Source of the DNA: Parvibaculum sp.
GTDB taxonomy: Bacteria > Pseudomonadota > Alphaproteobacteria > Parvibaculales > Parvibaculaceae
Direction: 5' to 3'
DNA length: 64,000 bases
Assembly: GCF_030651915.1 (NCBI RefSeq)
Contig: NZ_JAUSBV010000004.1
Span: forward strand, 62,001 to 126,000
In this document: piece after piece, positions 1 through 64,000 of the stretch
Layout of the letters: the number at the start of each line of letters is the position of its first letter
Position numbering within the stretch: position 1 is the first letter of the stretch
Position numbers and translations under genes: made by a program
Notes under the pieces: generated by a model
The model's database searches: none
Told to the model about the DNA's origin: nothing
What the model saw: the letters and a program-made list of their open reading frames with translations, nothing else

Positions 1-1038
1 ATCCAGCGCATTCCGGTCGACGAGGCGAAAGCCGGCGACATCGTCGCCATTGCCGGTCTGCAGGAAGGCACCGTCGCCGATACGATCTGCGATCCGGTCG
101 TCACCGACGCCATCGACGCGCTGCCGATCGATCCGCCGACGCTGTCGATCACCGTTTCGATCAATGACAGCCCGCTGGCCGGCCGCGAAGGCACCAAGGT
201 GCAGTCGCGCGTCATCCGCGAGCGGCTGATGAAGGAAGCCGAAAGCAATGTCGCGATCCGCGTGTCGGACAGCGAAAACCGCGACGCCTTCGAAGTGGCC
301 GGGCGCGGCGAATTGCAGCTTGGCGTGCTGATCGAGAACATGCGCCGCGAAGGCTTCGAGGTTTCGATTTCGCGCCCGCGCGTGCTTTATCGCGAGGACG
401 ACAAGGGCGGCCGCCTCGAGCCGATCGAGGAAGCGACCATCGACGTCGACGACGAATATACCGGCGTCGTGATCGAGAAGGTCTCGAACCGCAAGGGCGA
501 GATGATCGACATGCGTCCGACCGGCGCCGGCAAGACCCGCATCATCTTCCATTGCCCGTCGCGCGGGCTGATCGGCTATCACGGCGAATTCCTGACCGAT
601 ACGCGCGGCACCGGCGTGATGAACCGCATGTTCCACGCCTATGAGCCCTATCGCGGCGAAATCGAAGGCCGGCGCAACGGCGTGCTGATCTCCAACGGCG
701 CCGGCGACGCCGTGCCTTACGCGCTCTGGTATATCGAGGAGCGCGGTACGCTCTTCGTCCAGCCGGGCGTCAAGGTCTATGAGGGCATGATCATCGGCGA
801 GAACGCCCGCCCCGACGACCTGATCGTCAATCCGCTGAAGGCCAAGCAGCTGACCAACATCCGCACCACCTCGAAGGACGAGGCGGTGCGCTTGACGCCG
901 CCGCGGCCGCTGACGCTCGAACAGGCAATCGCCTATATCGAGGCCGACGAGCTGGTGGAAGTGACCCCGAAGTCGATCCGCCTGCGCAAGCGCTGGCTCG
1001 ACCCCAACGAACGCAAGAAGTTCGCCCGGGCGGGGTGA
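1..1038 (+). CDS. typA: TypA/BipA translational GTPase, C-terminal part (5' end outside window)
   Basis: The open frame runs from the first base to TGA at 1036-1038 and gives about 345 residues. They match the part of TypA/BipA (usual length about 605) that follows the G domain: the end of the EF-Tu-like beta barrel (SDSENRDAFEVAGRGELQLG region), the EF-G-like domain V (GVVIEKVSNRKGEM) and the TypA-specific C-terminal domain. The phrases YHGEFLTDTRGTGVMNR and NIRTTSKDEAVRLTPP are typical of the family. BipA is a ribosome-binding GTPase involved in stress and low-temperature ribosome assembly. The GTPase motifs lie upstream of the window. A strong hairpin follows at 1071-1101. Confidence 0.96.
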   Translation: MQRIPVDEAKAGDIVAIAGLQEGTVADTICDPVVTDAIDALPIDPPTLSITVSINDSPLAGREGTKVQSRVIRERLMKEAESNVAIRVSDSENRDAFEVAGRGELQLGVLIENMRREGFEVSISRPRVLYREDDKGGRLEPIEEATIDVDDEYTGVVIEKVSNRKGEMIDMRPTGAGKTRIIFHCPSRGLIGYHGEFLTDTRGTGVMNRMFHAYEPYRGEIEGRRNGVLISNGAGDAVPYALWYIEERGTLFVQPGVKVYEGMIIGENARPDDLIVNPLKAKQLTNIRTTSKDEAVRLTPPRPLTLEQAIAYIEADELVEVTPKSIRLRKRWLDPNERKKFARAG

Positions 1039-1070
1039 GGCGCGGAAAGTTGAGACTCTCGAATTAAATA

Positions 1071-1101
1071 CGTCATGGCCCGCCTAAAACGGGCCATGAC
1101 G
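1071..1101 (+). terminator. Perfect hairpin downstream of typA
   Basis: CGTCATGGCCCG (1071-1082), a 7-nt loop and CGGGCCATGACG (1090-1101) form a perfect 12-bp stem, followed by GTTTGGTTT. This is probably the typA terminator, although the T tract is interrupted. CGTCATGGCC-type palindromes are also frequent dispersed repeats in Rhizobiales genomes, so it may be a repeat copy used as a terminator. Confidence 0.6.
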
Positions 1102-1189
1102 GTTTGGTTTGAGCGGCGATGCACCATCCCGTTTGCCTCGCCCCCTCCCCAATGCCACTCTTCCCCGAAAGAAATGACGGGAGGCGATC

Positions 1190-2194
1190 ATGGCAGGCAA
1201 CGCCGAATGGCTGGCGCAGGTGACGGAAGCGGCGCTCGAGCCTGCGCTGCCGATCATCGACCCGCACCATCATCTCTGGGACCATCCGGGCTCGCGCTAC
1301 GAGCTCGATGAACTGTTGGCCGACACCGGCCAGGGCCACAATATCCGCGCCACGGTTTTCGTCGAATGCAAGGCGATGTATCGCGCCGAGGGCCCGGAAA
1401 ACCTGAAGCCCGTCGGCGAGACCGAATATGTCAACGGCATCGCCGCCAAGTCGGCGAGCGGGCAATATGGACCGATGCGCGCCTGCGCCGGCATTGTCGG
1501 CTTTGCCGATTTGCGGCTCGGCGGCAAGGTGGACGACGTGCTGGAAGCGCATCTCGCCCGCGCGCCCGAGCGCTTTCGCGGCATCCGCCATGCGTCCGCC
1601 TTCGATCCGAGCCCCGATGTGCGCGCCTCGCACACGCTGCCGCCCAAGGGGCTGCTCGGCCTCGAGACGTTTCGCGAAGGTTTTGCGCGGCTGAAGAAAT
1701 ATGGCCTCAGTTTCGACGCCTGGCACTATCACCACCAGATCCCGGAACTGACGGCACTGGCCCGCGCGCATCCCGAAACGACGATCATCTTCGATCATTT
1801 CGGCGGACCGATCGGCATCGGCCCCTATGAAGGCAAGCGCGCCGAAATTTTCGCGCAATGGAAGAAAGATGTGGCGGACCTGGCCGCCTGCCCGAATGTC
1901 GTCGCCAAGATCGGTGGCATCAACATGGCCGTCAACGGCTTTGGCTGGCACAAGCGCACCAAGCCGCCGACCTCGGACGAGTTGGTGGCCGCGACACGCG
2001 ACTGGTATCTGCATTCGATCGACGTCTTCGGTCCCGAACGTTGCATGTTCGAAAGCAATTTCCCGGTCGACAAACTTTCCTGCTCCTACGGCGTCTTGTG
2101 GAACGCCTTCAAGAAGATCGCCGGCGGCATGAGCGCCGCCGAGAAGACCTGGCTGTTCCATGACACGGCGGCACGGGTTTACCGACTGGACTAG
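1190..2194 (+). CDS. Amidohydrolase family 2 (COG3618) TIM-barrel metal-dependent hydrolase
   Basis: 334 residues, start ATG with a good GGGAGG site 6 nt upstream. The N-terminal motif IIDPHHHLWDHPG carries the HxH metal ligands of the Amidohydro_2 family. Later conserved elements are FRGIRHA, the strand IIFDHFGGP and, near the C-terminus, FESNFPVDK with the usual conserved acidic region. Relatives include 2-pyrone-4,6-dicarboxylate lactonase, L-fucono-1,5-lactonase and other lactone or aromatic-acid hydrolases. Substrate cannot be deduced. It lies 47 bp before hisN in the same direction; the two functions have no obvious link. Cytosolic, no signal peptide. Confidence 0.85.
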   Translation: MAGNAEWLAQVTEAALEPALPIIDPHHHLWDHPGSRYELDELLADTGQGHNIRATVFVECKAMYRAEGPENLKPVGETEYVNGIAAKSASGQYGPMRACAGIVGFADLRLGGKVDDVLEAHLARAPERFRGIRHASAFDPSPDVRASHTLPPKGLLGLETFREGFARLKKYGLSFDAWHYHHQIPELTALARAHPETTIIFDHFGGPIGIGPYEGKRAEIFAQWKKDVADLAACPNVVAKIGGINMAVNGFGWHKRTKPPTSDELVAATRDWYLHSIDVFGPERCMFESNFPVDKLSCSYGVLWNAFKKIAGGMSAAEKTWLFHDTAARVYRLD

Positions 2195-2241
2195 CGCCGA
2201 GGCCCGCTCCATGATGCGGGCCTTCCAACCCGGGGCCCTTC

Positions 2242-3051
2242 ATGCTTTCTCCGCAGCAAATCGACGAACTCGCCGCCTTCGCGCTCGAACTGGGCGATGC
2301 GGCGGCCAGGGTGACGCTGCCGCATTTCCGCTCGGGCCTGAGCGTGGACAACAAGCGCGGCAACTTCGCCTTCGATCCCGTCACGGCGGCCGACCGCGAC
2401 GCCGAGACGGCAATCCGCCGCCTGATCGGCGAACGCTATCCCGATCACGGGGTTCTGGGCGAGGAACATGACAATCATGACGGCACCAGCGGCCTGACCT
2501 GGGTGATCGACCCGATCGACGGCACGCGCTCGTTCATTGCGGGCGTGCCCTTGTGGGGAACGCTGATCGCGCTCAATGACGGCACGCGGCCGGTGATCGG
2601 GTTGATGGAACAGCCCTATATCGGCGAGAAGTTTCTGGGCCGTCCGGGCAGCAGCGTCCTGATCGGCCCGCAGGGCACAACGCCGCTGAAGACCAGCGCC
2701 TGCACGAAGCTCGAGGACGCGCTGCTCGGCAATACCGATCCCGGCATGTTCCGCCGCGACGACGAGAAAGCGGCCTTTCGCGAACTGACCTCGAAGGTCA
2801 AGCTGCGGCGCTTCGGCGGCGATTGCTATTTCTATTGCCTGCTGGCGGCCGGCACGCTCGACCTCGTGGTCGAAAGTTCGCTTCAGCCCTATGACATCCA
2901 GGCGCTGATGCCGATCATCGAGAATGCCGGCGGCGTCGTGACCGACTGGAAGGGCGGCGATGCGCAACAGGGCGGACAGGTTGTGGCCGCCGCAAACGCC
3001 GAACTGCACGCAGCGGCGCTCGAAATCCTGTCGCCGGCGGCAAACGCCTAG
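2242..3051 (+). CDS. hisN: Histidinol-phosphatase of the inositol monophosphatase superfamily
   Basis: 269 residues, a normal length for HisN-type IMPases. The metal and phosphate site is visible as DPVTAADRDAE, VLGEEHD and WVIDPIDGTRSFIAGVP, the last being the HisN/IMPase signature with two metal-binding Asp residues. The C-terminal SLQPYDIQALMPIIENAGG is the conserved C-terminal Asp motif. The SFIAGVPLWGTLIAL wording favours histidinol-phosphatase (last dephosphorylation before histidinol dehydrogenase) over inositol or CysQ-type substrates; the substrate is an inference. The stop codon TAG (3049-3051) overlaps the stop of the convergent hydrolase in a shared CTAG. Confidence 0.82.
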   Translation: MLSPQQIDELAAFALELGDAAARVTLPHFRSGLSVDNKRGNFAFDPVTAADRDAETAIRRLIGERYPDHGVLGEEHDNHDGTSGLTWVIDPIDGTRSFIAGVPLWGTLIALNDGTRPVIGLMEQPYIGEKFLGRPGSSVLIGPQGTTPLKTSACTKLEDALLGNTDPGMFRRDDEKAAFRELTSKVKLRRFGGDCYFYCLLAAGTLDLVVESSLQPYDIQALMPIIENAGGVVTDWKGGDAQQGGQVVAAANAELHAAALEILSPAANA

Positions 3052-3995
3052 CTCTTTTCGAGCTTGCCGGTGAAGGCGTCGAATGCGCCCCAGAAGGCGG
3101 CGCGGCAGGCATCAATCTCAATCAGGATTTCGTGTCGCGCACCGGCGATCTCGACAAGTTCGCCCCCCGGCAGGTGGACCGCTGCATGGCGCAACGCTGC
3201 GCCGTCGATCAGGCTGTCCTGCGCGGCCAGACAGATCAGGACCGGGGTTTCCACTTCCGCAAGCCAGCCGGGCGCCGAGACCGTGTCGACGGAGCGGAAG
3301 GCGGCATGAAGCCAGCCGACGGTCGCCGAACCGAGACCAAGCCCCGGCTCCGCGCGGGTCAGCGCCTGCAGCAGCGCATAGCGCCGTTCGTCATGGGTCA
3401 GGATGTTTTCGGCAAAGGGCGTCTCGTCATTGGCCTTCGGCGTTCCGCCCGGCAGATAGCGCGCGCCGAGACCGAGGCGGTCGAGCCCGACCGCAAGCCC
3501 GCGCACCGCCAGCGCCATGGCCTTGCCCGGAAAATTCAGCCCCAGCATCGGCGCCGACAGCACGACGCCCGCAAACCAGTCGGGATGGTCATGCGCGGCG
3601 CGCATCAGGATGTTGCCGCCCATCGAATGCGCCAGCGCAAACCAGGGCTTCGGGAAACCCGGTGCGACTTCGGCCATGACTTGCGCGAGGTCGCGGTCGA
3701 AGGTCGAGAAATCATCGATATGGCCCTTGCGCGGATCGGCAAGCAGGCGTGTCGACAGGCCCTGGCCCCGCCAGTCGAGCGAGACGACGGCGAAACCGCG
3801 CGCGCGAAGTTCACCGACGACCTCGAAATATTTCTCGACGAATTCGGTGCGGCCGTTGAACAGGAACACGGTGCCGCGGTGGCCGCCTGCCCAGGTGAAG
3901 ACGCGCAGCCGCGCACCGTCGGGCATCGTCATCCAGCGCACCTGCCCACCTTCGGGCATCGGATTTTCCGGGATCAGAACGACCGGCGCGCTCAC
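3048..3995 (-). CDS. Alpha/beta hydrolase, lysophospholipase-like (COG2267)
   Basis: 315 residues from a GTG start. The frame stays open upstream, but GTG at 3995-3993 overlaps the TGA of the SCP2 gene (GTGA), a classic coupling, so that start was chosen. The order fits monoglyceride lipase/lysophospholipases: strand GTVFLFNGRTEFVEKYFE, VVSLDWRGQGLS, nucleophile elbow AHSMGGN, PVLICLAAQDSLID (acid) and GARHEILIE (His). No signal peptide, so probably cytosolic. Co-transcribed with the SCP2-domain protein, which suggests a lipid substrate; this is an inference. Confidence 0.85.
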   Translation of the reverse strand: MSAPVVLIPENPMPEGGQVRWMTMPDGARLRVFTWAGGHRGTVFLFNGRTEFVEKYFEVVGELRARGFAVVSLDWRGQGLSTRLLADPRKGHIDDFSTFDRDLAQVMAEVAPGFPKPWFALAHSMGGNILMRAAHDHPDWFAGVVLSAPMLGLNFPGKAMALAVRGLAVGLDRLGLGARYLPGGTPKANDETPFAENILTHDERRYALLQALTRAEPGLGLGSATVGWLHAAFRSVDTVSAPGWLAEVETPVLICLAAQDSLIDGAALRHAAVHLPGGELVEIAGARHEILIEIDACRAAFWGAFDAFTGKLEKS

Positions 3996-4366
3996 TCGTT
4001 CACCGCGCCGCTCCGCCGCGCCATGATCGGCCGCAACCGGGTCACCACCGAAAGATCGCCGACGATCCGGATCCGGCCCTGACGGAAGGCGACATTCTGG
4101 TCGACATGGCCCTGCAGGATGTCGAGATTGAGCACGGGATCGATATGCACCGTGCAATCGGCCGGGACGTCGCGGCGATGCACCTCGTTGGGCGTCTTCC
4201 GACCGTCGATCACCAGCGCATCGGCGCCCGGATGCACAAATTTGAGCGTCGCGCCGAGCGACACATCGCCGGTCAGCGAGGCCCGCAACAGGGCCTCGAT
4301 CTCGTCGACCGCCTGGGCCGCGGCTTCCGCCAAACGCCCGGCGGACAATTTCGTCGTTTCGATCAT
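3992..4366 (-). CDS. SCP2 sterol-binding domain protein
   Basis: 124 residues from ATG at 4366 (a GTG one codon upstream is possible). The sequence resembles the SCP2 lipid-binding fold: LLRASLTGDVSLGATLKFVHPGADALVIDG at the start of the domain and DVPADCTVHIDPVLNLDILQG after it, with a hydrophobic pocket pattern in the C-terminal half. SCP2 proteins carry fatty acyl-CoA, sterols or other lipids non-catalytically. It is the first gene of a two-gene operon with a lysophospholipase-like hydrolase and is divergent from an acyl-CoA carboxylase, a lipid-metabolism setting. Confidence 0.75.
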   Translation of the reverse strand: MIETTKLSAGRLAEAAAQAVDEIEALLRASLTGDVSLGATLKFVHPGADALVIDGRKTPNEVHRRDVPADCTVHIDPVLNLDILQGHVDQNVAFRQGRIRIVGDLSVVTRLRPIMARRSGAVNE

Positions 4367-4504
4367 CACGCGTCCATCCGCTTTCCCCGCCGCATCCTAT
4401 CACCGGCCGCGCCCGCCCGCACAACGGCGCATTGCCGATTTTGGCGGTGCCGCCGATATACATTAGGGTTTGCGAGCTTCGCAAACGGGAAGGCGGCGGG
4501 ACGC

Positions 4505-6061
4505 ATGAGCTGGGAAAAGGAAAGCGACGAAATCAGACGCCGCCGGGCGCTGGCCAAACGCCAGGGCGGCGCCGAGGCCGTCGCCCGCCAGCACGCCAAG
4601 GGCCGGTTGACGCTGCGCGAGCGGATCGCCGGCCTCGCCGACGGCGACAGCTTCCGCGAGCTCGGCGAAGGCGCCGGCGTTCCCCAATTCGACGCCGAGG
4701 GAAACCTCGTCGATTTCGAGCCGGCAAACTATGTGCTGGGCTTCGCAACCGTGGGCGGACGCCGCGTCGTCATCGGCGGCGAGGATTTCACGCTGAAAGG
4801 CGGCTCGCCCAATCCGGCGGGCCTCAGGAAAAGCGTCTATGCCGAGGAACTGGCGCTGACCTACAAGGTACCGCTGATCCGCCTGCATGAGGGTGGCGGC
4901 GGCAGCGTGGCCGGCTCGGCGGGCAAGGGCAATGCCCGGCCGCTGGGCGAGCCGGTCTTCGCCAATCCGCGCTTCCGCTCGATTGCGCAGGTGCTGGGCG
5001 AAGTGCCGGTGGCAGCCGCCGCGCTGGGCCCCGTGGCCGGCATGCCGGCCGCCCGCCTCGTCGCTTCGCATTTTTCGGTGATGGTCGAGAATGCGCAGGT
5101 GCTGATCGCCGGGCCGAAGGTGGTCGCACGCGCGCTCAACGAGGATCTGACCAAGGAAGAACTGGGCGGCCCGGACGTGCATGCGCGTTCGGGCGTGATC
5201 GACAATGTAACGAAGACGGAAGAGGAAGCGCTGGCCGAGATCGCCCGTTTCCTCGCCTATCTGCCCGACAATGTCTGGCAATTGCCGCCGCGCATGGATT
5301 GCAGCGACCCGCGCGACCGCGCCGAGGAAAGCCTGCTCTCGATCGTGCCGAAGGATCGCCGCAAGCCGTTCAACATGCGCAAGATCGTCAAGGCGGTGAT
5401 GGACGAGGGAAGCTTCTTCGAAATGACGAAGCGCTTCGGGCCTTCGCTGATCACCGGTCTGGCGCGGCTCAACGGCGCGAGCGTTGGCGTGATCGCCAAT
5501 GATTGCCATTTCTATGCCGGCGCGATGACGGCGGCGGCGGCGCAGAAACTTCGGCGCTTCGCCGACATGTGCAACACCTTCCATTTGCCGATCGTTTCCT
5601 TCGTCGACGAGCCGGGCTTCATGATCGGCTCGGCTTCGGAAAAGGCCGCCACCATCCGCCACGGCACCGCGGCGATTGCGGCGGTGATGCAGAGCCGCGT
5701 GCCCTGGGCCAGCATCATCGTCCACAAGGTTTTCGGCGTGGCCGGCGCGGCGCATTTCGGCCCCGACGGCTTCGTGCTCTCATGGCCGAGCGCCGCGACC
5801 GGCGCGCTGCCGGTCGAAGGCGGCGTCGCGGTCGCATTCGCGCGCCAGATCGCCGAGGCCGCAGACCCCGAAGCGCTACGCGCCGAACTGGAAGCGAAAC
5901 TCGCCGCCGGCCAGTCGCCCTTCCCGCGCGCCGAGGGCTTTTCGGTGCATGAGCTGATCGACCCGCGCGAGACGCGGGCAAGGCTCTGCGATTGGCTCGA
6001 CTGGGTGGAACCGCGCCGCGCGCTGGCGCTCGGGCCTTATCTGACGACGATGCGACCCTGA
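4505..6061 (+). CDS. Acyl-CoA carboxylase carboxyltransferase (beta) subunit
   Basis: 518 residues. ATG at 4505 follows a purine-rich site (GGGAAGGCGGCGGG); the longer upstream frame is antisense to SCP2 and is not coding. N-terminal half: KGRLTLRERIAGLADGDSF, a FTLKGGS strand and the HEGGGGSV CoA/biotin loop. C-terminal half: FNMRKIVKAVMDEGSFFE and the signature FHLPIVSFVDEPGFMIG. The family (PccB, MccB, GcdA) transfers carboxyl from biotin to propionyl-, methylcrotonyl- or related acyl-CoA. No biotin carboxylase/BCCP gene is in the window, so the alpha partner must be elsewhere and the substrate is open. Terminator at 6064-6091. Confidence 0.9.
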   Translation: MSWEKESDEIRRRRALAKRQGGAEAVARQHAKGRLTLRERIAGLADGDSFRELGEGAGVPQFDAEGNLVDFEPANYVLGFATVGGRRVVIGGEDFTLKGGSPNPAGLRKSVYAEELALTYKVPLIRLHEGGGGSVAGSAGKGNARPLGEPVFANPRFRSIAQVLGEVPVAAAALGPVAGMPAARLVASHFSVMVENAQVLIAGPKVVARALNEDLTKEELGGPDVHARSGVIDNVTKTEEEALAEIARFLAYLPDNVWQLPPRMDCSDPRDRAEESLLSIVPKDRRKPFNMRKIVKAVMDEGSFFEMTKRFGPSLITGLARLNGASVGVIANDCHFYAGAMTAAAAQKLRRFADMCNTFHLPIVSFVDEPGFMIGSASEKAATIRHGTAAIAAVMQSRVPWASIIVHKVFGVAGAAHFGPDGFVLSWPSAATGALPVEGGVAVAFARQIAEAADPEALRAELEAKLAAGQSPFPRAEGFSVHELIDPRETRARLCDWLDWVEPRRALALGPYLTTMRP

Positions 6062-6063
6062 CG

Positions 6064-6091
6064 AAAAAAGGCCCCGGTGACGGGGCCTTTT
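6064..6091. terminator. Bidirectional rho-independent terminator
   Basis: A6 followed by GGCCCCG, loop GTGA, CGGGGCC and T4. The A tract and the T tract make it work in both directions, serving the carboxylase gene (plus) and the His-rich gene (minus, ending at 6111). Confidence 0.9.
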
Positions 6092-6110
6092 CATTGCCGT
6101 CGCCGGGCGA

Positions 6111-6557
6111 TCAATAGGACGAAAAGAGGATCGCGCCGGTGATGGCGCTGATGCCGAGCCAAAGGGCCACATTGTTCCGGTCGCGCGCGCGCACATGATA
6201 GTAGGCGCCATATTGCGGATGGGCCTGGTAGTAAACCGGCGCGCCGAACGAGTGGTAGTGATAGGTATGCACCACATGCGGCTGCCAGTGGGACCATGGC
6301 CTGTGGTGGTGACGATGAACCACTTTGGGCGGCCGGTGATGATACGCATGACCGTCGTGACGGTCGTCGTCGTGATAGCCGCGATGATCGCCGCGCCCGC
6401 GATAGCTCTGATGATGCTTGTTGCCGCCTACGAGATGCAGCGTCGCATCGCCCTGCAGCGCGACGGAGGCCGGCAACGTCACCGCCGCCTGAGCCATGGC
6501 CGGTGCGCCGAAACCGAGTGCGACGGCGAGACCGGCAAGAGCGAGAGTTTTTCTCAT
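6111..6557 (-). CDS. Secreted histidine-rich protein of unknown function
   Basis: 148 residues, ATG preceded by AGGGAG. Residues 1-24 form a signal peptide (MRKTLALAGLAVALGFGAPAM, then AQA). The mature middle part (about residues 48-125) is very rich in His, Tyr, Arg and Pro, with clusters such as HRHHHRPWSHW and VVHTYHYHS; a short hydrophobic segment near the C-terminus (WLGISAITGAILFSS) could be a membrane anchor. No family recognised. The His clusters suggest metal binding in the periplasm, but that is only an inference. Single gene between a bidirectional terminator and the liv operon. Confidence 0.7.
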   Translation of the reverse strand: MRKTLALAGLAVALGFGAPAMAQAAVTLPASVALQGDATLHLVGGNKHHQSYRGRGDHRGYHDDDRHDGHAYHHRPPKVVHRHHHRPWSHWQPHVVHTYHYHSFGAPVYYQAHPQYGAYYHVRARDRNNVALWLGISAITGAILFSSY

Positions 6558-6700
6558 CTCCCTGTCCTTTCATAATCCGTTCGTACCCCGTACGCAGACA
6601 AGAATGAACGGGCGCGCCTGAACGGCAGATGAACGGCACTGCCACGGCGATTTCAACCAAGCACACGGTTTTCCGCGGAAATTTCGCGTTGTAAAACGGC

Positions 6701-7561
6701 TCAGCCGCCGAGGAAGAGGCGGCCGACATCCGGATTCTCCAGAAGATGGCGGCCCTCGCCCGCAAGCGCGACGCGGCCAGCGACCAGCACATAGCCGATA
6801 TCGCAGAAATCGAGCCCGCGCCGGGCATTCTGCTCGACCATGATGATGGTCTTGCCCTGCCCGCGCTGCAACTCGCCGAGAATCTCGAACACCATGTCGA
6901 TCATGCGCGGTTCGAGACCGATGGAGGGCTCATCCACCAGCAGCACCTGCGGGTCCATGATCAGCGCGCGGCTGATTTCGAGCAACCGCCGCTCGCCGCC
7001 CGACAAAACGCCCGCCCGTTCGTTGCGGCGCTTGGCGAGACGGTCGTAATGCGCGAACACGCGTTCGGCCGCCGCTTGCGCCTTCGTGCGGTCGGCCAGC
7101 AGATAACCGCCCATCAGCAGGTTTTCCTCGACCGTCATGTCCGGAAAGACCGAATTGTCCTGCAGGATATAGGCGATGCCGGCGTCTTTCAGCTTCTCGC
7201 TCGGCGTGAGCCGCGTGATGTCGCGCGCACCGGAGGCGATGCGGCCGGCGGTGATTTTGGTGAAGCCGAAAATCGAATGCAGCACGGTCGACTTGCCGGC
7301 GCCATTGGGGCCGACCAGACAAAGGCTCTGTCCTTTGCCGACCGCGAGGTCGATGCCGTGCAGGATTTCCATGGTGCCGTAGCCGGCATGCAAGCCTTCG
7401 AGCGTCAGCAACGGCGCGCCCGCGACCAGCGAAAGGATCTCCTCGCGCGGCACGGCACGCGCCATTGCTTCGGCCTCGCGCGCGACATCGCCAACCGACA
7501 GCACCGTGTCGACGCCGCCCTGCCCGTAACCGCCCGCCAGCGTCTTGTCGTTCTCCGCCAT
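6701..7561 (-). CDS. livF: Branched-chain amino-acid-type ABC transporter ATP-binding protein LivF
   Basis: 286 residues from ATG 7561, which overlaps the livG stop by one base (TGATG); GTG at 7564 is an alternative. Walker A GPNGAGKST, signature LSGGERRLLEISRAL, Walker B VLLVDEP and the switch region VEQNARRG are present, with the LivF-type ATP-binding fold starting at about residue 50 (LLTLEGLHAGYG). The first 50 residues are an extra segment not found in ordinary LivF (about 235 residues). Last gene of the livK-H-M-G-F operon; energises uptake with LivG. Confidence 0.92.
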   Translation of the reverse strand: MAENDKTLAGGYGQGGVDTVLSVGDVAREAEAMARAVPREEILSLVAGAPLLTLEGLHAGYGTMEILHGIDLAVGKGQSLCLVGPNGAGKSTVLHSIFGFTKITAGRIASGARDITRLTPSEKLKDAGIAYILQDNSVFPDMTVEENLLMGGYLLADRTKAQAAAERVFAHYDRLAKRRNERAGVLSGGERRLLEISRALIMDPQVLLVDEPSIGLEPRMIDMVFEILGELQRGQGKTIIMVEQNARRGLDFCDIGYVLVAGRVALAGEGRHLLENPDVGRLFLGG

Positions 7562-8304
7562 CACGCCACCCCGAGATAGGCGTCGAGCACGCGGGCATCG
7601 TCGCGGATTTCGGCCGGCGTGCCCTCGGCCAGCACCTCGCCATGCGCCAGACAGGTGATACGATGCGCGAGATTCATGATGACGCGCATATTGTGTTCGA
7701 TGACAAGCAGCGTCACACCCAACTCGGCATTGGCGCGGCGCAAGCGGTCGATCAGCCCATTGATCAGCGTCGGATTGATGCCGGCGGTCGGCTCGTCGAG
7801 CAGAAGAAGCTTCGGTTCGTTCATCAGCGCCATCGCGAATTCGAGCAGCTTCTGCTGGCCGAAGCTCAGGCGTCCCCCGCGCTCGTCGCGCTTTTCATGC
7901 AGGCCGACAAAAGCCAGCAGGTCGTTCGCGCGAACGCGCGTCGCAACCGGCACCGGCTTCAGCAGCGACAGCAGGCCGCCATGCGCCTCGCGGGCGCTGA
8001 TCGCCATGTTCTCGGCGCAGCTCATCTCGCCATAGATGCGCGTCTGCTGCCAGGTGCGCAACAACCCGAGCCGCGCGATGGGGCCCGCGCGGAGATGCGA
8101 AATCGGCTGGCCTTCGAAATAAACCTCGCCGCCATCGACCGGTAGCGTTCCAGTGATGCAGCCGAACAGCGTCGTCTTGCCCGAACCATTGGGGCCGATC
8201 AACCCGGCGATCTCGCCTTGTTTCACCGTGAGCGAAATGCGGTCATTGGCGACGACGCCGCCAAAGCGCTTGGTGACATCGCGCACTTCGAGCATCGCTG
8301 TCAT
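7561..8304 (-). CDS. livG: Branched-chain amino-acid-type ABC transporter ATP-binding protein LivG
   Basis: 247 residues, ATG overlapping the livM stop (ATGA). Walker A GPNGSGKTT, LSFGQQKLLEFAMAL signature (LSxGQ form typical of LivG), Walker B KLLLLDEPTAG and H-loop VIEHNM. LivG differs from LivF by the longer helical insert after Walker A and by RTWQQTRIYGEMSCAENM. Pairs with LivF to drive import through LivH/LivM. Normal length. Confidence 0.94.
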   Translation of the reverse strand: MTAMLEVRDVTKRFGGVVANDRISLTVKQGEIAGLIGPNGSGKTTLFGCITGTLPVDGGEVYFEGQPISHLRAGPIARLGLLRTWQQTRIYGEMSCAENMAISAREAHGGLLSLLKPVPVATRVRANDLLAFVGLHEKRDERGGRLSFGQQKLLEFAMALMNEPKLLLLDEPTAGINPTLINGLIDRLRRANAELGVTLLVIEHNMRVIMNLAHRITCLAHGEVLAEGTPAEIRDDARVLDAYLGVA

Positions 8305-9257
8305 GGGGCGGCTCCTTCACGCGCCGCGCGGCGCTCGGCGATCCAGCCCATGATGCCTTGCGGGAAGAAGACGACGATGACGACAATCAGAAGCCCGAGC
8401 GCGACACGTTGCCAGCCGAGCAGATAGGTCCAGAAAAGTTCCTGCGTGACGTGGAAAACAATGGCGCCGAGCACCGGCCCCCATAGCGTGCCCTTGCCGC
8501 CGAGTATCGCCATCAGCACCATCCAGACACCGAAGGTGGCGCCGGCAAAGGCAACATCGCGCGGATCGATGAAGCCGATCATGTTGGCCGCGAGCCCACC
8601 CGAGATCGCCAGGAAGAAGGCCGAGATGCACCAGGCGAAGACCTTGATCCGGGTCGTGCGCAGGCCCATCGCATCGGCCTTGTCCTGATCGTCGCGAATG
8701 GCGTTGAGCGCGAGGCCGAAACGCGTGCCATAGAGCCAGCGCAGACACAGGAAGCAGACGACGGCGACGGCGAACAGCGAGAAGCAGAAAAAGAACTCGC
8801 GCGCCCCGAGCGCGCCGGGATAGAGCGGCAGCGCCATGCCGGAGCCGGCGCCGACATAGTCCCAGCCGGCGGCGATCTCGGCCGCCGTGATACCGAGGCC
8901 GAGCGTGCCGATAGCAAAATAGTGACCGCGAATGCCGAGCAGCGCCGCGCCGAACAGCAGCGCCGCTGCAACGGCAAGCACCGCACCGAGTGCCAGACCA
9001 AGCGCCAGCGCCTCGAAATAAGGCAACCCCGCATCGCGCTGCACAACGGCCGCCGCATAGCAGCCGATGCCGAAGAAGACGATGTTACCGAAGGAATTGT
9101 AGCCCATCCGTCCGCCCAGCATGTCCCAGGTCATTGCAAAGACGACCATCAGCCAGAGAAAGGAGAGCTGCGTGATCAGGCTCGGTGCAACGAAGGGCAG
9201 GCCGAGACCAAGCACGACAAGCGCGCCCATGATGTGCCAGTCGGAAAGCCGGTTCAT
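8301..9257 (-). CDS. livM: Branched-chain amino-acid-type ABC transporter permease LivM
   Basis: 318 residues from ATG 9257, chosen because it overlaps the livH TGA as ATGA; the 11-residue upstream extension is not needed. About nine to ten hydrophobic segments; the LivM hallmarks are GRMGYNSFGNIVFFGIGCYAAA in the N-terminal half and LRTTRIKVFAWCISAFFLAISGGLAA before the EAA-like region. The C-terminus VVIVVFFPQGIMG is typical. Inner-membrane channel partner of LivH. Confidence 0.93.
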   Translation of the reverse strand: MNRLSDWHIMGALVVLGLGLPFVAPSLITQLSFLWLMVVFAMTWDMLGGRMGYNSFGNIVFFGIGCYAAAVVQRDAGLPYFEALALGLALGAVLAVAAALLFGAALLGIRGHYFAIGTLGLGITAAEIAAGWDYVGAGSGMALPLYPGALGAREFFFCFSLFAVAVVCFLCLRWLYGTRFGLALNAIRDDQDKADAMGLRTTRIKVFAWCISAFFLAISGGLAANMIGFIDPRDVAFAGATFGVWMVLMAILGGKGTLWGPVLGAIVFHVTQELFWTYLLGWQRVALGLLIVVIVVFFPQGIMGWIAERRAAREGAAP

Positions 9258-10156
9258 TTGAGGTGCTCCCGGCGCCGGGCGGCGCGCCAATGACGCCAGA
9301 CAAGAATTGCAACCATCAGCGCGAAGACGAAGGCGATCTGGAATTCGGTGCCGAGGACGAAACCGGCAAGATTTTCAAGCGCACCGAGACCGAGACCGGC
9401 GGCAACCACCGCGCCGACATTGCCGACACCGGCGACGACGACGACCATGAAAGAACGGACCGTATAAGGCAGGCCCATATAGGGATGGATGGTCCAGGCC
9501 ATGACCGCGAGACTGCCGGCCGCGCCGCACAGCGCCGCGTTGAGCGCATAGGTCGCCGCATAGACGCGGCCCGTGTCGATGCCGAGGATGCGTGCCGCGC
9601 GCGGATTTTGCGCCGTGGCGCGGATCGCCTGCCCGAGCCGCGCATGGCGCAGGAACAGCCAGAGCGACGCGCCGGCGGCGAGCGCCAGCACGAAGGCGAT
9701 CATCTTGACCCAGGCGACCGTCACCATCCCGTCGAGAAAATGCAGCGAGCCGAGCCCGGCATCGACCGAGCGCACATCGGCCCCGAAGGAGAGATTGGCA
9801 AGCTGCTGGATCAGGATGGCGAGACCGAAGGTCGCAAGGATCGAAATGAAGATGTCCTTGTCAACGACGCGAAAGACAATGGCGCGGTAGAGCACCCAGC
9901 CCACGCCGAACATGACGATCGCCGACACCGGCACACCGATGAGCGGCGGCATACCGGCCTGCACCAGCAGAAAGGTCACATAGCCGCCGAGCACGACAAG
10001 CTCGCCCTGCACCACATTGACGATGTTGAGCACGCCCCAAACGAGTGCCATGCCATAGGCCGCGAGCGCGAAGATCGCACCGATCAGCAACCCGTTGACG
10101 ACAACATCGACGGTGACGGCCGGAAACTGGACAAGCAGCGCAAGATTGTCGAGCAC
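9254..10156 (-). CDS. livH: Branched-chain amino-acid-type ABC transporter permease LivH
   Basis: 300 residues from GTG 10156, preceded by GGAAGAGG at good spacing; the longer frame upstream overlaps the binding-protein gene and lacks a site. Multi-pass membrane protein with the LivH pattern NGLLIGAIFALAAYGMALVWGVLNIVNVVQGE at the N-terminus and MVVVVAGVGNVGAVVAAGLGLGALEN in the C-terminal half. Inner-membrane permease. Operon order K-H-M-G-F with overlaps of 1-4 bp from H onward. Confidence 0.93.
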   Translation of the reverse strand: MLDNLALLVQFPAVTVDVVVNGLLIGAIFALAAYGMALVWGVLNIVNVVQGELVVLGGYVTFLLVQAGMPPLIGVPVSAIVMFGVGWVLYRAIVFRVVDKDIFISILATFGLAILIQQLANLSFGADVRSVDAGLGSLHFLDGMVTVAWVKMIAFVLALAAGASLWLFLRHARLGQAIRATAQNPRAARILGIDTGRVYAATYALNAALCGAAGSLAVMAWTIHPYMGLPYTVRSFMVVVVAGVGNVGAVVAAGLGLGALENLAGFVLGTEFQIAFVFALMVAILVWRHWRAARRREHLK

Positions 10157-10172
10157 GAGACCTCTTCCGCTC

Positions 10173-11384
10173 TCAGCGTTCGGACCAGGGCGGCGTCGGC
10201 CAGCGGATTTTCGCCTCGGCGAACTCCTCCGGATAGACGACGACATATTTGCCGTCCTGCACCTGGAACAGCACGGTCGGCTTGGCGATGTTCTTGCCGG
10301 TCTCGTCGAATTCGATCTTGCCGTAGAACGTCATCATCCGCGTTTCGGCCAGCGCATCGCGCACATCTTCGGGATCGAGCGATTTCGTACGTTCGAAAGC
10401 ATCGGCATAGACCTGCACCGCGGCACTCGATTCGGCCGCCTGATAGGGCGCGACCTCGCCATAGGTCTCCTCATAGAGGCGGGCATAGTCCGACGCGCTG
10501 CCGAAGAGCGCGTCGGCATAGGTCAGCGTCGAAGCCCATTGCGCGGCGCAGAGCGCATATTCGGCCGCCAGCCCGAAATTTTCGGCGATGCGCGCCGAAT
10601 CGCAATGCGTCAGCGCCAGCATCGGCACATTGACGCGCTGATCGGCGAACTGCCGGATGGCGAGCGAGGCGCCCTTGTCGTGACCGGAAATCAGCATCAG
10701 GTCAGGTCGGAGCGCCTTGACCTTCGACAGCGTCGCCGACATGTCGTTAAGCTCCGGCGGCAGCTTGTCGTCGACGACCACTTTCATGCCGTGCCGCTTC
10801 ATGTCGGCCAGAACACCCTCGCGCACATCCTGTGAGAAGGGATCGTTCTCGAACGCCATCGCAACGCGCAGCTTCGACGGATCGTCCGAGAGCCGTGCCG
10901 CGATGTCGACGGCGCCGCGCAGATATTCGTCGGTGGTCGACAGCACTGCGAAGAGGTAGCGATAGCCCTTGCGGAAGAGCGATATGGCCGCGCCGTTCGC
11001 CTCGACCATCGGGATGCCGTATTTCTCGGTCACCGGCGCGATGGCTTCCGTCAGCCCCGAGGAATAGGGCCCGAGCACATATTGCACCTTGTCCTGCTGG
11101 ATCAGCCGCTCGACAAGCTGCGCGCCGCGCGCCGGCGTCGACTCGTCGTCGTAATAGATGACTTCAAGCCGGTAGGGCTTGCCGGCCACGGTGACGCCGC
11201 CCGCCGCGTTGATCTTGTTGACGGCGAGGTCGTAGCCCTTGCGGGTGAAGGCGCCGTTCGACGAATATTTTCCCGTAAGCGAAACGGCAGCGCCGAGACG
11301 GATGACGCCGGGCTCTTCGGCCACCGCGGGCGCCACAAGCAACGTCAGACCCAGAAAAATCCCGGAAAACAGCCCCTTCCGCAT
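10173..11384 (-). CDS. livK: Periplasmic substrate-binding protein of the liv-type ABC transporter
   Basis: 403 residues from ATG 11384 with GGGGAGAG upstream. Signal peptide about residues 1-22 (KGLFSGIFLGLTLLVAPAVA then EE). The mature part is a type I periplasmic binding protein: IRLGAAVSLTGKYSSNG, INAAGGVTVAGKPYRLE, YVLGPYSSGLTEAIAPVTEKYGIPMVE. This is the Peripla_BP_6 family that binds branched-chain amino acids, amides, urea or aromatic acids; the ligand is not determined by sequence alone. First gene of the operon; promoter candidate at 11421-11450, back to back with hsp20. Confidence 0.9.
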   Translation of the reverse strand: MRKGLFSGIFLGLTLLVAPAVAEEPGVIRLGAAVSLTGKYSSNGAFTRKGYDLAVNKINAAGGVTVAGKPYRLEVIYYDDESTPARGAQLVERLIQQDKVQYVLGPYSSGLTEAIAPVTEKYGIPMVEANGAAISLFRKGYRYLFAVLSTTDEYLRGAVDIAARLSDDPSKLRVAMAFENDPFSQDVREGVLADMKRHGMKVVVDDKLPPELNDMSATLSKVKALRPDLMLISGHDKGASLAIRQFADQRVNVPMLALTHCDSARIAENFGLAAEYALCAAQWASTLTYADALFGSASDYARLYEETYGEVAPYQAAESSAAVQVYADAFERTKSLDPEDVRDALAETRMMTFYGKIEFDETGKNIAKPTVLFQVQDGKYVVVYPEEFAEAKIRWPTPPWSER

Positions 11385-11420
11385 CGCCCTCTCCCCCCGC
11401 GAACCAACCGAACCGGGACC

Positions 11421-11450
11421 CTTATACCCGTCTTGACGCCCGCATGTGAA
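11421..11450 (-). promoter_or_regulatory. Sigma-70-like promoter for the liv operon
   Basis: Reading the minus strand, TTCACA (11450-11445), 18 nt, TATAAG (11426-11421), 36 nt before the livK ATG. Good -10, acceptable -35. It physically overlaps the heat-shock promoter on the other strand. Confidence 0.5.
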
Positions 11451-11460
11451 ATTCCCAAAT
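11432..11460 (+). promoter_or_regulatory. RpoH (sigma-32)-like promoter of the small heat shock gene
   Basis: CTTGAC (11432-11437), 16 nt, CCCAAAT (11454-11460) resembles the heat-shock consensus (CTTGAA/C, then CCCCATnT-type -10). It sits about 117 nt before the hsp20 ATG, leaving a leader of roughly 110 nt that can fold. Confidence 0.55.
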
Positions 11461-11469
11461 AAACAACAC

Positions 11470-11569
11470 CGGACGCCGCGGATCGCGGGTCCGGCCGGGA
11501 AAACGGCCACCGGCCATGATGGCGGCGGCAGAGCGTTTTCCTTCATCGACAACATCGCTTGAATAAGGA
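11470..11569 (+). promoter_or_regulatory. Candidate ROSE-like RNA thermometer in the hsp20 leader
   Basis: Three consecutive hairpins: CGGAC-G-CCGCG / CGCGG-GTCCG (11470-11493, 10 bp, one bulge); GGCCG / CGGCC with loop GGAAAA (11493-11508); and a weak stem pairing UCCUU (11539-11543) with AAGGA (11565-11569), the Shine-Dalgarno of hsp20. Stable 5' hairpins followed by a weak hairpin hiding the ribosome site is the layout of ROSE thermometers of rhizobial small heat shock genes. I did not see the full ROSE sequence consensus. Confidence 0.45.
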
Positions 11570-11576
11570 TGTACCT

Positions 11577-12044
11577 ATGCGCAGCTACGATTTTTCCCCG
11601 CTCTACCGCTCGACCGTCGGCTTCGACCAGCTTCAGTCGCTGCTCGATTCGGTGACCCGCGAAGCCAGCCAGCCGAGCTATCCCCCCTACAACATCGAAC
11701 GCACCGGCGAACACGAGTACCGCATCAGCATGGCGGTCGCAGGCTTTGCCGAGAGCGACCTGTCGATTGAGGTGAAGCAGAACGTGCTCACCATTGCCGG
11801 CCAACGCGCCGAGCCCGAACAGGCAAGTTATCTCTATCAAGGCATTGCCGGTCGCAGCTTCGAGCGCCGCTTTCAGCTTGCCGACCATGTGGAAGTGAAA
11901 GGCGCCCACCTCGAAAACGGATTGCTGCATGTCGATCTCGTGCGCCGCGTACCCGAGGAGCTGAAACCGCGCCGGATCGAGATCTCGAGCGCGCCTGCAA
12001 GCCGCAAGACGATCGAGGGCAACCTGGCGGCGGCCGCCGACTAA
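11577..12044 (+). CDS. Small heat shock protein, Hsp20/IbpA family
   Basis: 155 residues from ATG 11577 (AAGGA 7 nt upstream; a TTG 18 nt earlier is unlikely). N-terminal arm MRSYDFSPLYRSTVGFDQL is the class A IbpA/HspA pattern; the alpha-crystallin domain spans about residues 35-130 with YRISMAVAGF, VLTIAGQRA, RSFERRFQLADHVEVKGAHLENGLLHVDL; the C-terminal I-x-I anchor is RRIEISS. ATP-independent chaperone holding unfolded proteins for Hsp70/ClpB. Own promoter and leader, and a strong terminator. Confidence 0.95.
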   Translation: MRSYDFSPLYRSTVGFDQLQSLLDSVTREASQPSYPPYNIERTGEHEYRISMAVAGFAESDLSIEVKQNVLTIAGQRAEPEQASYLYQGIAGRSFERRFQLADHVEVKGAHLENGLLHVDLVRRVPEELKPRRIEISSAPASRKTIEGNLAAAAD

Positions 12045-12067
12045 GGTCTGCGCCGTTTGAAATGCGA

Positions 12068-12095
12068 GGGACGCCCCGAAAGGGCGTCCCTTTTT
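12068..12095 (+). terminator. Rho-independent terminator of hsp20
   Basis: GGGACGCCC, loop CGAAA, GGGCGTCCC, then T5. Perfect 9-bp stem just after the hsp20 stop; the minus-strand pat gene ends at 12101, 6 bp beyond. Confidence 0.93.
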
Positions 12096-12100
12096 GTTGG

Positions 12101-14785
12101 TCAGCTCTCGAAGGTAAGCCGTGTCTCGACAAGACTGGGGTCGCCCTCCATGCGCTGGCGCGTGAAACCGAGATCGTCGCACATATCGAGCATGCCGCGG
12201 TTCTCGCGCAGCACATGACCGAATATCTCGCCGATACCGCGCGTCCGTGCATAGGCAATGAGGTGCTGCATCAGCGCATAGCCAAGCCCGTGGCCCTGCA
12301 TGTCACTGCGCACGAGGATCGCGTACTCAGCGCGCTCCCGATTGGGGTCTTCGGAGAGACGCCCGACCGCCGCAAGATGCGCGCACGTCTCATCGGTAAA
12401 GACGACGAAGGCCATCTCGCGATCGTAGTCGATCTGCGTCAGTCGCGCCGCGAGCTGGCGCGGAAGGCGTTTCAGGGGCGACAGAAAGCGCAGACGCAAA
12501 TCCTCAGGGTCAGTGTGCACAAGGAGATCGTCAATCAGCGGTGCATCCTCCGGGCGTACCGGGCGCAAGGGAAAAACCTGCCCCTCGCGTCCGGCCAGTG
12601 TGCTTTCAAGCGCCGAGGGATAGGGTCGGATGGCAAAGCGCGACGTCCCCCGGCCCTTGGCCGGTTGAATGCGCACGCGCGCATCGAGCGCAATAACGCC
12701 CTCATGATCGGCCCAGAGCGGGTTGATATCGAGTTCGGCAACTTCAGGATTGTCGGCGGCAAGATCGCCCAGCGCCATCAGAACACCTGCTATCGCCGCT
12801 CGGTCGGCCGGCGGCCGGCCGCGATAGCCGTCGAGCAGCCGTGAGATGCGGGTGCGCGAAATGAGGTCATCGGCCAACACAGGATTGAGCGGCGGCAGCG
12901 CCATCGCCTTGTCACGCACCACCTCGACCGCCGTACCGCCCTGCCCAAACAGGATAACCGGACCGAAAGTGGCGTCGTCGACAAGACCCAGAATGAGCTC
13001 GAATGCATCCGGTTTCGACGCCATGCGCTGCACTGTGAAACCGTCGATCTCGGCACCGGGACGAAGATGTGCCACGCGCGCCAGCATGCGCGACGCGGCC
13101 TCCTCGACCGCCGCCGCATCCTCAAGCGCCAGCGCAACACCGCCGACATCGGACTTGTGCGTGATGTCGGGCGAAAGAATTTTGAGGGCCGCCGGATAGC
13201 CGAGTTCATTGGCAATCCGCGCCGCCTCCGACGCCGAACGCGCAATCCTTGTCTCGACCACCGGAATGCCATAGGCGGCAAGCAACGACTTTGCCTCCAC
13301 CTCGCTCAGCCATTCGCGGCCGGCGGCAAGGGCGGCCTCGACGAGCTTGCGCGCCGCATCGAGATCACGTTGCGGCATCGCCGGACCCGCCGGCGGGATC
13401 TCCATCAACAGGCGCTGGTTTCGGTTGTGCCGGACATGCAGCATGAAAGCGCGCACCGCACCTGTTGGCGTGTCATAGGTTGGAATCTTGCTGGCCATGA
13501 AGGCCTCACGCGCCGCCTGCGCGCCCTTGTCGCCGAGCCAGTTGGTGAAGACGGGCTTGCTGCTCGCCTCCGCTGCGGCGATCACCGCCTGTGCCGCCGA
13601 GAGGTTGTTGACGACGGCGGTCGGACAATTCATCACAAGCAGCGCATCGGTGCCGGGGTCCTCCAGAAGGGCCGCCATCGCATGCGTATAACGCGCAGCG
13701 TCAGCATCGCCGATGATGTCGACCGGATTGGCGCGGCTCCAGGTGCGCGGCAACACCTTGTCGAGGGCGGCAACCGTCTCCGGCGAAATCTCGGCAAGGC
13801 GGCCGCCCTGATCGATGACGAAATCGGTCGCAAGAACGCCGACACCGCCGCCATTGGTCAGAATGCCGAGGCGGTCGCCGAGAATGGGCCGCCGCTCGGA
13901 GCGTGTCGACAGGGTCTCGACCGCCTCGAACAGGTCTTCGATGCCAAGCTCGCGCAACATGCCAGCGCGGCGGAAGGCGGCGTGATAGACAGCATCGGAA
14001 CCCGCCAAAGCGCCCGTATGGGACGCCGCCGCCCGGGCACCGGCTTCATGCCGGCCCGATTTGATGACGATGACGGGCTTCAACCGCGACGCCTGCCGCC
14101 CGGCCGACATGAACTTGCGCGCGTCGGTGATGGATTCGATATAGAGCAGGATGCTTTTCGTCTGCGGATCGGCCGCGAGATAGTCGAGCATGTCGCCGAA
14201 ATCGACATCCGACATACCGCCAAGCGAGGCAATGGATGAAAAGCCGATGCCGCGGCTCGTCGCCCAATCGAGCACGGCGGTGACGACGGCGCCGGACTGC
14301 GAGACAAAGGCAACATTGCCTTTCAGCGGCTGCACATGACCGAACGACGCATTAAGACCGTTACCGGGCGCCATCAGGCCGAGACAGTTCGGGCCCGCAA
14401 TGCGCAGCAGATATGGCCGCGCCGCCTCGAGCATCTTCTGTTGCAGCGCCCGTCCTTCGTCGCCCAGCTCACCGAACCCGGCGGTGATGACGACCGCCGC
14501 TTTCGTGCCGCGCGCGCCAAGTTCGGCGATGAGGCCCGGCACCGTTTGCGGCGGCGTCGCAATGACGGCGAGGTCGGGCGCCTCCGGCAGACTGGCGACA
14601 TCGCGGAAGAGTTCGACCCCGCCAATGTGCCCACCACGCGGATTGACCGCCCAGATGGGGCCCTCAAGACGAGCGCCCACGAGATTGTCGAGAAGCACAT
14701 ACCCGACCGATCCCTTCCGGGCGCTGGCGCCGACAAGGGCAACCGAGCGTGGCGCGAACATGCAATCGAGATTGCGGATCGACAT
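12101..14785 (-). CDS. PatZ-like protein acetyltransferase: acyl-CoA synthetase (NDP-forming)-like domain fused to GNAT
   Basis: 894 residues from ATG 14785. Domain order: CoA-binding domain (about 1-130, MFAPRSVALVGASARKGSVG), succinyl-CoA ligase-like domains (130-460; the SGRHEAGARAAASHTGALAG loop near 240), ATP-grasp (about 490-710, AYGIPVVETRIA, PAALKILSPDITHKSDVGGV) and C-terminal GNAT acetyltransferase (about 730-894, RPVRPEDAPLIDDLL, acetyl-CoA loop RSDMQGHGLGYALMQHL). This is the Pat/PatZ/YfiQ architecture, which acetylates lysines of acyl-CoA synthetases and other enzymes. A true ADP-forming acetyl-CoA synthetase lacks the GNAT part. Divergent from an esterase, sharing a 131-bp intergenic region. 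Confidence 0.88.
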   Translation of the reverse strand: MSIRNLDCMFAPRSVALVGASARKGSVGYVLLDNLVGARLEGPIWAVNPRGGHIGGVELFRDVASLPEAPDLAVIATPPQTVPGLIAELGARGTKAAVVITAGFGELGDEGRALQQKMLEAARPYLLRIAGPNCLGLMAPGNGLNASFGHVQPLKGNVAFVSQSGAVVTAVLDWATSRGIGFSSIASLGGMSDVDFGDMLDYLAADPQTKSILLYIESITDARKFMSAGRQASRLKPVIVIKSGRHEAGARAAASHTGALAGSDAVYHAAFRRAGMLRELGIEDLFEAVETLSTRSERRPILGDRLGILTNGGGVGVLATDFVIDQGGRLAEISPETVAALDKVLPRTWSRANPVDIIGDADAARYTHAMAALLEDPGTDALLVMNCPTAVVNNLSAAQAVIAAAEASSKPVFTNWLGDKGAQAAREAFMASKIPTYDTPTGAVRAFMLHVRHNRNQRLLMEIPPAGPAMPQRDLDAARKLVEAALAAGREWLSEVEAKSLLAAYGIPVVETRIARSASEAARIANELGYPAALKILSPDITHKSDVGGVALALEDAAAVEEAASRMLARVAHLRPGAEIDGFTVQRMASKPDAFELILGLVDDATFGPVILFGQGGTAVEVVRDKAMALPPLNPVLADDLISRTRISRLLDGYRGRPPADRAAIAGVLMALGDLAADNPEVAELDINPLWADHEGVIALDARVRIQPAKGRGTSRFAIRPYPSALESTLAGREGQVFPLRPVRPEDAPLIDDLLVHTDPEDLRLRFLSPLKRLPRQLAARLTQIDYDREMAFVVFTDETCAHLAAVGRLSEDPNRERAEYAILVRSDMQGHGLGYALMQHLIAYARTRGIGEIFGHVLRENRGMLDMCDDLGFTRQRMEGDPSLVETRLTFES

Positions 14786-14850
14786 AATGCCTGCTTTCCC
14801 GGTGAAGATTGAGCGTCTGGCGGTGCGGTAATGATGTACGTAAAGTATGG

Positions 14851-14860
14851 CGCAATTGCG
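14851..14860. promoter_or_regulatory. Palindrome CGCAATTGCG in a divergent intergenic region
   Basis: A perfect 10-bp palindrome midway between the divergent pat and esterase starts; a possible operator. Short, so chance occurrence is not excluded. Confidence 0.25.
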
Positions 14861-14916
14861 AATTCGGCGCAGGATCGCATTTCGCCGCGTCCGCACCTCC
14901 AGGAAGAGACAACATC

Positions 14917-15846
14917 ATGGCCAGTTTGCAGGCTCGGTTGACAGACCGGATGCTCCGCCTTCTCGTCAAAAGCCGCTTCGATCCCAAAGCCGATCCAAAG
15001 GCGATCCGCGCCCGCACGACAAGGCTTGCGCAACGTTTCGGCGCCACGCCGGCGGGCGTGCGGATCGAGCAGGTGGACGTCGCCGGCATTCCGGCAGAGT
15101 GGGTTCATCCACAAGTACTGGAAGAAGGAAATACGCTCCTCTATCTGCACGGTGGCGGTTATGCGATTTGCGGGCCGGACACGCATCGCGGACTGGTGGC
15201 GCGGCTCGCTGGCGCCGCGAAGTCGCGAGCGCTGCTGCTCGACTATCGCCTGGCGCCCGAACACCCGTTCCCGGCCGCGGTCGAAGACGCATATGCGGCC
15301 TACAAGTGGCTGCTGGCGGAAAACGTCGATCCATCCAGACTGACACTGGCGGGCGATTCGGCCGGTGGCGGCCTCGCGCTGGCGCTGCTGATGAAATTGC
15401 GCGATGGGGGCGATCCCCTTCCCGCCGGCGCGGCGCTGCTCTCGCCGTGGACCGATCTGGCGATGTCCGGCTGGTCGCATGTAACGCATGGCAGGCTCGA
15501 TCCAATGCTGAGCGTCGAGGGCGCGTTGATGGCCGCCCGGCACTATCTGCAAGACACTGCGCCAACCGAGCCGCTTGCTTCGCCGCTTTACGGTACGTTC
15601 GAGCATCTGTCGCCCCTGCTGATCCATGTCGGTGCCAACGAAATTCTGCTCGACGACAGCCGCCGCGTTGCCGCGAAGGCGCTTGCTGCCGGCGTCAAGG
15701 TGGACCTGCGCGTCTGGCCGGGCGTCCCGCACGTGTTCCAGGCCTTTCCGCAACTGCCCGAAGCGCGCGCCTCGATGGCCGAGCTCGGCGCATTTCTCAA
15801 TCTGCGGATGCATGCAGGACGCCCAACCCGGAACGCCGCTGAATAG
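14917..15846 (+). CDS. Alpha/beta hydrolase fold-3 esterase (hormone-sensitive lipase family), active site intact
   Basis: 309 residues from ATG 14917 (AGGAAGAG upstream). The HSL-family landmarks are complete: oxyanion HGGG at 78-81, LDYRLAPEHPFPAA, nucleophile elbow GDSAGG with Ser148, acidic residue in GANEILLDDS (Glu242), and His272 in GVPHVFQ. Such enzymes hydrolyse short- to medium-chain acyl esters. No signal peptide. It is the close homologue to compare with the degenerate copy fused to a LuxR domain at 35109-36683, which aligns almost without gaps. Confidence 0.92.
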   Translation: MASLQARLTDRMLRLLVKSRFDPKADPKAIRARTTRLAQRFGATPAGVRIEQVDVAGIPAEWVHPQVLEEGNTLLYLHGGGYAICGPDTHRGLVARLAGAAKSRALLLDYRLAPEHPFPAAVEDAYAAYKWLLAENVDPSRLTLAGDSAGGGLALALLMKLRDGGDPLPAGAALLSPWTDLAMSGWSHVTHGRLDPMLSVEGALMAARHYLQDTAPTEPLASPLYGTFEHLSPLLIHVGANEILLDDSRRVAAKALAAGVKVDLRVWPGVPHVFQAFPQLPEARASMAELGAFLNLRMHAGRPTRNAAE

Positions 15847-16050
15847 GCCAGGCTGAATATCTGTAAGTTATTGAAAATTAAAAGGAAAATAGTTCCGCAT
15901 TCAAGCCGGAACGGGCGCGGTTTTAGCGCTGTCTTAACCCACTCCCTGCTATGAACATTCTACCGTATCCGACGGATGCGGAGCGGGCGGTATGGCCCGT
16001 CGATCAACTGTGCCGATGCGTTCTCGGCAAGCACGAATACCGATGGGGAC

Positions 16051-18591
16051 ATGGGCGACCGCATTAATCCCGCCATTGGAGCCACTTCGCTTCGCTCGTT
16101 GATCGGGCCGACGGCGCGCGACCTGGCGCTGAAGATGTTCTTGTTGCTGGTGCTGATCAGCGCGGTGCAGTCGATCCTCGACTACCGCCATCTCCGCGAC
16201 ATGATGTTCGACCATGTCTCGCAGCGCGCATCCTCGGTGAGCGATCACCTTGCGATGCGGTCGATCCTGGATCACGACTTTGGCATCGCCGAAGCAAGCC
16301 AGGCCGTCACGCGGGAAGTGCGCTGGCATTCCGATCTGCTGGCCGTCTATCTGGTCGATCCGGCCGCCCTTCCGCTTGCAGGCCAGAGCGTTGCACGCAT
16401 CGAGGATACAGCCGCCTTCCTTGCCGATCCGGCCATTCGCGAGGCCGTCCGCCTGAGCTTCGCCGAAGGCCGCGCCTCCAGCTTCGAGGTGACGACCGGC
16501 GGCATCGACGGCTGGGGGCATGTCGCGGCATTGCCCGAGGAAGGCATCGGCACGGTCACCGTTGTCGACTTGCGGCCGGCCCGGGCCAAGCTTGCCGCCT
16601 CGATCATCGACGCCACTCTGCGGCGCGCCGTCACCGCCGCCCTCATTACCATCGCACTCTTCGTCCTGCTGCACCGCGCCGTCATCGGCCCGATCGCCCG
16701 GCTCGCCGGCGCCGTTCGCGCCAGCAGCGCGACAGGTCACTTCGAGCCGCCCGCCGATATCCCGAAAGGCGAGTTGGGCGACTTCGCCGATCTCTTTGCT
16801 CACGTCTTTGGACACCTGCAAATGAGCCGCCGCGAGAATGAGCAATTGGCATTGGTCGCCAACGGCACCGACGCCGGCGTTCTGATCGCCGGCAAGGACG
16901 GACGCATTGTCTGGGTCAATACCGGCTATACCCGCATGACCGGTTTTTCACAAAGCGAACTTGAAAACCGGACGCCACAGGACATTCTGACAGAACATGC
17001 CTGTGCCGGCGCCCCGATGGTCCTTGCCGAAAGCGTTGGCAGCGGCGAAGCACGCAACGTCGAAGCGACCTGCCTGAAGCGTGACGGCAGGCAGTACTGG
17101 GCTGCCATCGAAGTACGCCCTATTCGCGATCCCCTTGGCGAGATCCGCAACTTCATTGTCATCGAAAATGACATCACGGCGGCCAAGGAAACCGAGATCG
17201 CACTGAAGCGTAGCCGCCAGGAACTGCAAGACCGCGTGCTCGATCTTCAGGTCACTTCTGAACAGCTCGAGCAGGAGCGCGCCAATCTGACGCGTTCCGC
17301 ACACGATCTCTCCAGCGCCAAAGAAGCGGCCGAAAACGCCAACCGTGCCAAGTCGGCGTTTCTCGCCACGATGAGTCATGAGCTGAGGACGCCGATGAAC
17401 GGCGTTATCGGTCTGGCGGAACTTCTCTTGTCCGGCGAGCTGCCATCCACGCAGCGCGAGCGGATTGAAATGATCCGCGAGTCGGGCGAATGCCTGCTCA
17501 CGATTCTCAACGACATTCTCGATCTGTCGAAGCTCGAGGCCGGCCGAATGATCCTTGAGCGCGAACCGGTGGAAACGCGCGAGATCGTCGAAACGGTGGT
17601 CGAAGTGATGCGCCCCAACGCCGGGGAAAAGCACCTGTCGCTGAACGTCGAGATCAGCAACAACGTGCCTGCGCGCATCGTCGGGGACGCCACACGGCTG
17701 CGCCAGATTTTGTTCAATCTGATCGGCAACGCGATCAAGTTTACACCCGATGGCAGCATCGATGTGATCCTCGACGCAACACCCGACGGCGAAGCCAATA
17801 CAGTGGAACTGCTTTTCACGATAAGTGACACCGGTATCGGCATTCCCGACGCGATGTTGCCCCGCCTGTTCACGCGCTTTCAGCAAGCCGACTCGTCGAT
17901 CTCCCGTACCTATGGCGGCACCGGCCTCGGTCTTGCGATCGCGCGCGAGCTCGCAACGCTGATGAACGGCACAATCGCCGTCGAAAGCAAGGAAGGTCAG
18001 GGCAGCACATTCCGTGTGCGCCTGCCGGTTCAGATTGTAGAAGGCACAACGGCAGCAGCCCGGCCGCAGCCACAACTGCCGGCGCCCGCACCCGGCGAAC
18101 AGCGCCACCTGAAGGTTCTCCTTGCCGAAGACCAGCCGGTCAATCAGAAGTTGATGATGGCCGTGATGGAGCGCCTTGGGCACGATCTGACCATTGCGGA
18201 GAATGGCGTCGAAGCCATTCGCCGATTGCGCGAGGGCCGCTTCGACCTGATCCTGATGGACATCCAGATGCCGCTGATGGACGGCATTCAGGCCACGAAA
18301 GTCATCCGCAGTTTTGACGAACCCTGGCATGACATTCCGATCGTCGCGGTCACCGCGCATGCCATGGACGGTCATCGCGAGGTTTACATGGCGGCCGGCA
18401 TGAACGGATTTGTGTCGAAACCCTTCAAGATCGATCTGCTGGTGGCGGAAATGGAGCGCGCAACGCAACGTCGCGGGGCTGTACCGCCGAGCAATGAAAA
18501 AACACCGGCCGCGCCCGTGCCGCAGGCCGCAGCCGACGTGCCGGATCCCTTGGCGGATATGCTGAATGAACTGGAACGGATGACCGGCTAG
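16051..18591 (+). CDS. Hybrid histidine kinase with HAMP, PAS, HisKA, HATPase_c and receiver domains
   Basis: 846 residues from ATG 16051. Transmembrane helices at about 25-47 and 190-212 enclose a periplasmic sensor of about 145 residues; HAMP (about 212-262), PAS (about 268-385, LVANGTDAGVLIAGKDGRIVW), coiled coil, HisKA with phospho-His443 (MSHELRTPMNG), HATPase_c (N box NLIGNAIKFT, DTGIGIPDAM, GGTGLGLAI) and a receiver with phospho-Asp737 (LILMDIQMPLMDG). The receiver calls for an Hpt partner; an Hpt protein is encoded convergently, sharing the CTAG stop. Signal not identifiable. Confidence 0.93.
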   Translation: MGDRINPAIGATSLRSLIGPTARDLALKMFLLLVLISAVQSILDYRHLRDMMFDHVSQRASSVSDHLAMRSILDHDFGIAEASQAVTREVRWHSDLLAVYLVDPAALPLAGQSVARIEDTAAFLADPAIREAVRLSFAEGRASSFEVTTGGIDGWGHVAALPEEGIGTVTVVDLRPARAKLAASIIDATLRRAVTAALITIALFVLLHRAVIGPIARLAGAVRASSATGHFEPPADIPKGELGDFADLFAHVFGHLQMSRRENEQLALVANGTDAGVLIAGKDGRIVWVNTGYTRMTGFSQSELENRTPQDILTEHACAGAPMVLAESVGSGEARNVEATCLKRDGRQYWAAIEVRPIRDPLGEIRNFIVIENDITAAKETEIALKRSRQELQDRVLDLQVTSEQLEQERANLTRSAHDLSSAKEAAENANRAKSAFLATMSHELRTPMNGVIGLAELLLSGELPSTQRERIEMIRESGECLLTILNDILDLSKLEAGRMILEREPVETREIVETVVEVMRPNAGEKHLSLNVEISNNVPARIVGDATRLRQILFNLIGNAIKFTPDGSIDVILDATPDGEANTVELLFTISDTGIGIPDAMLPRLFTRFQQADSSISRTYGGTGLGLAIARELATLMNGTIAVESKEGQGSTFRVRLPVQIVEGTTAAARPQPQLPAPAPGEQRHLKVLLAEDQPVNQKLMMAVMERLGHDLTIAENGVEAIRRLREGRFDLILMDIQMPLMDGIQATKVIRSFDEPWHDIPIVAVTAHAMDGHREVYMAAGMNGFVSKPFKIDLLVAEMERATQRRGAVPPSNEKTPAAPVPQAAADVPDPLADMLNELERMTG

Positions 18592-19022
18592 GTCGCGCTT
18601 CGACCCGTCAGCGCGTCAAGCTTCTCGGCAATGCGGCGGCCAGTCTCACCACCATCGCCGGAGATGTTGTTCTCCGAAACCGTCTTCAGCATACGGATAT
18701 GCATGTGGACGATATTGCGCTCGTCGGGCAAAACCCGCGAGCCGCTGCGCAGATAGTCGCAGAAGGAAGCACCAATGTCTGTGACGAGGTCGTAACCGAA
18801 CGACCCACCTTGCCCTTTGATGTTATGGGCAATGCCGTGCAGCTCCCGGAGCGATTCATCGGCCGGCGCGCCGCCTTCGAAGCGGGCCCAGACCTCCTCA
18901 AGCGCAGCAACATCATGGGCAAGCTGCTCGCGATAGGTGTCGCGCAGCGCCTCGACCGCGGCCTCGGCCTGCGCGATCAGCGACTCATAGTCGCCTGTCG
19001 CCTCATCCTTGGAAAATCCCAT
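18588..19022 (-). CDS. Histidine phosphotransfer (Hpt) domain protein
   Basis: 144 residues from ATG 19022 (GGTGGAGCA upstream; a GTG four codons earlier is possible). The Hpt motif IAHNIKGQGGSFGYD gives phospho-His66 with the usual helical bundle around it; the N-terminus contains a helical stretch typical of stand-alone Hpt modules. It should accept phosphate from a hybrid kinase receiver and pass it to a response regulator. The hybrid kinase next door is the natural donor (inference from adjacency). No response regulator gene is in the window. Confidence 0.85.
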   Translation of the reverse strand: MGFSKDEATGDYESLIAQAEAAVEALRDTYREQLAHDVAALEEVWARFEGGAPADESLRELHGIAHNIKGQGGSFGYDLVTDIGASFCDYLRSGSRVLPDERNIVHMHIRMLKTVSENNISGDGGETGRRIAEKLDALTGRSAT

Positions 19023-19108
19023 TGCTCCACCCACGCCTGCCGGAAAGGATCGCGGCCTGATGTAAAAAGTAACGGCGGAGCGTTAAGGAAATCTTGCGGG
19101 AGGCGACA

Positions 19109-20146
19109 TCAGCCGGCCGCCAAAACCAGAAATGCGTCTATTTCGGACGGTTGTGATTGAAAAGACGTGACGAGGCGGACGGTACGGGCCTGTGCGTCAT
19201 CGCCTGGCATCGGCCAGGGGTGGAAGCGCGCCCCGCCGGCCTTGAGACGGGCGATGGTGGTGTTCGGCAATCGGACGAACAATTCGTTCGCCTGGGGTTC
19301 AAAATGAAGCGCCGCATCCGGCACCGCCGAAAGACCCGCGCCGAGCCGGATCGCCATCTCATTGGCGTGGGCAGCCAGCCTGAGCCACAATCCGTCTTCG
19401 ATATAGGCCTCCAGTTGCGCCGACAGAAAACGCATCTTCGAGAGCAGATGTCCCGCCCGCTTGCGTCGGAACGCAAGATCGCGCACCAGTTCCGGATCGA
19501 AGACGATGACGGCCTCGGCCGCCAGCGCGCCGTTCTTGGTCGCACCGAAGGACATGATGTCGACGCCTGCTTTCCAGGTCGCCTCGGCCGGCGAACATCC
19601 GAGTGCCACCAGCGCATTGGCAAATCGCGCACCATCCATGTGAACACGCAAGCCACGCCCGCGCGCAACGTCGACAAGCGCGCCAAGCTCTTCAGACGTA
19701 TAGACAGCGCCAAGTTCGGTCGATTGCGTAACTGTCAGCACAGCAGGCTGCACGTGATGCACGATGCCGGCCGGAAGTGATGCCAGCGCGGCTGCGAGCG
19801 CGGCCGGATCGATCTTCGCAGCAGATCCCGAGAGCGGCACCAGCTTCGCACCGCCGGAAAACATTTCCGGCGCGCCGCATTCATCGACATGCACATGCGC
19901 CAGCTCATGACACATCACCGCACCATGCGGCGGCGTCAGCGTCGCCAGCGCCAATGCATTGGCGGCCGTGCCGGTGACGACCGGAAAGACCGCAACGTCG
20001 CGTTCGAATACCTCCGAAAGCCGCCGGACCAGCCGCGCCGTCACCGCGTCGGCGCCGTAGGAAGCGGCCGTTCCGCTATTGGCCCGCGCCACCGCTTCCA
20101 GAATTTCCGGCGCGGCGCCCGCTGCATTGTCACTCGTGAAGTCCAT
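19109..20146 (-). CDS. ltaE: Low-specificity threonine aldolase (PLP enzyme)
   Basis: 345 residues. Fold type I PLP enzyme of the threonine aldolase/beta-eliminating lyase family: FTSDNAAGAAPEILEA at the N-terminus, TGTAANALAL (phosphate loop), CHELAHVHVDECGAPE, HMDGARFANALV (Asp contacting PLP) and the Schiff-base lysine in SFGATKNGALAAE. Converts L-threonine or allo-threonine to glycine and acetaldehyde. The Glu-x-Gly-Ala wording (ECGAPE) is the usual active-site loop. Transcribed away from the gltB leader region. Confidence 0.88.
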   Translation of the reverse strand: MDFTSDNAAGAAPEILEAVARANSGTAASYGADAVTARLVRRLSEVFERDVAVFPVVTGTAANALALATLTPPHGAVMCHELAHVHVDECGAPEMFSGGAKLVPLSGSAAKIDPAALAAALASLPAGIVHHVQPAVLTVTQSTELGAVYTSEELGALVDVARGRGLRVHMDGARFANALVALGCSPAEATWKAGVDIMSFGATKNGALAAEAVIVFDPELVRDLAFRRKRAGHLLSKMRFLSAQLEAYIEDGLWLRLAAHANEMAIRLGAGLSAVPDAALHFEPQANELFVRLPNTTIARLKAGGARFHPWPMPGDDAQARTVRLVTSFQSQPSEIDAFLVLAAG

Positions 20147-20746
20147 GTTCCTCTCGTCCGATCAGCACCGGATCGTAGCCGCCGGCAGATCAAAAGGAAC
20201 CGCCGGAACCGCCCCGCCGGACGATTTCGGCACTAACATATTGATTCCACAAGATAAGTTATAGGTCAGCATCCCTGTCTTATTTGCTTGATTCACGCAT
20301 CCCCGTCTGGCATGATCCCGCTGCTGGGAAAGCTCTGCTTTTCTGGCCCAATCGGTTGACCGAAACAGATGCGGCACGCCGGTCAGTAGCCTCCGCTCCA
20401 GGCAATAGGGAGCACCCAGCAGAAAGCTCCGTCAGAGATGGCGGCACTGCAAGGGTACGCGATGGGAGTGTGTTGGCCTTGAGCCGAACCCCGGCGCGCA
20501 CCGGACATCGGATCGCGAGGAGCGATCCGGCAATGATGTGCCTCGCCGGGTTCGGTTGGGCTTTTTGCGATAGCGCGTGCGATCCGCTAGCGTCCCCCGC
20601 CCCGGCAAACCGGGGCTCCGGCCTGAAACGGGCGCCGGGGGGCAAGGCACAGTGCGCGACCGAAGAATTGACGACGATCGAGGCGACCCGCCTCGGAGCC
20701 GGGACGTGGTCCCCGGGCGGCGGGTCCGGGTGAAGGGTGGACGGGT
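20147..20746. other. 600-bp intergenic region rich in hairpins between ltaE and gltB
   Basis: No convincing protein: the one plus-strand frame (20284-20733) has no family resemblance and the composition of chance GC-rich sequence. The AT-rich part (20230-20290) probably holds promoters; a minus-strand TATAAC lies near 20258-20263. The 3' half is strongly structured: a long rod (20484-20555) with a T5 tract after it, TAGCG/CGCTA pairing around 20572-20590, GCCCCGG-CAAA-CCGGGGC (20599-20616), and CCGGC/GCCGG (about 20618-20638). Could be a small RNA, a regulatory leader of gltB or a repeat. Confidence 0.5.
20484..20565 (+). ncRNA. Candidate structured RNA: long hairpin followed by a T tract
   Basis: CCGAACC(C)CGGCG (20484-20496) pairs with CGCCGGGTTCGG (20544-20555), 12 bp with one bulged C. 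Inside, GCAC (20498-20501) pairs with GTGC (20538-20541), and the tip CGGATCGC-GAGGA-GCGATCCG (20509-20529) is a perfect 8-bp hairpin. TTGGGCTTTTT follows. The shape could be a small RNA with terminator, an attenuator ahead of gltB, or a palindromic repeat. No known RNA family recognised. Confidence 0.4.
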
Positions 20747-25441
<4,695 letters not shown>

Positions 25442-25446
25442 GAGTC

Positions 25447-26865
25447 GTGGGCAAGATCACCGGTTTCCTGGAAATCGACCGGCAGGACCGAAAGTACCTG
25501 CCGGCCGCCGACCGCGTCAGAAATTACAGCGAATTCGTCATCCCGCTGGCCGAAGAGGCCGTGCGCGACCAGGCGGCGCGCTGCATGGATTGCGGCATCC
25601 CCTATTGTCACAATGGCTGTCCGGTCAACAACCAGATTCCGGACTGGAACGACCTCGTCTATCACGCCGATTGGGAAGAAGCCTGCCGCAACCTTCATTC
25701 GACCAACAACTTCCCCGAATTCACCGGTCGCATCTGCCCCGCGCCCTGCGAGGCGAGCTGCACGCTGAACCTCAGCGAAGCACCGGTGACGATCAAGACG
25801 ATCGAATGCGCCATTGTCGACCGCGGCTGGAAGGAAGGCTGGTTAAAGCCTCAAATGCCGGCATCGAAGACGGGCAAGAAGATCGCCATTGTCGGGGCGG
25901 GCCCGGCCGGCCTCGCTGCGGCACAACAGCTTTCGCGCCGGGGTCACGAGGTGCATGTGTTCGAACGGCAGGCAAAGGCCGGCGGCCTCCTGCGCTACGG
26001 CATCCCCGACTTCAAAATGGAAAAGCACCATATCGATCGCCGTATCGGGCAGATGGAAGCTGAAGGCACGATCTTCCACTACGGCGTTCATATCGGCGTC
26101 AACAAGAGCGTGACGGATATCGATCGTGAATTCGACGCCATACTGCTGACGGGTGGCGCGGAAAAGCCGCGCGACCTCGATGTCGAGGGACGCGAACTCT
26201 CCGGCGTTCACTTCGCAATGGAATTCCTGCCGCAGCAGAACCGCCGCGTCTCCGATGAACCTATCGGTCAGGTGGAGCCGATCCTTGCGGGCGGCAAGCA
26301 TGTCGTTGTCATTGGCGGCGGCGACACAGGTTCCGACTGCATCGGCACCTCGTTCCGTCAGGGTGCCGTGTCGGTGACGCAACTCGAAATCATGCCCGCG
26401 CCGCCGGAGAAGGAAAACAAGCTTCTGACCTGGCCGGATTGGCCGATGAAAATGCGGACATCGTCGAGTCAGGCTGAAGGCGCGGTGCGCGACTTTGCGG
26501 TGATGACGCGGCGCATCCTCGGCAAGGACGGTCATGTCCGTGCCATCGAATGCACCCGCGTCGACGAGAAGATGCAAGCCATCGCCGGCTCCGAATTCGA
26601 AATCAAGGCCGATCTGGTCTTGCTGGCCATGGGCTTTGTGCATCCGGTGCATGAAGGCATGCTGAAGGAACTGGGCGTCGCCCTCGACCAGCGCGGCAAC
26701 GTGGCCGCCGATACAGCGACCTATAAAGCCTCGCTCGACAAGGTCTTTGCCGCCGGCGACATGCGCCGCGGCCAGTCGCTTGTCGTCTGGGCCATCCGCG
26801 AGGGTCGCCAGGCTGCACGCGAAGTAGACCTTTTCCTTATGGGGGAAACCGTATTGCCGCGCTGA
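25447..26865 (+). CDS. gltD: Glutamate synthase (NADPH) small subunit
   Basis: 472 residues from GTG 25447, 5 bp after gltB with AGGAG overlapping its end. N-terminal Fe-S domain with Cys clusters ([14 protein letters not shown] and CPAPCEASC), then FAD motif [15 protein letters not shown] and NADPH motif [15 protein letters not shown], ending with [18 protein letters not shown], the FAD-binding C-terminal motif. Oxidises NADPH and feeds electrons to GltB. Ends in a strong terminator. Confidence 0.97.
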
Positions 26866-26887
26866 TAGCGAGCGCAGTTCAAAACGG

Positions 26888-26921
26888 AAAGGCCCCTGTG
26901 AGCATTCTCACAGGGGCCTTT
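26888..26921 (+). terminator. Rho-independent terminator after gltD
   Basis: AAAGGCCCCTGTGAG, loop CATT, CTCACAGGGGCCTTT: a perfect 15-bp stem, with A and T ends so it can act in both directions. Separates gltBD from azlCD. Confidence 0.93.
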
Positions 26922-26954
26922 CGATATCCGATGCCGGAATGGGAGCCGGAGAAC

Positions 26955-27665
26955 ATGAAACCCGCAATCGGCGACTATATCGATGGCCTTCGCGCCATGC
27001 TGCCGCTGCTGCCAGGTGCCGTGCCCTTCGGCATGATCGCGGGCGCGGTTGCGGCCGAAGCCAAATTCGGCGCCGCTGCCGGTATCGGCCAATCCGTGTT
27101 GATCTATGCCGGCGCCTCCCAACTTGCAGCAACGCAGTTGGTTGCCGAAGCCGCCCCGGCCTTGATCATTGTCTTGACCGGCCTCGTCATCAATTTGCGC
27201 TTTGCGATGTATAGCGCCTCGCTCGCTCCGCACTTTGCCGGTCTCACATTGCGCCGGCGCGCCTTGCTGGCCTATCTGATGACCGACCAGTCCTATGCGC
27301 TGACGGTCTCACGATATGGCGCGGATGGAACAGCGGACGCGGCCACGAAGGCCCGCTTCTACCTGGGCGGTGGCATCGCCATGTGGATTGTCTGGCTGGG
27401 AGCGACAGCCGCCGGCTTCATGCTTGGAAGCCGCGTCCCGCCGAGCTGGTCGCTCGACTTCTTCGTGCCGCTGAGTTTTCTGGCGCTGCTGGTGCCCGGA
27501 ATTCGTGACCGCGCCACCGCCACCGCCGCTGCGACAGGCGCGATCATCGCCGTTGTCGCCACAAGCCTCGCCTTCAATCTGGGGCTCTTTGTTGCCGCTG
27601 CATGTGGCATCGCCGCCGGTTACCTTGCTGAAACGTGGTGCAAGAAAAAGGAGGATGCCCGATGA
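26955..27665 (+). CDS. azlC: AzlC-family branched-chain amino acid exporter, large subunit
   Basis: 236 residues from ATG 26955 (GGAG upstream; the longer frame runs through the terminator). Five to six hydrophobic helices; family wording is LLPGAVPFGMIAGA, YAGASQLAATQL, INLRFAMYSASLAPHF and TDQSYALTV. AzlC/BrnF with the small AzlD/BrnE subunit exports branched-chain amino acids or related compounds. The following azlD starts inside its stop codon (ATGA). Interesting that a liv-type importer lies 15 kb away, but no regulator links them. Confidence 0.92.
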   Translation: MKPAIGDYIDGLRAMLPLLPGAVPFGMIAGAVAAEAKFGAAAGIGQSVLIYAGASQLAATQLVAEAAPALIIVLTGLVINLRFAMYSASLAPHFAGLTLRRRALLAYLMTDQSYALTVSRYGADGTADAATKARFYLGGGIAMWIVWLGATAAGFMLGSRVPPSWSLDFFVPLSFLALLVPGIRDRATATAAATGAIIAVVATSLAFNLGLFVAAACGIAAGYLAETWCKKKEDAR

Positions 27666-27988
27666 GCACGGCAGCGCTCTGGTTGACGATCGTCGCCATC
27701 GGCATTGGCACCTTCGTCCTCCGGTTTTCCTTCATCGGCCTATCGGGCCGCATGGCGCTGCCCGTTGCCATGACGCGCGCCTTGCGTTTCGTGCCGGCCG
27801 CCGTCCTGAGCGCCATCATCCTGCCGGCGGCGCTGCGCATGCCGGGCGGGGGCATTGATCCTTCCCTCGACAATCCGCGCTTGATCGCCTGCCTCGTGGC
27901 AGCCGGCATCGCCTGGATGACCAAAAGCGTGCTGGCGACCCTGGCTGTCGGCATGGGAACGCTGTGGCTGTTGCAGGCCCTGCTCTAG
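27662..27988 (+). CDS. azlD: AzlD-family small subunit of the branched-chain amino acid exporter
   Basis: 108 residues, ATG overlapping the azlC TGA, AGGAGG upstream. Three to four hydrophobic helices and the AzlD patterns IGTFVLRFSFI, LRFVPAAVLSAIILPA, NPRLIACLVAAGIAW. Membrane partner of AzlC. Its TAG stop (27986-27988) lies in a CTAG shared with the stop of the convergent unknown gene. Confidence 0.9.
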   Translation: MSTAALWLTIVAIGIGTFVLRFSFIGLSGRMALPVAMTRALRFVPAAVLSAIILPAALRMPGGGIDPSLDNPRLIACLVAAGIAWMTKSVLATLAVGMGTLWLLQALL

Positions 27989-28392
27989 CCGGTCTCCTCG
28001 CCGAGCATGCCCCGCAGCAGTCTCGCGCCATCACGCACATCCTGCTTGTCGAGCCTGATCTCGACATCGCTCCAGCGCTTCATCCGCCATTCATCGATCC
28101 GGTCGCGGGCCGCTGCGGAGAACGCCCCGAACCCTGTCTGCTGCATCTGCTCGTCCCAGGCCGCAGACAGCGCAACAACGGCATTCTGCACCGGTCCGAC
28201 ACCGAAGCCATTGGTCCATGTGACGAGGCGCTCGCTGTTGAGAACCAGAAGTAGCGCCGTCGCAATCCAGAGCGCGCGAGCGAAGCGCGCCACCGCACGG
28301 CGCGTGTGTTCGGCCGTCTGCAATTCGACGCGCGAGGCCGCTTCCCAGCCATCTTCCAGATCCGTTTCGATTTCGCGAATGAGGTCCAACAT
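27985..28392 (-). CDS. Small membrane-anchored protein of unknown function in the O-acylation cluster
   Basis: 135 residues, ATG with GAGG upstream, beginning 10 bp after the MBOAT gene stop, so probably co-transcribed. One clear transmembrane helix at about 40-55 (ALWIATALLLVLNSE) following an amphipathic, charged N-terminal region; the C-terminal 70 residues are charged and likely helical. No family recognised. Position at the end of an MBOAT/SGNH operon suggests an accessory subunit of surface polymer acylation; this is inference from context. Confidence 0.65.
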   Translation of the reverse strand: MLDLIREIETDLEDGWEAASRVELQTAEHTRRAVARFARALWIATALLLVLNSERLVTWTNGFGVGPVQNAVVALSAAWDEQMQQTGFGAFSAAARDRIDEWRMKRWSDVEIRLDKQDVRDGARLLRGMLGEETG

Positions 28393-28401
28393 GTTTCGGC
28401 C

Positions 28402-29853
28402 TCAGAACTGGAAATAGATGAAAGGCGCAACGCCTTCGGGCGCAATCGCCCAGATCAGCCAGACGCCGCCGCCAAGAATAAGCCCGAGCGCCGGCGACGG
28501 CAGCCATTGAAGCCCCTGCGCCAACCAGCGCCCGAGATCGCGCGGCGTGAACTGGAAAACCATGGCAACCGCAATCAATCCGACAAGAAATGGGGTCGCA
28601 TGGAGGCTCGGTTCGGACCAGCGTGCGAAGCCGGCGAGATAGCTGCCGGCCGTCGAGAAACTGTCGGCCCGGAAGAAAATCCAGGCGAAGCAGACCAGAT
28701 GAAACGTCCAGATGACGCCCACAACATGCTGCGCGCCGTGGCCGATGACGCTGAACAAGCCGCCGGGATCGCTGTTCGGCGGCGCGAACTCGTCGAGTTT
28801 GCGCCGCGCATAGCGCTCGACGGCCAGCATCGTGCCGTGAAAGGCACCCCAGAAAACAAAGGTCCAGGCCGCGCCGTGCCAGATACCGCCAAGGAACATG
28901 GTCAGGAAAAGATTGCGATAGGTCCTGGCCTCGCCATGCCGGCTGCCGCCCAGCGGCTTGTAGAGATAGTCGCGCAGCCAGGTCGACAGCGAAATGTGCC
29001 AGCGCCGCCAGAAATCCTGCAGGCTTGAGGCGCGGTAGGGCTGATTGAAATTTTCGAGAAAGCGATAGCCGAGCAGCGCCGCAACGCCGATGGCAATGTC
29101 GCTATAGCCCGAAAAGTCGCAATAGATCTGGATCGCATAGCCATAGACGCCGATCAGGAGATCAAGCGCGCCGACGGCCGTCGGGTCGAAGAAGACCGGG
29201 TCGACAAGCTCGGTCGCCAGGTAATTGGCAATCAGCATTTTCTTGGCAAGACCCGACAGGATCAGCACCGTACCGACGCCGACATGGGCGCGCGTCAAGA
29301 CCGGCGCGCGGTGCAGTTGCGGCAGGAAATCGGCCGCGCGCACAATCGGACCTGCCACCAGCTGCGGAAAGAAGGAGATGTAGAGCATCAGATTGGCAAG
29401 CGAGCGCTCCGGCCGCACATGACCGCGATAGACATCGACGACGTAGGAAATGCCCTGAAAGGTAAAAAAGGAAATGCCGACAGGCAGGATTACCTGCATG
29501 AAAGGCAGATCGCGCTCGAGCCCGGCCATTTCGAGCAGCGTCGCGAGAGAGGTGAGAAAGAAGCCGTAGTATTTGAAGAATCCGAGGATCGAAAGACCGC
29601 CCGCAACGGCACAGGTGACCACGAGCTTGCGCAGCACCGGATGCGCGGTGCGCGCCAGTGCGCGGCCTGCCGCATAATTGATCAGGGTGGAGACCAGCAG
29701 CAGCCCCATGAACCGCCAGTCCCACCAGCCATAGAAGAAATAGCTGGCGGCAAGCAGCACCAGCTTGCGCCAGTGCGGCGTCCAGCGCGCAGCCCAGCTG
29801 ACCGTGAAGGCGATCAGGAAGAAGATCCCGAACTCTATGGTCGGAAATAACAT
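28402..29853 (-). CDS. MBOAT-family membrane-bound O-acyltransferase (AlgI-like)
   Basis: 483 residues from ATG 29853 (the 14-residue upstream extension lacks a good site). About ten or more membrane helices. AlgI/DltB-type signatures: FKYYGFF, LPVGISFFTFQGISYVVDVYRG, FFPQLVAGPIVRA, FSGYSDIAIGVA, FWRRWHISLSTWLRDYLY and the active-site His in LGGIWHGAAW. AlgI-type MBOATs pass acetyl (or another acyl) groups across the inner membrane to SGNH partners that modify alginate, peptidoglycan or exopolysaccharide. Two SGNH genes lie directly upstream on the same strand. A CtrA box lies about 110 bp before the start. Confidence 0.93.
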   Translation of the reverse strand: MLFPTIEFGIFFLIAFTVSWAARWTPHWRKLVLLAASYFFYGWWDWRFMGLLLVSTLINYAAGRALARTAHPVLRKLVVTCAVAGGLSILGFFKYYGFFLTSLATLLEMAGLERDLPFMQVILPVGISFFTFQGISYVVDVYRGHVRPERSLANLMLYISFFPQLVAGPIVRAADFLPQLHRAPVLTRAHVGVGTVLILSGLAKKMLIANYLATELVDPVFFDPTAVGALDLLIGVYGYAIQIYCDFSGYSDIAIGVAALLGYRFLENFNQPYRASSLQDFWRRWHISLSTWLRDYLYKPLGGSRHGEARTYRNLFLTMFLGGIWHGAAWTFVFWGAFHGTMLAVERYARRKLDEFAPPNSDPGGLFSVIGHGAQHVVGVIWTFHLVCFAWIFFRADSFSTAGSYLAGFARWSEPSLHATPFLVGLIAVAMVFQFTPRDLGRWLAQGLQWLPSPALGLILGGGVWLIWAIAPEGVAPFIYFQF

Positions 29854-29962
29854 GCCGCCCCGTCGCTTACGCCCGAATACATCTCGCCCAGCCAACCATC
29901 AGGGGGGCATGACGGAACCAGATGCATCATCCCTGTCCGAGCCGAAAAGCTCAATGATTGCC

Positions 29963-29978
29963 TTAACTTATGGTTAAC
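29963..29978. promoter_or_regulatory. Consensus CtrA box (TTAA-N7-TTAAC)
   Basis: TTAA (29963-29966), seven bases CTTATGG, TTAAC (29974-29978) matches the CtrA cell-cycle regulator site exactly. It overlaps the stop of the SGNH gene and lies about 110 bp upstream of the MBOAT start. Confidence 0.55.
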
Positions 29979-31245
29979 CACGTGGACGGGCGGACGGCCG
30001 GCAGGCAGGTCGCTCCGCCGCGGCACGACCGTCCATCAGCGCGGTCCAGAGCGCCTCACCAAGATGTGCGGCGCCGGCAGACCGCAAATGTACCCGGTCG
30101 GCATACGCAAGAGGCACCTTCGCGATGGCCCAGCGATGCACGCTGCAGCGCCCGCCCATCGCCGCCGAGCCATCCCAGAAAAAGGCACCCTTCTCGGCAG
30201 CGAGTTCCCCCATGACCGCGCGCAGAACCGCGAGCTTTGGCGGTGTCGCCCAACCGTCGCCGCAAGCCTCACCGGTGCCCTTCCGGGCGCCGTCAAAAGG
30301 CCCCAGAAGCGCGAAGGAGGCCTCCGGGGCGGCTGTGCCTATGCGATCCATCAAACCGGCCACGAGCGCCTTGTAGGCGGCCCTGTCGAGGCCGTCGTTG
30401 AAGCCCTCATTGGTGCCATAGCCGAGAATGACGAGATCGGGCTGCAACGCCGCAAGCTGCGCCGCGACGATGCCTTCGTCCCAGCGCGCGGTAATAGCGG
30501 CCGTCGCCGCGACAATGCCGTGGCTGTCATAGCGAACGCCCGGACGGCCCTTGTGCGGCGCAAAGGCCACCGACCAGCCGAGCAGATGAACGGGCCCGTT
30601 GCCGGCCGGCCAGAGCGCGGCGCGGCTGGCGGCGGCCGGAACCGTCAGCCGCACGAGGCCCGGCGCGGCGCGGCGCGTCGACAGGCGGAAGGGCGCCGCA
30701 TCGCCGAGCTTCAGCATGACGGCGCCGGTATCGGGACCGCCGGCAACTTCCAGCGTCACGGCGGCAAAGGGTGCGTCCGCCGCGAGTGTCATCACGGCAT
30801 CATGCCCGTCGGCCGTGGCCCGGAATCCCTGCAACCCGAAAGGTCCTTCGGTCGTCTGCGGCAGGCTTGAGACGACGGACCAGGGCCCGCGCATCGAAAG
30901 CGCAAAGCCGTCCGGCGCGTAGTAACGGAAAGGCACGCCGGGCATCAGCCCGCGGCCCGCATCGTCAAAACGCGCCTGCCAGCGCTGACGAAGCGCACGC
31001 GGCAAATGATCGAGGGAAATATGACTGTCGCCGAGATGAAGCACCGTCAGTGGACGCGTACGGGTTCCGGCTTCGACGGCATCGAGCGCTGCGTGAAAGG
31101 ATTCAAGGCCCACGGGCGCGGGCGGACAATCATCGGCACGGAGCGGGAGCGGCAAGAGGCAAGCACCGACAAGAACCGCCGCCGCAAGGCGAAGGGCATG
31201 AAGGCGGGGCGCGTCAGTTGACGGGGCCGGTCCAGCGCCAGTCAT
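29974..31245 (-). CDS. SGNH/GDSL-type hydrolase-like protein, secreted, AlgJ/AlgX-like role likely
   Basis: 423 residues from ATG 31245; ATG 31278 (with AGGAG 11 nt upstream) is an alternative, and both overlap the end of the DUF459 gene. N-terminal hydrophobic signal segment (AAAVLVGACLLPLPLRA) follows about 25 residues. SGNH landmarks: block I TVLHLGDSHISLDH (Ser in GDSH), block III LVILGYGTNEGFND (GxxN-type), and block V DRVHLRSAGAAHLGEAL (Asp/His). A long beta-rich insert separates blocks I and III. In AlgI-type systems such periplasmic proteins attach the acyl group to the polymer; the target here is unknown. Confidence 0.82.
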   Translation of the reverse strand: MTGAGPAPSTDAPRLHALRLAAAVLVGACLLPLPLRADDCPPAPVGLESFHAALDAVEAGTRTRPLTVLHLGDSHISLDHLPRALRQRWQARFDDAGRGLMPGVPFRYYAPDGFALSMRGPWSVVSSLPQTTEGPFGLQGFRATADGHDAVMTLAADAPFAAVTLEVAGGPDTGAVMLKLGDAAPFRLSTRRAAPGLVRLTVPAAASRAALWPAGNGPVHLLGWSVAFAPHKGRPGVRYDSHGIVAATAAITARWDEGIVAAQLAALQPDLVILGYGTNEGFNDGLDRAAYKALVAGLMDRIGTAAPEASFALLGPFDGARKGTGEACGDGWATPPKLAVLRAVMGELAAEKGAFFWDGSAAMGGRCSVHRWAIAKVPLAYADRVHLRSAGAAHLGEALWTALMDGRAAAERPACRPSARPRG

Positions 31246-32218
31246 CGGATCTGCCGGGACGTCTGCCGGAGGTGTCATAGACAAAGGGCTCCTGCGCGGC
31301 GGATCGAACGGCCGCAGGCACTTCCGGCTCGGAGGGCGCCGTGATTCCGGCGCGCAATTGCGGCACCGCCTCGGCAACACGGACCGCCATGCCACCACTT
31401 TCGATGTCGGCGACGATGGCGTTTGCCATGCGCTCGCCCAGCAATTCGTAGCCCGGCATCGTGAAATGAATGCCGTCCTCGGCACGCAACAGCCGCGTGC
31501 GGCCGAAGCGATCGGCACCATAGGCCGTGTAATCGCCGTTCTCGTCGGTGGCGAGCCCTGCGGTGCGGACGAAGGCGACGCCGTTCATGCGGGCGCGGTT
31601 TTCGAAGATTTCATTGAACTGCGCCATGTCGCCGCCGAAGCGCGGGCTGCGCATCACCGGCAATTCGAGCCAGTAAATACGGGCACCCGTTGCTTGCAGC
31701 GTCGCCGTGAACGCGTCGACGCGGCGTTCGTAAATCTCGCGCCAGCCCGCATCGAAAAGCGCATGGCGCCTGCCGTTTTCGACGATCGGCTGACGATCGT
31801 TGGTACCCATCACGACGACGGCGACGTCGATCCGCGTCTCGGCCGCGATGTCGCGCACGGCCGCGTTCCAGTCGTAATAATCCGCGCGCGAGAAGCCGGT
31901 GGCGACGCGCGATTTCTTGATGACGGTGAACCGCTTGTCCTGGCGCAGCACGTGATAGAGCCCGGCCCAGGTCCCGTCACCCAGCGAGTCGCCCATGACG
32001 ACGACGTTGTAACGCCTTGATTCAGCGGGCTTTTCAGCGACCGGCGCCGGCGTCTCGCTTTCGATCAGGGCCGCGCTCTCGACGCGGACGGGCGTCAGCT
32101 GCAGCGGTTCGGCGGCAGCCGACACCCACCAGAACAGCACCAGCGGCAGCACGAGCGCCGTCAGCCGCACGAGGCGCCAAGTCTGATTTTCCTGCGCTTT
32201 TGCGGCGCGCGCTTGCAT
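31214..32218 (-). CDS. DUF459-type SGNH-fold protein, membrane anchored
   Basis: 334 residues from ATG 32218 (GGGGAATTGG upstream; ATG 32260 possible). N-terminal membrane anchor at about 15-35 (LVRLTALVLPLVLFWWVSAAA), a short linker, then the DUF459/SGNH domain: NVVVMGDSLGDGTWAGL (nucleophile Ser in GDSL), VAVVVMGTNDRQPI (block III Asn) and EDGIHFTMPGYELLGERM (catalytic Asp-x-x-His). First gene of the cluster SGNH-SGNH-MBOAT-small protein. A Pho-box-like sequence lies about 200 bp upstream. Confidence 0.85.
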   Translation of the reverse strand: MQARAAKAQENQTWRLVRLTALVLPLVLFWWVSAAAEPLQLTPVRVESAALIESETPAPVAEKPAESRRYNVVVMGDSLGDGTWAGLYHVLRQDKRFTVIKKSRVATGFSRADYYDWNAAVRDIAAETRIDVAVVVMGTNDRQPIVENGRRHALFDAGWREIYERRVDAFTATLQATGARIYWLELPVMRSPRFGGDMAQFNEIFENRARMNGVAFVRTAGLATDENGDYTAYGADRFGRTRLLRAEDGIHFTMPGYELLGERMANAIVADIESGGMAVRVAEAVPQLRAGITAPSEPEVPAAVRSAAQEPFVYDTSGRRPGRSDDWRWTGPVN

Positions 32219-32416
32219 CCAATTCCCCGAAAACCCCGAAAACGTCCCGGAACAAGCCATTTTGCGCCACCGAGCGGCGGCGCTTCGCCTCTTGTCGTGC
32301 AGAGCTCGTGCCCCGATCCGCGCCTCAAAACGGGACAAAGTCTAGTCGCCGGGGGCACCATTGCCTAGAGCGCGGCACAGCGATGCGACAGCGCGAAAAG
32401 AGCAAAGACCCCCCCT

Positions 32417-32445
32417 CTGTCACAAAACTGTCAAGAAACTGTCAC
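32417..32445 (+). promoter_or_regulatory. Triple Pho box (PhoB-type direct repeats)
   Basis: CTGTCAC, CTGTCAA and CTGTCAC begin at 32417, 32428 and 32439, an exact 11-bp period with 4-nt A-rich spacers. This is the rhizobial/enterobacterial PhoB site pattern (CTGTCAT-N4-CTGTCAT). The direct repeats read to the right, where no plus-strand protein gene follows; to the left the DUF459/MBOAT operon begins 200 bp away. Which transcript it controls is open. Confidence 0.6.
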
Positions 32446-32472
32446 ATATGCGCGACGGGGCCGCGCGGCCGA

Positions 32473-32495
32473 CACTTATCCCCCGGGGACAAGTG
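32473..32495. repeat. 23-bp inverted repeat in the intergenic region
   Basis: CACTTATCCCC and GGGGACAAGTG around a central C form an imperfect palindrome with one A-C mismatch. It lies between the Pho box and the end of the VWA gene. No T tract follows on either strand, so a terminator is doubtful; it could be an operator or the end of a short transcript. Confidence 0.35.
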
Positions 32496-32547
32496 CCACA
32501 AAAAATATTTTATCCCCGGTTTGCGATCTGACGCCGATCGGCGGGCC

Positions 32548-33996
32548 TCAAACGGCGCTGCGCAAGAGCTCCGAGACGACACGCTCGAGGTCTTTCAGCG
32601 AGGCGCAGGTGACCGCCTTGTCGCAATAGGGCTGGAGCCTCCGCATCTCGCTGTCGCCCGAATTCCACATCGTGCGCGGTTCGGGATTGAGCCAGACGAC
32701 GCGGCGCGCGCGGGCATGGATCTTTTTCAGAATGTCGCCGCCCGGATCGCCATAGTTGGAGCGCGCATCGCCGAGGATCAGAACGGTGGTGCGATGATCG
32801 ACATCGTCGAGCGCGATCTCCTCGAAATCCATGAAGGCCTGACCGTAATCGGTCGAGCCGCCGCCGAAATCGCGTAACACGTCGACAAGGGCATCTTCGA
32901 GTTTCTCGCGATCGAAGAGATCGGTCGTCTCGCCGAGCCGGCCCGAAAAGGCGAAGCTGCGCACACCCGGCAGCACTTCCTGCAGCGAATAGAGAAACAT
33001 CAGCAGGAAGCGCGCGACCTGTGCCACCGAGCCCGAAACGTCGCAGATCGCCATCACCTTGGGGCGGTCGATTTTCGTCCGCTTCCAGACCGTGTGGAAC
33101 ATCAGCCCGTCAAATTCGATATTGGCGCGGATGGTACGGCGAATATCGAGCTGGCCGCGCCGCGACACTTTCTTGCGGCGCGAATGCAGCGCGATCAGAC
33201 GCTTGGCCATCTTGCGCACCAGCTCGCGCATGAAGCGCATGTCGCTGCGATCGATATTGGACAGGCGGACCTTGGCCAGCACCTCCTCGCGCAACTGACG
33301 GCCCGAATTAGCGGTAAAGATTTCAAGCTGCTTTTCGACATAGTCGCGGACCTGACCGCGCAGGTCTTCACGCAACTCCGCGAGACGTTCAGCGCCCGGC
33401 GCATTGCCATCGCGCTCGCGCCGTTCGATCTCGTCGTTGAGGCCGTCGAGCCCCATCAGCTCCATGATGCGGCGCGTGAACATGCCGCGCTGGGTGAAGA
33501 GGCGGATGCGATTGAGCTGCGCCCGGCGCGCGCCCTCGGCCAGCGCCATCTGCAGTTCGGCCTGATCGCCGCGTTCAAGCAGCGAGGCCAGATCGGTGGC
33601 AGGCGTCGCCTCGCCCTGCGGCTCGCCGCCCATGCCGCCCGAACCCGGCGCCGACGGACTGCCCGATTGCTGCGGCGCGCCGTCTTCGCCCTCGCCGTCA
33701 TCGCCTTCGCCACCATCGGCCTCGGCGCTGTCGGCGGCGTCCGCGCGGTCGTCATTGGCAGCGGGCGGACGGCTCTTGAACTGGTCGAAGGCGAAGAAGG
33801 CGTCGAAGGTTTCCTCGAAGGCGGCTTTTTCGTCTTCGCTTTTGGCCAGCACCTGCGCCAGTGCATCCCGCAGCGTCCGCCGGTCGTCGAGGCCGACAAG
33901 ACCGACAACGCGGCCGGCATCGATCGATTCCGAGGTCGAGACACGGACATCGGCCGAGCGCAGCGCGCGGATGAAATCGCCGAGGACTTCGGTCAT
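32548..33996 (-). CDS. VWA-domain protein, CoxE-like (partner of MoxR ATPase)
   Basis: 482 residues. N-terminal helical part (FIRALRSADVRVSTSESIDA), an acidic low-complexity stretch (about 80-135: E/D-rich, then SPSAPGSGG), a central helical region, and a C-terminal VWA domain (about 305-480) whose MIDAS metal site begins DVSGSVA; later metal-site Thr/Asp elements are FGGGSTDYGQAF and ILGDARSNYGDPGG. CoxE-like VWA proteins work with MoxR AAA+ ATPases in metal-centre or complex maturation (CO dehydrogenase, methanol dehydrogenase and others). The ATPase gene precedes it by 9 bp. No client enzyme is adjacent. Confidence 0.9.
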   Translation of the reverse strand: MTEVLGDFIRALRSADVRVSTSESIDAGRVVGLVGLDDRRTLRDALAQVLAKSEDEKAAFEETFDAFFAFDQFKSRPPAANDDRADAADSAEADGGEGDDGEGEDGAPQQSGSPSAPGSGGMGGEPQGEATPATDLASLLERGDQAELQMALAEGARRAQLNRIRLFTQRGMFTRRIMELMGLDGLNDEIERRERDGNAPGAERLAELREDLRGQVRDYVEKQLEIFTANSGRQLREEVLAKVRLSNIDRSDMRFMRELVRKMAKRLIALHSRRKKVSRRGQLDIRRTIRANIEFDGLMFHTVWKRTKIDRPKVMAICDVSGSVAQVARFLLMFLYSLQEVLPGVRSFAFSGRLGETTDLFDREKLEDALVDVLRDFGGGSTDYGQAFMDFEEIALDDVDHRTTVLILGDARSNYGDPGGDILKKIHARARRVVWLNPEPRTMWNSGDSEMRRLQPYCDKAVTCASLKDLERVVSELLRSAV

Positions 33997-34005
33997 GGGC
34001 GCCCC

Positions 34006-34950
34006 CTACCCCGCCTGCACGGCCTTCGACACCAGTGCATTGATCTCGCCATCGACATTGTCGATATCGTCCTGGAATTTCAGCAGCACGTTAAGCGTGT
34101 TGCGGACGAGATCGGCGTCGAGTTCGCGGGCATGCAGCAGCACCAGCGTGCGCGCCCAGTCGATGGTTTCGCTGACCGCCGGAAGCTTTTTCAGGTCGAG
34201 CTTGCGCAAGCCCTGCACGAAGGCGACGAGTTGACGCCGCAGCTCCTCTTCGACTTCCGGTACGCGCGAGCGGATGATGCGCTGCTCGAGATCGGTGTCG
34301 GGGAAGGGGATATAGAGATGCAGGCAACGGCGCTTCAGGGCGTCGCCAATTTCGCGCGTATTGTTCGACGTCAGAAAGACGATGGGCGTGGTGCGCGCCT
34401 TGATGGTGCCGAGCTCGGGCACCGAAATCTGATAGTCGGAAAGAAGCTCGAGCAGGAAGGCCTCGAATTCATCGTCCGACTTGTCGATTTCGTCGATCAG
34501 CAGCACCGCCCCGCCCGGCTGCCACAGCGCTTTCAGCAGCGGCCGCGGCTCGAGAAATTCTTCCGAGAAAAACGTGTCGTCGAAATCATGCAGCCGCGTC
34601 ATGGACTCCTTGAGACCGTTCGCGCCGGCCATCAGATCGCCGAGCTTTTCCTTCAGCACCTGGGTGTAGAGAAGCTGCTTGCCGTATTTCCACTCGTAAA
34701 GCGCCTTGGCCTCGTCGAGGCCCTCATAGCATTGCAGGCGGATCAGCGGCTTGCCGACAAGCTCGGCGGTGGCCTTGGCCAGTTCGGTCTTGCCGACGCC
34801 GGGCGGACCTTCGACCAGCAGCGGCTTTTGCAGCTGCTCGGCGAGGAAGATCGAGGTGGCGATATGGGCGTTGCAGATATAGCCGCGTGTCTCGAAGCCC
34901 TTGCGGACGGCTTCGATTTCGGCGACGGCGTTTTTTTTCTCTGTGCTCAA
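34006..34950 (-). CDS. MoxR-family AAA+ ATPase
   Basis: 314 residues from a TTG at 34950; no ATG or good ribosome site is in frame nearby. A GTG at 35112 overlaps the upstream stop (GTGA), but the extra 54 residues are Cys-rich and look non-coding. Walker A EGPPGVGKTELAKA, Walker B AVLLIDEIDKSDDEFEAFLLELL, sensor 1 FLTSNNTREIGDALKRRC. Chaperone-like ATPase with the VWA protein downstream. The second to fourth codons after the TTG include a run of eight A residues (34931-34938 on the plus strand as T8), unusual in this GC-rich sequence. Confidence 0.9.
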   Translation of the reverse strand: MSTEKKNAVAEIEAVRKGFETRGYICNAHIATSIFLAEQLQKPLLVEGPPGVGKTELAKATAELVGKPLIRLQCYEGLDEAKALYEWKYGKQLLYTQVLKEKLGDLMAGANGLKESMTRLHDFDDTFFSEEFLEPRPLLKALWQPGGAVLLIDEIDKSDDEFEAFLLELLSDYQISVPELGTIKARTTPIVFLTSNNTREIGDALKRRCLHLYIPFPDTDLEQRIIRSRVPEVEEELRRQLVAFVQGLRKLDLKKLPAVSETIDWARTLVLLHARELDADLVRNTLNVLLKFQDDIDNVDGEINALVSKAVQAG

Positions 34951-35108
34951 GCGAATTGCGGGGGGCGGAAAGCCACCCCTTCCCTGCGTTAACCTGTTGC
35001 GATTACCACAAGCGTAGCACAGGCGCGCGAGACACGGGCAATGCCAAAGAGGTGACGCCCTGTTCACCGCGCGAGCGGCGTCGAACGGGCCTGCACACGC
35101 CCCGCGGC

Positions 35109-36683
35109 TCACCCAAAGGCCGCGCGCATGACCTTGCCGACGACGGCGGCCTGATCCGCCGCGCCGAGTTTCGACTTGATATGCGCGAAATGCGTGCGGA
35201 CGGTCGCCATCGAAAGGCCCTGCGCGCGCGCGAAGTCGGCCAGGCTCGCGCCTTCGGCAAAGGCGGCCGCAAGCTCCGCCTCGCGCGGCGAAAGGCCGTA
35301 CCAGGCCGAAAGCGCATCGCGGTCGACCCGGCGGCGGCGCCCTTCCTCGAAAATCCGGACAAGCGCGATCGGCGGCGCGCCGGAGCCGTCGGCCGGCGGC
35401 TGGATGCGCTCGCAGCGCAGCAGAAAGACCTCGCCCTTGCCGCTGACGGCGCGCCCGTAGCGGTCGGCGGGTCCGAAATTACTCCCTGTACTGACCAGTC
35501 CGAAGGCCTGATCCATCAGGATCGCAAGCGCCGCCTCGCTCTGCGCGTCGGCCCCGGTGAGCCGTCCGTTCTTGTGGATGAAGACGTCGCCGCTCTCCAG
35601 CACCCGGCGCGCCCGGCGATTGGCGAGAATGACATGGCGGCTGGCGCTCAGCAGCAGCATCGCCTCCGGCGCGTCGGCAAAGAGAAGCGCCAGCCAGTCA
35701 TGCTCGATCTGCTCCTGCGTGACCAGCGCGCCGAATTCGAGCCGCCGTTCCATGAAATGCCAGACCCAGTCGGGATCGTGGTCGCGCGCCCATTCGAAGA
35801 GCTGGTCGAAGCGTTCCTCCATGTGCGGCTGCACGAATTCCGACATCCCGCGCGCATAGGCGTCGCTGAGCTGCTGCTTTTCGGCCGCGCTGCGAACCGT
35901 CGCGCCGGTGCGCCGGCGCACGAACTGGCCAATGCTGGCAAGCGCCGCCGCGGCCTGCGGCGAAAGCGGCTGGAGGCGCTGCCAGGTGTCGGGAAGTCCC
36001 TGCCAGACATGGAGATGCGCCCGCCCGCCGACGCGGCGCAGCCCCTCGACAAGCAGCCGCGCATCGTCGAGCAGAATGTCGTCGGCACCGGCATGGATCA
36101 GCGTTTCGGGCAGGCCCGTTAGCTCGCCAAAGACCGGCGAGGCCAGCGGATGGCGCGGATCGGCGCCCTGCAGATAGTCGATCGTCAGCATGGCCAGAAC
36201 CTCGACGTCGGAGGCAAAGCGACCGGTGCGGATGTTCTCGACATAGGAACCGCCCGACATTGTGAGATCGACCCAGGGCGAGAGCGCGACAAAGCCCGCC
36301 GGCAGCGGCGCACCCTCGCCGCGCAGCGCGATGAGAGCGGCCAGCGCGATACCGGCGCCGGCGGTGTCGCCCATCACGACGAGTTTCGAAGGCGCAACGC
36401 CGCGTGCCAGCAGCGCCTTGTAGGTCGCAACCACATCCTCGATGGCAAGCGGAAAGGGATGTTCGGGCGCCAGCCTGTAATCGACCATCAGCACCCGGCC
36501 GCGCGCATTGCGGGCGATCTGATCGGCAACGACGCTGTGCATCGGCCCCCGGTTCATCGCGAAGGTGCCGCCATAGACATACAGGACCGTCGGGCCCTCG
36601 GCTTCCGCCTCGCCGCACCAGACAGCCGGCCGCGGGAAGCCCGCCGCCTCGGCAAGAGGAATGGTCTCGACTGCGTTTTCCAT
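35109..36683 (-). CDS. Pseudo-esterase (HSL-fold) fused to a LuxR-type transcription regulator
   Basis: 524 residues. Residues 28-260 align end to end with the hormone-sensitive-lipase-family esterase at 14917-15846, but the catalytic residues are changed: oxyanion HGGG is Y37-G-G-T, nucleophile GDSAGG is GDTAGA (Thr107), and catalytic His is Asp232 (GLPDTWQ for GVPHVFQ). Only the acidic residue (Asp202, ADDILLDD) remains. Residues 285-450 form a helical and PAS-like region (AMLLLSASRHVILANRRARRVL), and residues 455-524 a GerE/LuxR DNA-binding domain (LSPREAELAAAFAEGAS, GLSMATVRTHFAHIKSKLG). Best read as a ligand sensor using a dead esterase pocket. Divergent from the OmpA/giant-protein operon. 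Confidence 0.88.
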   Translation of the reverse strand: MENAVETIPLAEAAGFPRPAVWCGEAEAEGPTVLYVYGGTFAMNRGPMHSVVADQIARNARGRVLMVDYRLAPEHPFPLAIEDVVATYKALLARGVAPSKLVVMGDTAGAGIALAALIALRGEGAPLPAGFVALSPWVDLTMSGGSYVENIRTGRFASDVEVLAMLTIDYLQGADPRHPLASPVFGELTGLPETLIHAGADDILLDDARLLVEGLRRVGGRAHLHVWQGLPDTWQRLQPLSPQAAAALASIGQFVRRRTGATVRSAAEKQQLSDAYARGMSEFVQPHMEERFDQLFEWARDHDPDWVWHFMERRLEFGALVTQEQIEHDWLALLFADAPEAMLLLSASRHVILANRRARRVLESGDVFIHKNGRLTGADAQSEAALAILMDQAFGLVSTGSNFGPADRYGRAVSGKGEVFLLRCERIQPPADGSGAPPIALVRIFEEGRRRRVDRDALSAWYGLSPREAELAAAFAEGASLADFARAQGLSMATVRTHFAHIKSKLGAADQAAVVGKVMRAAFG

Positions 36684-36729
36684 CGGCGCCCCGGCCAGCA
36701 GGGACCCGTTGTCCCGCGGCCCTACCCTA

Positions 36730-36745
36730 TCATCACTTTTGATGA
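36730..36745. promoter_or_regulatory. Inverted repeat TCATCA-N4-TGATGA between regulator and operon
   Basis: TCATCA (36730-36735), CTTT, TGATGA (36740-36745) is a perfect 6-bp inverted repeat, 47 bp before the pseudo-esterase/LuxR start and 79 bp before the OmpA-like start. The size suits a dimeric LuxR-type HTH. Candidate operator; a hairpin CCCCTT/AAGGGG (36769-36785) lies beside it. Confidence 0.4.
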
Positions 36746-36823
36746 GGACAGAACAGGCAAACCGGCCTTACCCCTTGTGAAAAGGGGCGGTTTCGCCACC
36801 GGCGCAGCAGGGAGGGCAGACCG

Positions 36824-37879
36824 ATGACATTGCGGAGCGAGGAAAACACCCGGGCGCGGCGCGCAGGGGTCTGGCATCGCAGCGCAGCTCTGGCGGTCAT
36901 TATCGGCCTGGCGCTGGCCGGCACCGCAGCGGCCAACGATGTCGACGGCGCCAGCGACCACCCGCTGCTCAAGCGCTACGAAGACTCCGTCATCATCGGC
37001 TACCACACGCGCGCCTATGACGAATTCGACATTGCAACCGGCCCCCACCGGAGTTTCGCCCCGAAACTCACCGAGGCCCAGACCGTCGAAGGCGCGCATA
37101 CCCGCATTCTCTATGTGGCGCCGGAGGGACGTTCGACGCTTGAGGTGATGCGCAACTACCGGAAGGAACTGGCCGACGCCGGCTTTGAAACCATCTTCGA
37201 ATGCGGCGGCGCGGAATGCGGAAACGGTCCCGATGCGCCCCGCGCCGGCTCCTATCTGATTACCAGCGCCCTGCTGAAGCGCGTGCCGCTGAACAATATG
37301 GGTCAGGTGACGCAATATGCATTTTCGCAGCCGAACGATGTGCGCGCGCTGACGGCAAAGCTCGACCGGCCCGAAGGCGCGATCTATGTGTCGCTCGCCA
37401 TCGCCATCGAAGGTTTCGACCAGTTCCGGATGACGGCGAAGAAACCGCTGGTGTTGCTCGATGTGATCGAGACCGGCGAAATGGAACAGCGCATGGTGCT
37501 GGTCGAGGCGGCCGCCATGGCCAAGGCCATTGCCGAGACCGGCCGCATCGCGCTTTACGGCGTCTATTTCGACACCGACAGCGCGACCATCAAACCGGAA
37601 TCCGGCGCAACGCTTGAAGAGATCGCCAAGCTGCTGACGGATGACGGGAGCCTGAAGCTCTATGTCGTCGGCCATACCGACAGCAAGGGCGCTTACGACC
37701 ACAACATGTCGCTCTCGGCACGCCGCGCCGAAAGCGTCGTTGCGGCATTGACCGGAAAACACGGCATCGCGGCGGCGCGGCTGAAAGCGGCCGGCGTCGG
37801 CTTGCTGGCGCCGGTTGCGACAAATGAAAGCGAAGACGGCCGCGCGCTCAACCGGCGCGTGGAACTGGTGCGGCAATAG
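36824..37879 (+). CDS. OmpA-family outer membrane/peptidoglycan-binding protein with DUF4892-like N-terminal part
   Basis: 351 residues, ATG after AGGGAGGG. Signal peptide ending about residue 37 (ALAVIIGLALAGTAAA). The region 45-215 resembles the DUF4892 type (HPLLKRYEDSVIIGYHTRAYDEF, then a strand-rich stretch with two Cys in ECGGAEC). OmpA C-terminal domain at about 235-350: YGVYFDTDSATIKPES, VVGHTDSKGAYDHNMSLSARRAESV and NRRVELV, with the Asp and Arg that bind diaminopimelate of peptidoglycan. First gene of a three-gene operon; probably anchors or assists the products of the next two genes at the cell envelope (inference). Confidence 0.88.
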   Translation: MTLRSEENTRARRAGVWHRSAALAVIIGLALAGTAAANDVDGASDHPLLKRYEDSVIIGYHTRAYDEFDIATGPHRSFAPKLTEAQTVEGAHTRILYVAPEGRSTLEVMRNYRKELADAGFETIFECGGAECGNGPDAPRAGSYLITSALLKRVPLNNMGQVTQYAFSQPNDVRALTAKLDRPEGAIYVSLAIAIEGFDQFRMTAKKPLVLLDVIETGEMEQRMVLVEAAAMAKAIAETGRIALYGVYFDTDSATIKPESGATLEEIAKLLTDDGSLKLYVVGHTDSKGAYDHNMSLSARRAESVVAALTGKHGIAAARLKAAGVGLLAPVATNESEDGRALNRRVELVRQ

Positions 37880-37900
37880 GCTCACGGCCCGGAGGTCGGC

Positions 37901-39415
37901 ATGAACCACTCAGTCGCACGATCGCTGACGGCGGGACTGACCCTGACGGCGATGCTGTGCGGACCGGCGCTGGCGCAGACCTTCCAGCAGCCGGCGTTGC
38001 CGGTCCCCGTGATGCCGGGACCGGTGACGGGTGTGCCCAGCGCCGCGCCGGCGCCGGCGCTTACCCTGAGCCAGAACGATCGCCGCCTTCTCGCCGAGCT
38101 GAGCGAAAAAATCGACCGCATGATCGCGGAGGTCGGCGAAGCCCGCGCGCGGACGATGGCGGCATTCGCGGATGGCGGCGCGCAGACCGCGATTGCGGAA
38201 TCTTTCAAGCGGGAAAATGCGCGCATCGTCGGTCCGGTGAAAAGCATCGATGATTCCGCCGCTCTGAACCACCTGCGGGCTTCCGATGCATGGCAGGTGG
38301 CGCGCCCGCCTCGACTGTCCCGAAGCATCGACTACGGTCCGGGCGCCGAAAGGCTCAATGACGAAATGGTGCGGAATATCGCGGAAGTTTTCTACGACCG
38401 GTACATCGCAAGACTGAACGAAACAAAGGACGGCCTCGCCGCGCGGCCGGCAACGATCGCCCAGCAGATCGGCGTGACGCCGCCGTCGATGACCGGGAAA
38501 GTCCGGGACGGCCTCGAAGCCGACCTGAAATATCTGCAGGGCGGACATGACCTCTGGAAGAGCGCCGAAGCGGAACTGAGGGAAACATTTCTGCCGCAAT
38601 ACCAGAAGCGTCTTCTCGACGTTCTCGGGCGCCACGCAAGCTACACCCAGCGCTTCGCGGAGCTGATCGACAGGCGTGAGAACGCCATTTACGACCTGGA
38701 AGTGGATTTCGTCGCCACCCACGCCGAGCGTGAGCGTCAGGTCGCGATTCTGGAAAGCTATCCGCCCGGCAGCGGTCTGGGAAACGACAATATCGCACGC
38801 ATACGCGAACTCGAAGCCGAGATGGAAGTTCTCAACGAGCGCATCAAAGCCGCTGCGATGAACGAGGCAAACGACGCCGAGCGATTTTACAACTGCTCTC
38901 TGTCGCTCGGCACCTGGAGCAACGAACTGGCAGGAAGGCCGCGCGTATCGCCGCCCGTTTCGATTTACTACGCACCACAACACGCCGTCACCCATCTCGG
39001 CGGGCGCGCTTTCTTTCGCGCTTACGAGACGGATGCAATGATGCCGGATCTGAACGAACATCTAAAGATCGACGATCCATGCGGCACGGCGACACCGCCC
39101 GATGAAATTCCGGCGCGGCTTTCACTCGTTGTGCCGCGCTTCGACGCGCCCGAGCCGCCCGAACGGCTCGACGAGGACGATCTCGCGGCGGCGATGCCGA
39201 AATATGTCTTCGAGCCCGTGGACGGCATTCATTTCGGTCATCCCTTCCATGTCGAGGCGCTGTTCGAGGAGGATCGTCCGGGCGACACCTACAGTGTGCG
39301 CATCAACGGCACATATTCGGCCATCGTTCAGCGGACCGAGGAAAATCCGAGACTCTATCGCAGCGCCACGCTGGTCCTGACCCATGCCGGCGTCACCTAT
39401 GGAGGCGGGCGATGA
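37901..39415 (+). CDS. Secreted coiled-coil protein of unknown function
   Basis: 504 residues. Signal peptide residues 1-25 (SLTAGLTLTAMLCGPALAQ). A Pro/Ala-rich linker (about 28-52), then predicted helices and coiled coils (about 55-85, 225-330, for example LEAEMEVLNERIKAAAM), then a beta-rich C-terminal region (about 430-504: HPFHVEALFEEDRPGDTYSV, YRSATLVLTHAGVTY). No family recognised. Starts 21 bp after the OmpA gene and its TGA overlaps the start of the giant gene (ATGA), so the three are one translational unit. Confidence 0.75.
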   Translation: MNHSVARSLTAGLTLTAMLCGPALAQTFQQPALPVPVMPGPVTGVPSAAPAPALTLSQNDRRLLAELSEKIDRMIAEVGEARARTMAAFADGGAQTAIAESFKRENARIVGPVKSIDDSAALNHLRASDAWQVARPPRLSRSIDYGPGAERLNDEMVRNIAEVFYDRYIARLNETKDGLAARPATIAQQIGVTPPSMTGKVRDGLEADLKYLQGGHDLWKSAEAELRETFLPQYQKRLLDVLGRHASYTQRFAELIDRRENAIYDLEVDFVATHAERERQVAILESYPPGSGLGNDNIARIRELEAEMEVLNERIKAAAMNEANDAERFYNCSLSLGTWSNELAGRPRVSPPVSIYYAPQHAVTHLGGRAFFRAYETDAMMPDLNEHLKIDDPCGTATPPDEIPARLSLVVPRFDAPEPPERLDEDDLAAAMPKYVFEPVDGIHFGHPFHVEALFEEDRPGDTYSVRINGTYSAIVQRTEENPRLYRSATLVLTHAGVTYGGGR

Positions 39416-42400
39416 AACTTTTCGGCTTCGACATTCCGCTGCCCGATCTCGGTGCCTTGAAGCTGTCGGCGCTCGGCACGCCGGCGGGCATGGCCGTGGC
39501 CCGTGTCGGCGGCGCGGCGGCGCTGGCCGGGGCGGCCATGCTGGCGATGGGGGCTTTCGGCGACGATGACCCGCCGCCGGTCGAACTCGCCGGGAAATGG
39601 GAGGTCGCCTATCACGACCGCATTCTCGGCCGGGTGCGGGGCAAAGCGACGGTGGCGGACGGCGAAGGCAGCGCCGAAGTCGTGCTGACGCATCCGAAGA
39701 CCAAACAGGAATACACGCTGCGTTCAACCCGCTTCGCCCGTTCGGGCGATACGCTGAATGTGACGCTCGAAGGCCAATGGCCGGGCGCGGAAGGATATGT
39801 CGAGCCGCCACTCGGCGAGGAGCAATCCGTCGGCGCAGGCTCGCCCTATGAATGGCAAGGGCCGGCAAAGATCACGCTGGCCCATGGCGATTCCGAAGAG
39901 ACATTCAAGGTTCTGAAGGACGAGCCCGTCGGCAAGCACAAGGTCGAACTGGAGCTTTACATCGGCGACGAGGCGATGACCGGCGCCTGGAAGCAATGGG
40001 CGAACGCGGTCACGGGCCGCGACGAGGCCGAAGGCGGCCGCATCGCCGATTTCCGCTTTGCGGGCGACGGCACCGGCCGCGCCTACCAGACCGGCATCGA
40101 AACCTGGTATCGCCCGCGCCCGGTCATTCACATCGTGGCGCCGAGCGAGGACCAGCTCGCCATCCGCGAATATCTCGGCGCAAAGTTTCCCTATCCCTGG
40201 AAGGCGGATGGTTCATCGGCCGGCATTCTGATCGATCGCCGCTACCTGCTGGTCGTCGGCGACGAGCTGCCGACCGAGCCCGGCGAAACGGCCGAACTGA
40301 AGTCGCTCGATGCGGATGTCGAATATTTCGTCGAGGCCAAACGCTCGCAATATGGCGACCGCCCGACGGCGCAGCTGATCCTCGACAACGCATTCACACA
40401 TATCCGGCGGAACCTGAAGCAGCAGATGCTGGCCGAGGGCTTCGGCAACGAGGCGCTCCTTCAAGCGACGATGGATGCGATCTACGAGAAGGACTGGATC
40501 CTGATCCGCGCCGAGCTGAAGCGCCCGGCCGAGCCGGGCCGCAAGGGCTTCACGCTGAACGGCGCCGAGGGAAGCTGGGTGTTGCGCTATGGCGACTTCG
40601 TCGCCGATTTCGCGGTGACGCGGCCGGTCGGCGGCGAGACCGAAGGCACCGACCATGTGCTGATGCCTGAGAAAATCTATCTAGAGTTTCGCACGGCGGC
40701 GCCGCTGCTTGCCGATGAGTTGCCGGTTCAGCTCTGGGTCAATGACGACGTGCATGTCTTTGCCGGCAACCGCACGATCATGGCCAAGCGGTTGCCGCGC
40801 ACGAAGGAAGACGACGAGGCGCTGGCCGAACTGCGCGAGGCTGTGCGCTTCGCCGGCGGCGATGTCGAAAACGTCAAGCCGATCCATATTTACCGGACGC
40901 CGCCCATCGGCCTTGTCGACAAGGGACAGGAGGCGTCCGGCGGCGCCATGGACCTGCCGGAGGTCGGCGACGATTGGCGCGTGACGGTGAAGGACGGCGA
41001 CACGATCCGCGGCGTCAGCATCGCCACCGACATTTTGCGCACCGAGCCGTTCCACGCCCAGGCAATGGTCGTCAATTCGCCGGCCGAGATTGTGCGGCAC
41101 ACGACGCCGGGCCTCGGCGCGGCGCAGAACCTGACATGGACGCGCGCCGTGATGGAAGCGGCACGTTGCACCGGAGCGCCGATCGACACGCCTGTCGATT
41201 TCGATGCGCTGGCCCGGCGCAAGGCGACAACATTCAAAAGCAAGGTCTATCTCGCAGACGCGGCAAAGCGCGCCACGGGCAAGGAGCTTCTTGGCGCGAT
41301 CCCCGGTGAGGGGTGGCTTGAGGGCAGCGCCCGGCTCGGCCGCGACGCCGCCGCCGGCGTCATCCAGAGCCCGACCGCCTTCAGCGGCGGCGAAACCTAT
41401 TCGCTCGACATGCTGGTCGGCGATCACGCCGCCATGCTGATCCTGCGCGAAGCCTTCATCGAAATGATGACGCGCCAGATCGAGGAAGTCAGCGCAATCC
41501 GCTCGGACGCCGCCATATACGGGTTCCGCGCCAGCGCCGAAATCCCCTCGTCCTATGCGCCGAACCATCCCTTCTCGACGATCGACGTCAAAGCGCCGAA
41601 CGGCAAGACCGTCTCCTTCAGCTTCAGCTATGCAAGCGACGATCTGCTGAAACAGGAACTCGGCCTCGACGCGGCCGCCGCCGAGGCATGGCGCCTCGAC
41701 GCGACGCGGCAGATGCTGCGCGAATATCTGGCCTCGCTGCGCGCCGCGCTTGGCGTGGCGCAGGGGATCAAGACCTGCGGCGAGCACCAGAAACTGGTCG
41801 AGCTGACCGGGCGCGGCTTTGCCGCCGTCAATCGCTATGCGCGCAGCCGGTTGATGACCGCGCAATCCATTCGCGGCGAACGCGACGATGCCTGGAAGGC
41901 CGACCGCGTGGCGCGGGCCTGGATGGCGGGCGTGCCGGTCTTTGCCGAGGCGCTGGCCGATCAGCAATCGCTTTCGGCGCAGGACACGAAAGTCCTCGTT
42001 ATTGCCGTGACCATCGGCACATCGGCCGCGGCGGCGGGCGGCGGTCTCCTCGGCTGGGCAGTCGCTTACGAAGCGCTTTTCTTCAGCACCGTGGCGACGA
42101 TGGCCGATGTCGCCAATGCCGCCCATGTGCTCTACACCGAGATCGGCCACAAGCTGAACACCACGGCGGAAGTCCGCTTCGCGCGCGGCGCCCATGCCGT
42201 ACTCGGCGATGCGCGTCTCGAACAGGCGCTCGCCGAAGACCGCCATTGGGCGGAAATTTCGGCCGGGCTCTATCTCGACGTGCTGCCGAGCGTCGCTTTC
42301 AACTCGGGCGCCGATTTCCTCAAGGGGTTGAAGGATATTGGCGGGACTTCGGCGGCCGTCTATCGCGGCGGCAAGCGCCTTGTCTCGCAGGCACGCTCCA

Positions 42401-44694
42401 TCGAACGCGGGCGCAAACTGCTGGGCGAAGTGAGCATCGGCACCGGCGTCGGCCAGGCCGCGCCGCCGAAACTGGTGCAGCTCGAACCACCGAAAGTTCC
42501 GGCCGAGGATTTTGCGAAGAACTTTCCCGACGGCAAGGATGTGCAGCGCGCCTCGAACCTTGAACTCGACGATCTGATCGATCCGGCCAATCCCGGCAAG
42601 CTGCCGGATATCGAAGACCTGACCAAGACGCAGGCCACGCCGCCATCGCAGCCGCGCGGGCCGCCGGACCCTGCGACCGGCAGCGGCGACGACACAGTTC
42701 GACTGGGCACACCGGCCACGCCCGCGCCGCGCAGCACCAGCGCCGACGACACGATCCGCGTCGGCCAGCCCGGCGATGGCGCATCGCCGGCCACGGGCGC
42801 CGAGCCTCAGCGGCTTCCAGAAGCCGAGGCCGCCAGCGCCAACGCCGATCAACTCGACCGTCTGCGCCGCGATGCCGACGCCGCCTATGAACGCTCGCAG
42901 CAGCTTGCGCAGGAAGCTTTCGCGCAGAACCGCGCGATCGATGCCGCGGAAGGCAACGAACTTCTGAAGGGTGCCCACACGGCGGCGGCACAGGAGGTTG
43001 TGGAAACCGCGGTCGATCAGGCGCGCCGCGCCGGCCTGACCGAATCCGAAATTCACGCGATCATTTCAAAATACGATGTGACGAGCGGGCGCGGCGACCT
43101 GATGCGCTTTGCGCTGGTCGACGAGTTGCAGCGCGTGTCCGTCCAGCGTCTCGGTTATGAACTGGTCGACGAATTCTACGCGCTGGACGTGATGGAGCTG
43201 GTAACGCGGAGCTATACCGGCGCAGCGACACCGGCGGATCTCGCGCGGCTGAAAGTCTGGATCGACCGCGCCGCCGATGCCGGCGAGGATTTCTTCTCGC
43301 GTCTTCAGCGGCAGGGCACCTATACCGATCTCGACGGCTTCGAGCATCTTGCCGATGCCGACGGCATTGCCAGCTTGCGGAAGCTCGCCGCCGACAACGA
43401 CCTGCTGCCGATGGGCCTGCTCGAAACCCAGGCGCTGACGGCGAGCGAGCGGCTGGCCGAAAGCTCGATCGGCAAGGTCCGCAACCTGCCCGAGCCGCAG
43501 CGCGTCGACGTGGCCAACGCGATCTTCGATGCGCGCCGCCTCGCCGCCGAGGCGGGCCTCAAGGCGCTTGACGCGACCGAGAAAGCGGCGCTGCGCATCG
43601 CCGACGGGGTCGTCGGCGATGCCGGCGGTGTGCCGGCCTGGGCACGCGGCCTCGACAGGACGTCCTACGAAAAGATCGCGCATCTGGGCGGCCGGGCGGA
43701 TTTTCAGAAACTGATCGAAGCCGATCCGTCGATCCTGCGCCAGGCCGCTGCCGACCCCGATGTTCGCGCGGTGATCGAATTGCAGCCCTATCGCGATCCG
43801 GCCGAATTCCAGAAGGCGCTGGCCAACGAACGCAAACGCGTCAAGCGCCCGCTGCCCGGCGCCTTCGACGAGGCGGCCGAGGACCACTGGCTGCCCAAAC
43901 AGGTGATGAAGGACGGCAAGGAGCAACCGGTCGCCTTCAGGCATGAAGTCCTGGAAGGCGACGGCAAGAAATTCAGCACCGACAAGTTCCTCAATGGCGG
44001 CGACGACGTCGCCGTCGTCGAGCGCGAGCTCGGCCTTGCCGAGCTGCCGGAATTTGCCGGTTCGAAACAGATGACCTGGTCCTATATGGAAGCCAAGCTG
44101 CTGCCGGACTTCTTCGACAATGTCAAAGTGCCGATGATCGGCGAGCGCGGAACAAGTTCGGCGGCGATGCTCAACATGCGCGCCTTCCACAATCTCGACA
44201 TCCCCTATGGCGACCCGTCGCTGAAGCTGATCAAGATGTCGAATGTCGAGAATGCCAATACCAGCGTTCAGATCGCCTGGATGAAACGCGTCTATGGCGC
44301 CGACTGGACCAAATATCTGCCCAACACCCATTCGGTGCGCTATGCCGAGTCGGCGCTCAACCAGGCCGGCTTCCGCATCAAGGAAGTGAGGCTGGGCGGC
44401 GAACGGCCGCTGCGGATGAATGCGCGCGGCATGGTGGAAGGCAATTTCTTCAAGGCCAAGGAATCGCCGATGGAGTTCCTCGCCCGCTATGGCGTCTCGC
44501 CCAATGAGGCGATCGAGACCGGCCACGATATCTATATCGTCGTCGAGCCCTTCGGCGCCGCGGCGCCGCGCTCCGCATCGGCCGCACCCTTGCGCCGGAA
44601 GCGGCGGGCCCTGTCCGGCTGGCGCCCGGCGCGCCGCCGGGGACCGGTCAGGGCCGCTGACGCTATGCCCGGACGATCACAGGCAGCTCGGTGA
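39412..44694 (+). CDS. Giant 1760-residue multidomain protein of unknown function
   Basis: ATG overlaps the preceding stop (ATGA). Visible parts: short N-terminus with a hydrophobic helix (about 24-47), strand-rich region (about 55-430), mixed region to about 850, two hydrophobic helices (about 861-900: VLVIAVTIGTSAAAAGGGLL, then AYEALFFSTVATM), a Pro-rich linker (about 1075-1130) with a repeated DDT(V/I)R(L/V)G (Thr1095, Thr1114), coiled coil (about 1133-1200), helical region, and a C-terminal region (about 1463-1715) that looks like a separate folded domain, ending in an Arg/Ala-rich tail of 45 residues. Layout recalls large exported effectors or polymorphic toxins, but I recognise no toxin motif and see no immunity gene. 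Its 3' end overlaps the P450 gene by 32 bp antisense. Confidence 0.8.
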   Translation: MKLFGFDIPLPDLGALKLSALGTPAGMAVARVGGAAALAGAAMLAMGAFGDDDPPPVELAGKWEVAYHDRILGRVRGKATVADGEGSAEVVLTHPKTKQEYTLRSTRFARSGDTLNVTLEGQWPGAEGYVEPPLGEEQSVGAGSPYEWQGPAKITLAHGDSEETFKVLKDEPVGKHKVELELYIGDEAMTGAWKQWANAVTGRDEAEGGRIADFRFAGDGTGRAYQTGIETWYRPRPVIHIVAPSEDQLAIREYLGAKFPYPWKADGSSAGILIDRRYLLVVGDELPTEPGETAELKSLDADVEYFVEAKRSQYGDRPTAQLILDNAFTHIRRNLKQQMLAEGFGNEALLQATMDAIYEKDWILIRAELKRPAEPGRKGFTLNGAEGSWVLRYGDFVADFAVTRPVGGETEGTDHVLMPEKIYLEFRTAAPLLADELPVQLWVNDDVHVFAGNRTIMAKRLPRTKEDDEALAELREAVRFAGGDVENVKPIHIYRTPPIGLVDKGQEASGGAMDLPEVGDDWRVTVKDGDTIRGVSIATDILRTEPFHAQAMVVNSPAEIVRHTTPGLGAAQNLTWTRAVMEAARCTGAPIDTPVDFDALARRKATTFKSKVYLADAAKRATGKELLGAIPGEGWLEGSARLGRDAAAGVIQSPTAFSGGETYSLDMLVGDHAAMLILREAFIEMMTRQIEEVSAIRSDAAIYGFRASAEIPSSYAPNHPFSTIDVKAPNGKTVSFSFSYASDDLLKQELGLDAAAAEAWRLDATRQMLREYLASLRAALGVAQGIKTCGEHQKLVELTGRGFAAVNRYARSRLMTAQSIRGERDDAWKADRVARAWMAGVPVFAEALADQQSLSAQDTKVLVIAVTIGTSAAAAGGGLLGWAVAYEALFFSTVATMADVANAAHVLYTEIGHKLNTTAEVRFARGAHAVLGDARLEQALAEDRHWAEISAGLYLDVLPSVAFNSGADFLKGLKDIGGTSAAVYRGGKRLVSQARSIERGRKLLGEVSIGTGVGQAAPPKLVQLEPPKVPAEDFAKNFPDGKDVQRASNLELDDLIDPANPGKLPDIEDLTKTQATPPSQPRGPPDPATGSGDDTVRLGTPATPAPRSTSADDTIRVGQPGDGASPATGAEPQRLPEAEAASANADQLDRLRRDADAAYERSQQLAQEAFAQNRAIDAAEGNELLKGAHTAAAQEVVETAVDQARRAGLTESEIHAIISKYDVTSGRGDLMRFALVDELQRVSVQRLGYELVDEFYALDVMELVTRSYTGAATPADLARLKVWIDRAADAGEDFFSRLQRQGTYTDLDGFEHLADADGIASLRKLAADNDLLPMGLLETQALTASERLAESSIGKVRNLPEPQRVDVANAIFDARRLAAEAGLKALDATEKAALRIADGVVGDAGGVPAWARGLDRTSYEKIAHLGGRADFQKLIEADPSILRQAAADPDVRAVIELQPYRDPAEFQKALANERKRVKRPLPGAFDEAAEDHWLPKQVMKDGKEQPVAFRHEVLEGDGKKFSTDKFLNGGDDVAVVERELGLAELPEFAGSKQMTWSYMEAKLLPDFFDNVKVPMIGERGTSSAAMLNMRAFHNLDIPYGDPSLKLIKMSNVENANTSVQIAWMKRVYGADWTKYLPNTHSVRYAESALNQAGFRIKEVRLGGERPLRMNARGMVEGNFFKAKESPMEFLARYGVSPNEAIETGHDIYIVVEPFGAAAPRSASAAPLRRKRRALSGWRPARRRGPVRAADAMPGRSQAAR

Positions 44695-45982
44695 TGCCGC
44701 GAATGAAGTTGGAGCGCAGATATTTCGGTTCGCCGACAACTTCGACTTTCTTGAAGCGCTTCAGGATCTCTTCCCAGAGCACGCGCAGCTGCATTTCGCC
44801 GACACGATTGCCGATGCAGCGGTGAATGCCGAAACCGAAGGAAAGATGGTGCCGCGCGCCTTCGCGGTCGATCAGGAACTCGTTGGCGCGCTCGATCTTG
44901 CTGTCGTCGCGGTTGCCCGAGACATACCACATGGCGACCTTGTCCCATTTCTTGATCTGCTTGCCGCCGAGCTCGGTATCTTCCAGCGCCGTGCGGCACA
45001 TATGGGCGACCGGGCTCTGCCAGCGGATGATTTCGGAGACCATGTTGGGGATGATGTCCGGGTCCTGCTGCAGCTTGCGGTATTCATCCGGAAACTGATT
45101 GAGCGCCAGCACGCCGCCGGTGATCGAATTGCGCGTCGTGTCGTTGCCGCCGACGATCAGCAGCAGCATGTTGCCGAGATATTCGTTGGGCGACATGTTC
45201 TTGGTCGACTCGCCATGCGCCAGCAGCGAAATCAGGTCCGAGCCCGGATTGGCCAGCCGGTCCTTCCAGACGCCGTCGAAATATTCCCAGCAGCTCCACA
45301 GCTCCTTGAAGGCATCTTCCGGCGTCTCGAAATATTCGGGGTCGCCGATCCGCTCGACCGTGTCGGACCAGTGGATGAGTTTGTGGCGGTCTTCCTGCGG
45401 CACGTTGAAAAGCGTCGCCAGCGTGCGGCCGGTCAGCTCGACCGAGACCTGGCGCACCCAGTTGAATTCCTCGCCGCGCGGCAGCTCGTCGAGAATGAGC
45501 CCGGCGCGTTCGCGGATCAGCGGTTCGAGAGCGGCGAGGTTCTGTGGCGTGAACATCGGCTGCACGACCTTGCGCTGCTCATCATGCTTGGGCGGATCTT
45601 CCATGATGAACATCGGCAGATGGGTCAAGGGATCGGGCTCGCCCTCGACGCGCAGGCCGCCAAGGCGGATGCCGCCATTGCGGATGTCGGAGGAGAAAAT
45701 CTTGTGGTTGGTGTCGACATGCATGATGTCTTCGTATTTCGTCACCGACCAGTAGCGGCCGTAAGGCCCGGTCTCGTTCAGATGAACGGGGTCTTCCTGC
45801 CGCAGCCGTTCGAAATAAGGCAAGGTCTTGTTGGCGGCAAAGAGATCGTCATGGGCGGGATCGAGCTCGGCGAGCGGGATCGACCAGGGATCGCGTTCGA
45901 CATCGATCTTCCATTTGGCCGCCATGTCGGCGTTCTTGCGCGTGTAGTCCCGGCCGGTGGTTCCTGCATCCGCTTCGCTCAT
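44663..45982 (-). CDS. Cytochrome P450, CYP153-like alkane/terpene hydroxylase
   Basis: 439 residues from ATG 45982 (AGGGAGAG upstream; the longer frame is non-coding). P450 landmarks: I-helix LLLIVGGNDTTRNS, K-helix EIIRWQSPVAHMCR (ExxR), and the heme loop HHLSFGFGIHRCIGNRVGE with ligand Cys389. The N-terminal text (DPWSIPLAELDPAHDDLF) and overall pattern are those of CYP153, which terminally hydroxylates alkanes and also hydroxylates or epoxidises terpenes and alkenes. Needs ferredoxin and reductase, not in the window. TetR gene lies 71 bp upstream on the same strand. Confidence 0.9.
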   Translation of the reverse strand: MSEADAGTTGRDYTRKNADMAAKWKIDVERDPWSIPLAELDPAHDDLFAANKTLPYFERLRQEDPVHLNETGPYGRYWSVTKYEDIMHVDTNHKIFSSDIRNGGIRLGGLRVEGEPDPLTHLPMFIMEDPPKHDEQRKVVQPMFTPQNLAALEPLIRERAGLILDELPRGEEFNWVRQVSVELTGRTLATLFNVPQEDRHKLIHWSDTVERIGDPEYFETPEDAFKELWSCWEYFDGVWKDRLANPGSDLISLLAHGESTKNMSPNEYLGNMLLLIVGGNDTTRNSITGGVLALNQFPDEYRKLQQDPDIIPNMVSEIIRWQSPVAHMCRTALEDTELGGKQIKKWDKVAMWYVSGNRDDSKIERANEFLIDREGARHHLSFGFGIHRCIGNRVGEMQLRVLWEEILKRFKKVEVVGEPKYLRSNFIRGITELPVIVRA

Positions 45983-46053
45983 GGGCTCTCTCCCTGAATT
46001 TTCCGCCTTTCTTTTACATCTAGTGCGCGGAAAAGGGGAATCGAGCCCCGACG

Positions 46054-46752
46054 TCAGGATCGGGGGAAAGCCGCCACTTCCGCTTTCACGGCCTCGACGC
46101 TGCGTCCACCCGCCAGAACGCCGCGCGTGAGCAGGGTTGCGACTTCTGCGGCAGTCGCGGCAATACGGCCGCGGTCGTGGCGTTCGGCCCAAGTGACCGA
46201 ATATTCGGTGGCGGCCAGCAGCGCCTGCGCGGCGGTGGTGGCGTCGCAAGGCGCGAACTCGCCCTTTGCCATGCCCTCTTTCAGCCGCGCCACGAGCCAG
46301 GACACGAGCTTCTTGCGCTGCCGCGCATAGGCTTTCATCCGCGCATCGCCGAGATCGCCGTGATTGAGAAGCCAGGTGCAGTCGTAGGACGCCGCGCAGA
46401 GCAGCTCGATGTCGGCGCGCAGATAGAGAAAGAGCCGCGCCGCTTCCGAAAGCGGCGCCATGCCGAGCTTCTTCTGTGTCGCCAGCGCCGGACCGAGCAC
46501 GTCCTCGATCATCGCATAGACGATCTCGTCCTTGGACGTGAAGTAATAGTAGAGCGAGGCCTTTTTCAGCCCCGCATCGGCGGCGATTTCGCGCACCGAG
46601 GCGCCGGCAATGCCATGCAGGCGGAAAAGCTTCGCGGCGGCCGCAATGATGTCGGCGCGGGCATCGGCGGAAGCGGGCGCGGCGCTGGCACGCGGACGCC
46701 CGACGGCGCGGCCCCGCGACGCAGGCCCGGATTTGTCATCGCTTTTTGCCAC
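46054..46752 (-). CDS. TetR-family transcriptional regulator
   Basis: 232 residues from GTG 46752 (GGAAATCGAC upstream); the frame extends further but the extra N-terminus is not TetR-like. HTH at about residues 30-75: ADIIAAAAKLFRLHGIAGASVREIAADAGLKKASLYYYFTSKDEI, the standard TetR signature (shown here by its parts). The ligand domain follows and includes LFLYLRADIELLCAA. It lies between the P450 and the divergent fadJ-type gene; likely a repressor of both, with an inverted repeat at 46803-46820 as candidate operator. Confidence 0.88.
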   Translation of the reverse strand: MAKSDDKSGPASRGRAVGRPRASAAPASADARADIIAAAAKLFRLHGIAGASVREIAADAGLKKASLYYYFTSKDEIVYAMIEDVLGPALATQKKLGMAPLSEAARLFLYLRADIELLCAASYDCTWLLNHGDLGDARMKAYARQRKKLVSWLVARLKEGMAKGEFAPCDATTAAQALLAATEYSVTWAERHDRGRIAATAAEVATLLTRGVLAGGRSVEAVKAEVAAFPRS

Positions 46753-46802
46753 CGTCGATTTCCATGTCGGTTTCCGCCTGCCGAAGCGGGGCGCAAGATA
46801 GC

Positions 46803-46820
46803 ACAGGCGGCAGCGCCTGT
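46803..46820. promoter_or_regulatory. Candidate TetR operator (7-bp arms, 4-nt gap)
   Basis: ACAGGCG, GCAG, CGCCTGT: a perfect inverted repeat of TetR-operator size, 50 bp before the TetR start in the divergent region. Confidence 0.45.
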
Positions 46821-46844
46821 TCAGCACCTGACCGGCCTCCATCA

Positions 46845-46858
46845 ACCCTGCACAGGGT
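46845..46858. promoter_or_regulatory. Second inverted repeat ACCCTG-CA-CAGGGT
   Basis: 6-bp arms separated by two bases, 39 bp upstream of the TATAAT of the fadJ promoter. May be another regulator site; different in sequence from the first repeat. Confidence 0.3.
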
Positions 46859-46896
46859 GCGCTTGCCCCGGCGCTGGCGCGGGCGGCCCCCGTCGC

Positions 46897-46902
46897 TATA
46901 AT
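46897..46902 (+). promoter_or_regulatory. TATAAT -10 element of the fadJ-type gene
   Basis: A perfect TATAAT 45 bp before the ATG; the -35 (CTGGCG at 17-bp spacing, 46874-46879) is weak, which suits a regulated promoter. Confidence 0.5.
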
Positions 46903-46946
46903 CCCGCGCAACCAATAGCCATAAAAGCCGCAAGGGAGGCCCCTCC

Positions 46947-49025
<2,079 letters not shown>

Positions 49026-49084
49026 GAAGGAAAAAGGGGCGGCGGCCAACGCCGCCCCGACATGTTTTCGGGAGGAACACGCCT

Positions 49085-49453
49085 ATGAGCGACAATGAAA
49101 AAATCATCCGCGACTTCGTGAAGGCCTGGTCGCGCCTCGATGCGGACGAGATCGTGGGCTACTTCGCCGAGGACGGCGTCTATCACAACATGATGCTCGA
49201 CCCGGTGAAGGGCCGCGCGGCGCTGAAGGGCTTTATCGGCGCCTTCATTGCCAACTGGTCGGACACGGAGTGGGAACTCCTGAACATTCTCTCGAAGGGC
49301 GACATTGTGATCGCCGAGCGCGTCGACCGCACCAAGGCCGGCGGCAAGCCGGTGGCCCTGCCCTGCTGCGGCGTCTTCGAAATGGAAGGCGGCAAGATCA
49401 AGGTCTGGCGCGACTATTTCGATCTCGCGACCTTCTCGAAGGCCGCCAGCTGA
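49085..49453 (+). CDS. Limonene-1,2-epoxide hydrolase-like enzyme (SnoaL-like fold)
   Basis: 122 residues, ATG after GGGAGGAA. All five limonene epoxide hydrolase active-site residues are present at matching spacing: Tyr33 and Asn35 (VYHNMML), Arg79 and Asp81 (ERVDR) and Asp110 (WRDYFD), corresponding to Y53, N55, R99, D101 and D132 of the Rhodococcus enzyme. The enzyme adds water to epoxides in one step. The length is shorter than LEH only at the N-terminus. Neighbours CYP153 and GST suggest it opens an epoxide made by the P450 (inference). Confidence 0.82.
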   Translation: MSDNEKIIRDFVKAWSRLDADEIVGYFAEDGVYHNMMLDPVKGRAALKGFIGAFIANWSDTEWELLNILSKGDIVIAERVDRTKAGGKPVALPCCGVFEMEGGKIKVWRDYFDLATFSKAAS

Positions 49454-49467
49454 CACCGGAGCGCCCC

Positions 49468-50169
49468 ATGACCATCCGCCTCTACGATCTCGCCGCGACC
49501 GAAGACCGGCGCCTGAGCCCCTTCTGCTGGCGCACCAAATATGCGCTGGCGCATAAGGGGCTCGAGTTCGAGGCGGTGCCGGTGGGCTTCGGCGAAATCC
49601 CGAACATCTGCGGCGGCAAGTTCAAGACCGTTCCGATCATCGAAGACGGGGCGACGGCGATGAACGAAAGCTGGGATATCGCCGATTATCTCGACCGGAC
49701 CTATCCCGAGCGGCCGATGCTGTTTGCCTCGCCCGGCGAGCGCGCGGGCGCGGTATTTTTCGACAACTGGTTCGGCCCGGAAATCATGCTGCGCCTGTTT
49801 CGCATGTATGTGCTCGACATCCACAACCGCGCCCGGCCCGAAGACCAGCCCTATGTGCGCGAAAGCCGCGAAAAACGGTTGGGCGGCACCAAGCTCGAGG
49901 ATTTCGTTGCCAACCGCGAGGCCCTGCTGCCGGAAACCCGCGACGCCTTGCGGCCGATGCGCATGGTGCTGGCGAAGCAGCCCTGGCTTGGCGGCGCGAC
50001 GCCAAACTATATGGACTATATCGCGCTGGGCGGCTTCCTCTGGGCGGCATCGGTGGCGACCCTGCCGCCACTCGAAAAAGACGACATGCTGCATGACTGG
50101 CTCGCCCGCGGCTTCGACCTTTATGGCGGCCTCGGCCGCAGCGCCAAGACCGACCCGCTGGCCGCCTAG
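49468..50169 (+). CDS. Glutathione S-transferase family protein
   Basis: 233 residues, ATG 14 bp after the epoxide hydrolase-like gene. Thioredoxin-like N-terminal domain with SPFCWRTKYALAHKG (active site Ser/Cys region), the cis-Pro loop KTVPIIEDG and NESWDIADYLDRTYPE, then an all-helical C-terminal domain. The SPFCWR wording resembles the LigE/LigF-type and related GSTs that act on ethers or epoxides. Conjugation or opening of an epoxide from the CYP153 reaction is plausible. Its TAG is shared in a CTAG with the convergent Anbu gene. Confidence 0.85.
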   Translation: MTIRLYDLAATEDRRLSPFCWRTKYALAHKGLEFEAVPVGFGEIPNICGGKFKTVPIIEDGATAMNESWDIADYLDRTYPERPMLFASPGERAGAVFFDNWFGPEIMLRLFRMYVLDIHNRARPEDQPYVRESREKRLGGTKLEDFVANREALLPETRDALRPMRMVLAKQPWLGGATPNYMDYIALGGFLWAASVATLPPLEKDDMLHDWLARGFDLYGGLGRSAKTDPLAA

Positions 50170-50909
50170 AAATCCCAGCCGGGGCCTGGAATGGCCCGGT
50201 AGGCCTGCGTCAGCGCATCCGACCATGAACGCCTGAGCCCGGCGAAATAGGCGTCGTCGTCCTTGATGCGCCGCTGCAGCGCGACCTTCAGCGCCTTGCG
50301 GCGATAGACCATCAGGTCGATCGGCATGCCGACCGAAAGGTTCGAGCGCATGGTCGAATCCATCGAGATCAGCGCGAGCTTCAGCCCGTCGCCGAGATCG
50401 GTGTCGTAGTTGAGCGCCCGGTCGATAATCGGCTTGCCGTATTTGTGCTCGCCGATCTGCAGATAGGGCGTGTCCTCGGTCGCCTCGATGTAATTGCCGG
50501 CCGAATAAATCTGGAAGAGCCGCAGCTCGCCATTGCCGACCTGCCCGCCGAGCAGGATCGAGACGTTGAAGTCGCCGGCCTGTGCCTCGAGCGAGGGCCC
50601 ATCGTTGCGGTAGACATCGCGCACCGCCTGCCCCATCAGCTGCGCGGCACGCACCATGGTCGGTACCGTGTGCAGCGTTTCAAGTTCCTCGCTGTCGCCG
50701 AGCCGCACGCCCTGCTCGACCGCCCGGTTGATGGCGGCCTGGCTGACCGCAAGATTGCCGGCCGTCATCAGCCCGATCACCCGATCGCCCGGATGCTCGA
50801 TGACGGTCAGTTTGCGAAAGGTGGAGATATTGTCGACGCCCGCATTGGTGCGGGTGTCCGCCAGCATCACAAGGCCGCCTTCAAGCCGAAGCGCGACGCA
50901 ATAGGTCAT
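50166..50909 (-). CDS. Anbu proteasome-like peptidase (HslV/20S beta-subunit relative)
   Basis: 247 residues. Begins MTYCVALRLEGGLVMLADTRTNAG: Thr2 is the expected N-terminal nucleophile after Met removal, with Asp18 and a conserved Lys (RKLTVI) as in proteasome beta subunits. The ancestral-beta-subunit group Anbu assembles into ring or helical oligomers. Last gene of the ATP-grasp/alpha-E/transglutaminase/Anbu operon, always found together, thought to make and recycle an unknown peptide or amide modification. 54 bp after the transglutaminase gene. Confidence 0.92.
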   Translation of the reverse strand: MTYCVALRLEGGLVMLADTRTNAGVDNISTFRKLTVIEHPGDRVIGLMTAGNLAVSQAAINRAVEQGVRLGDSEELETLHTVPTMVRAAQLMGQAVRDVYRNDGPSLEAQAGDFNVSILLGGQVGNGELRLFQIYSAGNYIEATEDTPYLQIGEHKYGKPIIDRALNYDTDLGDGLKLALISMDSTMRSNLSVGMPIDLMVYRRKALKVALQRRIKDDDAYFAGLRRSWSDALTQAYRAIPGPGWDF

Positions 50910-50963
50910 CGAAGTCTCCCGGTCTCGTCCGGCAACGGCCGGACCCCCTGTTGATTTTTGTCG

Positions 50964-51782
50964 CTACTGCTGCGCCGCGCCGCTTTCCACCTTGAGGCGG
51001 ACTTCGAGCGTTTCCTCGCCGCCGCCGCGCCGGCGCCCCCGGACGGGCGACGCCTCCAGATAGTCGAGCCCGCAAGCGACCCGGACATGCGCCGAGGTCG
51101 GACAGATGCGGTTGGCAACATCGAATCCCACCCAGCCGAGATGCTCAATATAGGCCTCGACCCAGGCATGGCTAGCCTCATATTGGCTGTCGCCCTCGAA
51201 CCAGAGATAGCCGCTGACATAGCGCGCCGGCAGGCCGAGATCGCGCGCCGCCGAGAGGAAGACATGGGTATGGTCCTGGCAGACGCCATAGCCATGCGCC
51301 AGCGCTTCCGCCGCCGTCGTCGCCGCGTGGGTTTCGCCAATCCGGTAGTCGACCGCATCGCGCACCGTATCCATCAGCCGGTGAGCGAGGTCGATGGGTG
51401 TGCCGTCCGAGGCAGCCCGCGCGGCGGCCGCCAGCGCGCGGATCGCGGCATCGGGCGCCGTCAGCTCGGTCTGGCGCAAAAAAAAGAGCGGCGGCAGCGG
51501 CTCGGCCGTGTCGGCAATGATGCCGCCTGTATCCGACGTCTCGACCTCGCCGGCGACGCTGATCGTCAGCGCCTCGTGCAGGCCGTCGAGATAGAGCATC
51601 TGCAGAACGTTGCCATAGGCATCGCGGCTTTCACGGACCCGGCCGGCGGGCATGGCAACGACGCGCCAGGACAGGACCTTCTGTCCGGCATGGCCGAGCG
51701 GCACGAGCCGAAGCGCCTGCACCGAATAATTGGCAGGGCCCTCGTAGCGATAGGTGGTGTCCTGGCGGATCAGAATACGCAT
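50964..51782 (-). CDS. Transglutaminase-like cysteine peptidase/amidase of the Anbu operon
   Basis: 272 residues from ATG 51782. N-terminal Bact_transglu_N beta domain (LIRQDTTYRYEGPANYSVQALRL) and transglutaminase core with Cys168 (GYGVCQDHTH), His205 (ASHAWVEAY) and Asp221 (VGFDVAN). Presumed to cleave or transfer the amide bond made by the ATP-grasp partner. Begins 13 bp after the alpha-E gene. Confidence 0.93.
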   Translation of the reverse strand: MRILIRQDTTYRYEGPANYSVQALRLVPLGHAGQKVLSWRVVAMPAGRVRESRDAYGNVLQMLYLDGLHEALTISVAGEVETSDTGGIIADTAEPLPPLFFLRQTELTAPDAAIRALAAAARAASDGTPIDLAHRLMDTVRDAVDYRIGETHAATTAAEALAHGYGVCQDHTHVFLSAARDLGLPARYVSGYLWFEGDSQYEASHAWVEAYIEHLGWVGFDVANRICPTSAHVRVACGLDYLEASPVRGRRRGGGEETLEVRLKVESGAAQQ

Positions 51783-51795
51783 CGGCGACAGCCTA

Positions 51796-52737
51796 TCACA
51801 TGAGGTAGACGCGGCTGATTTCGGCACCGAGCCTGTCATTCTGCTCGATATGCTCGCTGAGGAACTCGTGCAGGCCCTGGCGGAACACATCGTCGACCCG
51901 GCCGAAGCGCAGCCGCGAATAGATCTGTCCGGCGACGCGATGCGCCTCGTTGCGCTGGCCGTATTCCTCACCGAGCCGGTCGAGGCAGTCCTTGATTTCG
52001 GCTGAACAGCTGATCAGCGAGCGCGGCATTTCCTCGCGCATAATCAGAAATTCGGCGATCAACCAGGGCTTGAGCCCTTCGCGATAGACCGCATTGTAGC
52101 TGCGATAGCCCGAAACAGCGCGCAGGATCGAGGCCCATTGATAATAGTCGACGCCGCCGCCAATCTCGGCATGCTCGGGCAGCAGCAGGTGATACTTGAC
52201 GTCGAGAATGCGCGCGGTGTTGTCGCTGCGTTCGATGAAGGTCCCGAGCCGGGTGAAGTGGTAGCGATCGCGGCGCAACATGGTGGCGACGGTGCCGCCA
52301 TAAAAGAGCAGCGAGCGATCCTTCACCCAATCGAGAAAGCGGTGCAGGCTGCCGCCGCGCACCCGCGCCTCGTTCCAGCCGGGCAGTTCGAGCCAGGTCG
52401 CATTGAGGCTTTCCCATTGCTCGGTCGTGAGCGAGGTACGCACGCCGCGCGCGTTGCGCCGCGCGGTCTCGATGCAGGACCGGATGCTTGACGGATTTTC
52501 AGGGTCGAAGGCGAGATAGGAAATGACGTTCTCGGGCGTCGCCTCCTCGTGCTTGGCATAGAATTCTTCCTCGCAACCCGAAACGACAACGGCCGAATGC
52601 CACTCGCTGCCGTCGGCATCGGTACCCGACGGCATCAACGACAAACGGTCGGTCACGCGCAGGATGCGGGCGAGGCTTTCGGCGCGCTCCATATAGCGGG
52701 CAAGCCAGTAGAGACTGTCGGCAGTGCGGCTCAGCAT
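51796..52737 (-). CDS. Alpha-E domain protein of the Anbu operon
   Basis: 313 residues from ATG 52737 (AGGGATGACGCC upstream). Wholly helical; typical start MLSRTADSLYWLARYMERAES, and RLGTFIERSDNTARILDVKYH is the conserved middle motif. Alpha-E proteins have no known catalytic activity; they always accompany the circularly permuted ATP-grasp and the transglutaminase. It starts 4 bp after the ATP-grasp stop. Confidence 0.93.
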   Translation of the reverse strand: MLSRTADSLYWLARYMERAESLARILRVTDRLSLMPSGTDADGSEWHSAVVVSGCEEEFYAKHEEATPENVISYLAFDPENPSSIRSCIETARRNARGVRTSLTTEQWESLNATWLELPGWNEARVRGGSLHRFLDWVKDRSLLFYGGTVATMLRRDRYHFTRLGTFIERSDNTARILDVKYHLLLPEHAEIGGGVDYYQWASILRAVSGYRSYNAVYREGLKPWLIAEFLIMREEMPRSLISCSAEIKDCLDRLGEEYGQRNEAHRVAGQIYSRLRFGRVDDVFRQGLHEFLSEHIEQNDRLGAEISRVYLM

Positions 52738-52741
52738 GGCG

Positions 52742-54160
52742 TCATCCCTTGAGCACCCAGGTGTCCTTGGTACCGCCGCCCTGGCTCGAATTGACGACCA
52801 GCGAGCCCTCGCGCATGGCGACGCGCGTGAGACCACCTGGAACGACGCGAATTTCGGCGCCGGAAAGGATGAAGGGACGAATATCGACATGGCGCGGCGC
52901 GACGCCATCATCGACAAAGGTCGGGCAGGTCGAAAGCGCCAGCGTCGGCTGGGCGATATACTTGCCGGGCTTGGCCTTGATGCGCAGCGCGAATTCGGCG
53001 ATCTCGGCCTTCGTTGCCTTCGGCCCTACCAGCATGCCATAGCCGCCCGACCCATGAATCTCCTTGACCACCAGCTCACCGAGACGATCGAGCACATAGG
53101 CGGCATCGTCGGGATCGCTGCAGCGCCATGTCGGCACGTTCTTCAGGATCGGCTGCTCGCCGAGATAGAATTCGATCATCTTCGGCACATAGGTGTAGAT
53201 CGACTTGTCGTCGGCGATGCCAGCGCCGACCGCATTGGTCAGATTGACGTTGCCGGCCCGATAGGCGCTCATCAATCCGGCAACGCCGAGCGCCGAATCC
53301 GGTCGGAAGGTCAGCGGATCGAGAAACGCGTCGTCGACACGGCGATAGATGACATCGACGCGCTTCGGCCCCTGCGTGGTGCGCATATAGACGATGTCGT
53401 CCATCACATAGAGGTCGGGGCCTTCGACCAGTTCGACGCCCATCTGATCGGCCAGGAAGGAATGCTCGTAATAGGCGCTGTTGTAGATGCCAGGCGTCAG
53501 CACGGCGACGGTCGGCTCGCCGACACAGTTGCGCGGCGCGATCGATGTCAACGTCCGCATCAGCTCGTCGCAATAGTGATCGACCGGCGCCACGTTGTAG
53601 CGCGAGAAGAGGTCGGGAAAGAGTCGCATCGTGATCTCGCGGTTCTCCAGCATGTAGGAGACGCCGGACGGCGTGCGGCAATTGTCCTCAAGCACATAGA
53701 ACTCGTCCGGCCCGACGCGCACCATGTCGATGCCGGCGATATGCGTGTAGATGTTGTGCGGCAGCGCAACGCCCTGCATCTGGCAGTACCAGGCCTCGTT
53801 GAGCAGCACCTGTTCGCGCGGCACGAGACCGGCGGCGAGAATGTCCTGCGCGCCATAGACATCGGCTATGAAGGCATTGAGCGCCTTGACGCGCTGGACG
53901 AGCCCATCCGAAATCTGTTTCCACTCGGCCGCTTCGAGAATGCGCGGAATGATGTCGAAGGGAATGATGCGCTCCGGATCGCCGCCCTCGCCATAGACGG
54001 CAAAGGTGATGCCGGCGCGGCGGAAGAAGGTTTCCGCCTCCTCGCGGCGCAGCGTCAGAATCTCGGTTGGCGTCTCGTCAAGCCAGGCCTGCAATATTCG
54101 ATAGGCCTGCCGGACCTCCGCCCCGCGAGGTCCCATTTCATCAAAGAAGGCCGAGGCCAT
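52742..54160 (-). CDS. Circularly permuted ATP-grasp ligase of the Anbu operon
   Basis: 472 residues. Family patterns: RIIPFDIIPRILEAAEWKQI, ALNAFIADVYG, GIDMVRVGPDEFYVLEDNCRTPSGVSYMLENR (metal-binding Glu/Asn region, broken up here), DLYVMDDIVYMRTTQGPKRVDVIYRR, and the GSGGYGMLVGP nucleotide loop near residue 388. Predicted to form an amide or peptide bond with ATP. First gene of the four-gene operon. The 193-bp region upstream holds the promoter and ends with the hairpin after mltB. Confidence 0.93.
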   Translation of the reverse strand: MASAFFDEMGPRGAEVRQAYRILQAWLDETPTEILTLRREEAETFFRRAGITFAVYGEGGDPERIIPFDIIPRILEAAEWKQISDGLVQRVKALNAFIADVYGAQDILAAGLVPREQVLLNEAWYCQMQGVALPHNIYTHIAGIDMVRVGPDEFYVLEDNCRTPSGVSYMLENREITMRLFPDLFSRYNVAPVDHYCDELMRTLTSIAPRNCVGEPTVAVLTPGIYNSAYYEHSFLADQMGVELVEGPDLYVMDDIVYMRTTQGPKRVDVIYRRVDDAFLDPLTFRPDSALGVAGLMSAYRAGNVNLTNAVGAGIADDKSIYTYVPKMIEFYLGEQPILKNVPTWRCSDPDDAAYVLDRLGELVVKEIHGSGGYGMLVGPKATKAEIAEFALRIKAKPGKYIAQPTLALSTCPTFVDDGVAPRHVDIRPFILSGAEIRVVPGGLTRVAMREGSLVVNSSQGGGTKDTWVLKG

Positions 54161-54332
54161 GACGCTCCTGTCGTTTGCAGCGAATTTCTTCGCCTGTTGA
54201 CCCTACAGGGAGAGCAAGAGCGATGCCATGCCCGGAAATGCGGCGTTTGCAAGGTATGCGGGCCGGATCGTCCGAACGTTGACCGATTTTCGGGCGATCG
54301 CAGACACGGCCGCCGTCAAAAGAGGCAATCCA

Positions 54333-54352
54333 CCCGGCGCCACCGCGCCGGG
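54333..54352 (-). terminator. Hairpin after the lytic transglycosylase gene
   Basis: CCCGGCGC, CACC, GCGCCGGG: perfect 8-bp stem immediately beyond the minus-strand stop. The following T content is modest (CTCTTTTG), so termination strength is uncertain. Confidence 0.55.
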
Positions 54353-54353
54353 A

Positions 54354-55649
54354 TCAACGGCGGCGCAGCCGTTCCAGCAGGGCGGGCGTCGGATAGCCGT
54401 CGGCAGGCATGCCGACCGAAATCTGGAACTCACGGATCGCCTTGCGCGTGTTGAAGCCGATGATGCCGTCGACGCCGCCGGTATCATAGCCGCGCTCGGA
54501 CAGCAGGCGTTGCAGGTCCATGCGCTCGGTCCGCCCCAGCGGTCTGTCGCTGCGCGGCCAGGAGCCGACGATCTCGCCGCGCCCCTTGAAGCGGTCGGCA
54601 AGCAGATGCACGGCCAGCGCATAGGAGGTCGACGCGTTGTAGGAGAGCACCGTACGGAAATTGTGCATGACCAGAAAGGCCGGACCCTTGTGGCCCGAAG
54701 GCAGGAAGATCGATGCCTTTTCGTCAGCCTCGCCGCCGGGGAATGGCCGGCCGTCGATGCGGGCGACACCTGCTTTCGACCACTCGGCTTGCCCCTTCGT
54801 GATCGACATATCGGCCTCGGAAAAATCAAAGCCCTGCGGAAGCTTGACCTCATACCCCCAGACGCCACCGCGCCGCCAGCCGGAGTTCTGCAGGTAATGG
54901 CCGGCCGAGGCCAGCGCATCGGCATGCGAGTTCCAGATGTCGCGCTTGCCATTGCCGTCGAAGTCGACCGCATGAACATTGTAGGTGGTCGGAATGAATT
55001 GCGTCTGACCCATGGCGCCGGCCCACGAACCGAGCATCTTGCCGGGTTCGACATCGCCCTTCTGGATGATCTGCAGGGCGGCGATGAGCTGGGTGCGGCC
55101 ATATTCCTGGCGGCGGCCCTGATAACCGAGCGTCGCCAGCGAGCGGACGACGCTCATCGTCCCCTGGAAGGTGCCGTAGTTCGATTCAAGCCCCCAGATC
55201 GCGACCAGCACATGCCGGTCGACACCGTAAGCCGTCTCGATGCGGTCGAGCAGCGCCTTGTTTTCGGCGAGCAGCGCCTTGCCCCGCGCAACGCGCGTAT
55301 CCGACAGCGCGCCTTCGAGATACTCCCAGACCGGCCGGGTGAACTCGGGCTGGCTCTCATTGGCATCGACGACGCGCTGATCGGGTCGGACGCCGCGCAG
55401 CGAACGATCGAAGGTCTGCGGTGCGATGCCGGCCTTGAGCGCCGCGTCGCGGAAGCCCGTCAGCCAGTCGGCGAACTGCGTGTCGTCGGCCATGGCGGCC
55501 GGACTGCCGGGCGGTGGCAGCGGCAGGCCGGGCTGCGCGCCGGCCGCACAGCCGGTCATCGACAGGCCGAGCAAGGCGACAGCGACGGCCGCCGACCGCA
55601 ACAGGAGCCGGGGCCGGGGACAACGATCCGGACAAACAGAAAGCGACAT
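54354..55649 (-). CDS. mltB: Lytic murein transglycosylase (MltB family) with C-terminal peptidoglycan-binding domain
   Basis: 431 residues from ATG 55649 (GGAGTTCTC upstream). Lipoprotein signal: LLGLSMTGCAAG (lipobox Cys). Transglycosylase domain with FADWLTGFRDAAL, catalytic Glu in AIWGLESNYGTFQG, and AMGQTQFIPTTYNVHAVDFDGNG. C-terminal PG_binding_1 domain (about 370-431: RMDLQRLLSERGYDTGGVDGIIG, TRKAIREFQ). Cleaves peptidoglycan to 1,6-anhydro-muropeptides at the inner face of the outer membrane. Located 35 bp after the GH42 gene in the same direction. Confidence 0.93.
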   Translation of the reverse strand: MSLSVCPDRCPRPRLLLRSAAVAVALLGLSMTGCAAGAQPGLPLPPPGSPAAMADDTQFADWLTGFRDAALKAGIAPQTFDRSLRGVRPDQRVVDANESQPEFTRPVWEYLEGALSDTRVARGKALLAENKALLDRIETAYGVDRHVLVAIWGLESNYGTFQGTMSVVRSLATLGYQGRRQEYGRTQLIAALQIIQKGDVEPGKMLGSWAGAMGQTQFIPTTYNVHAVDFDGNGKRDIWNSHADALASAGHYLQNSGWRRGGVWGYEVKLPQGFDFSEADMSITKGQAEWSKAGVARIDGRPFPGGEADEKASIFLPSGHKGPAFLVMHNFRTVLSYNASTSYALAVHLLADRFKGRGEIVGSWPRSDRPLGRTERMDLQRLLSERGYDTGGVDGIIGFNTRKAIREFQISVGMPADGYPTPALLERLRRR

Positions 55650-55684
55650 CGAGAACTCCAACGCATTTGGTTCGACAGACGCTA

Positions 55685-57670
55685 TCACGGCCCTGCCAAA
55701 AATCGAGAAACCGCCACGCCGCCAACATCGAGCGCCAGCGCCCCGAGCACAAAATCCCTATCCGGGAAATAAGGCGAGATGTCGACCGGGCCCGGCCCAT
55801 AGTTGAAAACGAAACGGAAGGCCCCGCGCCGCCGCGTCCGCAGGCCGGCCGGCAAGGTCATGACCGCAAGCCCCGCTTCGCGCGCCAGCCGCTCGACGAT
55901 CCGCTCCAGCAGCGCCGGGTCGGGTGCGCCCGCCAGGTAATGCGCGCGGGCCCGCCGCGTCAGCGCTGGATGACCGTCTTCCGTTTCGGCCAGCACCTCC
56001 GTGCCCGGCGCCGTCACAACGAATTCGCGCCAGCGGTCGAAAGCGAAGGTCTCATTGTCGAAGCGCACCGGCACCGCCGACCCGGGCCGGAAGCTCTCGG
56101 CACGCGTGACCTTGACGCCGAGAACGGCCGCGAGCGGCCCCGGCGCCAGATTGTCGGGGATGCGGTGCGAGGCGGTGCGGCTGCCGGTGCGGGTGCCAAC
56201 CAGCAAGGTGCCCTTGAAGGTCGAAAGCGCCGCCGCCAGCACGTCGGGCACGTGCGGCATCGGCGGCACCAGCACCAGCGTGTAGGGCGCCAGATCGGCT
56301 TGCGGCCCGACAATATCAATATCGAGACCCAGGCGCCGGAGCGCCCGATACATCGCAAAAGCCTGTTCGATATAAGTGAAGTTGCGCCCCTGCGGCTGCA
56401 CACGAAGGAACCACGCCGCCTCATAGGAAAAGACCAGCGCCGCTTTCGCCGCCACAGGCACGCCCAGCGGCCCGAGCGCGGCAAGATCGGCCGATAAATG
56501 CTCGACCTCGAAAAACGCGCGGTCGGGTGTGTTGTCCGGAAGGTTGAGGCCGGCATGAAACTGCTCCTGCGCAAACGGTGCCTGCCGCCAGCGGAAATAG
56601 GAGATCGTCTCGGCACCATGCGCGAAGCCTTCAAGGCCCCATAGACGGACGAGCCCGGGTGCGGCGTCCGTGTTGTATTGCGCCCAATTGACCGGGCCCG
56701 GTTGCTGTTCCATGACCCAGAAGCGCCCTCGGCCTGCACCGCGATAAAGATCGTGATGGAAGGCCTGCAAATCGGGATCGCCGGTGCGCGCGAAGGCCGC
56801 CTTGTGCGCCGCCTCACCCGGAAAGACGTCGAGACTGCCGAGCGGATAGGAATCCCAGGTCGCAATATCGAGATCCTTCATCACCGCGTAATGATCGAAA
56901 TCGAGAAAAAAGGTCATGAAATTGTGCAGGATGTCGCGCCCCGGCGAGAGCGTTCGAATGATCGCGGTCTGCACGCGGTTGAAGGCCGCGACCTGATCGG
57001 ACGCATAGCGATGGAAATCGGCGCGATGCGCGGGATTGGTTTCGGTAACAGCGCCGGCCGGCAGATCGATCTCGGCGAAGTCGCGATACTCCATGCTCCA
57101 GAAGACATTGCCCCAGGCTTCGTTGAGCGCATGGATGTCGCCATAGCGTTCCTTCAACCAGTGGCGAAAGCCAACCAGTGCCTCATGCGAATATGAAAGC
57201 ACCGTGTCGTGGCAGCCATACTCATTGTCGGTCTGCCAAGCGACAATGCCCGGATGCCGTCCGAAACGCTCGGCCAGCGCGGTCACGATGCGCGCGCATT
57301 CATGCCGATAGCCCGCATGGGAGAAGCAATAGTGCCGGCGCGAAGAAAAACCGCGTGTGCGGCCGCGGGCATCGACCGGCAGCATGTCGGGCATCCGGTC
57401 GACCAGCCATTTGGGTGGCGTCGCCGTCGGCGTGCCAAGCACCACCTCAAGCCCGGCCCCATGTAGCGTATCGATGGCGCGCCCCAGCCAGTCGAAATCG
57501 AAATGGCCGGGGCGCGGCTCGAGCCGCGACCAGGCGAACTCGCCAATCCGAACCCGCGTGATGCCCGCCGCCCGCATACGACGTGCATCGTCCGCCCACA
57601 TCGCCTCAGGCCAATGCTCCGGATAGTAACAGACACCGATCGTGACGTCGGTGGCGTGCGGCTCTGCCAT
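55685..57670 (-). CDS. Beta-galactosidase, glycoside hydrolase family 42
   Basis: 661 residues, ATG after GGAGGGAATCC. GH42 landmarks: GVCYYPEHWPEAMWADDARRM, WSRLEP, acid/base Glu150 (WQTDNEYGCHDT), nucleophile Glu321 (FWVMEQQPGPVNW), then trimerisation domain (about 400-600) and C-terminal beta domain. No signal peptide; acts on galactosides inside the cell. Divergent from the GH4 alpha-galactosidase gene across an 82-bp region with a 16-bp palindrome. With galK and galT in the window it feeds the Leloir pathway. Confidence 0.93.
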   Translation of the reverse strand: MAEPHATDVTIGVCYYPEHWPEAMWADDARRMRAAGITRVRIGEFAWSRLEPRPGHFDFDWLGRAIDTLHGAGLEVVLGTPTATPPKWLVDRMPDMLPVDARGRTRGFSSRRHYCFSHAGYRHECARIVTALAERFGRHPGIVAWQTDNEYGCHDTVLSYSHEALVGFRHWLKERYGDIHALNEAWGNVFWSMEYRDFAEIDLPAGAVTETNPAHRADFHRYASDQVAAFNRVQTAIIRTLSPGRDILHNFMTFFLDFDHYAVMKDLDIATWDSYPLGSLDVFPGEAAHKAAFARTGDPDLQAFHHDLYRGAGRGRFWVMEQQPGPVNWAQYNTDAAPGLVRLWGLEGFAHGAETISYFRWRQAPFAQEQFHAGLNLPDNTPDRAFFEVEHLSADLAALGPLGVPVAAKAALVFSYEAAWFLRVQPQGRNFTYIEQAFAMYRALRRLGLDIDIVGPQADLAPYTLVLVPPMPHVPDVLAAALSTFKGTLLVGTRTGSRTASHRIPDNLAPGPLAAVLGVKVTRAESFRPGSAVPVRFDNETFAFDRWREFVVTAPGTEVLAETEDGHPALTRRARAHYLAGAPDPALLERIVERLAREAGLAVMTLPAGLRTRRRGAFRFVFNYGPGPVDISPYFPDRDFVLGALALDVGGVAVSRFLAGP

Positions 57671-57710
57671 GGATTCCCTCCCCGATTCTCTCTAACTTGC
57701 CGGAATTGGC

Positions 57711-57726
57711 GGCGCTTGCAAGCGCC
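57711..57726. promoter_or_regulatory. Perfect 16-bp palindrome between divergent galactosidase genes
   Basis: GGCGCTTGCAAGCGCC is a perfect palindrome in the 82-bp gap between the GH42 and GH4 starts. A good candidate for a LacI/GalR-type operator for both genes. No such regulator gene is in the window. Confidence 0.5.
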
Positions 57727-57752
57727 CTTAGGACGACACAAAAGGATCGGAC

Positions 57753-59066
57753 ATGACCAGGGTTTGCTTGATCGGCGCCGGCAGCACCGTCTTCATGAAA
57801 AACCTCGTCGGCGACATTCTGCTGAACGAAATTTTCGCTGACTGCGAAATCGCGCTGCACGACATCGATGAAGACCGTCTGAAGACCTCGGTCATCGTTG
57901 CGGCCAAGATCGCCGACGCACTCTCGGTGTCGCCCGTCATCACCGCGACGACTGATCGGCGCGAAGCATTGAAGGGCGCCGATTTCGTGATCGTGATGAT
58001 CCAGGTGGCCGGCTACAAGCCCGGCACCGTCACCGATTTCGAAATCCCGAAACAGTACGGGCTCAGGCAGACCATCGCCGACACGCTGGGCGTCGGCGGG
58101 ATCATGCGCGGGCTTCGCACGGTGCCGGTGCTTCTCGAGATTGCAAACGACATGCGCGATCTCTGCCCGAGAGCGCTGATGCTGCAATATGTCAATCCGA
58201 TGGCTATCAATTGCTGGGCGCTGAACCGTCTCGCTCCCGACATCCGCCATGTCGGCCTCTGCCATTCGGTGCAGGGCACAGCCTTTGAACTCTCGAAGGA
58301 CCTCGATGTCGACTACAAGTCGCTGCGCTACCAGTGCGCGGGCATCAACCACATGGCCTTCTACACGAAATTCGAACGCGAACTTCCCGATGGCACGCGC
58401 GAAGACCTTTACCCGCGCCTCAAGGAAATCGCGGCGACGAATGCTGAGCCCGCATGGAACAGGGTGCGCTACGAAGTCCTGCGCCGCACCGGCTTTTTCG
58501 TTACCGAGTCGAGCGAGCACTTTGCCGAGTATGTATCCTGGTTCATCAAGCGCGACCGACCGGACCTGATCGAGAAGTTCAACATTCCGCTCGACGAATA
58601 TATCCGCCGCTGCGAGGAACAGATTGCGGCATGGGAGACGCAGGAGCGCGATCTCGTATCCGCCAACCGCCTGGAGGTGAAGTTTTCGGGCGAATATGGT
58701 GCAAAGATCATGCGCGCGGTGGTTTCGGGCAAACCAGCGGTCATCAACGGCAACGTTGCCAATGCCGGCCTGATCGACAATCTGCCGGCGGGCGCCTGTG
58801 TCGAGGTGCCTTGCCTTGTCGATGCGAATGGCGTGACGCCAACCCGGGTCGGCGCCCTGCCACCGCACCTTGCAGCGCTGATGCAGACCAACATCAATGT
58901 CCAGGCCTTGACGCTTGAGGCACTGGCCACAGGCAAGCGCGAGCATATCTACCACGCCGCCATGCTTGACCCTCATACGGCCGCTGAACTGTCCCTAGAT
59001 CAGATATGGGGACTAGTCGACGACCTGATCGAAGCACATGGGGAGTGGCTACCGCGCTTCCACTGA
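57753..59066 (+). CDS. melA: Alpha-galactosidase, glycoside hydrolase family 4 (NAD/Mn-dependent)
   Basis: 437 residues, ATG after AAAGGATCGG. N-terminal NAD motif VCLIGAGSTVFMKN; GH4/MelA wording in IADTLGVGGIMRGLRTVPVL, YVNPMAINCWAL and GLCHSVQGTAFELS (metal Cys), CAGINHMAFYTKFE (His metal ligand and catalytic region). The CHSVQG text is that of alpha-galactosidases of the MelA type; alpha-glucosidase or galacturonidase activity cannot be excluded. Divergent from GH42. Confidence 0.88.
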   Translation: MTRVCLIGAGSTVFMKNLVGDILLNEIFADCEIALHDIDEDRLKTSVIVAAKIADALSVSPVITATTDRREALKGADFVIVMIQVAGYKPGTVTDFEIPKQYGLRQTIADTLGVGGIMRGLRTVPVLLEIANDMRDLCPRALMLQYVNPMAINCWALNRLAPDIRHVGLCHSVQGTAFELSKDLDVDYKSLRYQCAGINHMAFYTKFERELPDGTREDLYPRLKEIAATNAEPAWNRVRYEVLRRTGFFVTESSEHFAEYVSWFIKRDRPDLIEKFNIPLDEYIRRCEEQIAAWETQERDLVSANRLEVKFSGEYGAKIMRAVVSGKPAVINGNVANAGLIDNLPAGACVEVPCLVDANGVTPTRVGALPPHLAALMQTNINVQALTLEALATGKREHIYHAAMLDPHTAAELSLDQIWGLVDDLIEAHGEWLPRFH

Positions 59067-59114
59067 CACACTTCGAGGGGAAAGCGCCGTCCACAGCATG
59101 GAAATTCTCGATTT

Positions 59115-59143
59115 TTGTGTCATTTCAGCGACCTGAATATAAA
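59115..59143 (+). promoter_or_regulatory. Sigma-70-like promoter of the PAP2-DUF368 gene
   Basis: TTGTGT (59115-59120), 17 bp, TATAAA (59138-59143). Transcription would begin about 50 bp before the ATG at 59200, with GAGGGG as ribosome site. Confidence 0.55.
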
Positions 59144-59199
59144 ATCCCGGACCGGATTGCGGCGGGGGCTGCATTGATTCGCGACACGAGGGGACCGAT

Positions 59200-60888
59200 A
59201 TGGAATTTGCGCTTTCCAGGACATGGCAATGGAAGACACTGCTGATCTGGACGGCGCTGTCGGCACTCCTCTTCGCAAGCTGGTGGCCGATCGCCGCTAC
59301 ACGTGAACTTTGGGACGCTGTCGACCTCTGGGTGTTCCGCACCTCGAATGCAACCGTCACCTGGGAGCCGATGGCAATCATCTGGGCGCTCTCAGGCGAC
59401 CGCCGTTTCGACTATTTTTCGGCACTGATCATCTTCGGCATCTATCTCGCCTATATCTCACGCGGCGATCTGGCGCGTTTTCGCGACGGCGTTGCCTTCG
59501 GCATCATGACGGCGGTGATCCTTTTGGTCGTGATTGTACTTCAGCGCGAGATCATTGCCTTTCCGCGCCTGTCGCCCTCGCTCGCGCTCGACAGCTATCA
59601 TTCGATCCAGGCCATTGTGCCGTGGTCGCTGGCCAAGGAAGGCTCCAATTCGAGCTTTCCCGGCGACCACGCCACAGTGACGTTGATCATCGCGGTGCTG
59701 TGGTGGCTCGGTTTCAACTGGCGCTTCGGCCTGCTCGGCTTCGTTCTCGGATTTCTTTTTGCCATGCCGCGCATCGTGGCCGGCGCTCATTGGGCCACCG
59801 ATGTGGTGATCGGCGGCGGCTTTGTGACCCTATTGACGATCGGCCTTGTGCGCGGGACACCCCTCGGCTGGTGGGCCTACAGCTTCGCTGTCCGGCAGAC
59901 CGATGCCGCCCTCGCCATATGGATCGGCATCGTCGAGAGAATGAGCGTCACCGATCGGGACAACGTCAATCCGACACGGCAGATTCTCCGCGGCATGTGC
60001 ATCGGCACCGCCGATCTGGTGCCCGGCGTCAGCGGCGGCACCATGGCGCTGATCCTCGGCGTCTACAAGCGGCTGATCGCCGCTATCGCGCATATCGATA
60101 TGGCGTTCCTCCGGCATCTTTGGCGCCGTGAGATCGCCGCCGCGATGCGGCGGATCGACTTTCTCTTTCTGCTGCCGCTGGGGATTGGCGCAATTCTCGC
60201 CATCGTCATCTTTACCCGCATCGTACCGCTTTCGGTTCTGGTCACGGAATTTCCGGAAGCGATGTTCGGTTTCTTTTTTGGCCTGATCGCGGCTTCGATC
60301 ATCGGACTGCTATCGCATGTCGGTACCGGCAGCAGGCTGCATTGGGCCTGGCTGGTCATTGGCGTCGCGTTCGGCCTTGCCGTATCGATCCTCGTGCCAG
60401 TTCGCACCCCCGACGACATCTGGTTCGTCTTCCTCTGCGGCATGATCGCAATTGCCGCCATGCTGGTGCCCGGAATCTCAGGCTCCTTCGTGCTGCTGAT
60501 TCTCGGTAAGTACACAGATACGATCGACGCCTTGGGCCGGCTCGATTTTTCGTTTCTCGTACCGCTTGCGGCCGGCATTGTTGCCGGCGCGCTGGCTTTT
60601 TCAAGAGCCATCTCCTGGCTCCTGACGCACTATCAACGCCAGACGATGCTGACGGTAATCGGCGTACTGGCCGGCTCACTGCTGGCGGTCTGGCCGTTCA
60701 AGGAACGTGAATACGCCCTGATCGACGAGAAGATGCGACTGGTTGCCTCACACCCCTATTTTCCCGCTCAGTTCGACGGTGGCGTCGCCTTGGGCCTCGC
60801 CTCCATGGTCGTGGGCGCCTTGCTCTTCCAGCTGCTTGATCGTCTGGCTCAGAAATCGGACGAGCCCGGCAAAGGGCAGGTTCGCTAG
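59200..60888 (+). CDS. PAP2 phosphatase fused to DUF368 (PopT-type undecaprenyl phosphate translocase)
   Basis: 562 residues, all membrane-embedded. Residues 1-230: PAP2 lipid phosphatase with the three conserved motifs, KEGSNSSFPGDHA (His157) and RIVAGAHWATD (Arg191, His197, Asp201). Residues about 255-560: DUF368, with its two hallmark half-repeats PGVSGGTMALILG (275-287) and PGISGSFVLLILG (424-436). DUF368 proteins have been shown to return undecaprenyl phosphate to the cytoplasmic face. PAP2 proteins such as PgpB remove a phosphate from undecaprenyl pyrophosphate on the outer face. The fusion therefore suggests one protein that both recycles and flips the carrier lipid; this function is an inference. 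Confidence 0.9.
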   Translation: MEFALSRTWQWKTLLIWTALSALLFASWWPIAATRELWDAVDLWVFRTSNATVTWEPMAIIWALSGDRRFDYFSALIIFGIYLAYISRGDLARFRDGVAFGIMTAVILLVVIVLQREIIAFPRLSPSLALDSYHSIQAIVPWSLAKEGSNSSFPGDHATVTLIIAVLWWLGFNWRFGLLGFVLGFLFAMPRIVAGAHWATDVVIGGGFVTLLTIGLVRGTPLGWWAYSFAVRQTDAALAIWIGIVERMSVTDRDNVNPTRQILRGMCIGTADLVPGVSGGTMALILGVYKRLIAAIAHIDMAFLRHLWRREIAAAMRRIDFLFLLPLGIGAILAIVIFTRIVPLSVLVTEFPEAMFGFFFGLIAASIIGLLSHVGTGSRLHWAWLVIGVAFGLAVSILVPVRTPDDIWFVFLCGMIAIAAMLVPGISGSFVLLILGKYTDTIDALGRLDFSFLVPLAAGIVAGALAFSRAISWLLTHYQRQTMLTVIGVLAGSLLAVWPFKEREYALIDEKMRLVASHPYFPAQFDGGVALGLASMVVGALLFQLLDRLAQKSDEPGKGQVR

Positions 60889-60924
60889 CTGCTCCCGTGT
60901 TGAAAGACATGGGTTTCAGTCGAG

Positions 60925-60940
60925 GTTAAGGGGCGCTTAA
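60925..60940. promoter_or_regulatory. Consensus CtrA box upstream of the MHYT kinase
   Basis: Minus strand TTAA-GCGCCCC-TTAAC; on the plus strand GTTAA (60925-60929), seven bases, TTAA (60937-60940). Ends 26 bp before the kinase ATG, so it could regulate that promoter. Confidence 0.5.
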
Positions 60941-60966
60941 GTGCGCGCGTGCTCCAATGCGGGGGC

Positions 60967-62538
60967 ATGTTAACAATTTATAACTGCATAACGGTTGAAC
61001 ACGATCTGAGCCTGGTTGTCCTCGCCGGCCTCATTTGCGTGCTCGCCAGTTTTTCGGCGGTCAGCCTTCTCGCCCATGCGGCGGAAGCCGGGCCAGGACG
61101 TCGTGCGCTCTGGATTCTCGGCGCCGGTGTTGTGGCCGGCTGTGGCATCTGGGCGACGCATTTCATCGCCATGCTGGCCTTCCGCCCGGACGAGCTCGTA
61201 AACTATGCGCCCGGCCTGACATTTGCCTCACTCGTCATCGCACTGGCACTTTCAACAGCCGGACTCTACTTCGCCGCGCGCGCCCGGTCCGCCGGCGTCG
61301 GCGGCGCAGTGCTCGGTCTCGCCATCGTTGCCATGCACTATGTCGGCATGGCCGCCGTCAGCATCCAGGGCCATCTTGTCTGGGACCGCGATTTTGTCCT
61401 CGCCTCGATCATCCTTGGTGTTGTTCTCGGCGCAGCGTCGCTGCAAACACTCTTCGCCGTGCCCGGCCTCAAGGGACGCATCGCCGGCGCGACGTTGCTG
61501 ACACTTGCAATCTGTACGCTCCACTTCACCGGCATGACGGCTGTCTCCATCGTGCCCGATCCGTCCATCGCGCTTGTCGAAAGTGCGGTGGACGCGCATT
61601 CCGTGGCGATCTCGGTCGCAGCAATAACTGTGCTGATCATCGCGCTTGCCTTTATCGGATCGGCGGTCGACCGTCATCTGGCCGATCGCTCGGTGAAAGA
61701 AGCAGAACGCTTGCGCGCTTACGTCGCCGAACTCGAAGACACGAAGGAAAGGCTTGAGGTTACGTCACGCGAACTTCTGGTCGCACTTGGCGCCGCCGCA
61801 TCCGCCGACCAGGCAAAGTCTCAGTTTCTGGCGACGATGAGCCACGAGCTGCGGACGCCTCTCAGCGCAATTCTCGGTTTCTCGGAAATCATGGCATCCG
61901 AAACGTTCGGCCCACTCGGGAGCACGCGCTACAAAAACTACTCGGACGACATTCTCAAGAGTGGAAGACACCTCCTGTCGCTGATCAACGATGTCCTCGA
62001 CTTTACGCGCGTCGATGCGGGCGCTCTCCTGCTCAATGAAGAAAATGTTGATCTCGTCGAGACAATCGACGACGCCGCCCACATGGTCGAGGCACAGGCC
62101 AAAAGCGGCGACATTACCCTCGACATCGAAACGGATGGTCTATTGCTGCATATTCGCGCCGACCATCGGCGCATCCGTCAAGTGCTGTTGAATTTGCTGT
62201 CAAACGCGGTGAAATTCACGCCGCCCGGCGGCATTGTTCACGTCACGACCGCGATCGAAGATGGATGGCTCGTGATCCGCGTTGTCGATACCGGCATTGG
62301 CATCGCAACTGAAGACATTCCCATCGCACTCGCACGATTCGGTCAGATCGACTCCGATCTTGCCCGCAAATACGAAGGCACCGGCCTCGGACTGCCCTTG
62401 TCGAAATGTCTGATGGAACATCACGGCGGCACACTCGAAATCGCAAGCGAACCCGGCGGCGGAACCACGGTCAGCCTGCGCTTCCCCGAAGAAAGAATCT
62501 CGGTAAAAGACCCGGCGAAAATCCACGCCATAAGATGA
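60967..62538 (+). CDS. MHYT-domain sensor histidine kinase
   Basis: 523 residues from ATG 60967 (GCGGGGGC upstream; a GTG six codons earlier is possible). N-terminal membrane MHYT sensor with three copies of the motif: WATHFIAMLAF, AMHYVGMAAV and TLHFTGMTAV, in about seven helices to residue 235. Then a helical linker, HisKA with phospho-His293 (LATMSHELRTPLSAILG) and HATPase_c (NLLSNAVKFT, DTGIGIATED, GTGLGLPLSK). MHYT sensors are thought to bind copper and sense O2, CO or NO. No cognate response regulator is adjacent. Confidence 0.92.
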   Translation: MLTIYNCITVEHDLSLVVLAGLICVLASFSAVSLLAHAAEAGPGRRALWILGAGVVAGCGIWATHFIAMLAFRPDELVNYAPGLTFASLVIALALSTAGLYFAARARSAGVGGAVLGLAIVAMHYVGMAAVSIQGHLVWDRDFVLASIILGVVLGAASLQTLFAVPGLKGRIAGATLLTLAICTLHFTGMTAVSIVPDPSIALVESAVDAHSVAISVAAITVLIIALAFIGSAVDRHLADRSVKEAERLRAYVAELEDTKERLEVTSRELLVALGAAASADQAKSQFLATMSHELRTPLSAILGFSEIMASETFGPLGSTRYKNYSDDILKSGRHLLSLINDVLDFTRVDAGALLLNEENVDLVETIDDAAHMVEAQAKSGDITLDIETDGLLLHIRADHRRIRQVLLNLLSNAVKFTPPGGIVHVTTAIEDGWLVIRVVDTGIGIATEDIPIALARFGQIDSDLARKYEGTGLGLPLSKCLMEHHGGTLEIASEPGGGTTVSLRFPEERISVKDPAKIHAIR

Positions 62539-62561
62539 TCGGATCGCGATCGACCATCCAA

Positions 62562-63605
62562 TCAAACAAGCCATGCGTGAGGATTTGCAGCCGCCACGCC
62601 GGGCCACCATTCAGGTAGACCGGCCGGCACCAAAGCAACGATGCAACCGCCAAAACCTGCGCCCGTGAGGCGCGCACCGATGGCGCCAGCGCGACGCGCG
62701 CTTTCGACCAGCCGGTCGAGTGCCGGCGTCGACACATCGAAATCGCCCGCCAGAGAAGCATGACTTTCGTTCATCAGTGCACCGAAGCTGTGAAGATCCG
62801 CGGCCTCCAGCGCCGCGACCGCGGCAAGTACCCGCGCATTCTCGGTCACGACATGACGTGCGCGCTTCAGCATCTCGCCATCGGTCAGCGCCGCAAGGCC
62901 TGACGCATCCGCATCGCGCAACATCGGCAGACCGAGATGACGGGCGGCATCGGCCGTCGCCTTGCGTCGCGCGTTGTAGGCGCCATCGACGAGACGCCGT
63001 GGCGCGCCGCAATGCACGATGTTGAAATGGAACGCCGACGGCACCGGCACTCGCCGGCCGGTATTTGTCCTGCAATCGAGCAGCAATGCATGCCCGCGCC
63101 GTCCCGCAGCGCTCGCCATCTGGTCGAGAATGCCACATTGGACACCGCAATAATTGTTCTCGCCCGCCTGCGCGAGGCGCGCGATCTCACCATCGGAAAG
63201 ACGCTGACCGGTCAGTGCCAGCACAGCGCGCAGGGTGGCAACCTCAAGTGCCGCCGAGGACGAAAGACCGGCGCCCGCCGGAACCGACGAGCGCACAAGG
63301 ATCTCGACCGGAGGCACCTCAAAACCGGTCTTTGCCAGTTCAGCCAGCGGGCCGGCAATATAATCGGTCCAGTCGCCGCGCGGCGGGCCATAGGGATCGA
63401 AGGCAAGTGTCGCAGCCATCGCCTCGCTCCGGGCGCGAAAGCTTGCGGCGGGCGCCAACGCCACATGGGTTTCGAGCGGCAGCGGCATCGGCAGGCAGAA
63501 ACCCTCCGCATAGTCCGTGTGGTCGCCGATCAGATTGACCCGGCCGGGCGCCGACGCCGCCACGGCGGGCGAATGGCCGAACGCGCGGTCGAACGCTTCC
63601 CTCAT
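62562..63605 (-). CDS. galK: Galactokinase
   Basis: 347 residues, start ATG overlapping the galT stop (ATGA). GHMP kinase with the galactokinase signature GRVNLIGDHTDYAEGFCLPM, the ATP loop SSVPAGAGLSSSAALE, the substrate-binding GVQCGILDQMAS and the C-terminal RLTGAGFGGCIVALV. Phosphorylates galactose to galactose-1-phosphate. With galT upstream it forms the Leloir operon; ends 23 bp before the convergent kinase gene. Confidence 0.95.
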   Translation of the reverse strand: MREAFDRAFGHSPAVAASAPGRVNLIGDHTDYAEGFCLPMPLPLETHVALAPAASFRARSEAMAATLAFDPYGPPRGDWTDYIAGPLAELAKTGFEVPPVEILVRSSVPAGAGLSSSAALEVATLRAVLALTGQRLSDGEIARLAQAGENNYCGVQCGILDQMASAAGRRGHALLLDCRTNTGRRVPVPSAFHFNIVHCGAPRRLVDGAYNARRKATADAARHLGLPMLRDADASGLAALTDGEMLKRARHVVTENARVLAAVAALEAADLHSFGALMNESHASLAGDFDVSTPALDRLVESARRAGAIGARLTGAGFGGCIVALVPAGLPEWWPGVAAANPHAWLV

Positions 63606-64000
63606 CGGCCAGCCTCCGGATCGACGGCTTTCAATCGCGCGGCCGCCTGCTCCGGCGAAACATCGACGAGAAAGACCCCGGCGCCGAGTTCAACGCCGGC
63701 AAGAAATTTCAGCTTGTTGCTGTCGCGCCGGAATGGCCGGATCTCGATGGTCATGTGGAAGCTGTCTTCAAAACCACGCGGCGCGGCTTGCACCGTCAGA
63801 ATATAGGGCATGGGCCGCCCGAAGAGCCCATCAAGCCGCCGCACGGCACGACCCAAAAGACGCGCCAGCGATTCCGTTTCGATCGCTGAAAGCGCATCCG
63901 GACCCGCGACGCGACGGCGCGGCGCCAGCCAGGTCTCGAACGGATACATGGCAAAAGGCGGCACGAAAGACAGAGCCGCCTCTTCTTCGTCGAGCAACAA
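63602..64000 (-). CDS. galT: Galactose-1-phosphate uridylyltransferase, C-terminal part (5' end outside window)
   Basis: 132 residues up to the window edge, about the last third of a GalT of roughly 350 residues. Motifs: FVPPFAMYPFETWLAPRR (the conserved zinc/substrate region precedes it), ILTVQAAPRGFEDSFHMTIEIRPFRRDSNKLKFLAG is typical of the C-terminal domain (quoted here as two parts around residues 67-102). The active-site HPH lies outside. Overlaps galK by 4 bp (ATGA). Transfers UMP between UDP-glucose and galactose-1-phosphate. Confidence 0.93.
   Translation of the reverse strand: MLLDEEEAALSFVPPFAMYPFETWLAPRRRVAGPDALSAIETESLARLLGRAVRRLDGLFGRPMPYILTVQAAPRGFEDSFHMTIEIRPFRRDSNKLKFLAGVELGAGVFLVDVSPEQAAARLKAVDPEAGR

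Follow-up and report, generated by a model that had tools for sequence, protein, structure and literature searches.

A predicted LuxR-type regulator with a non-catalytic HSL-type input domain, encoded beside a divergent outer-membrane protein gene in Parvibaculum and related genera

An origin from HSLs, accompanied by loss of the active-site His, has been suggested for the plant hormone receptor GID1, whose ligand is described as contacting the nucleophilic Ser and the Asp while helices form a lid (PMC3531792). In the window analysed here, a stretch of 64,000 nucleotides from a Parvibaculum contig, the original prediction had recognized an esterase-fold pseudoenzyme fused to a LuxR DNA-binding domain and had compared it with GID1. 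The comparison stood for HSL descent and the loss of the catalytic His, so that the likeness extends over an HSL-family fold, a lost His and a putative signalling role. It did not stand for the ligand-contacting Ser, which GID1 retains and which is Thr in 23 of 23 fused copies, nor probably for the lid, the N-terminal stretch of which is short or absent in the fused protein. A further difference from GID1 is that the HSL domain is fused here to a DNA-binding domain. The palindrome, the divergent outer-membrane gene and the split esterase-LuxR modules described below go beyond what the original prediction had recognized.

RsbQ of Bacillus subtilis is an alpha/beta hydrolase that works with a PAS-containing signalling protein, the phosphatase RsbP. 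VqmA of Vibrio cholerae consists of PAS plus HTH and is not known to have a hydrolase domain, and MalT of Escherichia coli has a LuxR-type HTH. RsbQ differs from the protein studied here in that it is the outgroup of the D14/KAI2 line (PMC3531792) and is not an HSL. Aes, which has acetyl esterase activity, interacts directly with MalT and thereby inhibits it (PMC10427625), and this pair resembles the present case in that an esterase acts on a transcription regulator. However, Aes is separate and active and MalT is a STAND ATPase, whereas here the esterase-like domain is fused, its catalytic residues are lost and no ATPase was found in the fused protein. In Pseudomonas aeruginosa, RhlR is stabilised by the thioesterase PqsE, reportedly without a need for the thioesterase activity (PMC9715718), a likeness in that an esterase-type enzyme supports a LuxR-type regulator with catalysis reported as dispensable. 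PqsE is nevertheless a separate protein of the metal-dependent beta-lactamase type, and RhlR binds a homoserine lactone.

The fused gene (35109-36683, minus strand) starts with ATG and encodes 524 residues comprising an HSL-type pseudoesterase, a helical linker, a PAS-like region and a LuxR HTH. Pfam Abhydrolase_3 (PF07859) matched residues 33-231 (35991-36587, minus strand) with 154.4 bits against a cut-off of 25, a match that spans the fold core and places the domain in the HSL family by profile, and the LuxR/GerE HTH (PF00196) matched residues 464-515 (35139-35294, minus strand) with 31.3 bits against a cut-off of 23.5. The proposed fusion of an esterase-fold domain to a LuxR HTH was thus borne out with both domains over cut-off, as was the proposed alignment without large gaps to the HSL esterase encoded in the window at 14917-15846: in BLASTP, residues 19-268 aligned at 45% identity with 5 gap positions in 253 columns. 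Among solved structures, the HSL esterase E40 was the nearest in sequence (E 8e-57), and a low-confidence full-length model built on a shallow alignment (pLDDT 56.5) matched HSL esterases. The NCBIfam 'acetyl esterase' model PRK10162, which we take to be that of Aes, gave E 6e-17 and 61.5 bits, under its cut-off of 389. With 36 residues before the oxyanion motif, where the window esterase has 77, the fused protein has a short N-terminal cap stretch or lacks it. A longer N-terminus with a cap is unlikely: none of the 28 further open codons upstream of the ATG is an ATG, GTG or TTG, and the palindrome described below sits there.

The region between the two Pfam domains was divided on the secondary structure of low-confidence models into a helical linker (residues 261-335; 35679-35903, minus strand) and a PAS-like region (residues ~336-450; 35334-35678, minus strand). 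The original prediction of a PAS-like linker found moderate support from fold comparison and little from sequence. A low-confidence model of the C-terminal half, likewise from a shallow alignment (pLDDT 60.9), gave Z 9.3-9.7 against four PAS or PAS-like chains and aligned with VqmA at Z 10.6 over 168 residues with an rmsd of 12.6, but PAS_8 matched the linker at E 0.15, below the Pfam cut-off. The HTH in the same model (pLDDT 60.9) matched the C-terminal domain of VraR at Z 11.0. A Protoglobin match at residues 240-343 (E 0.075) was also below the Pfam cut-off. Neither an autoinducer-binding domain nor a receiver domain was matched by Pfam at E <= 1 in the fused protein, and the absence of these domains ruled out an autoinducer LuxR or a NarL/FixJ response regulator.

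At the four key sites of the esterase, the alignment agreed with what had been claimed, namely YGGT, Thr107, Asp232 and a retained acid. The HGGG oxyanion motif is replaced by Y37-G38-G39-T40 (36564-36575, minus strand), with Y37 and T40 in 23 of 23 copies and YVGT in one of them. The nucleophile Ser is replaced by Thr107 (36363-36365, minus strand) in every copy, and the catalytic His by Asp232 (35988-35990, minus strand), with His in none of the 23. The acid is Asp202, opposite Glu in the window esterase, and is Asp or Glu throughout (23/23). As to whether the Thr and Asp replacements are conserved in homologues, a check proposed with the original prediction, this was so for Thr107 but for Asp232 in just 9 copies, the others having Glu (10), Ser (3) or Thr (1). 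The acid and an Asp or Glu at position 232 are both present in 19 of the 23 copies and, as a speculation, might bind a cationic group. Two conditions that could have undone the prediction were also examined. Degeneration private to the window copy was ruled out, as no full-length copy of the 23 retains Ser or His, and an assembly error or frameshift as the origin of the fusion was ruled out by its recurrence in 14 genomes. Judged by its motifs, the fused protein is an HSL member by descent and predicted not to be an enzyme, its esterase activity having presumably been lost.

The 23 full-length fused copies were found in 14 genomes of three genera, with 6 copies in the genus of the window, 14 in genus g3 (types A, B and C with 5, 4 and 5 copies) and 3 in genus g125. 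They were counted from a residue table of 24 fused rows, in which WIN_FUS and L063 are one gene; L131 was left out as a copy of L044. At the family level (40 genomes, the same set as in the order-level search), full-length copies were present in 11 genomes, corresponding to 6 of 27 in the genus of the window and 5 of 7 in g3, and the class sample of 385 genomes added three genomes of g125, which belongs to another family. A match was found in the own genome alone in the phylum sample (398 genomes); in both the class and phylum searches, the best 6 first-look candidates per genome were scored. In a plasmid collection, 449 records had matches and none covered 80% of the query. Four related records contained the full-length gene at 79-94% identity over the whole protein and a fifth a 102-residue end; records overlapping the genomes were not double-counted, and G033, with the last 102 residues at a contig edge, was left out of the full-length count. 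As scoring covered the best candidates of each genome in a drawn sample of genomes, these counts stop short of proving rarity. Three copies stand in tandem in G003, G006 and G009 and two in G007, and G008 has three copies, each on its own contig.

A gene for an outer-membrane protein is divergent from the fused gene at 22 of the 23 copies, comprising 6 OmpA/DUF4892 proteins, 14 autotransporters by Pfam and 2 genes cut by contig ends. In the window, this neighbour (36824-37879, plus strand) is the likely target, and its product matched OmpA with 70.3 bits and DUF4892 with 31.3 bits, both above the Pfam cut-off. An orthologue with 75-100% identity adjoins the fused gene in all six genomes of the window's genus that have a full-length copy, while the best other full-length match was 40% and the C-terminal OmpA part alone reached up to 47%. 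An autotransporter beta-domain protein is divergent at 14 of 14 copies in g3, where Pfam detected it in 12; at L049 and L050 the contig ends within the gene, which is similar in sequence. In g125, an autotransporter is divergent at two of three copies, and in G347 (L077) the palindrome is present with no autotransporter within the 17 kb examined. Downstream of the OmpA/DUF4892 gene, 37901-44694 encodes proteins of 504 and 1760 residues, the products of 37901-39415 and 39412-44694, neither of which had a Pfam match at E 0.01. A sigma-70-type promoter was not matched in 36600-36900, and the promoter/terminator scan was empty.

On the other side, the regulator is followed by genes for a MoxR-like AAA ATPase and a CoxE/VWA-like protein (32548-35112, minus strand; AAA_5 match), which occur in the same order after the type C copies. 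The common order in the window and at g3 type C copies includes MoxR-like, CoxE-like, two SGNH-type hydrolase and MBOAT-like genes. The MoxR-like protein and one SGNH protein of the window were named by Pfam; the remaining names (CoxE-like, MBOAT-like and the other SGNH) are putative and based on motifs. The whole run (28402-35112) neighbours the regulator in two genera and perhaps serves the acylation of an envelope polymer.

Besides the fused copies, 13 split modules (6 SPLIT1 and 7 SPLIT2) were found in relatives and, beyond the window itself, in the genome it comes from. In these, an HSL esterase gene is followed by a LuxR gene of ~130-160 residues, and a barrel-like gene is divergent at 13 of 13. 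The small LuxR was detected automatically in 12 modules, and matching sequence is also present at the last one, L124. The HSL motifs are HSGS, GDSAGG and PHGW in SPLIT1 (6 loci) and HGGS, ADSAGG and PHVW or PHGW in SPLIT2 (7 loci), with Ser and His kept in both. The key sites read HGGG, Ser and His in canonical HSLs and HSGS or HGGS with Ser and His kept in split HSLs, and in the fused copies oxyanion motif, nucleophile and His are all replaced. Three of the 13 barrel-like proteins were searched against Pfam and had no match at E 0.1; from signal-like N-termini and C-termini ending in F, we read the proteins of this group as putative barrels. One of the small LuxR proteins shares 43% identity over 60 residues with the HTH of the fused C-terminal half, and its N-terminal part weakly resembles the first part of the helical linker (E 2e-6 in a single pairwise BLASTP), which points to an insertion or a loss of the PAS-like region.

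When a tree was built with 33 other, canonical HSL rows, which come from 8 genomes among the matches listed, the fused, SPLIT1 and SPLIT2 sequences separated together with a support of 100/99 and each formed one group, SPLIT1 pairing with SPLIT2 at 90/73. The joint grouping was recovered at 98/93 in a smaller tree with 7 canonical rows, and 22 fused rows entered the trees after duplicate removal. Given the position of SPLIT1 plus SPLIT2, the split modules are sisters of the fused copies and not shown ancestors. A split-LuxR profile searched at E <= 1e-14 against the 385 class genomes, with the best 10 candidates per genome, matched at least 14 places, which were 3 split LuxRs, 10 fused copies and 1 other LuxR beside a barrel-like gene. 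That other LuxR lies at L121; at L121:9798-12347 and L127:614-3172, a 373-residue LuxR without an HSL gene immediately precedes a barrel-like gene of the same strand. The split module of the own genome (L056:2699-5539; G000:C2, ~22.7-25.5 kb) has HSL and LuxR genes overlapping by 8 nt, a divergent barrel-like gene and a downstream gene that is putatively sulfatase-like by its motif. At L122 (G008:C111), two split modules are arranged in tandem, each with its own barrel-like gene.

The intergenic region between the regulator and the OmpA/DUF4892 gene contains a candidate operator, TCATCA-N4-TGATGA (TCATCACTTTTGATGA on the plus strand; 36730-36745), located 46 nt upstream of the start of the regulator gene and 78 nt upstream of that of the OmpA gene, start codons being longest-ORF calls throughout. 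This palindrome is upstream of the fused gene at 19 of the 23 copies, which do not count as 19 independent events because the loci are related by descent, and the four type B copies all have CATCACC-N6-GGTGATG instead. From base composition, about 1e-6 to 1e-5 occurrences are expected per locus (200 nt), and with up to one mismatch one site was found in the window where 0.10 was expected. SPLIT1 loci have palindromes such as ATCACC-AATTTT-GGTGAT (6/6, three of them less perfect) and SPLIT2 loci TCATACA-N3-GTATGA (6/7), the seventh reading CTACAATTGTAG; the type B and split-module patterns were fitted after inspection. At type B of G009 (L047) and at several split loci, the palindrome overlaps the called start, and a later start must be assumed for it to be intergenic there.

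Across the 40 genomes, 56 sites of the palindrome were counted, of which 16 were at fused-gene loci, 1 at a fourth autotransporter gene and 39 elsewhere, including 23 in genomes without a fused gene. The palindrome by itself is not specific and, with 39 background sites, does not lend itself to defining a genome-wide regulon. A control with the reversed pattern gave 2 sites and is unfair as that pattern contains TAG. The fourth autotransporter gene (L131:3617-5515, G006) has the palindrome in front and no adjoining regulator gene, and a site in G008:C117 overlaps a called ORF of 128 aa. In the HTH, the residue before TVR is Asn in the 4 type B copies, in 4 of 4 SPLIT1 and in 3 of 6 aligned SPLIT2 sequences, whereas the remaining 19 fused copies have Ala (9), Thr (8) or Pro (2) there; the type B operator nearly equals the SPLIT1 operator of L132. 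The identity of the residue preceding TVR seems to follow the form of the operator, which gives a lead on specificity.

We consider it probable that the fused protein is a one-component regulator whose HSL input domain is non-catalytic and which acts both at its own promoter and on the outer-membrane gene. The HSL-type domain would no longer be an enzyme and would serve for signal input, sensing a signal either in its old pocket or through contact, and the helical linker and PAS-like region would relay the state of this domain to the LuxR-type HTH. The HTH would bind, as a dimer, to TCATCA-N4-TGATGA in the shared promoter region, and the regulator would control its own gene and the divergent outer-membrane gene, which is OmpA/DUF4892 here and an autotransporter gene in related genera. 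DNA binding at the palindrome, the dimer form, the direction of regulation and the targets are all predictions at this stage. The fused regulator would share an ancestor with the two-gene HSL esterase-LuxR modules.

The role of the HSL domain admits several readings. A relic, in which an esterase gene became fused to a regulator and the domain has been drifting without function, would account for the lost catalytic residues but is scarcely credible, with the same replacements in three genera, two or three paralogues retained in each of five g3 genomes, and dN/dS for residues 28-260 of 0.013-0.135 in 9 of 10 pairs, the tenth being saturated and some of the ratios being rough as dS is high (up to 2.4). 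The HSL-domain ratio was lower than that of the PAS-like region in 9 of 9 computable pairs and lower than that of the HTH in 7 of 9; the dN/dS work and alignment A1 include 19 of the 23 fused copies. That the pseudoesterase domain is conserved and under purifying selection is supported by these comparisons. Slow catalysis with Thr107 as nucleophile, by which the domain would process its signal as discussed for DAD2/D14, would make use of the hydroxyl group of an invariant residue and has a precedent in DAD2, which hydrolyses its ligand in a step thought to be integral to signalling (PMC3531792). With His absent from 23 of 23 copies and two positions of the oxyanion motif changed in all of them, we regard it as very improbable.

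A domain that binds no small ligand, and serves as a structural, dimerising or chaperone-like part or as a partner-docking surface keeping the LuxR part soluble or inactive, is a more serious contender, although we consider it unlikely. It agrees with the short or absent N-terminal cap stretch and with the enzymes known to contact transcription regulators, PqsE with RhlR (PMC9715718) and Aes with MalT (PMC10427625), and these precedents keep a contact-only role alive. On the other hand, of twelve positions that are fixed (>=95%) in the fused copies and rare among 20 other HSLs, 7 fall in the loops that carry the oxyanion motif, the nucleophile or the His (p 1e-4), a clustering that persists without the three class-defining positions (p 0.012), and every copy has Asp or Glu as the acid. 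The clustering in the old active-site loops and the conserved acid position favour a used pocket over a scaffold. Provided that the protein is a regulator, the balance leans slightly towards a ligand bound in the old active-site pocket.

In the open-access literature we came across neither an HSL-LuxR fusion nor the split modules, most subscription papers lying outside the search; in the available part of PMC3466318, neither 'hydrolase' nor 'esterase' occurs at the start of a word. A wider scenario, on balance rather doubtful, is that an HSL esterase became a transcription-coupled receptor independently of plants, with the canonical and split HSLs surviving as less altered relatives, and that every module responds to a cell-surface or ester-bearing ligand by adjusting expression of the neighbouring outer-membrane protein via its own palindrome.

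The change from enzyme to receptor has been argued mostly from plant GID1 and D14/KAI2. Should the fused protein act as a sensor, it would provide a bacterial counterpart to a plant hormone receptor derived from the same enzyme family, in a compact bacterial family where catalytically stripped fused copies occur along with split relatives keeping Ser and His and with candidate DNA sites and targets. With this fused and split family and its candidate sites and targets, simple genetics would allow the loss of catalysis and the gain of sensing to be tested. We propose the HSL-type domain as a new input domain of LuxR-type regulators, together with a circuit that may control outer-membrane proteins in a small group of environmental bacteria.
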